From positions 1-29,641 of IMG/VR virus record IMGVR_UViG_3300030102_000860: a stretch of 29,641 nucleotides of DNA. One strand, written 5' to 3'. Both the position numbers and the translations under genes were made by a program. The stretch is from a virus. This document shows, one piece after another, positions 1-29,641 of this stretch. Numbering within the stretch: the first letter of the stretch is position 1; each line of letters begins with the position of its first letter. The notes under the pieces were generated by a model, which was not told the DNA's origin, searched no databases, and was given only the letters and a program-made list of their open reading frames with translations.

Positions 1-1010
1 TTTATCTCTGCATGGATTCTACCATTGTAAGAATATTTAAGTATTGTATCTATAAAAGTTGTGTGTGCTTTGTTTATCTCTCTTGCTTTTGCAATACATT
101 TTACAACTGGGTGTGGGTGATTAGCTAAAAAGTTTTTAGTAAAGCTTGGCGCTTGTGTCTTTGCTGTTCTATCGTATGGTAACCCTAGCTTATCAAATAC
201 TTTTGCAATAGATCTAGCTGCCCAGATTTGAACATCTATTTTTGTGTCTGCATAAACAGTGCCCAATAATCTACCTTCTTCAGCCATCATTAATTTTTTT
301 TCCTCTGCTGCTTTCTCTTGATCTACACGAACACCAAGGAACCTCATATCAACAAGAACAGGAAACAGTTTAGTTTCCATTTCAAAGATAGATTCTATAT
401 CCTGATGTATTATTTCTTTTTTCATTTCTTGCCACAACTCCAATGTGAGTTGGGCGTCACGCTCTGCGTAAGCTCCAACGTACATGGCTGGTAGTTTGTA
501 CATCTCTGCTTTGGGATCTACACCCCAAGACTTTGCAGCTTCGTATAATTGTGTTTCATCTTTACCTTTACCAAGATAGTCTCGTGATAATCCATTTAAA
601 TCAAAACGTAATCTGTTTTCATTAACTAATGCTGAAGCTATCATCGTATCAACAATTTTACCTTTTACGTTTATACCGATGGCTCTTAACCAACATATGT
701 CATACATAGCGTTGTGAAATATTTTTGTAGACTCGTAATTCATTTGGTCTTGTAACCATTTTAAAACCATCTTACGATCCATGTTACCACCACCTTCGTG
801 TGCAATAGGGTAGTACGCACACCAATCTTGTGTGGCCAAAGATATACCTACAACGTCACCAACTTTAACAACAGAGCCGGAGCCCATTCTTTTATTTAAA
901 TTTGGATCTTTTGTTTCCAAGTCGACAGCTATCTCATCGTATTTTCCAAGATCTGGAAAGTCTGTTGGTGGTAACCACTCTGTTTGTGGTTTAAATATCG
1001 GTGTCTGCAT
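1..1010 (-). CDS. DNA polymerase I (family A), 3'-5' exonuclease part; C-terminus cut by window edge
   Basis: Replicative phage DNA polymerase of family A; 336 residues are visible and the frame is open to the left edge. All three proofreading exonuclease motifs are present: Exo I VDLET (D30, E32), Exo II N100-x3-D104 (HNAMYD) and Exo III Y181-x3-D185 (YAERD). The visible part ends at a GRIHAEI segment, which in family A enzymes marks the start of the polymerase domain (GRIHTSFNQ-like), so the palm and fingers lie outside the window. The ATG at 1010-1008 overlaps the end of the DUF3310 gene by 20 bp, indicating one replication operon. The three motifs make the family assignment firm. Activity of the polymerase domain cannot be judged here. 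Confidence 0.93.
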   Translation of the reverse strand, partial: MQTPIFKPQTEWLPPTDFPDLGKYDEIAVDLETKDPNLNKRMGSGSVVKVGDVVGISLATQDWCAYYPIAHEGGGNMDRKMVLKWLQDQMNYESTKIFHNAMYDICWLRAIGINVKGKIVDTMIASALVNENRLRFDLNGLSRDYLGKGKDETQLYEAAKSWGVDPKAEMYKLPAMYVGAYAERDAQLTLELWQEMKKEIIHQDIESIFEMETKLFPVLVDMRFLGVRVDQEKAAEEKKLMMAEEGRLLGTVYADTKIDVQIWAARSIAKVFDKLGLPYDRTAKTQAPSFTKNFLANHPHPVVKCIAKAREINKAHTTFIDTILKYSYNGRIHAEI

Positions 1011-1212
1011 AGTCCCTCTCTATTGCCATCTCAATGTAATGTATTGCTTTTAATAAATCTTCTTTCTGTCCCTTTTGCTTGTGCCTGCACAAGTACTTAA
1101 TAGCATTCCCCTCCGCGAACGGCAAGTTGTTTTTATTTATAAACTCACTTGCCTGGATCTTCATTGATCGGTAGTGGTCGCCACCTATTTGTTTGTTGTA
1201 TGCGTCTTTCAT
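991..1212 (-). CDS. DUF3310 family small phage protein
   Basis: A 73-residue protein matching the DUF3310 pattern: an N-terminal QIGGDHY box (residues 8-14), a central FAEGNAIKYLCRHKQKG segment and a C-terminal amphipathic helix (LLKAIHYIEMA). DUF3310 is widespread in phages and also occurs in T7 gp1.7, a nucleotide kinase, so a role in nucleotide metabolism is possible, but this short stand-alone form has no proven activity. It overlaps the SF1 helicase gene upstream by 4 bp (ATGA type) and the polymerase start downstream by 20 bp, so it is probably translated by coupling inside the replication operon. Family call is confident; function is not. Confidence 0.85.
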   Translation of the reverse strand: MKDAYNKQIGGDHYRSMKIQASEFINKNNLPFAEGNAIKYLCRHKQKGQKEDLLKAIHYIEMAIERDYADTDI

Positions 1213-2699
1213 ATTTTATATCCTTTGTATATGTCTTTTGGCCTAATAATATGTAAATGATTTTTAGTTCTAGTTGCACCAACATAAAACAATCTATTCT
1301 CATCATCAGGATTTCTTTCGAAATTTCTTTGTGTATTTAAACTTAAATCTGTTAATAAAACTACATTATCACACTCACCTCCTTTTACCCCGTGTATAGT
1401 TGATAGTAGTATTCTTGGGTCTTTGTTTAATTTTTCACCATTCTCTCTCATTCTTCTAATGTATCTAACCTTTTTTTCTGGAGCTTCATCAAACGCCTCA
1501 AACCATACTTTATCTGTCTTTAACCATTTTCTTTCTTTTAAACCCTGCATATCGTACGATGCATCCTTATCCATGTAGTCTAAAGATTTCTTTTCAAAGT
1601 TATCTTGTGACATGTAAGACGATACTCTTTGTATTTGTTCGTAATCTAAATATTCTTTATCACGAAGTTTCTCCCAATCAATGACAGCATCATATAAATC
1701 TTTTTCATAATTATTTTTAAATTTATTTTTGTAATGAAAACCTCTCGCATGTAATATTTTTTCTATATCATTTAACATGTATTTAGTTCTAGCCAATATC
1801 ATCCAATCACCAGACGACATATCTAACTCATTTACGTTGTGGTAATAAGATAACAAACCTCTATCCGTTTTAGGTGCCCACTGCTTGTGTATACGATTAG
1901 ATATTCTCTTAACCATACCCATAGCCACATCGTGAACAGCCCTAGGAACTCTATAAGATTGTGTAAGATTTAGTAATTTACCTTTTTGTGTAATAAAAGA
2001 ATCTACATCTGCACCGGCCCATCTAAATATAGCTTGGTCATCATCACCAGCTAGGTATGTGTCTTGTGTCTTGTCCCATATAGACTTTGCCATAGTCCAT
2101 TGTGTTTGAGATAGATCCTGTGCTTCATCAATAAACACAACATCAAATTTAGGAGACGCATCTGATTTGATAAAGTTTTCAATCATGTCTGTAAAATCTA
2201 TTAGGTTATATAGTTTTTTATACTCTTGGAGTTGGTGCGAAACTTCTTTTAATTCTTTTACTCGTATGTTTTGTGTGTGTTCTTTTAAATTAAATTGTTG
2301 CTCTGGTGTAATGCCTTTTAGCCTGGCCAAATGTATTATTCTTAATATATCGCTACCTGTTGTAAATAAACCAGAATATTGTTTGTCGTATTCATTGTAG
2401 TCTAATCGCATGTTTATTTTTTTACCAAGATCCTCATAGTGTCTACGTTGCATTACGTTTTCTTTTTTAATACCAAGTCTTCTAAAAGCCAAAGAATGAA
2501 GAGTTCTAAAATAAGGTAGGTCATCCTCTGAATAATTAAACTTATCCATGGCTCTGTCTCTTGCTTCGTATGCAGCTTTCTGTGTAAAAGAGAAATAACC
2601 AATCCTGTTTGGATCAGTCTGCTTTAAATATTTATCTACTTCATTAAGTAATGTAGTAGTTTTTCCTGTTCCAGGTGGTCCTATTACAATAGTTTTCAT
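1209..2699 (-). CDS. UvrD/Rep-like superfamily 1 DNA helicase
   Basis: ATP-dependent DNA helicase of 496 residues. SF1A motifs appear in order: Walker A GPPGTGKT (7-14), Walker B DEAQD (191-195), motif III GDDDQAIF (218-225), motif IV QSYR (247-250), motif V STIHGVKGGE (433-442) and motif VI LFYVGATRTK (470-479) with its arginine finger. The length is shorter than bacterial UvrD (about 720 residues), so accessory subdomains are reduced, as is usual for phage helicases. It probably unwinds DNA during phage replication or recombination. The start shares one base with the stop of the primase gene (TAATG at 2697-2701), so helicase and primase are translationally coupled. No DnaB- or T7 gp4-type helicase is seen in the window, so this may be the main replicative helicase (inference). 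Confidence 0.92.
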   Translation of the reverse strand: MKTIVIGPPGTGKTTTLLNEVDKYLKQTDPNRIGYFSFTQKAAYEARDRAMDKFNYSEDDLPYFRTLHSLAFRRLGIKKENVMQRRHYEDLGKKINMRLDYNEYDKQYSGLFTTGSDILRIIHLARLKGITPEQQFNLKEHTQNIRVKELKEVSHQLQEYKKLYNLIDFTDMIENFIKSDASPKFDVVFIDEAQDLSQTQWTMAKSIWDKTQDTYLAGDDDQAIFRWAGADVDSFITQKGKLLNLTQSYRVPRAVHDVAMGMVKRISNRIHKQWAPKTDRGLLSYYHNVNELDMSSGDWMILARTKYMLNDIEKILHARGFHYKNKFKNNYEKDLYDAVIDWEKLRDKEYLDYEQIQRVSSYMSQDNFEKKSLDYMDKDASYDMQGLKERKWLKTDKVWFEAFDEAPEKKVRYIRRMRENGEKLNKDPRILLSTIHGVKGGECDNVVLLTDLSLNTQRNFERNPDDENRLFYVGATRTKNHLHIIRPKDIYKGYKI

Positions 2700-4189
2700 T
2701 AATAAGGATCCTCTGGTTTTAGTTTTTTACTTCTAGGTTTCAAAACTTCTTTCTCAAATTGTTTAACTCTTATTACAGATATTTTTTTCTTATCCATATT
2801 TATTCTAATGTGTTCACAACCACAGTGGTCTAGTAATAACATGAGTGTGAGATCATACTTTTCTGTCCATCTATGCTTTAACAAGTATAAGTGAAAAAAC
2901 TTTTGATAAATAAAATGATGGTAGCCCTCGTTATTCCAAACGTTTCCATACATCATGTCTTGTTTTTCAGAGCCCTCTGCAGTTAGATCAGTACAGAAAT
3001 CTTCTAACCCATCCATAAGTTGTTCTAGTTTTGATGCGCCTTTTGGTGCCTCAACCTCTTCCTTGTTTGCCATCAATTCGTTAATCATAACATCAAAATC
3101 ATTTGCTTTTATTTTAGGAGGCTTCTTATAGATTTGATCTAGACAGGCTCTTATAAAAAGTCTCTGCTCTTGTAACTGTTCTGATTTTAGCTCAACTCTT
3201 TCTCCATCTACATTCATTCTATATATAGGTGGTTCTAATTTTATAACTTGTAAGTCACTTAATTGTGGAAATAGTATTTGTCTACCAACACCAAACTTTC
3301 TTGTCCTACATAATTTTTTATCACAGTGATTACACATTGGTTCTTCCTCACATTTATAGCCGTAGGTTTTCTTATCTTTCTTTTTATTTTCTATAACGTC
3401 GTCTGTGTAGGGTGTTGTAAAATACTTGTGATTAAAAGAACTTAATTTTGTTTGCCACTCTTCTGGCCATTTCTTTTTTGCGTAAACTATATATTGAAAT
3501 AATACTCTGTCTCTACCATCCTCTAATTTTTGTTTTGTTAAAGATTCTAAACAAGGTGGTCCATCATCAAACTCTGATGGTGGTCTTTTAATTTGTAAGT
3601 CTTGTAATTGTTGTGGAGATATTTGTATTATGTTTTGTAAAAAACCCGATAGTGTAACAGCTTTGCCTGTAGAATCATAGGCATATCTTGTCGTATTTTT
3701 ACAGTTAAAGTATGGTAAATTTAAAAAATTTCCTGTATCATCTTGCGATTTTAATTCAATTTGTTTTGGAAATATTTCTGCGTTACCAAATCCAAGTATT
3801 GCACTAACCGACATAAGTTTATCTCGCATTAGTTTTGCAGGAACAAGATCTGTTGTAAATAAAAATATATGTGCACCACCACTTTTAGATCTACATGTCA
3901 CTAGTGGTAGTTTGTAATTATTTATCTTGTTAATTATTTCCTTGTGATCAAGAGTGTATTTATCTACATCAATACATCCCCATCTACATTTGTTCTCTTC
4001 GTTTATAGGAACAATACCTAGACTAGGCTCTATACCATTAAGGTGATTCTCCCAGTGCTTGTCAGTAACTACTTCTCTTTTTACAAAAGACTTACCTTTG
4101 ATCTTAAGTCCATCGGCACCTTTTTTGTCCACATAGGTGCATCCATGCGCTCGCTTTAATCCCTCAAATATCTTTCTAAAATCTTCCAT
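2699..4189 (-). CDS. Archaeo-eukaryotic (TOTE-type) primase with a four-cysteine motif
   Basis: A 496-residue protein with an N-terminal AEP-fold catalytic core: CIDVDKY supplies the metal-binding acidic pair D74 and D76, SKSGGAHIFLF (101-111) supplies the S-x-H type motif with H107, and FLNLPYFN (155-162) fits the following AEP strand. This arrangement is known from TOTE conflict-system primases and from many phage primases or PrimPols. A second region carries C280, C286, C289 and C294 (CX5CX2CX4C) followed by RTRKFGVG, probably a metal site (zinc or Fe-S; not resolvable from sequence). It likely makes replication primers. It is coupled to the downstream helicase by a TAATG overlap. Upstream lies a 66-bp gap with a GC-rich hairpin. 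No Shine-Dalgarno sequence is visible before the ATG at 4189. Confidence 0.82.
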   Translation of the reverse strand: MEDFRKIFEGLKRAHGCTYVDKKGADGLKIKGKSFVKREVVTDKHWENHLNGIEPSLGIVPINEENKCRWGCIDVDKYTLDHKEIINKINNYKLPLVTCRSKSGGAHIFLFTTDLVPAKLMRDKLMSVSAILGFGNAEIFPKQIELKSQDDTGNFLNLPYFNCKNTTRYAYDSTGKAVTLSGFLQNIIQISPQQLQDLQIKRPPSEFDDGPPCLESLTKQKLEDGRDRVLFQYIVYAKKKWPEEWQTKLSSFNHKYFTTPYTDDVIENKKKDKKTYGYKCEEEPMCNHCDKKLCRTRKFGVGRQILFPQLSDLQVIKLEPPIYRMNVDGERVELKSEQLQEQRLFIRACLDQIYKKPPKIKANDFDVMINELMANKEEVEAPKGASKLEQLMDGLEDFCTDLTAEGSEKQDMMYGNVWNNEGYHHFIYQKFFHLYLLKHRWTEKYDLTLMLLLDHCGCEHIRINMDKKKISVIRVKQFEKEVLKPRSKKLKPEDPY

Positions 4190-4202
4190 AATAATTTTGT
4201 TG

Positions 4203-4232
4203 GGGGCGGATCCAGTCTCCCATCACCGCCCC
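4203..4232. other. GC-rich intergenic hairpin upstream of the primase gene
   Basis: Perfect 7-bp inverted repeat GGGGCGG (4203-4209) and CCGCCCC (4226-4232) around a 16-nt loop, in the only sizeable gap of the left module (4190-4255). A second small stem CTTCC-AAT-GGAAG lies at 4240-4252. The GC stem stands out in this AT-rich sequence. On the leftward transcript it sits after the stop of the 4256-5008 gene and just before the primase ATG, and is not followed by a T-run, so an attenuator, RNA-processing site or protein-binding site fits better than a classical terminator. Confidence 0.5.
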
Positions 4233-4255
4233 TCTATTTCTTCCAATGGAAGTCT

Positions 4256-5008
4256 TTAGTACGGTGCCTCGGATTTGGATTCTTGTTCTCCGTGTTTAGC
4301 TTCTACAGCACCTTTGGCTACGTTTACACCAAAGTCTTTTGCTATATTGTAAACACCGGCGTCAGAAACAGGACCAACCCTTGCAACATCCCAACCAAAC
4401 CAAGTACCCTTGTCGTTAGACTGTTGTACTGTTTTTAGTTTATAAATGTGGCTGTATGTTGGCGGAGTAAACATTCCATTTTTACCCTGCATCTTTAAAC
4501 CCATCATCATTGAGTTCCACTTTCTACTCACTTTTAATTGAGTAGCTTTCATAGATATCAACGCTGTTGTTGGGCTTTTGCCTAGAACAACTACGAAGTG
4601 ACTCGCTGTGTTTTCAAGATAGTTACCATTTGCTAATCTATCTTTATTAAACTTGTCCCTTGTAGTTTTTGGCAAGTCATCACCAGCTTCGTATATCTTT
4701 ACTGGTGCTCCTTGACTCTCACCTCTATCTTGCCATTCGATATACTGTCTTTTGTAGTGTACCGGTATGACATCTATCCCCTTTTCACCATCATAAATTT
4801 CGTTTGTTACGGTATTTATGATCATGCCTGGTTCTGCCCCCTCGACATGTTTAGCATCCCTCTTGTTACACTCGGGAGATAGTTGGCCAAGTACTTTTAA
4901 GAACGGTAACGCAAGATCTTCTTGCGTCATGTTCAAACCCTGACCTGCATCAGCTTCAAAATTAACTGTAGCTAATGCTCCATTTGTTTTTTTCGTTACA
5001 TTGCTCAT
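4256..5008 (-). CDS. Conserved replication-module protein, possible ssDNA-binding protein
   Basis: A 250-residue soluble protein of a type I associate with marine phage replication modules: an N-terminal stretch with QEDLALPFLKVLGQLSPE (29-46), a central EPGMIINTVTNEIYDGEKG segment, then strand-rich sequence with many aromatics (YIEWQDRG, GTWFGWDVARVGPV). No enzymatic motif is visible. Position between the primase and a coiled-coil protein, plus a mildly acidic C-terminus ending in an aromatic residue (ESKSEAPY), recalls phage SSBs such as T7 gp2.5, which end in an acidic tail with phenylalanine. That resemblance is weak, so the SSB role is inference. The start at 5008 lies 2 bp after the stop of the preceding gene. 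Confidence 0.55.
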   Translation of the reverse strand: MSNVTKKTNGALATVNFEADAGQGLNMTQEDLALPFLKVLGQLSPECNKRDAKHVEGAEPGMIINTVTNEIYDGEKGIDVIPVHYKRQYIEWQDRGESQGAPVKIYEAGDDLPKTTRDKFNKDRLANGNYLENTASHFVVVLGKSPTTALISMKATQLKVSRKWNSMMMGLKMQGKNGMFTPPTYSHIYKLKTVQQSNDKGTWFGWDVARVGPVSDAGVYNIAKDFGVNVAKGAVEAKHGEQESKSEAPY

Positions 5009-5010
5009 GT

Positions 5011-5562
5011 TTATTGTTTCCTTTTTATTGTTGTTTTATTTCCAACATATATGTTGAAAAGTTCCGTTGGCATTTCTTTACCTGCCTCCATACGCTCACG
5101 GACTAGCGCTTTTAGGGTCATTGGTTCAACCTTCAGTTTTTGTGTTGGTTGAAACCCTTGACCCTTTGCAAGATCGGCATAATCAGCCGCCTTGTTATCC
5201 TCGTTACGACCGAACGATACGGATATCTCATTTTTGATTATATCGCCCAGGCCATTCTCACGAAGCCAGTTAAACGCCGCTTCTTTATTTGCTTGTGTGA
5301 TAGTGGCGCTGTAATTCGTTTTAACTTCTACAGAAGATCCATCCTGTAGTTTTAAAAAAGATAAACCCATTTCGGACAGCATTGTTGGTATAACTTCACC
5401 CGATAAATATTCTATATCTTTTTTCTTTTGTTTGATTGCGTCCTCTTGGACTTGTAGTTGTTGTTGATGTGCCTGCAGTTCTTTTATTTTTTCTGCAAGT
5501 TTATTAATATTGGTTGTTTTATCCAATACTTCTGTTTGATCTTTCTCAAAATCAATCGTCAT
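5011..5562 (-). CDS. Coiled-coil phage protein of unknown function (start moved to ATG at 5562)
   Basis: Predicted 183 residues. The N-terminal half is a likely coiled coil rich in Lys, Gln and Glu (residues about 15-55, e.g. NKLAEKIKELQAHQQQLQVQ). The C-terminal half is mixed alpha/beta with FLKLQDGSSVEVKTNYSATI and FNWLRENGLGDIIKNE. No catalytic motif is recognised. An in-frame TTG at 5589 gives nine more residues, but the ATG at 5562 has an AGGAG six bases upstream, so it is preferred. The gene then overlaps the end of the 5552-5914 gene by 11 bp. Its place between the possible SSB and the operon's first gene suggests a replication or recombination accessory role, which is inference only. 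Confidence 0.75.
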   Translation of the reverse strand: MTIDFEKDQTEVLDKTTNINKLAEKIKELQAHQQQLQVQEDAIKQKKKDIEYLSGEVIPTMLSEMGLSFLKLQDGSSVEVKTNYSATITQANKEAAFNWLRENGLGDIIKNEISVSFGRNEDNKAADYADLAKGQGFQPTQKLKVEPMTLKALVRERMEAGKEMPTELFNIYVGNKTTIKRKQ

Positions 5563-5914
5563 TCTTTGCTCCTGTTCCGTACAAATCAATCTCTATTGGA
5601 TAGTATCTTTTCTCTTGTCTATCCCACTTTAAGAGATTGAATCTACCATTTGTTGTTTCTGATATCAAACAGCAGACTACACCTATAATAGCAGGATCCC
5701 CTGTTAATAACAAGTGATCTGTTGGTTTGAAATCTTTTAAAAGACTTTTTAATCTAACAATTAATGGTCCGGGAGAAAAAATCATTTGTGATCTTTCATC
5801 CAATAAAAATTTTAGTTTACCGTATTCAGCGGCACCCATAATATTAAATTTAGGGCGACCTTCTCTGGTACCTGCAATTTCTTGAACTACATAAACTGTG
5901 CTTTCATCTTTCAT
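5552..5914 (-). CDS. Conserved hypothetical phage protein, first gene of the leftward replication operon
   Basis: With the ATG at 5914 the product is 120 residues, beginning MKDESTVYVVQEIAG. An upstream TTG at 5950 would add 12 residues but coincides with a TTGACA promoter-like hexamer, so the ATG is preferred; neither has a clear ribosome site. Conserved-looking blocks are EYGKLKFLLDERSQMIFSPG, LLLTGDPAIIGVVCCLIS and GRFNLLKWDRQEKRYYPIEI. I recall similar small proteins beside replication genes in marine phages but know no function. The GDPAIIG block is not a recognised nucleotide-binding motif. The gene is divergent from the SNF2 helicase gene, so its upstream region probably holds promoters for both directions. 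Confidence 0.72.
   Translation of the reverse strand: MKDESTVYVVQEIAGTREGRPKFNIMGAAEYGKLKFLLDERSQMIFSPGPLIVRLKSLLKDFKPTDHLLLTGDPAIIGVVCCLISETTNGRFNLLKWDRQEKRYYPIEIDLYGTGAKNDD
5569..5573 (-). promoter_or_regulatory. Shine-Dalgarno AGGAG that fixes the start of the coiled-coil gene
   Basis: On the minus strand AGGAG is followed by six bases (CAAAGA) and then ATG at 5562. It lies inside the coding sequence of the preceding gene. The alternative upstream TTG (5589) has no comparable signal, which is why the shorter protein is annotated. Confidence 0.7.
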
Positions 5915-5916
5915 GC

Positions 5917-5944
5917 TTGACTTATTATTATAATTCTTTATACA
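5917..5944 (+). promoter_or_regulatory. Putative sigma70-type promoter for the SNF2 helicase and oxygenase island
   Basis: TTGACT (5917-5922) and TATACA (5939-5944) are separated by 16 bp, close to the -35/-10 consensus. Initiation would fall near 5951, leaving a leader of about 7 nt before the ATG at 5958. It lies in the only divergent intergenic gap in the window, where a rightward promoter is required. It overlaps the leftward promoter-like elements. AT-richness makes chance matches fairly likely. Confidence 0.5.
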
Positions 5945-5950
5945 TGTCAA
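5922..5950 (-). promoter_or_regulatory. Possible leftward promoter of the replication operon
   Basis: A consensus TTGACA (minus strand, 5950-5945) is followed after 17 bp by TAATAA (5927-5922), a poor -10 match. A TATAAT is present but only 12 bp from the TTGACA. If used, transcription would start almost at the ATG at 5914, giving a nearly leaderless mRNA, consistent with the absence of a Shine-Dalgarno sequence. It overlaps the rightward promoter, so the two could interfere with each other. Weak assignment. Confidence 0.3.
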
Positions 5951-5957
5951 TAGAAAG

Positions 5958-7388
5958 ATGAATTATAAATTTAAAAAGAAGCCATATGCACACCAACTTA
6001 CTGCGTTGGAAAAATCTTGGAATAGAGATACGTTCGCATATTTTATGGAAATGGGTACTGGCAAAACAAAGGTACTAATAGATAATTTAGCGATGCTTTA
6101 CGATAAAGGTAAAGTAGATGGTGCATTAATAGTTGCACCCAAAGGTGTGATAGGCACATGGTACAATCAAGAGTTGCCTGCACATTTACCCGATCATATA
6201 GAAAATGTGACGGTATTATGGCAAGCAAATATAAATAAAAAACAACAAGATAAATTAGATCAACTGTTCAAAACAGGTCATGAACTTCATATTATTATAA
6301 TGAACGTGGAGGCATTTAGCACCGACAAAGGTAGATTATTTGCGGCTAAATTTTTAAGATCACATAAATCTTTAATGGCTATTGATGAGTCTACTACAAT
6401 AAAAAATCCAAAAGCAAAAAGAACAAAAAATATATTGTCATTGTCATCCATCTGTAAATACAGACGGATAATGACAGGTTCTCCTGTTACTAGAAATCCT
6501 TTAGATTTGTATTCACAGTGTGAATTTTTAGATCCTTTGCACCTTAATCACTCGTCGTACTACTCTTTTAGAAACAGATACGCAATTATGAAAAGTGCTA
6601 ATATATCTGGACGATCTATTAATCTAGTTACTGGTTATCAAAACCTTGGAGAGTTATCAGATAAACTAAAACCTTTTTCGTACAGAGTGTTGAAAGAAGA
6701 TTGTTTAGATCTTCCCCCTAAAATATACATGAAAAGAGAAATACAATTAACACCAGAACAAAAGAAATTGTACGATCAAATGAAAAGAGAAGCATTAGCT
6801 ACTTTAAATGGTAAAACTGTTACAACCATGACAGCGCTTACACAGCTTATGCGTTTACATCAAATAACGTGTGGACATTTTTCTGCAGATGATGGCACAA
6901 TACAAGAAATTAAAAATAACAGACTAGCAGAATTATTAGATGTGTTGGAAGAGGTAGAGGGCAAAGTAATTATATGGGCCCACTATCAACACGATATAAA
7001 AAATATATTTAAACTATTAGAGGACAAGTATGGTCCGGGTTCCGTGGTTCATTATTACGGCAAGACGCTACCTGAAGAACGGGACTATGCAATCAAGAAC
7101 TTTAAAACAAACGACAAGGTAAGATTCTTTGTAGGCACACCACAAACAGGTGGATATGGTATTACGTTAACACAGGCCAACACTGTTATCTATTATTCTA
7201 ATGGATATGATCTTGAAAAAAGAATGCAATCAGAAGACAGAGCACACAGAATAGGGCAAAAGAAAACAGTGACATATGTAGATATTATAGCAGAAAAAAC
7301 TGTGGATACAAAGATAGTGAAATCTTTACGAAAAAAGATTAATATAGCATCAGAAGTTATGGGAGAGGAGTTAAGAGAATGGATATAA
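5958..7388 (+). CDS. SNF2-family (SF2) helicase/translocase
   Basis: A 476-residue DNA-dependent ATPase with the two RecA-like lobes of Snf2 proteins: Walker A MGTGKT (32-37), motif II DEST (143-146, a variant of DEAH), motif III MTGSPV (172-177), a C-terminal helicase lobe with VIIWAHYQHD, then motif V-like GGYGITLTQA and motif VI QSEDRAHRIGQKK (424-436), the classic Snf2 signature. It is short, with no extra DNA-binding domains. Family members translocate on duplex DNA and remodel protein-DNA complexes rather than separating strands. In a phage this could serve replication restart or recombination (inference). It is transcribed opposite to all neighbours except the next gene, which it overlaps by 10 bp. 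Its leader is very short, with only a weak AGAAAG before the ATG. Confidence 0.9.
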   Translation: MNYKFKKKPYAHQLTALEKSWNRDTFAYFMEMGTGKTKVLIDNLAMLYDKGKVDGALIVAPKGVIGTWYNQELPAHLPDHIENVTVLWQANINKKQQDKLDQLFKTGHELHIIIMNVEAFSTDKGRLFAAKFLRSHKSLMAIDESTTIKNPKAKRTKNILSLSSICKYRRIMTGSPVTRNPLDLYSQCEFLDPLHLNHSSYYSFRNRYAIMKSANISGRSINLVTGYQNLGELSDKLKPFSYRVLKEDCLDLPPKIYMKREIQLTPEQKKLYDQMKREALATLNGKTVTTMTALTQLMRLHQITCGHFSADDGTIQEIKNNRLAELLDVLEEVEGKVIIWAHYQHDIKNIFKLLEDKYGPGSVVHYYGKTLPEERDYAIKNFKTNDKVRFFVGTPQTGGYGITLTQANTVIYYSNGYDLEKRMQSEDRAHRIGQKKTVTYVDIIAEKTVDTKIVKSLRKKINIASEVMGEELREWI

Positions 7389-7894
7389 AAGCACCGTTTA
7401 AAATAAATTTTTTAACAATAAAAACAGAAGGATTCTTTTTAAAAAGAAAAGAAATAAATAAAAAACTTAAAAAGTTTCCTGAAAAAAGATATGCAAACTT
7501 TCATAGTAATAGACAAAAATGCACTATGGAAAAAGATTTTGTAAAAATATTTGAAGATGAATTTCTTAAAATATCAAAATACTTTCAGTCTCAAATGAAT
7601 CTTGAAAGTTGTTGGTCAGCAACATACTCAAAAGGCGATTACCATGTTCCACACAACCATGGTTCTACTGGTTACTGTGGTATCTTATATTTAGATATGC
7701 ATAAAAAATCACCTTCTACTGTGTATATGCAGCCATGGAACGATGATTTTGATAATACTTTGTTATATGAACCCTCTGTGGAAGAAGGAGATATTGTTAT
7801 CGTACCTAAATTTGTGGTTCATTTTACTAGACCAAATTTAGTTTCTTTTAAGAAAAGAATTATATCTTTTGATTTTAATTTTTTTAAAAAATAA
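7379..7894 (+). CDS. 2OG/Fe(II) oxygenase-like protein, HxH type
   Basis: A 171-residue protein with the double-stranded beta-helix signature of 2-oxoglutarate/Fe(II) dioxygenases, close to the 2OG-FeII_Oxy_5 type. W79-x3-Y83 leads into PHNHG, with H92 and H94 as first iron ligands, then GILYLDM. The C-terminal EEGDIVIVPKFVVHFTRPN supplies distal H148, and KKRIISFDFNF supplies R160, expected to bind the 2OG carboxylate. The N-terminus is lysine-rich. The start overlaps the SNF2 gene by 10 bp and has an AGGAG-type site upstream inside that gene, so the two are co-translated. It shares the W-x3-Y-x8-H-x-H spacing with the genes at 8362-8940 and 20116-20700. Substrate unknown. The gene ends directly against the convergent M15 gene. 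Confidence 0.8.
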   Translation: MDIKAPFKINFLTIKTEGFFLKRKEINKKLKKFPEKRYANFHSNRQKCTMEKDFVKIFEDEFLKISKYFQSQMNLESCWSATYSKGDYHVPHNHGSTGYCGILYLDMHKKSPSTVYMQPWNDDFDNTLLYEPSVEEGDIVIVPKFVVHFTRPNLVSFKKRIISFDFNFFKK

Positions 7895-8365
7895 TTATTC
7901 TAACCAAGGCGTGTAAACTACTTTACCATCAACTCTTTGTGCACGTAATGATTGATTTCTATTTGAATTAGATGAGTAAGAACAATGTATCCAACCCGAA
8001 GTTGGTTCGTTATCTTTGTAAAATTCTAAAATGAGTTGGTCGTAATCAAGTTCATTCTTAATGTAGAGAGCTAGCTCTCTGTTGTCTACACCAGGTATCT
8101 CGAAGTCTGCCGCGGCTGCATTGTCATCTGCCACATGTTGACTGTTCACACTGCTGCCTATAGCAATGCAAAGTTCAGCACAACGAAATCCGCTAGATAT
8201 GATTAATGGTTTGTTGTAGTGCGAACGTATGGGTTGCAAAATATTTATCGCTAATTCTTTAAGATTTTCTATCTGCGCTGGGTTAGGGTTGTTATTGATC
8301 CCCTTCCTTTCAGCGACCTGGCTTTTGGTAAGCTCGTCTAAAGTTATGTTTGCTGTCAACTTCAT
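7895..8365 (-). CDS. M15-family peptidase, probable endolysin
   Basis: A 156-residue D-Ala-D-Ala carboxypeptidase/L-Ala-D-Glu endopeptidase-like protein, probably the lysis enzyme that cuts peptidoglycan peptides. Visible motifs are SGFR (58-61), SQH with zinc ligand H77, D87 in AADFEIPG, and GWIHCSY with H127. In most M15_3 enzymes the second motif is SxHxxGxAxD, with seven residues from His to Asp. Here the spacing is ten (HVADDNAAAAD) and the glycine is missing, an apparent three-residue insertion at the zinc site. No signal peptide is seen, so it needs a holin. The XhlA-like protein two genes upstream is a candidate partner. It overlaps the preceding oxygenase gene by 4 bp. Confidence 0.85.
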   Translation of the reverse strand: MKLTANITLDELTKSQVAERKGINNNPNPAQIENLKELAINILQPIRSHYNKPLIISSGFRCAELCIAIGSSVNSQHVADDNAAAADFEIPGVDNRELALYIKNELDYDQLILEFYKDNEPTSGWIHCSYSSNSNRNQSLRAQRVDGKVVYTPWLE

Positions 8366-8940
8366 AATATTTTAAAATTATACGCTAAACTAATTCTCAT
8401 TTTATCAGACTCATTTCTTGCTACAGAATGTCTTATATCTGATTTGAACATTATTAACTTTCCTGGCTCTGGTGTAAAGTTAAAACTTTGCCATGTATAT
8501 GCATTATTTTTATCATAAAGAGGGGGTATTGTACGTAATAAAGGACCATTAACTTTTAGATTTCCACAATTTCTATCTGTTTGTAGATAATAAATAGAGA
8601 CTAACTGGTCTGTAATATGGTCGTGTTCCTCCTGATAATCTCCAGGTTTATAATAGTTTATCCAACTAGAATCACAATTTATTTTTCTGTTTTTATATCC
8701 AATTACATCTGCAAATTCATATATGTTATCATACACAAATTTTGTGATACTATTAAACTTTGCATTTAAATGTATTTGATAAGTTCCACAGGTATTAAAT
8801 ACGTTAGATTCCCAATTATCACCACCTTTTTTAACTTCTTTTTTAATTTTCATACACTCTTCTGTAACTTCTTTCTCTGTATCAAAATGTTTTTTATTAA
8901 ACACTTCTCCTACTGGAGTCGCAAAAAGGTTGTGAATCAT
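8362..8940 (-). CDS. 2OG/Fe(II) oxygenase-like protein, HxH type, in the lysis region
   Basis: A 192-residue protein with W93-x3-Y97 then H106-D107-H108 (EEHDHI), a SIYYLQ strand, PGKLIMFKSDIRH giving the distal H171, and MRISLAYNF with R182. This is the same ligand arrangement and spacing (W-x3-Y-x8-H-x-H ... H ... R) as the genes at 7379-7894 and 20116-20700, typical of phage 2OG-FeII_Oxy proteins. It lies between the XhlA-like membrane protein and the endolysin, an unexpected place for an oxygenase. The start shares one base with the stop of the membrane protein gene (TAATG at 8938-8942), and its end overlaps the endolysin start by 4 bp. All expected active-site residues are present, so it is probably active. 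Substrate unknown. Confidence 0.82.
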   Translation of the reverse strand: MIHNLFATPVGEVFNKKHFDTEKEVTEECMKIKKEVKKGGDNWESNVFNTCGTYQIHLNAKFNSITKFVYDNIYEFADVIGYKNRKINCDSSWINYYKPGDYQEEHDHITDQLVSIYYLQTDRNCGNLKVNGPLLRTIPPLYDKNNAYTWQSFNFTPEPGKLIMFKSDIRHSVARNESDKMRISLAYNFKIL

Positions 8941-9158
8941 TATGTCAGTAGTTTGTCTAAAAAGAATAACGCTACCGTCCCCACAGTAGCTAAAAGAACC
9001 CAGTAGATTTTGTCTACCTTGCCACCCAATTTGTCTAAATCCGAATGCATATGTTTGAGATGATTATTTTTAATTTGCGATATATCTCTTCTTACACCTG
9101 TCAGGTAGCCATACAGGGCTAAAATATGTTCTCGTGTATTTTTAGGTTCAATAGCCAT
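8940..9158 (-). CDS. XhlA/holin-like small membrane protein
   Basis: A 72-residue protein. Residues 1-50 are polar and helical (TREHILALYGYLTGVRRDIS, then NHLKHMHSDLDKLGGKVDK), and residues about 51-68 form one hydrophobic segment (IYWVLLATVGTVALFFL) ending in DKLLT. A helical or coiled N-terminal part followed by a single C-terminal membrane span is the layout of the XhlA hemolysin/holin-accessory family. Its position two genes before the endolysin supports a role in membrane permeabilisation for lysis. The alternative is a spanin-like or membrane anchor protein; no lipobox is seen. It is joined by TAATG overlaps to both neighbours (9156-9160 and 8938-8942), so its translation depends on the large virion protein gene upstream. 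Confidence 0.65.
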   Translation of the reverse strand: MAIEPKNTREHILALYGYLTGVRRDISQIKNNHLKHMHSDLDKLGGKVDKIYWVLLATVGTVALFFLDKLLT

Positions 9159-12100
9159 TAAGTTCTTTTAATCCTTTGTCTTATAATCTGTTCTTCAGGA
9201 GACAATAAAGCAGTTTCTGTTTGTGTCAACCCAGAAACGGGGTCAACTTGTGCAGCTTTAACTGGGCTAATTGTAGGTGCAGTGGATGTTACTGAAGCCG
9301 GTAATGGCGGTGTAGCCACTTCTTCTAACAAGAAATTATCCAAAGATACATCAAAACTAGACGTTAGAGGTGTATTTTTAAAAGCAGTTCTCATCTGTCT
9401 CAAAGTGGGTTGAACCAATCTGAACATATTTGGTTGTCCAAGATTATCTGCTATTTCTTGAAACCTAGCTTGTATGTCTTCTGATGGATAATATGGATCA
9501 AATTTAGCTCTAGATAGATTACCGAACGTAGCCGAGCTTATTTGTCTATCACTAAATTCTCTTCTTAATCTAGCTCTATCAGCACCTAAAATTTGAGCAG
9601 AGTTAATATTTTTATACATTTCTTGTTGCACATCAAATCTAGCTTTGTTTGAAGTATAGTATCTGGATATAACATCATTTGGTTTAATTGGTCCACCTCT
9701 TAACAATCCAAAAAAACCACCAGTAAATTCTCTTCTAGCATTTCTAATACCTGTTTGATATTCAGATATTTTAAAACCCATAGATTGAATAGGGTCTACT
9801 TTTATTGCTCGTAGTCCCATGAATCCTGCGAGTTCAGGACCAATTTCTAATTCATCTCCTCTCTTTGTTGGTGTGCCAAAAGCAGCTTGTCCTAATCTTT
9901 GAAATTGTTTGTAACCTGGTGCTAGTGCCTCTCCTAAATGTAAAAATCTTATTTTAGCTTTGTCTCCAGGAGACGTTTGGTCCGTGTACAGTTGTCTACC
10001 ATCTCTTGTTCTACCACCTCTAGTAATAATGTCCGCTGTGGCTTGAGTCCAAATAGATTCTGATATAAATGGATTCATAAACTCTGCGCTAGCTTCACCC
10101 ACACCATTAACAAAACCAGCTAACAATGTTCTATCTGTTTGCTCTCCTTCAATAATGTTATTGACCAATGTTCTAAACGGTCTGGCCATGACATCATATG
10201 CATTACTGTGACTAAAATCTATGTATCTTAATTCACCATCATCTAATTTTATTGGCACCAAAGTAGAATTTTTAGACCAGTCAGGAACAAATTGTCTTAA
10301 TGCTTGTAGTTCTTCGTCAGTTACATCGTATAACATCTGTGCACCTTCAACTACAGCTCCAGGAACAACTGCTAGTGTTGTTGCCATACCAGTTAATCTA
10401 GTTATACCTGTTCTATATAGTGGGTTATCGTTTTTAACTAATTGTCCTGTAGCAGCGTCCACAACATAGGGGGTTACGTTACTACCTCTAACTGGTTTAG
10501 AGTGTCTTAATTCTTTTAAACCTTGTTCTGCTATATTTGTTGTAGTTCTAATAATTTCAGACGGAAATGACATGAAGTTACCTATCGGTAATATTCTAGA
10601 TGTCTTAACTGCTGAACCTACAAAAGCATAATTAGGCACAGTATTTTTAACAATATCTGCCGCCTCTTCTTTTAAACTTCTTAATACATCATCAGGTATG
10701 TCATCTATATTTTTTATTCTACCTGTTCTTAATGCAGCTCTTTTTAATCTATCTAATTCTACAACATAGTTTGTAATTTTCCATGTATCGTCCTCTGCAA
10801 CATATTTACCTTGTAAGAACGACCCTAATTTTTTTAACTTTCTTACAAAAGGTTTTAATATTGCATCAGTTGCAGCAACATTTGATCCAGCTCCTGCGTC
10901 TCTTAATAAATTAATAAGATCTCCTATTTGGACTTGTGTGTTTACAACACCCAACTCTAACAGTTCTCTATAAGCAGCTTGTGCCTTTGCATTGTTAGGA
11001 CCTAATTTTAATAGTGCAGAGGTATCTATACCTTTGGCAAAAGCCTCTGCTAAAAGTTTTGGTCTGAATAGACCTTCGAATAAAATACCATTTGCACCAG
11101 CAAATGCACCAGCACTAAAAAAATTACGTAGGTGTGTAGGTATTGATAAAACTGTTTTTGCTAATTGTGATATCGCTTTTGGAAAAATTAATAAGTTTCT
11201 ATAAAACCATGTTACAGATTTTTCTGCAGCATTAGCTCCTTCTCGACCTCTAACAATAGCAGTTAAACCTGTCCCAACATCATTTGCATTTTGTATACCT
11301 TTTGCAATATCTTCTGTTGTAAACTTTCCAGATAAACTACTGTAACTATCTTTTGCTCCTGGAATCTTTGATAATATTTCATCTTGAACTTTTACAATTT
11401 TAATACCTGTAACAGGCGCATTAACTGCAACTTTAGCCGCCTCTTCAGAGTCCCAGAAAAAACCTCTTTTACCTTGTTTTTGAACTTTTGCATTTTGTTT
11501 TGCAATATCATCAAGGTAAGCTGTGGTTCTAGCAACAGCTGATAAATTAGTAACTGCGTTAAACAGTGAATATCTTGGGTCTTCTATTTCACCAAATAAT
11601 TGTCTAAATACTTTACTACCTTTACCTGGTAAAATTTTGTCAGTTAAAACATTTTTTTCAAAACTTTTTGTTTTAGCTCCCATCATAGTAGAATTACTGT
11701 AAGTTATATCTGGCAGTGGTCCAGGTTTCTTTTTTATTTGAGCCTGATTAATAATATCATCAACTATAAATTTAGCTTCGTTAAAAAATTTATCACCAGT
11801 AGGAACAAACTGACCGGCTTCTGTTTTTTCTAATTTTACAGGATCTTTACTTGTTTTGTTTAAATATCTTCTAAATAAATTTATAGCGTTAACGTATGCC
11901 TCATCAGTAAAAGGTTGTGTTTGCATTAATTTAGCAAGACCAGATTTAGTTTGAAATATTTTGTAAGTGTTACCAATCCAACCTTGAATTTTATTTTTCA
12001 TGATTTCTTTAATTTCTTTTGAGCCACTTGAAACTATTTTTTTATTGGCAACAGACTGTTCTAGTATGTCAATTAATTTAACAACTTCTGCTCTACCGTC

Positions 12101-13147
12101 ATCTAAACTAGATATAATTTTGCCAATAGACTCTTCAGGAACTTTTTTATCTTTTAATAATTTTATTAATTTATCACTTGCATCAGCATTAACTGGCTTT
12201 CTCAAGTCACCCTCAAACAAAACATCGTTTAATTGTTTGTAAAATTGTTGTTGTTCTACATTAGTGGTTGTATCAAAAAATTTAGATGTGTTAGGAAATA
12301 TCTTATCAGCCTCTCTTGTTATATTATCAGTTATTTCTTTAATTCGTAGTGTATCGCTGGCCTTTAAAGCTTCTTTTGACATCTGTGCTTTAAAAACTGC
12401 TTCAGGTTGATCTCCTGCTGGAGATAAAGGACCAACGATATATTTATCTATCCATCTTGTTACAGCACTGTTAGCGTATGCATCATCCTCTCCTCTTTTA
12501 GCTAACGCTTTTACAGTTTTACCTGCACCATAAACAAAAGGTGTAATAAATAAAGACTCTGATCCAAACTTAACTCTGTTCATTAGTTTTCGAAGAGCAT
12601 CTTCTCTACCTGTTTCTACATCTCTATCTAAAGCTGTAGGCGCGTTAAAGAAATCACCAAAAGTTCCTATATCTTCTATATCGGCAACAAATGTTTCTCC
12701 TGTAGCACCACCTGCTACACCCGCTGCAAATCTTTTTATGCCAGCTCTATCGTTTAATTTTTTTGCTTGAAGAGATGCTTTGTAAACATTTGCTCCTTTA
12801 AAGTTAGCATATGCACCAGCCTTCTTTGCTTTGAGCGCTTTGTCAGCTAATTTAGTTCCTATTCTAAAACCAGCACCACCAGGTATACCTATAGTCACTA
12901 AAGTTTCCGTAAGTTTACCAGCTAGTCTACTTTCAGCTGCCTCATCAAATGGATTAATCTTATCAAAAAATTTTTCTACATCTGCTGCCGTATTAGAATC
13001 TGCTCCAAGATCCACGAGCTCTGCACCTAGAGATACCACACCTTCAACTGTTTTGATTAATCCTGAAGCTATACCAGCACCTATGGCTGCAAATAAACTA
13101 GTTTCGTTGTTCTTTTCTGCTTCTGAAAGAGGGACAAATTTTGCCAT
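9158..13147 (-). CDS. Very large internal virion/DNA-ejection protein
   Basis: A 1329-residue protein, the largest in the window, rich in Ala, Lys and Leu and mostly helical by eye. The N-terminus has small-residue hydrophobic stretches (AAIGAGIASGLIKTVEGVVS, residues 20-39; GAGFRIG; FAAGVAGGATGE), and another lies around TGMATTLAVVPGAVVEGAQM in the second half. The C-terminus is Pro/Thr-rich. In podoviruses one protein over 1000 residues located after the nozzle and small internal protein genes is normally the gp16-like ejection protein that enters the host envelope. No transglycosylase catalytic motif could be identified. An AGGAGG site four bases before the ATG overlaps the stop codon of the preceding gene, predicting strong translation. 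Role from size and synteny, not sequence identity. Confidence 0.65.
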   Translation of the reverse strand: MAKFVPLSEAEKNNETSLFAAIGAGIASGLIKTVEGVVSLGAELVDLGADSNTAADVEKFFDKINPFDEAAESRLAGKLTETLVTIGIPGGAGFRIGTKLADKALKAKKAGAYANFKGANVYKASLQAKKLNDRAGIKRFAAGVAGGATGETFVADIEDIGTFGDFFNAPTALDRDVETGREDALRKLMNRVKFGSESLFITPFVYGAGKTVKALAKRGEDDAYANSAVTRWIDKYIVGPLSPAGDQPEAVFKAQMSKEALKASDTLRIKEITDNITREADKIFPNTSKFFDTTTNVEQQQFYKQLNDVLFEGDLRKPVNADASDKLIKLLKDKKVPEESIGKIISSLDDGRAEVVKLIDILEQSVANKKIVSSGSKEIKEIMKNKIQGWIGNTYKIFQTKSGLAKLMQTQPFTDEAYVNAINLFRRYLNKTSKDPVKLEKTEAGQFVPTGDKFFNEAKFIVDDIINQAQIKKKPGPLPDITYSNSTMMGAKTKSFEKNVLTDKILPGKGSKVFRQLFGEIEDPRYSLFNAVTNLSAVARTTAYLDDIAKQNAKVQKQGKRGFFWDSEEAAKVAVNAPVTGIKIVKVQDEILSKIPGAKDSYSSLSGKFTTEDIAKGIQNANDVGTGLTAIVRGREGANAAEKSVTWFYRNLLIFPKAISQLAKTVLSIPTHLRNFFSAGAFAGANGILFEGLFRPKLLAEAFAKGIDTSALLKLGPNNAKAQAAYRELLELGVVNTQVQIGDLINLLRDAGAGSNVAATDAILKPFVRKLKKLGSFLQGKYVAEDDTWKITNYVVELDRLKRAALRTGRIKNIDDIPDDVLRSLKEEAADIVKNTVPNYAFVGSAVKTSRILPIGNFMSFPSEIIRTTTNIAEQGLKELRHSKPVRGSNVTPYVVDAATGQLVKNDNPLYRTGITRLTGMATTLAVVPGAVVEGAQMLYDVTDEELQALRQFVPDWSKNSTLVPIKLDDGELRYIDFSHSNAYDVMARPFRTLVNNIIEGEQTDRTLLAGFVNGVGEASAEFMNPFISESIWTQATADIITRGGRTRDGRQLYTDQTSPGDKAKIRFLHLGEALAPGYKQFQRLGQAAFGTPTKRGDELEIGPELAGFMGLRAIKVDPIQSMGFKISEYQTGIRNARREFTGGFFGLLRGGPIKPNDVISRYYTSNKARFDVQQEMYKNINSAQILGADRARLRREFSDRQISSATFGNLSRAKFDPYYPSEDIQARFQEIADNLGQPNMFRLVQPTLRQMRTAFKNTPLTSSFDVSLDNFLLEEVATPPLPASVTSTAPTISPVKAAQVDPVSGLTQTETALLSPEEQIIRQRIKRT

Positions 13148-13155
13148 TTATCCTC

Positions 13156-13986
13156 CTATATATCTACGTCGTCTTCAACGGCAAATCTTTTTTCTAGTTC
13201 TTTTCTTTTTTCTTCTCTAATTTTAGCAAGGTCTTCACCAACTCTTTCTGCATAAGTCTTTTCTGTAGTTTTTTCTTCTTCTGGCAAAGTATCACCCTCT
13301 ATGTCTAATGTAGACACTGGAACTAAATCTCTACCCTCTTCTGTATCAACTAATTTATAAGTTTGTTTGTCTAATAAGTTATAGTAAAATTTACCTACGT
13401 TGGCTTTGTTTGCTTTAACAAATTGTTTTCTTGCTTCAATACTATTGACATCGAAGTCTAACGGAGTTCCCAAACGTTCTGCTCCATAACTAGTAGCTAA
13501 TTCTTTTTCTGTCTCTAGTTCATATTGAGCTCTTGCTTCAGCTAAAGTAAAATCATTATCATAAGTTGGTAAGTATGCTTTAATTAAAGCTTCTTTTTGT
13601 CTATCTTCTTTTTTACCCATAGCTATATCTTTTTCAGCAGCTAATTGTTTATCTAATAATCTTTCTTTAAAAGCTCTGTCACCAGCTATCTCTCTTTGTC
13701 TTGCTTGTGTATCTTGAAATCTTTGGAAAGGATTTCTAAAAGCTTGAGCAGCCGTTGCTAAAGTTCCACCTTGTGGTGGTCTTGAAAGAAGATCTAAACC
13801 TCCAGATATTAAAAGATCAGATATGCCTGGTGTTGCTAAAGCTCTTTGAAAAAAATTATCTTTCTCTGAACCTACAGGAGCGTTCACTGGTTCTTGATAC
13901 CTGTTACGCATGCCATCCATAATACCCATGTTTTCGACGTCTCCGCCCATTCTGAACATAGGTCTTTTTAAAATTCTACTTCTCAT
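13156..13986 (-). CDS. Hypothetical internal virion-associated protein
   Basis: A 276-residue protein with a basic N-terminus (RSRILKRPMFRMGGDVENMG) similar to short RPMFRMGG leaders I associate with marine phage internal proteins. The middle (residues 70-130) is Gln/Arg-rich and helical (FRNPFQRFQDTQARQREIAG). The C-terminal third is strongly charged and ends EEKRKELEKRFAVEDDVDI. No known domain is recognised. It lies between the Gln/Ala-rich gp14-like gene (one base away) and the giant virion protein gene (8 bp away), so it is probably part of the ejection apparatus or inner core. Its stop codon overlaps the ribosome site of the next gene. A scaffold or chaperone for the internal proteins is an alternative. 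Confidence 0.6.
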   Translation of the reverse strand: MRSRILKRPMFRMGGDVENMGIMDGMRNRYQEPVNAPVGSEKDNFFQRALATPGISDLLISGGLDLLSRPPQGGTLATAAQAFRNPFQRFQDTQARQREIAGDRAFKERLLDKQLAAEKDIAMGKKEDRQKEALIKAYLPTYDNDFTLAEARAQYELETEKELATSYGAERLGTPLDFDVNSIEARKQFVKANKANVGKFYYNLLDKQTYKLVDTEEGRDLVPVSTLDIEGDTLPEEEKTTEKTYAERVGEDLAKIREEKRKELEKRFAVEDDVDI

Positions 13987-13987
13987 A

Positions 13988-14908
13988 TTATAAGTTTACG
14001 TTAATTTTTCCAGGATTTGTTACTGCTCCGTAGATACCCGCTAATGTTGAACCTACACCAAGAGCTGTTTGTAATGGTGTTGGGTTAGGGACCGATTGAA
14101 CAGTAGTTGAACCAGGGTAACCACTAATTAATTGCGCTATACCAGATCCAAATCTATTTAATCTATCAATAGGTTCAAATGCTTCTAATCTTCTACCCTC
14201 TCTAGCTGCGTCTGCTTCCGCTTGCGCTTGGGTTTGTTGGATGGCGCCCAAACGACCCAACTGTGAAACATCTGCTCTTTGTAGACTAGGAAGTTGTGAA
14301 GCTAGTCCTGATTGAAATTCTCCTAAACCTAATCTAGATCTTGATAGGGCTTGTCTATTTGCTAAATCTTGTTGTCTTCTACCCACGGCATCATCAAAAC
14401 CTTGTTGTAATAATCCTGCTTGTAACAGTGCTCTTTCTCTAGCTTGACCTGTGCCAAGCTCTGCAAGTTGAACTCCTGCTCTGCCTGCACCAAGAACACC
14501 TAATTGTGCTTGTCGATCTCTTATACCTTGCTGTTGTATCTGTGCTTGTCTATCAAACTCTGAAAGAGTTGCATCAATAACTTGCGATTGATATGGAGAC
14601 ATGAAATCTTGAATAGATCCTGTGCCTGTTCCTGCACCAGATCCTAACATAGCCTCTGCACCAGCTATACCTGTAGCTGCTTGACCTGCTTGCTGTTGTG
14701 CTGCAGTTACAAAAGGTTGAAATGAGCCTACACCTTGTTGTGCTAAACTTATGGCTTGCGTTTGTAATGGGTCTTGCGCTGCAACTGTAGGTGCAAATTG
14801 TGAAGTATCTAGAGGTTGAGCCGTTGATGCTGTTAGCTGTTTACCGTAATCTACTGCTAGATCTTCTATAAATTTTGGTGGTAATACTCGTGATTCTGTA
14901 ATTGCCAT
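13988..14908 (-). CDS. Gln/Ala-rich internal virion protein (T7 gp14-like in position and composition)
   Basis: A 306-residue protein with long Gln/Ala/Gly-rich helical stretches (e.g. FVTAAQQQAGQAATGIAGAE; RDRQAQLGVLGAGRAGVQLA; QQTQAQAEADAAREGRRLEA) and a small hydrophobic C-terminal part (LQTALGVGSTLAGIYGAV) that could insert in a membrane. T7 gp14, the small ejection protein that forms the outer-membrane pore, is likewise a short Ala/Gln-rich protein encoded before gp15 and gp16, and here the gene is followed by a 276-residue and a 1329-residue protein. Assignment is by composition and order, not detectable sequence similarity. Its ATG shares a base with the preceding stop (TAATG at 14906-14910). 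Confidence 0.6.
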   Translation of the reverse strand: MAITESRVLPPKFIEDLAVDYGKQLTASTAQPLDTSQFAPTVAAQDPLQTQAISLAQQGVGSFQPFVTAAQQQAGQAATGIAGAEAMLGSGAGTGTGSIQDFMSPYQSQVIDATLSEFDRQAQIQQQGIRDRQAQLGVLGAGRAGVQLAELGTGQARERALLQAGLLQQGFDDAVGRRQQDLANRQALSRSRLGLGEFQSGLASQLPSLQRADVSQLGRLGAIQQTQAQAEADAAREGRRLEAFEPIDRLNRFGSGIAQLISGYPGSTTVQSVPNPTPLQTALGVGSTLAGIYGAVTNPGKINVNL

Positions 14909-16626
14909 TATGCTACCTTATTTTCCAGTTGTTTCATTGTTTTATACATCAGATCTGCTCCCTTATCAACACTTCCTCCACCTGCCGCTCTCACTGCATC
15001 AGCTGTAAAAACGAACTCATTCTTGGATAATCTAGCAGGAACATCGTCTGCTTTCTCTTCTTTGCCTATAGGCACAAAACCACCACCTCTTAAATCCATC
15101 TCATTACCACCTAGATCCATCATGCCACCTTCGGCAGCTGTAGCTCTTTCAATGCCTTGTTTTTTACCTTTTGTAAAATATTCAATAAGTATTTCTTGTT
15201 CACTATCATTTAATTGATTATATGGTCTACCAAATAAATCTATAGACAGTTGGTTTAATTCACCAAATGTTGATGGCATAGATGCTGTCTCCATAGGTGC
15301 ATCTTCAATATCCCCACCATCTGCTGCCATGGTTCTTACTTCTCCTAAAAATGGATATTTAGTTCTTAAACCACTAATGTCTCCTGATGCATATGCATCT
15401 TGAACTTCTTTTCTAATCTCTGCAACATTAATACCTGTTTTATCAGCTATTAATTTAGATAATTCTTCTTCCTCTTGTTTTGGTGTCATTAATGCTGAAG
15501 CCCCTGATAAAGCTGCAATTGTTAATCCTGCACCACCACCTGGAAATTTACTAATACCTTTACTACCTAGTTTACCTACCTCTGTAAAAAAACTACGTGT
15601 AGGTGTTGTATAATCCATGACACTTGGAAATAAACCTTGAGCAAAACCTGCTCCTTTTATACCTGCAAGTTTACCACCAAACATTGTACTACCTTTAGCA
15701 AAAGGCCCAAGTCCTCCTGCATAGGCGCCTAAACCTATTGCTATCGCAGCTTTACCTATATCTGATTTAGCAACTTTCTTAACAGCTCTTCCTACTTTTT
15801 TAACTAACTTACCCAAACCATATTCTTGTCTAACTTCACCGCCTTTGGCTAATCTATACTTTTCAGAAATCTCAAATGGATTAGGATTCCTTGCTCGCGT
15901 AGCTGCAAGAAACTCTGAAAGACCACTTCTGTCTGACTCTTCATTTGATTGCGTTCTTGGAATTACAGGTAATGGAATTTTAACTAAATCGTCATCTCCA
16001 CCATCTCCACCTGAAGGTCCTTTTGGTCCAGTTTTCATACCTGTTGTTTCTTTGTATTGTGTTCTTAAACTGTCAGGCAACGTGCCAAAAAATTGTTGAC
16101 CACCTTGAATAGCATTCATTAAATCTTTTTGTTTTTCTTGTTCTTTTGATAATAGTTGATCTACAGTTAGTCCAATTTCTGGTCCAAAAAAAAGAGTTGA
16201 TAAAATACTTGCTGTTCTTCTTCCACCAGTAGTCACCGGTTTACCATATGGATCTTTTGTAATGTATTGTCCAGATCCTCCATCACCTGGTTGTGGAGGT
16301 CCTTTTGGTCCTCTAGTTATAGTAGAAAAATTTCCGCCGCCATCTCCGTTTCCTCCGCCACCACCGCCGGATGGTCCGCTTGGTCCAAAAGCTGCTTCAC
16401 TTAAACTTTCAGCAACAGATCCTTTGCCTGATCCAAAGTCAACAAAACTTGGAATACCCATAGGTGTCATGATACCAGAGCCTCCAGCAGCTCTTAACAT
16501 GTCAGCTTCTTTTGGGTTTATATATGCAAGAAACTCACCTTTAGGTGCCATTCTTTTAGCATCATCTAATGATACTCCACCTTCTGCTAATAATTGTCTT
16601 GCTATTTGTGATCTAGTTATTGCCAT
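14908..16626 (-). CDS. Gly-rich virion protein with collagen-like patches and a cationic amphipathic segment
   Basis: A 572-residue protein. Order of parts: helical N-terminus (MAITRSQIARQLLAEGG); Gly/Pro-rich linkers with collagen-like Gly-X-Y runs at about 81-119 (GPSGPS, GPKGPPQPGDGG) and 200-213; a cationic amphipathic stretch at 269-288 (YGLGKLVKKVGRAVKKVAKS with its flanks); then hydrophobic small-residue segments at about 289-307 and 366-380; an acidic region; and a C-terminal block PARLSKNEFVFTADAVRAAG that I associate with marine phage structural proteins. The composition suggests a membrane-active ejection or tail-internal protein. It lies between three small genes and the gp14-like gene. 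No enzymatic motif is seen. Function is inferred from context. Confidence 0.6.
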   Translation of the reverse strand: MAITRSQIARQLLAEGGVSLDDAKRMAPKGEFLAYINPKEADMLRAAGGSGIMTPMGIPSFVDFGSGKGSVAESLSEAAFGPSGPSGGGGGGNGDGGGNFSTITRGPKGPPQPGDGGSGQYITKDPYGKPVTTGGRRTASILSTLFFGPEIGLTVDQLLSKEQEKQKDLMNAIQGGQQFFGTLPDSLRTQYKETTGMKTGPKGPSGGDGGDDDLVKIPLPVIPRTQSNEESDRSGLSEFLAATRARNPNPFEISEKYRLAKGGEVRQEYGLGKLVKKVGRAVKKVAKSDIGKAAIAIGLGAYAGGLGPFAKGSTMFGGKLAGIKGAGFAQGLFPSVMDYTTPTRSFFTEVGKLGSKGISKFPGGGAGLTIAALSGASALMTPKQEEEELSKLIADKTGINVAEIRKEVQDAYASGDISGLRTKYPFLGEVRTMAADGGDIEDAPMETASMPSTFGELNQLSIDLFGRPYNQLNDSEQEILIEYFTKGKKQGIERATAAEGGMMDLGGNEMDLRGGGFVPIGKEEKADDVPARLSKNEFVFTADAVRAAGGGSVDKGADLMYKTMKQLENKVA

Positions 16627-16635
16627 TTTTCCACA

Positions 16636-16806
16636 CTACTTGGTTTTAGGGAACAAATCAAGCGCAGGCATAATTACTTTTACGTCCCTTCTAATATCCT
16701 CTTCTAACACACCTTTTGACTTCCACTCGTCCTCTGTTTTATATATCTCTCCTGTTTTCTTGTGAGATATTGTTGTTATTATCTCTTTTGGTTTTATCTC
16801 TAACAT
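16636..16806 (-). CDS. Small conserved hypothetical protein (56 aa)
   Basis: The reading frame runs from the ATG at 16806-16804 to TAG at 16638-16636 and encodes 56 residues beginning MLEIKPKEIITTISHKKTGE and ending PALDLFPKTK. It fills what would otherwise be a 180-bp gap in a gapless operon. The ATG shares one base with the stop of the preceding gene (TAATG at 16804-16808). The protein is charged, with no membrane segment, signal peptide or known motif; the middle (EIYKTEDEWKSKGVLEEDIR) is probably helical. Spacing, coupling and clean codon usage make it a real gene. It may be a small structural or chaperone factor for the adjacent virion proteins; function unknown. Confidence 0.7.
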   Translation of the reverse strand: MLEIKPKEIITTISHKKTGEIYKTEDEWKSKGVLEEDIRRDVKVIMPALDLFPKTK

Positions 16807-17147
16807 TATGATGTCACCTCTCTTGGCTGTATTTGTAGTATTGAAGCTATAACGTGCAGCTCATTCGCGTCAGAGGCTTGTACTTTTAATACCTCACTTT
16901 CTTGCATAACAAGAGGTTGAGTTAAAAGTTCCACTGTTGTGTTAGTATCCACCGCCTTTGTTTTAAACAAACTAAATATGTTAGAGCTAGCATCAACTAG
17001 AGTCACCGTTATATTACAGCTAGATCCAGCATCGTTAGAGACTAATATTGATTTTACCACAGATACGTTGGCCGAGGGCACTGTGTATAAAGTGGTTAGA
17101 TCAGTGGTTGTTAAATCCGTTTTTGCATTTATAAAACTATTTGCCAT
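16806..17147 (-). CDS. Small beta-rich virion protein
   Basis: A 113-residue protein rich in Thr, Val, Ser and Leu with alternating hydrophobic residues typical of a beta-sandwich (e.g. TLYTVPSANVSVVKSILVSN, CNITVTLVDASSN, VLKVQASDANELHVIASILQ). It lacks catalytic or metal motifs. Such proteins in podovirus late operons are commonly decoration or tail-surface proteins. The position just downstream of the nozzle gene and a 54-residue gene fits a tail component. Both ends are TAATG overlaps (17145-17149 and 16804-16808), so translation is coupled in series with its small neighbours. Structural role is inference from composition and location. Confidence 0.6.
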   Translation of the reverse strand: MANSFINAKTDLTTTDLTTLYTVPSANVSVVKSILVSNDAGSSCNITVTLVDASSNIFSLFKTKAVDTNTTVELLTQPLVMQESEVLKVQASDANELHVIASILQIQPREVTS

Positions 17148-17311
17148 TAATTTAAAAAGAAGTTTTCAGCTTCCACCTCATCTTTTAAGTCTTGTTGATA
17201 CGTAGTATTTAATTTATTAATGATACCATCAATATCTCTAGCTTGTGACTCTGATATTGTATAATCATATTCTACACTAGGTCTTGTAAATGTTTGCACT
17301 ATCTTCGCCAT
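17147..17311 (-). CDS. Small hypothetical protein (54 aa)
   Basis: The frame runs from the ATG at 17311-17309 to TAA at 17149-17147 and encodes 54 residues: MAKIVQTFTRPSVEYDYTIS at the start, then a helical acidic half ending VEAENFFLN. It fills the 163-bp space between the nozzle-like gene and the beta-rich gene exactly, sharing one base with the stop before it and one with the start after it (TAATG at 17309-17313 and 17145-17149). No known motif, membrane segment or cysteine is present. The exact fit in a coupled series is the main evidence that it is real. Function unknown; small tail or assembly factor is a guess. Confidence 0.68.
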   Translation of the reverse strand: MAKIVQTFTRPSVEYDYTISESQARDIDGIINKLNTTYQQDLKDEVEAENFFLN

Positions 17312-19518
17312 TATCTTCTACCATCCGGTTGTATGTCTAATCTAAACGTTCCAATTTTCCAGTCTTGACCAGTGCCTGTATTTTCTACTTTTAAAGCCAC
17401 TGCTCTTCCTCTAGCTCTAGTGTCAACCTTTGTTGTTGACGATGTGATAGTAAAAGGTCCTAAAGAAGAACTAGCTGCAGTATCGTTAGAATAGTTTTTT
17501 AAATTTAATGTAACTTGTGTATTACCTGTTTGAGATACAAAGTCTGGTATAAATCTTCTGACCTTCATTAAAAACTCTCCATCTCCTCTAAAAGTTGGTG
17601 TTCCTGACACCTGTCCTCTTTGAAGTTGTTGAGTAATATCAAAGTCTCCTGATAATATATTAGCTGTAATTGCAGTTATTGTTCCGTTCTTGTTTTGATC
17701 AGTCCCTGTTTCGTGTTCATAGTAAGCTGTTCTTCCCTCTGTATTACCTACAACATCAAAAGAGGTATCTGTATCTGCATCATACTCTAGAGCATGAGGT
17801 AAACCAAACACGGCTGAATCTTTCCACATAGTTCTATCTAACGTGCCAATAGTCCATACAGGTCTTTGTGGCGATGAATCAAAATAATTATAACAAACCA
17901 TTTTATTTACAACAGAGGATGTTGCTGACGGATAAAACCACATAATCTCACCAAACAAATTATTAAGCCCCGCAGATATCATCTGATTACCAGATGATAT
18001 ATTGATATCATCAAATACAAAATCTTCTACTAAACATGGGAGTGATTCTAATTTACCAGCGTATCTAAAGAATCCATTTTCAGATAACCAGTATGCTGCA
18101 CCATCTACCTCTACAACAGCATTTTGTCCCGCAAGTCCACAGTTTGTACCAGCTTGTGTAAATGCAAAAGTAAACGGTTGACCAACAAAACGCATTAAGA
18201 ACAATGCGGTATCAGTATAAACATAGATTGCATCTCTACCTCTAATGGCTCCTCTGATCTGTGATCCGTCGGCCAGTCTCTGTGTACCGGCTGTATTGGT
18301 TGCTGTAGGTGTATAAGTATTAATATCTTCTTGGTCCGAGAATCTAATAAACATATCGTCTTGTGTAGATTTATTACCAATAGTTGTTTCTGTTCCAAAA
18401 AATACCAAGTGTCTATCCGGTGTTGATACTACCATGTGTCTTGAAGCTGTAGGAGCTCCAGATATAATCGTGCATCGTGTGTCAGTGGCATTTGATAAAG
18501 ATGAGTCCCACTCAAAAACCTCACCATCATGAATTAAACAAATAGCTTTATCACCAAAATTATCTAGTGACCACATACCAGGTTCTAATACTAAATCTCC
18601 AGATGCGGCCTCACCCCAAGCTACGAAGTCAGTTGTATTTGTTACAGTCGCCCCGTCGCTGTGCGCGGCTCTCGTTGTGCCTCTTACAGCTCTGGTAATC
18701 CCTGTTAAAGTTGTGCCACTTGTGACACCAGTGTAAGATATTTCTTCTGTTCCTACTTTTATAAAATTTGTTCCTGAACTTGGAAACTGTGATGCATCGG
18801 CTAAAACAATGCTAGTGCCTGACCCTCCAGTTCCAAAAGCATTATCGCCTAAAGCTCCGTTAAGTGTAGTAGTTACAGCGTTGGTAGCTTCACCACCCCA
18901 AGAACCTAAACCCCAACCAAAACCTTTTTCTTGAACTGCAGATCCAACGGGAAAGTAGTGTTGTACTCTAATACCTCCAGATGTCGTGGCTCCAGAACCA
19001 GACTCGTTTGATGGCATTGTAATAGTAATTGTCTCTGTTGTAGGCACAGAAGTAACCATAAATTTTTTATCATCAAAATCAGATGCACTAAAATTAGATC
19101 CGGTAATGGTCGTAAAATTATCTAAAAGAATAATATCCTGTGGGTTAATACCATGAGCTGTAGCAAAAGTTATTGTTACGGTCGGTGATCCGTTGGTCGT
19201 GCTAAATGCATTGGTAAGCGTTGTAGTGGATTTAATTGGGTGTATGTCATAGAACACACCACCTGAAAAAGCATATAATATCCTGTTTGTGCCTATGATT
19301 GCGTATCTTCGACCTAAACTATTAACAAAGTGGTGTAAACCTCTACCAGCTCCTGTTAATTCATTTTCATTTTCGTTACCTAGTTGGTTCCAGCCACCAA
19401 TTTTTTCTGGAACACCATATCTAAAACGAACATTATCACAGTCTATCCACTGCCCCTCGGCCGCTGTGGCTGTGATCTGTTTGTTAATACCCGGTTGAAA
19501 GCCTATCTTCTGTAGCAT
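17311..19518 (-). CDS. Tail nozzle/stabilisation-like protein (T7 gp12 / P22 gp10 type role)
   Basis: A 735-residue, beta-strand-rich protein. The N-terminus LQKIGFQPGINKQITATAAEGQW followed by WIDCDNVRFRYGVPEKIGGW resembles the opening of P22 gp10-like packaged-DNA stabilisation proteins and other podovirus nozzle proteins. The interior has repeated strand-turn-strand elements with many Asp/Gly turns (GRRYAIIGTNRILYAF, HLVFFGTETTIGN, GRDAIYVYTDTALFLMRFVG), compatible with a beta-propeller or multi-domain beta fold. At the C-terminus, QDWKIGTFRLDIQPDGRR also fits that family. Length fits nozzle proteins (T7 gp12 has about 790 residues). It would form the tail tube end below the adaptor. No Shine-Dalgarno is visible. 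A terminator-like hairpin lies immediately upstream, separating it from the oxygenase cluster. Confidence 0.65.
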   Translation of the reverse strand: MLQKIGFQPGINKQITATAAEGQWIDCDNVRFRYGVPEKIGGWNQLGNENENELTGAGRGLHHFVNSLGRRYAIIGTNRILYAFSGGVFYDIHPIKSTTTLTNAFSTTNGSPTVTITFATAHGINPQDIILLDNFTTITGSNFSASDFDDKKFMVTSVPTTETITITMPSNESGSGATTSGGIRVQHYFPVGSAVQEKGFGWGLGSWGGEATNAVTTTLNGALGDNAFGTGGSGTSIVLADASQFPSSGTNFIKVGTEEISYTGVTSGTTLTGITRAVRGTTRAAHSDGATVTNTTDFVAWGEAASGDLVLEPGMWSLDNFGDKAICLIHDGEVFEWDSSLSNATDTRCTIISGAPTASRHMVVSTPDRHLVFFGTETTIGNKSTQDDMFIRFSDQEDINTYTPTATNTAGTQRLADGSQIRGAIRGRDAIYVYTDTALFLMRFVGQPFTFAFTQAGTNCGLAGQNAVVEVDGAAYWLSENGFFRYAGKLESLPCLVEDFVFDDINISSGNQMISAGLNNLFGEIMWFYPSATSSVVNKMVCYNYFDSSPQRPVWTIGTLDRTMWKDSAVFGLPHALEYDADTDTSFDVVGNTEGRTAYYEHETGTDQNKNGTITAITANILSGDFDITQQLQRGQVSGTPTFRGDGEFLMKVRRFIPDFVSQTGNTQVTLNLKNYSNDTAASSSLGPFTITSSTTKVDTRARGRAVALKVENTGTGQDWKIGTFRLDIQPDGRR

Positions 19519-19528
19519 AGATTACAAA

Positions 19529-19547
19529 ATATAGCACAAAGCTATAT
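19529..19547 (-). terminator. Possible intrinsic terminator after the oxygenase cluster
   Basis: On the minus strand a 7-bp stem ATATAGC/GCTATAT with a 5-nt loop (TTTGT) is followed by TTTTGT. It sits in the 32-bp gap between the stop of the 19551-20123 gene and the nozzle ATG at 19518. The stem is AT-rich and the T-run is short, so termination would be partial at best. It could instead set relative mRNA levels of the cassette and the nozzle gene. Confidence 0.35.
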
Positions 19548-19550
19548 ATT

Positions 19551-20123
19551 TCAATGTTTAAATATACAATTAACCACTACCCTAAATCTACAATTTAAGG
19601 GAGGACTAGCGGCATGTAAGGTATTTGAATCAAATACAACAGCTCGTCCTTTTTTGGGTCTGACTCTTTTTATCACTTTTCTGTGGTTATCAAAGAATAA
19701 AGTATCTCCATCTGAATCATTTACATAATATAGGACGCTTGTATAAATATTACCAGGATAGTCAGAATGCAATGACCCATGGGTTTCTTCATTTGCACCT
19801 ATTATCTGAACATTTAAATTAGCTTTTACTCTAAAAAAACTTTTAATTTTAATAGCCTTATTAGACTTATACATTTTCTCAAGTCGTGGCCAGTGCATAG
19901 AATTTCCTTTTTCCTCAACGTAAAAAGTATGGCAAAATTGATGATAATCTTTTTCAAAAGGTAAACCTGAATTTACTTTAATTCCTGAAGTATAGTTGTC
20001 TGGAATGTAATTTGCAGTGTGAGCAAGAAACCAAGGAAATTGATTGTTAAGATCTATACAAAGAGTTTCTTCAAGAAAGTCTTGATCTTCTTTTTTAAAA
20101 AAATTGTCTATTACTTTAATCAT
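19551..20123 (-). CDS. 2OG/Fe(II) oxygenase, HxD type (prolyl-hydroxylase-like)
   Basis: A 190-residue protein with a complete dioxygenase active site: H119-S-D121 (SLHSDYPGN), then a YTSVLYYVNDSDGDTLFF segment (the GD[TE]LFF turn common in prolyl 4-hydroxylase-like proteins), a KKGRAVVFDSNTLH strand giving distal H170, and R181 in FRVVVN as the expected 2OG-binding arginine. The N-terminus (MIKVIDNFFKKEDQDFLEET) is the usual opening of phage P4H-like proteins. It is the last gene transcribed in the five-gene oxygenase cluster, overlaps the preceding oxygenase gene by 8 bp, and is followed by a hairpin. Substrate unknown: protein side chains, DNA bases and small molecules are all possible for the fold. 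Confidence 0.87.
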   Translation of the reverse strand: MIKVIDNFFKKEDQDFLEETLCIDLNNQFPWFLAHTANYIPDNYTSGIKVNSGLPFEKDYHQFCHTFYVEEKGNSMHWPRLEKMYKSNKAIKIKSFFRVKANLNVQIIGANEETHGSLHSDYPGNIYTSVLYYVNDSDGDTLFFDNHRKVIKRVRPKKGRAVVFDSNTLHAASPPLNCRFRVVVNCIFKH

Positions 20124-20700
20124 AATTAGCTGCTACAGATACTCTTTCTACATTTTTACTTTTAAAAGGATATACCCAATGTGATACAAAAGATGGAAAA
20201 ATAAACATGTCTCCCTCTTTTGGCATTGGTGCCCACATGGTGTTTAAATCTCTTGGTTGATGCTCTCCATAAATAAATGCTAGAGAACCAGGAGATTCAC
20301 TAGTTCCTTTAAACCTATCAGCCTCCTCTTGTAATTGTTTAGGAACTTTTAAAAAAAGAACAGAAGAAAATCTACATCCAGTGTGTATATGTGGAGGATT
20401 AAAATCTCCTGCTTTCATATAGTTAACCCAAACTACTTGAGTATTTATAGAGGGTAATTCTTTATTATAGAAATCTTTATATAACTTTTTATAAAGTTCT
20501 AATTTATCTAAAATAATTTTTTCATACTCTGTAGTATTTATTCGATATTCCGTTTCAAAATGACCTGCTAATTTTCTATGATGTGAAACTTTTTTATTAC
20601 AAATTTTTTTTAAATTTGTAATTTGTTCTTTTGTAATTTTCGTTGCCATAATAAGAGGGCCAAAATATGGAAAGAAAAAATTATTTATATTTGAGTTCAT
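20116..20700 (-). CDS. 2OG/Fe(II) oxygenase-like protein, HxH type
   Basis: A 194-residue protein with W91-x3-M95 then H104-I-H106 (NPPHIHTG), a FSSVLFLKVP strand, and EGDMFIFPSFVSHWVYPF giving distal H174, with R186 in ERVSVAANYD. This matches the phage 2OG-FeII_Oxy_5-like pattern and the 7379-7894 and 8362-8940 proteins at the same spacing. A long linker between the strands (residues 120-160) carries AFIYGEHQPRDLN. The first 17 residues are hydrophobic and poorly conserved-looking, so MATKITKEQ at residue 18 could be the real start; neither start has a clear ribosome site. A GC-rich hairpin occupies the 48-bp gap just upstream. Confidence 0.8.
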   Translation of the reverse strand: MNSNINNFFFPYFGPLIMATKITKEQITNLKKICNKKVSHHRKLAGHFETEYRINTTEYEKIILDKLELYKKLYKDFYNKELPSINTQVVWVNYMKAGDFNPPHIHTGCRFSSVLFLKVPKQLQEEADRFKGTSESPGSLAFIYGEHQPRDLNTMWAPMPKEGDMFIFPSFVSHWVYPFKSKNVERVSVAANYD

Positions 20701-20709
20701 CTTTATAAA

Positions 20710-20735
20710 GGGGATAGTCGTGGTGAAACTACCCC
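20710..20735. other. GC-rich hairpin inside the oxygenase cluster
   Basis: GGGG-A-TAGT (20710-20718, with a bulged A) pairs with ACTACCCC (20728-20735) around a 9-nt loop. It lies in the 48-bp gap between two oxygenase genes (20701-20748), the largest gap within the cluster. On the leftward transcript the stem is followed by TTTATAAAG and then the next ATG, so it could be a weak terminator, an mRNA stability element or a site hiding the start. It resembles the hairpin at 4203-4232 in its G-rich/C-rich arms. Confidence 0.45.
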
Positions 20736-20748
20736 CATTCTTCCTATA

Positions 20749-21363
20749 TCATTTTCTAAACCACCCAGGAAGTCCTAAATGTAGTCGTCCATCGAACATA
20801 TTCTTTTCAGCTTTCTTGGAAACTTTGTTGTAGTGTAAAAAGACTTGAGCACAGTCTTGACCTTTGAATGCTTCTCTCCAATGCTCTAACTCACATCCAG
20901 AATAAATAAGCATGTCTCCTGGTTTTAAATCTATCTTGACTCCTTTTAATCCTTTTTTGCCTGATGGCTCTAAATATATTGGCCAAGAATCTCCACCTAA
21001 ATTAAGTGTAGTAGATATCTCACAACTAAATCTATCTTTGTGTCTTTCAAGAACATCACCTTTTTTATAAATTCTTGCATAAGAGTAAGTAGGCGTTAAT
21101 TTTAAACCTGTGTGTTTTTCCATAGCAGGCTGAACTTTTAATAACAAAGTCTCCATGGCTATATCGGCGTAGTGTGAATATGTATTTGGAACTTGATTGT
21201 CATTCCATCTACCCCAATCTTCTTCATGCTTTGATATGTAGTTGTATTTAAATAAAGTGTCAGCAACTTGTCTTTTCATCAAAAAATAATTGTAGACAAA
21301 TCCAGCTAAATCAGAAGACACAGCTTTCTTTAAAACAGTGTATTTGTTTTTTTTAAAACTCAT
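20749..21363 (-). CDS. 2OG/Fe(II) oxygenase-like protein, HxD type
   Basis: A 204-residue protein. H108-K-D110 (LERHKDRFSCEIS) gives the facial-triad start, after a YARIYKKGDVLE strand. LKPGDMLIYSGCELEHWREAF gives distal H161. The strand that usually carries the 2OG-binding arginine reads AQVFLHYN, with Gln173 there instead; R163 next to the distal His may take over, or cosubstrate binding may differ. The HKDR...EIS...LEHWRE combination is one I associate with phage and cyanophage hydroxylase-like proteins. The C-terminus ends in GRLHLGLPGWFRK. The start shares one base with the previous stop (TAATG at 21361-21365). Likely active, substrate unknown. Confidence 0.78.
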   Translation of the reverse strand: MSFKKNKYTVLKKAVSSDLAGFVYNYFLMKRQVADTLFKYNYISKHEEDWGRWNDNQVPNTYSHYADIAMETLLLKVQPAMEKHTGLKLTPTYSYARIYKKGDVLERHKDRFSCEISTTLNLGGDSWPIYLEPSGKKGLKGVKIDLKPGDMLIYSGCELEHWREAFKGQDCAQVFLHYNKVSKKAEKNMFDGRLHLGLPGWFRK

Positions 21364-22007
21364 TATCTATATGGTTTTCCTAAATTCCAAATTACTAAAC
21401 TATATCTAACACCTTTAGTTATTGGTTTAACTCTATGCCAAACAAAAGATGGAAAAACAACTATACTACCTTTAGGTAGTATCTCCGTGCATAATTTAGT
21501 ATTCCTAGCACGTTCAGGATCTTGATTTCTTAAATCAAATTCTAACTCTCCTCCTTGATATTTTTTTGGATCAGTTAAACTCACTGTCACAGATAGTTTT
21601 CTTATCAAACCATTTTCTGGTCCTTCTTTTTTGTAAGGCTTGTCCCAACTGTCTTGATGCCAGTCATAGTATTGACCTTCTTTGTATATGGTAAACTGAC
21701 AAGATTCAGATCTATCCCAATCAAAATTCCAACCAGCTTGCTGATTAGCCTCTCTAATAAAGGGGTGTATTTCTTTGTATATCCATCTATCGTCTAACCA
21801 AACAATATTAGAATCTCTTTTCTTTTTTAAATTAAAAAGTTCTCTTTCATTTAAAGGGTTCTTTTTTATATCTCTATATTTATTTTTTTCTTCTGCTCCT
21901 GTGATAGCAATCCCTTCTTTCTGTTCTTTGCCGTGTCTTATTATTAAATCACATATTTTAGATGGAAGCGCAGATTTAAAATAATAGTAATAATTATTTA
22001 AATTCAT
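21363..22007 (-). CDS. 2OG/Fe(II) oxygenase, PKHD/prolyl 4-hydroxylase-like
   Basis: A 214-residue protein and the most canonical of the set. CQFTIYKEGQYYDWHQDSW gives H117-Q-D119, KLSVTVSLTDPKKYQGGELE is the usual strand followed by a GGELEF turn, KGSIVVFPSFVWHRVKPITK gives distal H191, and GVRYSLVIWNLG gives R201. This matches PKHD-type hydroxylases of the prolyl 4-hydroxylase alpha-subunit family (P4Hc), whose known members hydroxylate prolyl residues or other protein side chains. The N-terminus is Tyr-rich (MNLNNYYYYF). The gene overlaps the degenerate paralogue upstream by 14 bp and the next oxygenase gene by one base. It is the best candidate in the cluster for a peptidyl hydroxylase, by family only. 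Confidence 0.9.
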   Translation of the reverse strand: MNLNNYYYYFKSALPSKICDLIIRHGKEQKEGIAITGAEEKNKYRDIKKNPLNERELFNLKKKRDSNIVWLDDRWIYKEIHPFIREANQQAGWNFDWDRSESCQFTIYKEGQYYDWHQDSWDKPYKKEGPENGLIRKLSVTVSLTDPKKYQGGELEFDLRNQDPERARNTKLCTEILPKGSIVVFPSFVWHRVKPITKGVRYSLVIWNLGKPYR

Positions 22008-22545
22008 ATGTTGTAGTTAAAAATATGTTACGCTTTCTAGACAAGTTAGGTGTTATAAAATATTTTAACGAGCTTGGAAACATAACAAAGAAATTGCTTT
22101 TCATTTGAACAAACCACTTCCTGCCCGCTCTACGATTATTATCAAATTCAATAACCATTTGACAAGATTCTGGTTGAACATCTATTCCATACACAAAAGT
22201 ATAATCAGGAGAGTGCCTTAAATCTAAAGGGTCCACAGTATTTCTTAAAAAAGATTGTTCTTTAGGTGCGTAAACATTTCCCCAATTTTTTACAGGAATT
22301 AAATGTTTTCCATAGTCTATTTTATGGTGATCTTTAAAATGATCCTGTAACCAAGATAATTCTTTTGAGTATTCTACTACATAATCAAGATAAGAGTAAT
22401 TTCTGTCATCATCACTCATTCTTTTTTTATCTATAAAAGACTCTAATATATTACCTTTTATTTCTGCTCTTTTGATTTCAAAATGTTTTGGAGTTTTAAT
22501 TTCGCCGTAATAATAATCTATTTCTGATAGCACCACTTTTTTCAT
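21994..22545 (-). CDS. Degenerate 2OG-oxygenase-like protein lacking iron ligands
   Basis: A 183-residue protein that follows the HxH-type oxygenase pattern of its neighbours without the metal residues. W88-x3-Y92 is followed at the same spacing by R101-N-T103, where the active paralogues have HxH. Near the C-terminus FVMFPSSLKYFITPN lines up with FPSFVSHWVYPF, placing Y162 where the distal His should be. The last strand keeps basic residues (RKRNIFLTTTYEF) at the 2OG-arginine position. The frame is intact, so it is maintained rather than decaying, and may be a binding, regulatory or structural pseudoenzyme. It opens the five-gene cluster. Alternatively it is an unrelated cupin-fold protein with other ligands; H111 and H81 are the remaining histidines in the region. 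Confidence 0.6.
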   Translation of the reverse strand: MKKVVLSEIDYYYGEIKTPKHFEIKRAEIKGNILESFIDKKRMSDDDRNYSYLDYVVEYSKELSWLQDHFKDHHKIDYGKHLIPVKNWGNVYAPKEQSFLRNTVDPLDLRHSPDYTFVYGIDVQPESCQMVIEFDNNRRAGRKWFVQMKSNFFVMFPSSLKYFITPNLSRKRNIFLTTTYEFK

Positions 22546-22548
22546 AAT

Positions 22549-23007
22549 TTATACTGAATTTATATCAATTAAATCCCATGTTTGTCCAGCTTCATTCCAC
22601 TGATATTCCCAAAAATTACCTGTTGCTGCCTCTGCAGATGCAAGATTTTCTGCTTCTTGTTCAGCCGTTAGGCTAGGTTTTGCAACTGGGGGATCCCAAG
22701 CCGCTGTTGATAAATTTAAAGTCCAACTATCATAAGGTTTTGGCGGTATAAAAATGTCGTTTGTTTCGTCATAATTCCAACCAACACCAGGGTAGTTTCC
22801 TCTAAAAGGTGTTCCACCTAATTTATGTGTATTTCTAAAAGTATTATAAGAGCACTTTTTCCAAAGCGGATAGAAGTGTACTTTTTCTAGGTATCTTCTA
22901 CCTCTTTCCTCTTCTTCAACACCCTCATCGCTAGAGGTTTTAACATCATCTACGACATGTACTCCTAGTACTCTGTTATCTTCATCTAATTTTGCAAAAT
23001 GTGCCAT
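22549..23007 (-). CDS. Fibre-associated conserved phage protein (cyanophage-type family)
   Basis: A 152-residue protein starting MAHFAKLDEDNRVLGVHVVD, a form frequent next to tail-fibre genes in marine and cyanobacterial phages. The middle has aromatic-rich blocks WKKCSYNTFRNTH, FRGNYPGVGWNYDETNDIFI and PPKPYDSWTLN, and the end has WEYQWNEAGQTWDLID. I recall the NYxGxGxxYDxxxDxFIPPKPYxSW signature in these families; function is not established, and tail-fibre chaperone or distal fibre component are the usual guesses. It lies between the Gly-rich adhesin (upstream) and the degenerate oxygenase (downstream) with 3-13 bp gaps, all in one operon. No metal or catalytic motif is visible. Confidence 0.7.
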   Translation of the reverse strand: MAHFAKLDEDNRVLGVHVVDDVKTSSDEGVEEEERGRRYLEKVHFYPLWKKCSYNTFRNTHKLGGTPFRGNYPGVGWNYDETNDIFIPPKPYDSWTLNLSTAAWDPPVAKPSLTAEQEAENLASAEAATGNFWEYQWNEAGQTWDLIDINSV

Positions 23008-23020
23008 ATTCTATAAATCC

Positions 23021-23920
23021 TTATTGAAACTTATATCTTATTACTACAATTCCTGATCCACCAGTATGGCCTGATCCTGCACCACCACCGGTATTAGCTT
23101 GCCCTGCAGACCCTGAAGGTCCAGTACCACCACCGCCGGAACCGCCGCCACCTGGGCCACCAGTTCCACCAGCACCAGGATTTGCGATTGAATATCCTCC
23201 ACCGCCACCACCGCCAGCTCGTGTTACGGGTGATCCTGTAATTGATGTTGAAACTCCCGGACCACCAGGCCCACCAGCATTACCTTGTCTAGCGTTTCCA
23301 GCACCTCCGGCTCCTCCGCCGCCAGCTGCCGATCCAGTGTTTCCACCAGGGGGCTCTCTTCCTTGTGCGCCAGGTTGTCCTTGAGGTGGACTTGTTGGAG
23401 GTTGATTTCCATTACTTCCAGGAGCAAATTGATTTTCACCGCCGCCACCACCAGAACCACCGTCTCCGTTTGGACCCATTCCACCACCAGCGGATGTTAT
23501 TGTACTAAAAATTGAAGGCTCGCCTTGTGAGCCTGGTTGATTTGTTCCACCAGCGCCTACTTGTATTGGATAACTACCAGCTGCTAAAGTTATAGCACCT
23601 GCTCCTTCTAAAGGAGATTGAGTATATGAATCATTAGCTGCTTCGTCTTCTCTAAAGCCGCCGCCACCTCCGCCGCCGTTTTGTCCAGCTGCATTGGTTC
23701 CGCCACCACCACCAACTACCATATAACTAGCTAAATTGTTTGGTTGAGGAGCTGGTCCACCAAAACCTGCTATTGCAACGTTAAATGTGCCGTCTCCAGT
23801 AAATGTGTGAATTTTATAATCTCCAGAAGTGGTTTCTGTTCCACCTGTAGCTACTACGAACTCTGACGTTGCAGTTCCGCCTCCAAAGCCTAAAACTTTA
23901 TATCCAAATCCAGTTGCCAT
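23021..23920 (-). CDS. Glycine-rich tail-fibre/adhesin protein
   Basis: A 299-residue protein. The N-terminal domain (1-70) has strands with YKIHTFTGDGTFNVAIAG and LASYMVVGGGGG. The remainder is dominated by polyglycine runs (82-88, 156-161, 199-203, 236-242, 257-266) with Pro/Gly-rich collagen-like stretches such as PPTSPPQGQPGAQGREPPGG (174-193). The end SGIVVIRYKF is the usual terminal strand of Gly-rich phage fibre domains. Polyglycine-II sandwich tips are known from T-even-type adhesins (phage S16 gp38), so a receptor-binding tip is plausible by composition. It follows the tail-fibre gene by 8 bp with a good ribosome site. The Pro-Gly stretches are potential hydroxylation targets (speculative). 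Confidence 0.72.
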   Translation of the reverse strand: MATGFGYKVLGFGGGTATSEFVVATGGTETTSGDYKIHTFTGDGTFNVAIAGFGGPAPQPNNLASYMVVGGGGGTNAAGQNGGGGGGGFREDEAANDSYTQSPLEGAGAITLAAGSYPIQVGAGGTNQPGSQGEPSIFSTITSAGGGMGPNGDGGSGGGGGENQFAPGSNGNQPPTSPPQGQPGAQGREPPGGNTGSAAGGGGAGGAGNARQGNAGGPGGPGVSTSITGSPVTRAGGGGGGGYSIANPGAGGTGGPGGGGSGGGGTGPSGSAGQANTGGGAGSGHTGGSGIVVIRYKFQ

Positions 23921-23928
23921 TATTCTCC

Positions 23929-25293
23929 TTATGCGTCGTTAGCAGCATCTGTAGTGAAGAATAATTTGATTCCCAATAGTTTTGCATCAGCTGTTAACGA
24001 ATCTTCAGACACGTCTCTAGAGATTTGGAAGAATACTTCCTCATCTGTGCTAGGTGAGCCTGCAATAGTTACTGCTCCACTTTCTGCTGTCACGTCTAAA
24101 TCGTTTGCCGTACCGCTGTGAGCTTTTGCTGTTGGTGCAACTGCTGTTCCAAACGCTACGTTTATCGTATCGTTGTCAGCACATGCAACACCTTGTAAGT
24201 CCCAAGATACAGTACCTGTATTCGTCGAGTCCGCTGTAAAGTAAGCTTGAAAAGTTACTGTGCCTTCATTCCATGATTTTGGAAATGCAACAGCAAACTG
24301 TGCAAACTCGTCTGAATCTTTATCAAAGTCTAAAGTTTTAATTTCTGGACCATTAGATAACTCTACTTGTGCTATAGCTGCACATCCGTTTGTAGTGTTT
24401 GGGTACATTGAAGAAGCAGGAACCCAAATAGATTCTTTGCCTGCAACTTTTATTGCAGCGCCACCAACTTGAGCTACACCGTTTCCGTTTGGTGCAATAT
24501 TAATGTTTCCATCTGCTCCGTCTGTTATTGTAATTGTTCCAGAGTTTGTACCTGAATTAGTGTCTAAAACTAGATTGTGTGCACCGCTAGAAGTTATTGT
24601 AGCGTCTGCAGATCCTGTTCCAACTACGATCTCACCAGATCCTTTTGGTGCTATCGCTAAATCTATGTTTGAATCGCCACCGTTAGCAGCAATTAATGGA
24701 TCGTTTCCAGTTGCAGCGTTTGTAACTTTAATTTCATTAACTGCAGATGACGTTGTTCCAAAAACAACAGACTCGTTGCCATTTGCGTCAGCTATGAAGC
24801 CACCGTCTGCAAATTTTGGAGCTGTTAAAGTTTTGTTTGTTAAAGTGTCTGTTGAAGAAGCAGTAATAAATCCACAATCGTCAATGTCTGGATTAGTGCC
24901 ATCGTTGGCTGTAGCGTAAACTAACTTCACTGCGCCTGGTGTTACAGTTACACTATCTCCAGATCCTGTAACGTATTTAAATACTACGTTTTGAGATCCA
25001 GATGTTGAATTTTTTAAAATATAAAATTGTTGAACGTCTATCGGAATAGTAACATTTCTAGACGCAGAAATAGTTCCAGTAAATTCTATAATTCTGTGTG
25101 CAAGAGTTGCACCTGTTCCACCGTCTGTTACTGATAAAGTTGTATCTCCAGAATCAGATACTGCTTGTGTGGTAAAACCACCTGAAATTTGTTCTACAAT
25201 ACTTAAGTTAGTATTTGTTTTTGTTCCCCATGTTCCGGCATTTTCACCAGTTGCCTGTAGTTCTATACCGAGTGGTGAGTATGTTGAAGCCAT
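23929..25293 (-). CDS. Tail fibre protein
   Basis: A 454-residue protein. The N-terminal part (MASTYSPLGIELQATGENAG, TWGTKTNTNLSIVEQISGG) is a signature I associate with marine podovirus fibres. The middle is Gly/Asn/Asp-rich beta-repeat sequence (GNESVVFGTTSSAVNEIKVT, GGDSNIDLAIAPKGSGEIVV, GADGNINIAPNGNGVAQVGG) typical of trimeric fibre shafts. The C-terminal 150 residues (from WVPASSMYPNTTNGCAAI) form a compact beta domain ending in KLFFTTDAANDA, probably a distal knob. It probably binds the host surface. The ATG follows an AGGAG-type site; the gene lies between the cupredoxin-like fibre protein and the Gly-rich adhesin, forming a three-gene fibre cassette. Confidence 0.8.
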   Translation of the reverse strand: MASTYSPLGIELQATGENAGTWGTKTNTNLSIVEQISGGFTTQAVSDSGDTTLSVTDGGTGATLAHRIIEFTGTISASRNVTIPIDVQQFYILKNSTSGSQNVVFKYVTGSGDSVTVTPGAVKLVYATANDGTNPDIDDCGFITASSTDTLTNKTLTAPKFADGGFIADANGNESVVFGTTSSAVNEIKVTNAATGNDPLIAANGGDSNIDLAIAPKGSGEIVVGTGSADATITSSGAHNLVLDTNSGTNSGTITITDGADGNINIAPNGNGVAQVGGAAIKVAGKESIWVPASSMYPNTTNGCAAIAQVELSNGPEIKTLDFDKDSDEFAQFAVAFPKSWNEGTVTFQAYFTADSTNTGTVSWDLQGVACADNDTINVAFGTAVAPTAKAHSGTANDLDVTAESGAVTIAGSPSTDEEVFFQISRDVSEDSLTADAKLLGIKLFFTTDAANDA

Positions 25294-25312
25294 ATTTTTT
25301 CTCCTATTTAGC

Positions 25313-26509
25313 TTAAGCTACGTTTGTATAACTTGTATTAGAACCTGTGTCAATAGCTTGATACGCTTGAATTCCAAATCCTGTTGCAGTTCCAAAAGCG
25401 GCTACAGAGGCTGTTGATGAAACCCCAGTTAATCCCATAACATCCGCTGGAGCTAAAGTTCCAACTGCAGAGGTAGCTGCAACTCCTGTTAATCCTATAA
25501 CATCAGAAACAGGTAAAGATCCAACAGAAACAGTAGCTTGTTGTCCTGTTACAGCTATAATTGGACTTGATCCAACTGTTATAGATCCTACTCCAGATGT
25601 AGATGATAATCCACTTATTCCTACGACATCGGCAGGTGATAAAGTTCCAACTGCTGAAGTTAACGCTTGACCACCTAGTCCTACTATTTCTTGTGTAGGA
25701 TCTATTGATCCAACAGATGTAGTCGCAGAAACTCCAGTTAATGAAAACTCTGCATTAATAACTAAACTTGTTGATCCAAGGTTAGAAGTTAAAGATTGAC
25801 CAGTTAAACCTACAACGTCTGCAGGGTTAAGTGTAAACATTCCCCAACCATTGTCACCATAAGACGCGTTACTCCAACCACTAGGACCAGAGTTTGATGT
25901 CATTGCATCAGGTGCAGTTAACTCTACTGTAAAACTTGACTCTCCCCAAGACTCTGCGTTCCAAGTATCTCTACCCCAACCTTGTTCAGGGAAAGTTATT
26001 AAATCTCCAAGTGATACAGTTGCTGATACTCCAGTTAAGAAAACGGTAGGGTCTTTCATTTCGCCCCACTCACCATCATTCCAAGCTTGTGCACCCCAAC
26101 CAGTTGTAAAAGCTTCGCTTATTCCCCAAAGATTTGCACCCCAGGTTCCTGCTCCCCAAAAATCAGCGTTAGGTGTATTCGCTTGGCCACCCATTCCAGA
26201 GTGATTAGAACAATAATAATATAAAGTTGGTGCGTCGGTTGCTACAGTAATTTGAGTGTAGGCTCCTGAAGAACCTGGAGTTCCGTTAGTCGTAACTCCG
26301 GTAGTGTATTCAGAACCACCACCATGTGTTCCATCAGATGTTGTAGAAAATCTTAACGGGTGAGTGCCATTTGAAGAATCGGATTGATCAAACCTAAAAG
26401 TTGCGCCCTCGACTAATTCTAAAGTAGCTTGTTGTACACCATCAATAAAATATTTATTACCGGAGCCGGTAGAGACTACCGTTACTGTAAAAGTTCGAGT
26501 AACGGACAT
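25313..26509 (-). CDS. Tail/fibre protein with N-terminal cupredoxin-like domain and GLTGV repeats
   Basis: A 398-residue protein in three parts. Residues 1-113 form a cupredoxin-like beta domain with H50 (NGTHPLRFS), C100, H103 and M106 (YYYCSNHSGMGG), the order of type-1 copper ligands in blue copper proteins. Residues 114-223 are Trp/Gly-rich with repeated W-x-x-WG elements (WGAGTWGANLWG, WGAQAWNDGEWGE, WGRDTWNAESWGE, NGWGMF). Residues about 157-372 contain degenerate 19-24-residue repeats of the form (V/I)hGLTGhxATSxVGTL. A beta-repeat shaft, aromatic bearing surface and compact N-terminal domain fit a tail fibre or spike component. Next to the tail-fibre gene in the same operon. Copper binding is inference from ligand order; the usual interest in this fold is electron transfer, not expected in a virion. 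Confidence 0.72.
   Translation of the reverse strand: MSVTRTFTVTVVSTGSGNKYFIDGVQQATLELVEGATFRFDQSDSSNGTHPLRFSTTSDGTHGGGSEYTTGVTTNGTPGSSGAYTQITVATDAPTLYYYCSNHSGMGGQANTPNADFWGAGTWGANLWGISEAFTTGWGAQAWNDGEWGEMKDPTVFLTGVSATVSLGDLITFPEQGWGRDTWNAESWGESSFTVELTAPDAMTSNSGPSGWSNASYGDNGWGMFTLNPADVVGLTGQSLTSNLGSTSLVINAEFSLTGVSATTSVGSIDPTQEIVGLGGQALTSAVGTLSPADVVGISGLSSTSGVGSITVGSSPIIAVTGQQATVSVGSLPVSDVIGLTGVAATSAVGTLAPADVMGLTGVSSTASVAAFGTATGFGIQAYQAIDTGSNTSYTNVA
25394..25816 (-). repeat. Tandem degenerate repeats inside the cupredoxin-like fibre gene
   Basis: Coding repeats of about 57-72 bp covering residues 232-372. Successive units begin VVGLTGQSLTSNLG, FSLTGVSATTSVGS, IVGLGGQALTSAVG, VVGISGLSSTSGVG, IAVTGQQATVSVGS, VIGLTGVAATSAVG and VMGLTGVSSTASVA. 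The consensus is clear at protein level and weaker in DNA, where AAAGTTCCAACTGC recurs (+ strand, near 25455 and 25641). An isolated earlier copy (FLTGVSATVSLG) lies near residue 158. Confidence 0.8.
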
Positions 26510-26522
26510 CCGTTTCTCCCCC

Positions 26523-26963
26523 TTACGCTATTCTAATGATCGCGTTTGTAGCGTCTGCTGTAGGAAATTGAATTGTGAAAGTTCCAGATGTTACTGTTTT
26601 ATCTCCACCAAATGCAACTACTACACAAGCAGGATCGCCTGATTCTGAATCATTGTAAATTAATGCACCGTTAGCTGTGAATGATGCGTCAGTGTAAGAA
26701 ACATCAGCAAAGTCACAAACCGCAGTTGTGCTCGATGCCACTGGAGTCACGCTTGTTAACGTAGCACCACCAGAGGTGTAAGCAGTTCCAGAAGTGTTAG
26801 TAATTTCGTTTGAAGATGAAAAAGCTGTTGTGCCTGCTCCTAAAGTTGCTGAACTAGTGTATAAAGCAATCTTAAAAGTGTCGCCTGTTGTTGCTGTGAA
26901 ATCGTGAACTCCTTTTAAAAGTTCTACTTTGAAACTTGTACAAACTGCCGATGTTATTGCCAT
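26523..26963 (-). CDS. Small structural (tail or head) protein
   Basis: A 146-residue protein starting MAITSAVCTSFKVELLKGVH, then TGDTFKIALYTSSATLGAGT and a Thr/Ser/Ala-rich beta-strand pattern throughout (YTSGGATLTSVTPV, VCDFADVSYTDASF). The end VTSGTFTIQFPTADATNAII is again strand-rich. Its composition resembles decoration or tail structural proteins of marine phages, and it lies between adaptor-like and fibre genes with ribosome sites on both sides. It has three cysteines (residues 8, 83 and 112, not in a metal-binding arrangement). No enzymatic motif. Most likely a virion surface or tail protein. Confidence 0.62.
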   Translation of the reverse strand: MAITSAVCTSFKVELLKGVHDFTATTGDTFKIALYTSSATLGAGTTAFSSSNEITNTSGTAYTSGGATLTSVTPVASSTTAVCDFADVSYTDASFTANGALIYNDSESGDPACVVVAFGGDKTVTSGTFTIQFPTADATNAIIRIA

Positions 26964-26973
26964 TTTTTATCTC

Positions 26974-27678
26974 CTATGGGTTTGCTGAATTTATTGGTAT
27001 TCTGACTGCTCCATCTGTGTAGTCATCTCTTCTTCGTCTACCAACTTGTTCGTTTGCAAACTTCTGTACTTCTTCTTTATACTTTTGCTCGTATAATGTC
27101 AACATATCTGTTGGACCTTTTAAGAAGCTATAAGTCTCTGCTAAACAACAATATAATAGGCCATTTGGGAAGTTTAGACTGATGTAGTTCGTGTCGTTAT
27201 TCTCTAAAAGGGCTGGCGCCGCATTATAATGCACTCTAAATTTATAGGTAGTATCTGGTACAGGGGCAAACATCATTCTACCAGATGTCGTGTCTGACTC
27301 TCCCGTGCCACCACCAAACATGGCATAATATTTAGGTTTTCCTCTAGAAGATGACTCTGTGGATGAAACATATTCTTGAAGATAAGTAATGTCTTTTTTC
27401 TCTAACCAAGTGTTGGCACCTGTTATATCACTAGTGGAATCATACACCTGTATACCTCTAATGAAAACTGCTCCTGCTGGAGCGTTAATAGTTTCTTGAC
27501 CTGTAACTAAATTACCTGATTGTTGTTTTCTATCTGCATCAATAGGTACATCTCTAAAAATTCTATACTGTGCATTTAAAATAATATTTTCTAATACAGA
27601 GTCAGATAACACATTAGAATCAACTTCTGTGTAACTTCTTATTTGTGTTTTTAATCCTGATGCACTTAATCCTGCCAT
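26974..27678 (-). CDS. Head-tail adaptor-like protein
   Basis: A 234-residue protein. The helical start (LSASGLKTQIRSYTEVDSNV, then LSDSVLENIILNAQYRIFRD) and following VPIDADRKQQSGNLVTGQET resemble the helix bundle plus strand of podovirus and siphovirus adaptor proteins (SU10/P22 gp4-like). The middle has APAGAVFIRGIQVYD and KYYAMFGGGTG, and the C-terminal helix carries TLYEQKYKEEVQKFANEQVG with basic RRRRDD. Adaptors in this group are 150-250 residues and sit directly below the portal. Its order after the 27678-28268 gene and before the small structural gene fits the connector region. The ATG shares a base with the preceding stop (TAATG at 27676-27680). Assignment by fold-like pattern, not by a diagnostic motif. 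Confidence 0.6.
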   Translation of the reverse strand: MAGLSASGLKTQIRSYTEVDSNVLSDSVLENIILNAQYRIFRDVPIDADRKQQSGNLVTGQETINAPAGAVFIRGIQVYDSTSDITGANTWLEKKDITYLQEYVSSTESSSRGKPKYYAMFGGGTGESDTTSGRMMFAPVPDTTYKFRVHYNAAPALLENNDTNYISLNFPNGLLYCCLAETYSFLKGPTDMLTLYEQKYKEEVQKFANEQVGRRRRDDYTDGAVRIPINSANP

Positions 27679-28268
27679 TATGCTGATAACGTGACTGGTC
27701 CAACAGAACAGCCATCGCCTCCTCCTTTTACTCCCCCTTTTGTAGCAGTATCTGTATCAACTGTAAAATGAAAAAAATTAGCGGTTGAGTAATCGCTAGT
27801 ATTTCTAGCGTCATTCACGTATAGCCCAGTTGTAATTGTGTATCCTGCAGCTTTGGCTATGTTAGCTCCAGTTATGCCATCAAAACTTGTTGGGTCTGCA
27901 AACTGAAAAGAACCACCCGACGCCGTGATTGCTAAAGGTGCTCCTCTAAATCTTTGAGTGCTGCCATTTGTAATTCCATGTCCTGGAGCAGTTACGTTTA
28001 TAATTCTAGAACCTGCTGCATATGTTTCAAACGCATCAGTGGGCAATAAATACGGGACAGCATTTTCTGTTCTTGCAGGTCTTACATTACGCAAAGATAT
28101 TGCATCACCATTCATAGGTTTTGGTTCTAACTGTGGTTGCTTTGGTTCAAACTCTGATATATGAACAAAAGATCCATTCCATTCTCTAACCATTTCATTG
28201 TATGGAAACTCTACACCAGATCTATCGGATATTGCTTTTGCGTATTTACCTGTTGCAAATTTTGCCAT
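27678..28268 (-). CDS. Conserved virion-associated phage protein
   Basis: A 196-residue protein with a basic N-terminus (MAKFATGKYAKAISDRSGVE then FPYNEMVREWNGSFVHISEF), an extended Pro-rich stretch (EPKQPQLEPKPMNGD) and a C-terminal beta domain with INVTAPGHGITNGSTQRFRG, a common tail or decoration sequence in which a Gly-His-Gly turn introduces strands (the nozzle protein has a similar TFATAHGINP segment). I recall the N-terminal block as frequent in marine podovirus late operons with unassigned function. It lies between two adaptor-like genes and is joined to each by TAATG overlaps, so it is probably a connector or tail-top component. Confidence 0.6.
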   Translation of the reverse strand: MAKFATGKYAKAISDRSGVEFPYNEMVREWNGSFVHISEFEPKQPQLEPKPMNGDAISLRNVRPARTENAVPYLLPTDAFETYAAGSRIINVTAPGHGITNGSTQRFRGAPLAITASGGSFQFADPTSFDGITGANIAKAAGYTITTGLYVNDARNTSDYSTANFFHFTVDTDTATKGGVKGGGDGCSVGPVTLSA

Positions 28269-29020
28269 TATTGACTTGGGTAGTAAGCTTTAGGTGTAAT
28301 GTATGTACTTGAAGCTGACCCATCCTCCGCTAGTGCTCTTGCTAATTCATCCTCGTAAACTAATTTCATAGCTTGAATTAATTCTGGTTTATATTTTTGC
28401 GCTAAATAATATGCCAGTCCTGACACCATGCAAGGGACAAATCTAAAAGGAACATCTGTTGCGTTTGTGTAATCACCAATATCTTGTATTCTTTTTATAA
28501 AATAAAAGTGCATATCTTTCGATGCATTTGTAGAATCAGGTGTCGGATAAATATGTATTCTAACTTTGTCTATAAATCTTTCTACCCAATATTGATTGGG
28601 TGTTCCTTGAGATAATTTATTTGAAAATGCTGCGTAAGTAGATCTGTCTACCTTTGTCATTGGAGAATCTGATTGAGTTGTTTGTGTTCTGTTAGATCTT
28701 AATTGTGCTTCTAGCACGTCAGATAGTCCGTAAATGCCGTTTGTTGGGGTTGTTGTTGCGCTAGTTCCATCACTACTAGCTCTAAAAAAATCATAGTCAG
28801 ATTGACCTTGAATTAAGTCAAGATTAGTTTCATCTATTTCCCAATAGTGAATACCTCTGTTTCCCCACTCTTGAAACAAGATATTGAGAGATCTTCTTGC
28901 TGATTTTAATTGATAACCAGCTACGTTCTGTAATCCAATACGTTCAAAAGACTCCTCTACTATTTCATCAATAGAAAAAGTTTTGTCGAACGTTGTTGTT
29001 CCAGAGGTAGTGTTTGCCAT
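28268..29020 (-). CDS. Adaptor/tail accessory-like structural protein
   Basis: A 250-residue protein. Helices (SIDEIVEESFERIGLQNVAG, LKSARRSLNILFQEWGNRGI) are followed by HYWEIDETNLDLIQGQSDYD, a composition common to P22 gp4-type head-completion and adaptor proteins. The centre has VERFIDKVRIHIYPTPDS, and the C-terminus has SGLAYYLAQKYKPELIQAMK and a disordered tail. In P22 gp4 the family can also have a peptidoglycan hydrolase function; no such motif is visible here. A strong AGGAGG-like site precedes its ATG. The gene follows the partial structural gene at the right edge, consistent with a portal, capsid, adaptor order. Tentative by pattern. Confidence 0.55.
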   Translation of the reverse strand: MANTTSGTTTFDKTFSIDEIVEESFERIGLQNVAGYQLKSARRSLNILFQEWGNRGIHYWEIDETNLDLIQGQSDYDFFRASSDGTSATTTPTNGIYGLSDVLEAQLRSNRTQTTQSDSPMTKVDRSTYAAFSNKLSQGTPNQYWVERFIDKVRIHIYPTPDSTNASKDMHFYFIKRIQDIGDYTNATDVPFRFVPCMVSGLAYYLAQKYKPELIQAMKLVYEDELARALAEDGSASSTYITPKAYYPSQ

Positions 29021-29028
29021 TCAACCTC

Positions 29029-29641
29029 CTATGCGTCTAGGTATACCGTCAACCCTGTGATATCACCTTGGTCCATTGGAAGATAAGCACCTGCACTAAA
29101 TAGAACTCCATCATCAGGAATGTAAGGATCTAAATCTCCTGCGTCCGCAGGTATAGTCATTACAGTGTCTCCTGTGCTTGAAGTAGTTTTAAATAAAAAA
29201 TTATCTGCAGATGAAATAACACCATGCATACCTTTTATTCTAGTTCTTCCAGTCCATAATACAGCGTGCATCCCATCTGAAGTCACCCCTGCAGTTATAT
29301 CTACAGATGCTGCCCCATTTCCAGTTATGCTTGTCACTGTGTTATAAAATTTAGTAGAAGTTACAGTTGCTCCTCCAGCTCCACCTACTACATCTTCAGT
29401 TTGAGAAGCTCCCATTCCATCTGTACCTACTATTGTGTAAGTAACATCAGAGTTATCGTCTCCTGAACCAGAAGTTAAAGTAACTTTTTGAACAGTGCAT
29501 GAACCATCATCAGCTTGTGCAAAAGTTGCAGCTGCTGCTGTCAACGTTAATGCTGCTCCGTCTGCTGGATCTTGTTCAGCAGCTAAAGCTGTAGTTGAAG
29601 TAGCTGTTCCTCCAGTTGCGAACCTTGCTTTTACGTCTGTT
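29029..29641 (-). CDS. Structural protein of unknown type, N-terminus beyond the right edge
   Basis: The reading frame stays open to the right edge: 203 residues are visible, starting at TDVKARFATGGTATSTTALA with no convincing start codon nearby (an in-frame TTG at 29544 has no ribosome site). The sequence is rich in Ala, Gly, Thr and Asp with strand patterns (CTVQKVTLTSGSGDDN, GAASVDITAGVTSDGMHAVL, VLFSAGAYLPMDQGDITGL), typical of virion surface or decoration proteins. It lies 8 bp before the adaptor-like gene, so capsid-related function is plausible. The true start must be sought in the next window. The stop is at 29031-29029. Confidence 0.6.
   Translation of the reverse strand, partial: TDVKARFATGGTATSTTALAAEQDPADGAALTLTAAAATFAQADDGSCTVQKVTLTSGSGDDNSDVTYTIVGTDGMGASQTEDVVGGAGGATVTSTKFYNTVTSITGNGAASVDITAGVTSDGMHAVLWTGRTRIKGMHGVISSADNFLFKTTSSTGDTVMTIPADAGDLDPYIPDDGVLFSAGAYLPMDQGDITGLTVYLDA

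Follow-up and report, generated by a model that had tools for sequence, protein, structure and literature searches.

Do the oxygenase genes that lie beside the gene of a glycine-rich viral fibre encode enzymes that act on that fibre and, if so, which of them, and on which residue? The locus that raises this question belongs to IMG/VR virus record IMGVR_UViG_3300030102_000860, whose whole analysed stretch of 29,641 nucleotides is called the window below. A sequence-only reading had proposed that two prolyl 4-hydroxylase-like enzymes, encoded by 21363 and 19551 (genes are named by their first coordinate), hydroxylate collagen-like stretches in two virion proteins, 14908 and 23021; the four genes share one strand. 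The features needed here are the following.

7379..7894, plus strand: 2OG-Fe(II) oxygenase outside the cassette (phrog_81, 7.4e-25)
8362..8940, minus strand: 2OG-Fe(II) oxygenase outside the cassette (PF13759, 8.8e-18)
14908..16626, minus strand: Gly-rich virion protein, not part of the proposed system (in orthologues, neither Pro nor GPxGP follows the enzyme)
17311..19518, minus strand: conserved tail protein at the slot boundary, downstream of the cassette in relatives; used as a marker in viral scans
19551..20123, minus strand: 2OG-Fe(II) oxygenase, PF13640 type (3.9e-9; phrog_274, 1.8e-36, labelled 'DNA endonuclease V')
20116..20700, minus strand: 2OG-Fe(II) oxygenase, PF13759 type (1.3e-16)
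20749..21363, minus strand: proposed prolyl hydroxylase, labelled 'ferrochelatase' (phrog_2954, 4.1e-51; HKD 108-110, H161, Q173)
21363..22007, minus strand: PKHD-type 2OG-Fe(II) oxygenase (PF13640, 2.5e-15; PiuC closest in PDB)
21994..22545, minus strand: pseudo-oxygenase by its predicted model, same fold, HxD...H ligands not conserved
22549..23007, minus strand: conserved small protein, partner of Gly-rich fibres (phrog_7759, 2e-34)
23021..23920, minus strand: Gly-rich fibre/adhesin, proposed substrate (PF21722; Pro tracks 20749 in relatives)
23929..25293, minus strand: fibre-like protein at the opposite slot boundary, by synteny

The oxygenase genes and the collagen question

Six genes of the window encode active-looking Fe(II)/2OG oxygenases and one more lacks the iron ligands; five of these seven oxygenase-fold genes form the cassette adjoining 23021. 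The set is larger than the two enzymes first noticed, with 7379 (plus strand), 8362, 20116, 20749 and the ligand-less 21994 added by superfamily assignment or fold. The predicted model of 21994 (pLDDT 89.9) aligns with Z scores of 15.8 to 2rg4 and 15.6 to 4j25, its family has no His among the 95% conserved columns (51 sequences), and its product may be a binding subunit.

The motifs ascribed to 21363 (214 aa; HQD 117-119, H191, R201 and GGELEF 152-157) and to 19551 (190 aa; HSD 119-121, H170 and an Arg after it) are all present, and H117, D119, H191 and R201 are invariant in the 21363 family (31 sequences). The likeness of 21363 to prolyl 4-hydroxylases holds for its HxD...H...R motif and PF13640 domain, but its closest solved relatives by sequence are the PKHD-type PiuC/YbiX proteins (9ghl, 3dkq; 2e-7 to 7e-9): a sequence search of PDB places PiuC best, at 2e-7, with P4H at E 0.44, and a profile search finds PKHD at 7e-9 and the PBCV-1 P4H at 0.003. 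Unlike the phage cassette, PiuC and YbiX are bacterial, and we know of no link between them and phage fibres. The PBCV-1 collagen prolyl hydroxylase (5c5t) is, like the cassette enzymes, virus-encoded, of the same superfamily, and named as acting on proline, but it comes from an algal virus, its weak sequence relation is to 21363 only, and its substrate is by title of collagen type, unlike the Gly-rich fibre here.

The Gly/Pro stretches exist as well. Protein 14908 contains GPSGPS (residues 81-86), GPKGPPQPGDGG (106-117) and GPKGPS (200-205), and 23021 has a Pro-rich stretch from residue 174. In each protein, however, the longest strict G-X-Y run is only 3 triplets, a length reached in 57% (23021) and 53% (14908) of 2000 composition-preserving shuffles, and neither has a Pfam collagen domain at E<=1; the collagen-like reading of both was therefore rejected. 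True long collagen-like runs occur in three relatives (L302, L338 and L496), near which no 2OG gene was detected at E<=1e-4 in the DNA stretch examined. A 2012 paper describes bacteria and viruses as being without the prolyl hydroxylases that collagen requires (PMC3368898). Protein 14908 was also rejected as a substrate, since Pro in its orthologues is not higher with the enzyme (4.65% with, 5.06% without) and GPxGP occurs in only 2/39 of the enzyme-positive ones.

Gene 23021 encodes a Gly_rich_2 protein (PF21722; 6.3e-7, 30.1 bits against a cut-off of 24.3) of 33% Gly and 7.4% Pro, which would bind the host receptor. Gly-rich domains at the fibre tips of phages S16 (gp38) and Pam3 (gp24) have been proposed to recognize the host; 23021 shares their Gly-rich nature and is presumably their structural equivalent, and no hydroxylase link is described in the available text on them (PMC9608196).

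The product of gene 20749 and its neighbourhood

The predicted model of 20749 (pLDDT 84.7) adopts the Fe(II)/2OG double-stranded beta-helix fold. It matches 585 PDB chains at E<=0.001, and the 50 listed are dioxygenase-type or uncharacterized proteins, with Z scores of 15-17 to PKHD 3dkq (which heads the re-aligned list at 16.9), PHD2 and P. putida P4H. Compared with the P. putida prolyl-4-hydroxylase (4iw3, with EF-Tu; 4j25) and animal PHD2/EGLN, the predicted fold is alike (Z about 15-16 over ~160 residues) and the HxD...H triad is common, but identity is 11-13%, the substrate proposed here is the Gly-rich fibre of a phage, and both enzymes carry a basic 2OG-binding residue where 20749 has Gln. 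The fold also resembles SnoN, EvdO1 and EctD, oxygenases with targets other than proline. This relation is visible in the fold only: searching PDB by sequence with the 20749 profile found no oxygenase, and comparison of the 20749 and 21363 profiles found no relation (hhalign probability 0.6%).

The triad H108, D110 and H161 is invariant in 35 family members and was also read by eye in divergent homologues. Q173, aligned after the distal His, is an invariant Gln in the family, at the position where related enzymes are expected to have Arg or Lys for the C5 carboxylate of 2OG; the use of 2OG by 20749 is therefore uncertain, and another residue may stand in for the basic ligand. Going by the model, the product would be an Fe(II)-dependent dioxygenase that probably depends on 2OG. 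The ferrochelatase label was rejected, as 0/35 members match a ferrochelatase domain at E<=1 and a dioxygenase fold is predicted instead.

The published labels, and the readings given in the available text of PMC9599517, PMC11561400 and PMC9602691, favour another role for these genes, in the haem, iron or 2OG metabolism of the host. The first of these papers had already reported that 2OG oxygenases and 'ferrochelatases' lie together in HTVC023P-type pelagiphages, the same gene classes as here, but interpreted them via haem and iron; its main text, as available, contains neither 'tail fiber' nor 'glycine'. We consider such a role quite improbable, given the dioxygenase fold of 20749 with no ferrochelatase domain, the position of the genes in the fibre slot, and the Pro association of 20749 described below.

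The fibre slot differs between relatives as a module, and the cassette is found beside fibre genes of several types. In pelagi-podoviruses the Gly-rich fibre, the phrog_7759 partner and homologues of 21363 and 20749 lie close together, and the same four-gene neighbourhood occurs in the myoviruses S-SM1, S-RSM4, S-SSM5, Bellamy and HTVC008M; in Mosig the partner was not detected beside the other three. The partner adjoins Gly-rich genes both with and without oxygenases. Homologues of 20749 also occur beside another, non-Gly-rich fibre type (7 loci) and at 57 loci whose examined DNA stretch showed no Gly-rich gene. Conversely, HTVC025P has a Gly-rich fibre with no enzyme detected. A tblastn search of the phages collection with 20749 gave 156 records, among whose first name words Methylophilales, Roseobacter and Pontimonas are absent; the five Pelagibacter rows are HTVC033P, HTVC023P, HTVC008M (twice) and Mosig.

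Proline content of the fibres

We compared amino acid composition in 362 non-redundant Gly-rich proteins, a sample dominated by close relatives because the best 80 of about 500-600 matches were kept per viral scan. Among the matches listed, mean Pro was 6.0% in fibres beside a 20749 homologue (n=151), 3.2% in those with the 21363 homologue only (n=21), 2.9% with other 2OG genes (n=12), 3.0% (median 2.35%) with no 2OG gene (n=39) and 2.2% where none was seen over a shorter stretch (n=6), absence meaning that no enzyme was detected in the DNA stretch at E<=1e-4 with profiles built from relatives. Three groups left without an enzyme class had 4.3% (n=54), 2.8% (n=8) and 2.8% (n=71). In a repeat with 132 newly fetched proteins, 69 of which fell outside the comparison as their enzyme state was not assigned, Pro was 6.4% with 20749 (n=12) against 3.0% without (n=51; AUC 0.92), and reached at least 4% in 10/12 and 10/51, respectively; in this sample alone, Thr separated the classes slightly better than Pro. 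One HTVC023P fibre is an exception, with 1.6% Pro beside the enzyme; the Gly-rich fibre proteins of this phage are gp59-gp62. Most of the excess lies within Gly-rich segments (6.5% vs 2.3%), Pro in background genes being 4.2% vs 3.9% with antisense ORFs of the Gly-rich genes masked.

A tree-aware regression over 186 loci, with G+C as covariate and the phrog_7759 partner (about 125 residues) as tree marker, gave an effect of +3.05 points for Pro (t=6.7), the largest of the 20 amino acids, followed by decreases of Ser and Thr. When the seven oxygenase-fold families were entered together, only 20749 had a clear effect (t=4.65); 21363 (t=1.09) and 19551 (t=1.59) were accordingly rejected as the Pro-linked enzymes. 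The correlation anticipated between enzyme genes and Gly-Pro stretches exists for 20749 and the Pro content of Gly-rich fibres, not clearly for 21363 or 19551, and not for 14908. In its original form, the proposal that 21363 and 19551 hydroxylate both proteins is very improbable, even though PF13640 domains and Gly/Pro stretches are there; its broader idea, a phage hydroxylating its own virion protein, gains comparative support for 23021, with twice the Pro beside the enzyme.

The enzyme and the fibre may, on the other hand, merely have travelled together, the cassette and a fibre lineage richer in Pro sharing one recombining slot by history. The modular variation of the slot and the small number of enzyme state changes on the tree (8) are compatible with this, but sister comparisons agree in direction in 6/6 cases, the other six families found in these cassettes have no clear positive effect, and AKYN-type non-Gly-rich fibres shift the same way, albeit in tiny numbers (5.3% Pro in 4 proteins, 2.9% in 2). 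Shared history without an enzyme-substrate relation is therefore, in our judgement, unlikely. Many residue types are targets of 2OG oxygenases, and the enzyme could instead modify the fibre at another residue, such as Asn, Lys or His, the extra Pro being a separate structural trait of the accompanying fibre type. The presence of the cassette beside several fibre types would fit, as would the raw counts, in which K and C are also higher with the enzyme; with control for tree and G+C, however, the Lys and Cys enrichment is weak or gone (t=1.85 and 0.72) whereas Pro is strongest of 20, and the excess sits in X-Pro-Gly (up 3.4-fold) and Pro-Pro (up 5.7-fold) contexts. We regard modification at another residue as fairly unlikely.

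Proposed fibre hydroxylation in marine phages

On the predicted fold, the triad, the synteny and the association of Pro with the enzyme, we lean towards the reading that the product of 20749 uses Fe(II) and probably 2OG to hydroxylate proline residues of 23021, the receptor-binding fibre of the same phage, within its Gly-rich domain. The fibre would be the substrate, Pro the modified residue and hydroxyproline a constituent of the fibre, to the benefit of the phage; among the papers listed by searches of the open PMC literature, titles and abstract openings disclosed neither hydroxyproline in a phage particle nor prolyl hydroxylation of a phage fibre. The dioxygenase would act before the fibre assembles or while it does so. 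With hydroxyproline, rigid Pro could take the positions that hold Ser or Thr in other phages, without loss of the hydroxyl group. This could stiffen the Gly-rich sheets, change receptor contacts or offer a site for further decoration. The remaining cassette oxygenases may modify different residues, in this fibre protein or in others. More tentatively, it is possible that in many ocean phages an oxygenase cassette led by the 'ferrochelatase'-labelled prolyl hydroxylase hydroxylates the receptor-binding fibre, and that the hydroxyls are then decorated, in some relatives, by sulfotransferases or transferases of another kind.

Genes for 2OG oxygenases and 'ferrochelatases', so far unexplained, are widespread in marine phages, among them the cultured HTVC023P and HTVC033P (host HTCC1062), and the published papers, in their available text, assign them to host metabolism. 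Were the 20749 product to hydroxylate the fibre, this large class of genes would gain a concrete function, a widely used database label would be wrong, and protein hydroxylation would count among the means by which phages of very abundant ocean bacteria recognize their hosts. Should the broader, more tentative reading hold, most of the abundant 2OG 'auxiliary metabolic genes' of marine phages would encode enzymes that modify fibres, and the residues on which host recognition depends would be invisible in the genome sequence.

Oxygenase-fold genes beside the fibre gene

The window, an IMG/VR virus record of 29,641 bases, has as its nearest named relatives the pelagiphages HTVC033P and HTVC023P and the related environmental phage 023Pt_psg01. 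Genes are referred to by their lower coordinate, and those of the cassette region run on the minus strand in this order:

25293-23929, minus, fibre-like gene
23920-23021, minus, Gly-rich fibre gene (Pfam Gly_rich_2 family member)
23007-22549, minus, small conserved partner gene (phrog_7759)
22545-21994, minus, oxygenase-fold gene 21994 (phrog_81 match, 4.4e-6)
22007-21363, minus, oxygenase 21363 (Pfam 2OG-Fe(II) oxygenase family, over cut-off)
21363-20749, minus, gene 20749 (phrog_2954 and phrog_3531, both named ferrochelatase)
20700-20116, minus, oxygenase 20116 (Pfam 2OG-Fe(II) oxygenase family, over cut-off)
20123-19551, minus, oxygenase 19551 (Pfam 2OG-Fe(II) oxygenase family, over cut-off)
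19518-17311, minus, long tail gene

Four of the seven oxygenase-fold genes (8362, 19551, 20116 and 21363) match Pfam 2OG-Fe(II) oxygenase families over the cut-off, and gene 7379 falls just under it (26.9 against 27 bits) with a phrog_81 match at 7.4e-25. Genes 7379-7894 and 8362-8940, two further 2OG oxygenase genes, lie distant from the fibre slot on either side of gene 7895-8365.

We rejected a ferrochelatase identity for 20749, as a Pfam search with 35 family members gave no ferrochelatase hit at E<=1. The PHROG family of 19551-20123 is named 'DNA endonuclease V', probably another mislabel, since the protein contains a 2OG-Fe(II) oxygenase domain. The predicted model of 20749 (pLDDT 84.7) matched Pseudomonas putida prolyl-4-hydroxylase (P4H; E 1.6e-8) and PHD2. 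Its Z scores upon re-alignment were 16.9 with the PKHD protein 3dkq, about 15-16 with PHD2 and with P4H, and also 16.7 with the epimerase SnoN; the modelled fold therefore indicates the superfamily, not the substrate. Residues H108, D110 and H161 are invariant among the 35 sequences and kept in divergent myovirus homologues. An invariant Gln aligns with the position that contacts 2OG in related enzymes, where the residue is usually basic. The predicted model of 21994 (pLDDT 89.9) has the same fold as 20749 (Z 15.8). This conserved family of about 183 residues (21994-22545) lacks the iron ligands, HxD...H not being conserved among 51 sequences, so we consider it a predicted pseudo-oxygenase.

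Proline content of Gly-rich fibres

The sequence-only reading had suggested that 21363 and 19551 might hydroxylate collagen-like stretches in 14908 and 23021. Gly-Pro motifs are present in both proteins, but they are not collagen-like: strict Gly-X-Y runs reach at most 3 triplets in 23021 and 14908, equalled by 57% and 53% of 2000 shuffles, respectively. True collagen-like runs occur in other phage Gly-rich genes, L302:3941-5380 (24 triplets, the most), L338:2776-5775 (11) and L496:5230-5811 (14), and no 2OG genes were detected near these three.

Since the pair of Gly-rich fibre and phrog_7759 partner is also found at loci without a visible 20749 homologue, we compared Pro content across Gly-rich proteins (Gly content of 22% or more, length of 180 residues or more; 410 in 422 loci, 362 non-redundant). 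Mean Pro was 6.0% beside 20749 (n=151), 3.2% with the 21363 type only and enough DNA beyond (n=21), 2.9% with other 2OG families (n=12), 3.0% (median 2.35%) with no oxygenase (n=39) and 2.2% with none over a shorter stretch (n=6). The 133 proteins without an assignable enzyme state (54 at 4.3%, 8 at 2.8%, 71 at 2.8%) were excluded from later tests. Enzyme-positive loci have a lower G+C (0.37) than loci with none (0.48), and base composition therefore opposes the Pro effect.

Relatedness was controlled with a tree of the short partner protein. Over 135 loci the enzyme was associated with +3.2 points of Pro (t=5.65); in a tree-aware test of 186 loci with G+C as covariate, Pro was the most strongly affected of all 20 amino acids (+3.05 points, t=6.71), with Ser (-1.5 points) and Thr (-3.2 points) next. 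Enzyme state changed 8 times on the tree, and sister comparisons agreed in direction in 6 of 6. When seven families were modelled jointly, a clear effect was obtained for 20749 only (t=4.65) and not for the enzymes originally proposed, 21363 (1.09) and 19551 (1.59); 8362 gave -1.87 and the remainder were below 1 in size. Removing the three collagen-like loci left 20749 essentially the same (t=4.64; 8362, -2.16).

Two further scans (156 new loci; 132 Gly-rich proteins dissimilar to the earlier ones, 69 excluded for lack of an assignable state) gave 6.4% Pro with 20749 (n=12) against 3.0% without (n=51: 37 with none, 8 with ox21363 only, 6 with other 2OG families). Pro reached at least 4%, a cut-off picked after the first set, in 10/12 and 10/51, respectively. 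In this repeat alone Thr, lower with 20749, was a slightly better separator than Pro. Exceptions to the Pro pattern occur in both directions.

The difference is concentrated in Gly-rich segments (6.5% with enzyme, 2.3% without); it is 5.5% against 4.0% elsewhere in these proteins, hardly present in neighbouring genes (4.2% against 3.9%) and opposite in the partner protein (4.6% against 5.9%). Collagen prolyl 4-hydroxylase acts at X-Pro-Gly. In enzyme-positive fibres Pro-Gly rises 3.4-fold and Pro-Pro 5.7-fold, with no rise of Pro-Ser or Pro-Thr; the frequency of Gly after Pro is close to the compositional expectation (ratio 0.92), so the Pro-Gly rise is partly what a higher Pro content would give in any Gly-rich sequence.

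The fibre slot in relatives

The cassette occupies the fibre slot. We inspected 160 loci located through the tail gene, and the slot was complete in 27. Of these, 21 combine 2OG genes with a Gly-rich fibre, 3 have a LamG-type fibre and lack 2OG genes, and 3 have 2OG genes but no Gly-rich fibre. LamG/SPRY-type fibres without an oxygenase occupy the slot in L137, L149, L156 and L164. We found 20749 beside another fibre type in 7 loci, and a Gly-rich gene was not seen in the available sequence of 57 tail-bearing loci with 20749, some of them short contigs. In myoviruses S-SM1, S-RSM4, S-SSM5 and Bellamy the homologues of 21363 and 20749 are clustered with the Gly-rich fibre and its phrog_7759 partner; in HTVC008M they are adjacent but on the opposite strand, and in Mosig the fibre lies near the homologues, with no partner detected.

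Sulfotransferase genes (PF13469, 5e-16 to 5e-10) lie beside oxygenases in the slot at L119:7693-8499, L170:5-790 and L172:5455-6243; such products could decorate hydroxyl groups. L170 has two further genes, one cytidylyltransferase-like and one of P-loop type that weakly matches APS kinase. An annotated tryptophan halogenase (HTVC008M, L084:6525-7919) and an annotated carbamoyltransferase (S-SSM5, L253:4157-5821) also lie near oxygenase cassettes.

A putative fibre-modifying system

Wittmers et al. 2022 (PMC9599517) describe co-located 2OG oxygenases and 'ferrochelatases' in these phages, interpreted through haem and iron; 'tail fiber' and 'glycine' do not occur in its main text. In the available passages of other papers, seasonal viruses are enriched in both genes (PMC11561400), phage 2OG proteins resemble human EGLN3 (Phold; PMC12774648), the role in viruses is stated as never specifically investigated (PMC9602691), and the HTVC027P transcriptome study mentions its 2OG gene only for iron and 2OG requirement (PMC12753301). 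The earlier idea of phage self-hydroxylation appears correct in outline but not in its particulars: in the best-supported putative system, the 20749 product would act on prolines in 23021, the Gly-rich fibre.

Follow-up and report, generated by a model that had tools for sequence, protein, structure and literature searches.

Why a marine phage should keep a battery of 2OG/Fe(II) oxygenase genes beside its tail genes is the question raised by this locus. The DNA analysed (the window, 29,641 nucleotides of IMG/VR record IMGVR_UViG_3300030102_000860) comes from a pelagiphage (an ocean phage of SAR11) of the HTVC023P type and covers part of its genome. All seven open reading frames that a first-pass annotation had listed as oxygenase-type proteins are present, with exactly the ends it gave. 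Five of these form a cassette on the minus strand, the strand of the structural genes: P1 (19551..20123), P2 (20116..20700), P3 (20749..21363), P4 (21363..22007) and P5 (21994..22545). Neighbouring cassette genes overlap by 14, 1 or 8 bases, with a single 48-base gap. Upstream, on the same strand, lie a small protein with a PHROG match to phrog_7759 (22549..23007) and a Gly-rich tail protein (23021..23920), the proposed adhesin and substrate. The other flank is a structural protein of phrog_3287 (17311..19518, minus strand, 4.5e-100), a putative nozzle that is conserved at the edge of the module. The late, tail-region position described earlier was borne out. The remaining two genes, P6 (7379..7894, plus strand) and P7 (8362..8940, minus strand, adjoining the endolysin gene), are found outside the cassette.

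The seven proteins belong to one fold superfamily, as had been proposed. P1 and P4 match PF13640 (3.9e-9 and 2.5e-15) and P2 and P7 match PF13759 (1.3e-16 and 8.8e-18), all at the Pfam curated cut-offs, which gives the double-stranded beta-helix fold for these four. P6 falls just below the PF13759 cut-off (26.9 vs 27 bits) and was assigned through phrog_81 (7.4e-25), the PHROG family also matched by P2. No 2OG Pfam match was obtained for P3 or P5. Profile-profile comparison alone failed to place P3 and did not place P5 clearly; structure comparison placed both, and their confident AlphaFold models match 2OG oxygenases. The translations confirm the reported motif tally, with HxD..H in P1 (H119/D121/H170, each at least 90% conserved in the P1 family), P3 (H108/D110/H161, invariant in its family) and P4 (H117/D119/H191), HxH..H in P2 (H104/H106/H174), P6 and P7, and neither in P5. 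The argument against one recent duplication also stands: BLASTP within the window gave only weak matches, short in length and no more than about 40% identical. However, the different motif types, which had been read as suggesting several substrates or a multi-step pathway, do not point to different chemistry. HxH..H is the standard site of the PF13759 subfamily; for example, HDH of P7 aligns with HIH of the solved PF13759 structures 3bvc (4.6e-5) and 2rg4.

In its catalytic domain P4 resembles PiuC, a PKHD-type hydroxylase (PF13640; 9ghl, 3dkq), and the HxD..H and Arg of the two align, although the kinship is distant (phmmer 2e-7 to 9ghl) and the P4 gene sits in a phage tail locus. The triad and R201 of P4 are conserved across all 224 loci wherever aligned. 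The P3 model (pLDDT 89) has as its top PDB fold match the Pseudomonas putida prolyl-4-hydroxylase (4j25; 4iw3 in complex with EF-Tu) at 3e-9, and its best 50 fold matches are all 2OG-oxygenase entries. The closest characterised folds are protein prolyl hydroxylases active in the cell, but identity to the P. putida enzyme is just ~12-17% and the substrate may differ. R163 and Q173 are invariant in P3, while an Arg is absent at the usual 2OG-binding position. In gp124 of S-SCSM1, P3 and another 2OG domain are joined in one protein.

Since P1 and P3 are 2OG-oxygenase-type proteins, two database labels look wrong. P3 belongs to phrog_2954 (4.1e-51), labelled ferrochelatase; this was rejected on the 2OG fold of the predicted model and the invariant HxD..H, and neither P3 nor any of six relatives carrying the label matched a ferrochelatase model in Pfam at E<=1. 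Similarly, P1 belongs to phrog_274 (1.8e-36), labelled DNA endonuclease V, but both P1 and SSM1_053 of S-SM1 match PF13640 instead. The other phrog_274-labelled relatives tested had no endonuclease match in Pfam, and no denV was present among the cyanophages sequenced at the time of a review (PMC2984593).

The statement that there are seven oxygenases is correct for the fold but not in the catalytic sense, because the metal ligands of P5 are gone. The P5 model (pLDDT 90) has 3bvc and 2rg4 as its leading fold matches, PDB entries whose titles assign no function, and it lacks the metal site of these proteins. The ligand positions are occupied by D/N108, R/K/L110 and Y/F162, and no conserved His was found at them among 64 relatives. 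P5 is nevertheless under purifying selection: dN/dS, taken from comparisons with dS of 0.1-0.6 to avoid saturation, was 0.18 for P5, 0.16 for P4 and 0.13 for P3. P5 is thus a conserved pseudo-oxygenase that has kept the fold and lost every metal ligand. It was found only with Gly-rich adhesins, in 92/176 Gly-rich cassettes vs 0/55 Kelch cassettes. Structures of TlxI are also among its top fold matches. In the TlxI/TlxJ heterodimer (7vbr, 7vbq; PMC12141560), an active 2OG oxygenase is aided by a non-working partner of the same fold. These are fungal natural-product enzymes. What TlxI lacks is the 2OG-binding Arg; in P5 the metal ligands are missing and, in most cases, this Arg as well.

An adhesin gene, either Gly-rich or Kelch-repeat, directly precedes the cassette, and both kinds of adhesin are probably receptor-binding. 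The Gly-rich protein of the window (33% Gly, 7% Pro) passes PF21722 (Gly_rich_2; 6.3e-7, 30.1 bits vs a cut-off of 24.3). This model is too insensitive for some phages to serve as a presence test, and adhesins were instead recognised by their composition and repeat motifs. A Gly-rich ORF was found upstream in 71/71 P3/P4 loci having enough upstream sequence. A strict link to Gly-rich proteins was discarded, as contigs sampled by helicase show divergent cassettes beside Kelch-type proteins. The Kelch adhesin P0008, from a related locus, matches Kelch-like protein 2 at 9.9e-10 among solved propellers, its Pfam Kelch match being weak. When adhesins were found by motif, 2OG genes were located downstream of 24/39 Gly-rich genes (upstream, 0/16) and of 37/44 Kelch genes (upstream, 0/26). 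For the other 15 of the 39 Gly-rich genes, the 4 kb downstream contain no member of these 2OG families, so the Gly-rich adhesin fold does not always need the oxygenases. A phrog_7759 homologue is present in 149 Gly-rich-type loci and in no Kelch-type locus. Among the Gly-rich proteins, Pro is followed by Gly in 30% of cases vs 32% Gly overall, no more than composition predicts, and we claim no Pro-Gly preference for hydroxylation. A general collagen-like GXY rule was also dropped, five consecutive GXY being confined to the Gly-rich protein among the structural proteins of the window.

The oxygenase subtype is co-inherited with the adhesin type. Adhesin type changes once on the P4 tree (224 loci) and once on the P3 tree (186), vs 14 times on the phrog_3287 tree (82). 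When only the loci collected through adhesin motifs, with 6 collected through helicase, were kept, the single change on the P4 tree compares with a mean of 28.6 in shuffles (minimum 20), the single change on the P3 tree with a mean of 21.6, and six on the phrog_3287 tree with a mean of 10.6 (minimum 7). Neither the phrog_3287 tree nor the upstream tail genes track adhesin type. In 67 locus pairs with phrog_3287 at least 80% identical and different adhesins, P4 identity was at most 48%; the 113 pairs of the same adhesin type in this comparison had a median of 82% and a minimum of 51%. The metal triads are fully conserved in both the Gly-rich-type and the Kelch-type subtypes of P3 and P4.

Because the cassette subtype follows the adhesin type, the earlier proposal of virion-protein modification gains support, with catalysis and substrate still inferred. 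A fixed multi-step pathway, also proposed, fits the varying cassette content less well than a variable set of modifiers. We favour, at about even confidence, a swappable host-recognition module in which a distal tail adhesin travels with its own 2OG/Fe(II) oxygenases, which hydroxylate it. The adhesin gene would come first, with P1-P5 as the enzyme half. P3 and P4, with P1 and P2 as accessories, would share a transcription unit with the adhesin and be produced late in infection inside the cell. Using bound Fe(II) and 2-oxoglutarate, they would hydroxylate side chains of the repetitive adhesin before or during tail assembly, which may tune folding, stability or receptor binding. P5, the dead PF13759-type copy, could be a non-catalytic partner holding the substrate or the active enzymes. 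Several features sit uneasily with adhesin hydroxylation, namely the 15 Gly-rich genes with no such 2OG gene nearby, the presence of P3 away from any strong Gly-rich gene in Syn30 and AG-345-E08, the placement of P6 and P7 elsewhere in the window and the lack of an obvious 2OG-binding Arg in P3.

Passive linkage, in which accessory oxygenases with another target (host proteins or metabolites) simply lie inside a tail-locus exchange block, is unlikely but deserves attention. The literature treats such genes as auxiliary metabolic genes (PMC9599517, PMC11561400, PMC9602691), P6 and P7 are located apart from the tail locus, and the conserved flanking gene could anchor recombination. Indeed, a single recombination at conserved flanks could carry the oxygenases along without functional need, an objection that holds provided that recombination inside the two module types is rare. 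However, the P3 subtype tracks the adhesin, at a median distance of 2.0-2.9 kb, and not the much closer phrog_3287, at a median of 18-109 bp; moreover, phages of different hosts, both podovirus-type and myovirus, share the P4-P3-adhesin arrangement, and P5 is tied to one adhesin type. The same co-inheritance data and the late position would also suit enzymes that oxidise the host surface component bound by the adhesin, for superinfection exclusion or to keep progeny from binding to debris, and glycosyltransferase genes lie downstream in HTVC023P and HTVC027P. We consider such receptor masking improbable, the nearest characterised folds of P3 being protein hydroxylases that work in the cell.

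A further role would be base oxidation in packaged phage DNA, 5-methylcytosine being the target of some 2OG enzymes of other phages. It is very improbable here: no TET/JBP match was found in Pfam, the AlkB-type PF13532 was hit by P4 only, at 15.1 bits and under its 31.2 cut-off, and enzymes acting on DNA would not be expected to follow adhesin type. The published annotation implies a heme/iron pathway in which a ferrochelatase cooperates with 2OG enzymes, and the two labels do co-occur in publications (PMC9599517, PMC11561400). We regard this auxiliary metabolism as just as hard to credit, since the supposed ferrochelatase has a modelled 2OG fold with an invariant HxD..H and no ferrochelatase match, and the published co-occurrence is that of two 2OG oxygenases.

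Overall, the cassette suggests chemical finishing of a host-recognition protein rather than altered host metabolism. Few auxiliary metabolic genes are reported from marine phages in such numbers as 2OG oxygenases, whose function in viruses has been described as uninvestigated (PMC9602691). That the core oxygenases travel with a tail adhesin offers a concrete, testable substrate and moves the emphasis from host metabolism to virion maturation, while a conserved pseudo-oxygenase linked to one adhesin type is a handle on substrate choice. A published ecological reading is also brought into question: the joint seasonal enrichment of genes labelled ferrochelatase and 2OG oxygenase (PMC11561400) would reflect two 2OG oxygenases of one module. 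We hold somewhat more tentatively a wider proposal: that marine phages use adhesin-specific enzyme batteries to hydroxylate their own adhesin, with a dead member as adaptor and the whole swapped as a unit, and that a large share of the 2OG auxiliary metabolic genes of ocean viromes are virion-maturation genes.

Precedents for virus-encoded hydroxylases with repetitive proteins as probable targets are the Mimivirus collagen hydroxylase/glycosyltransferase and the PBCV-1 prolyl hydroxylase. The PBCV-1 enzyme (vCPH, 5c5t) is among the structure matches of P5; both come from eukaryotic viruses and lack the swappable pairing with an adhesin. Our literature search found no reports of hydroxylation of phage tail or receptor-binding proteins and no published description of the pairing of cassette and tail adhesin, which appears to be the new element here. 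The text on the S-SCSM1 virion proteome names several non-oxygenase categories but no oxygenase among its non-structural proteins (PMC9602691), as would fit enzymes that act within the cell.

The number of 2OG genes, called unusual earlier, is neither rare nor news. In S-SCSM1, 24 2OG oxygenase genes were reported (PMC9602691), and eight non-orthologous ones had been noted in the HTVC023P group (Wittmers 2022, PMC9599517). The latter study reported the same families in the same phage group, with 2OG and ferrochelatase-labelled genes adjacent, and interpreted them as auxiliary metabolism with a heme enzyme as partner. The present analysis differs in that this partner turns out to be a 2OG oxygenase too, that the cluster includes a pseudo-oxygenase and that it is co-inherited with the tail adhesin. 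HTVC008M, Mosig, Bellamy, S-SM1 and S-CREM1 each have 4-9 such genes in a row next to tail fibre genes. Finally, in support of the proposed module, the adhesin-P4-P3 arrangement recurs in Kyanoviridae, with a minimal form in S-MbCM6.

The 29,641-base window fragment comes from an HTVC023P-type pelagiphage. Its closest annotated relatives over the cassette are the Pelagibacter phages HTVC023P, HTVC033P, and HTVC027P, along with the environmental genome 023Pt_psg01, and we infer the host from these relatives. All seven 2OG/Fe(II) oxygenase-type ORFs listed in the first-pass annotation were found with exact ends: P1 to P5 of the cassette (19551-20123, 20116-20700, 20749-21363, 21363-22007, and 21994-22545), P6 (7379-7894), and P7 (8362-8940). 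Its motif tally was also correct, with HxD..H in P1, P3, and P4, HxH..H in P2, P6, and P7, and neither in P5. In Pfam searches, P1 and P4 matched PF13640, P2 and P7 matched PF13759, P6 scored 0.1 bit below the PF13759 cut-off, and P3 and P5 were not recognized as 2OG proteins. HxH..H is the normal site of PF13759, and the HDH of P7 aligned with the HIH of the solved structures 3bvc and 2rg4. Elsewhere in the window, the replication block contains adjoining genes for an archaeo-eukaryotic-type primase (PF22548, AEP-TOTE; 2699-4189) and a UvrD-like helicase (1209-2699). A 72-aa protein with a hydrophobic C-terminal stretch (8940-9158), between a large structural gene and P7/endolysin, looks holin-like by eye.

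The PHROG families of P3 (phrog_2954, "ferrochelatase") and P1 (phrog_274, "DNA endonuclease V") appear to carry wrong labels, both being 2OG-oxygenase-type in the handful of members checked. The AlphaFold model of P3 (pLDDT 89, pTM 0.85) resembles 2OG oxygenases. Its top PDB fold match is the Pseudomonas putida prolyl-4-hydroxylase (E 3e-9), and the best 50 of 764 chains matched at E<=1e-3 are all 2OG-oxygenase entries. H108, D110, and H161 are invariant, and neither P3 nor six relatives so labelled matched a ferrochelatase model at E<=1. P3 has no 2OG-binding Arg at the usual position; the invariant R163 and Q173 may stand in for it. The "ferrochelatase" label (phrog_2954, T4-GC 615) is found in many RefSeq cyanophages, for example S-PM2, Syn9, and S-SM1, and these proteins also appear to be 2OG oxygenases. 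Seasonal and co-occurrence claims resting on the label need re-reading. Similarly, PF13640 is matched by P1 and by the S-SM1 "DNA endonuclease" SSM1_053. denV was missing from the cyanophage genomes known at the time of review (PMC2984593). "DNA endonuclease V" labels (phrog_274 and related) are also seen on 2OG-type proteins in cyanophages (L168:6722-7246 and 7249-7737).

P5 is, judged from its sequence and predicted structure, a pseudo-oxygenase. The AlphaFold model (pLDDT 90, pTM 0.86) best matches 3bvc and 2rg4 (E 3.5e-7). In an alignment of 64 relatives, the metal-ligand positions, mapped by eye onto the PF13759 pattern, are D/N, R/K/L, and Y/F, and Leu mostly replaces the C-terminal Arg. 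Independently of this mapping, no His is kept in 90% of the relatives. P5 is nonetheless maintained, since its dN/dS (0.18) resembles that of its catalytic neighbours (0.13-0.18). It is the first gene of the cassette, usually followed directly by P4 with a 14-base overlap (41/49 P5 genes in the P4-sampled set, 10/14 in the P5-sampled set).

Many 2OG genes per phage were already known; the pairing with an adhesin is the new part, and no description of it was found in the literature searched, which was covered in part. HTVC023P-type phages have eight non-orthologous 2OG genes, co-located with ferrochelatases (Wittmers et al. 2022, PMC9599517), and S-SCSM1 has 24, of uninvestigated function (PMC9602691). 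Runs of 4-9 such genes adjoin tail fibre genes in HTVC008M, Mosig, Bellamy, S-SM1, and S-CREM1. In the S-CREM1 run (L295:15301-24780), nine consecutive genes have 2OG or JmjC oxygenase annotations, and a tryptophan halogenase and a "collagen-like" protein are encoded ahead of them. Among HTVC023P-type contigs, the most frequent order is P4-X66-P3 (51 loci) or P5-P4-X66-P3 (29 loci), X66 being an additional 2OG gene (HTVC023P gp66); the P5-P4-P3-P2-P1 order of the window is rare.

In 71/71 loci with enough sequence, the 3.5 kb upstream of the cassette include a Gly-rich ORF (23021-23920 in the window, PF21722). Because these loci had been retrieved via P4, P3, or P5, independent sampling was undertaken. 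When contigs were retrieved by the Gly-rich C-terminal motif alone, 24/39 carried a 2OG gene no more than 4 kb downstream and 0/16 carried one upstream. Contigs sampled through an unrelated helicase yielded a second cassette type, with divergent P4 and P3 adjoining Kelch-repeat proteins, and Kelch-motif-retrieved contigs had 2OG genes downstream in 37/44 cases and upstream in 0/26. Both adhesin types are assumed to bind receptors. The Kelch adhesin gene is separated from the cassette by a gene for a 227-aa protein (L379:3747-4430), which was also seen at this place in L378 and is possibly an adhesin chaperone.

With adhesin type assigned by composition and motif, FastTree trees of these short proteins gave one change of type for P4 (224 loci) and one for P3 (186 loci). 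The tree of the neighbouring structural gene phrog_3287 (17311-19518) gave 14 changes in 82 loci, against an average of 19 in shuffles. When only adhesin-motif- and helicase-sampled loci were used, there was one change for P4 (91 loci; shuffle minimum 20), one for P3 (73 loci; shuffle minimum 15), and six for phrog_3287 (34 loci; shuffle minimum 7). The Kelch-type P4 clade had a support of 99 in one quick IQ-TREE run. As an example of oxygenase subtype tracking the adhesin instead of the backbone, loci L112 and L453 share 94% in phrog_3287 but 40% in P4 and 60% in P3, and their adhesins differ in type. P3 lies nearer phrog_3287 (median 109 bp in Gly-rich and 18 bp in Kelch loci) than the adhesin (2.0-2.9 kb), so proximity alone does not predict that P3 tracks the adhesin. 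P5 was found exclusively with Gly-rich adhesins (in 92/176 of their cassettes), as was phrog_7759, the small gene between adhesin and cassette. Adhesin and cassette are exchanged as one block, which is bounded, because no clear tracking of adhesin type was found for the four genes upstream of the adhesin.

This co-inheritance suggests that the cassette enzymes would act on the adhesin. The main rival is passive linkage of the oxygenases with the adhesin in one exchange block, because joint exchange does not require the genes to cooperate in function. Alternatively, the enzymes could mask the receptor, for which an identical pattern of co-inheritance is expected. A role in heme metabolism is less likely, as is one in DNA modification.

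A Gly-rich ORF was nearby in all ten examined isolates, podovirus-type as well as myovirus, whose P4 and P3 belong to a single cluster. S-MbCM6 has the minimal set, a Gly-rich ORF followed by P4 and then P3. Where P3 occurs without P4 (Syn30, AG-345-E08, and S-PM2), the arrangement is less regular, and in S-SCSM1 gp124 the P3 domain is fused with a second 2OG domain. Finally, in several marine phages (L165:13199-15158, L291:12965-16070, and L293:19633-22744), tryptophan halogenase genes sit next to 2OG clusters and to genes for tail proteins or terminase, and these halogenases might be modifiers of virion proteins too.
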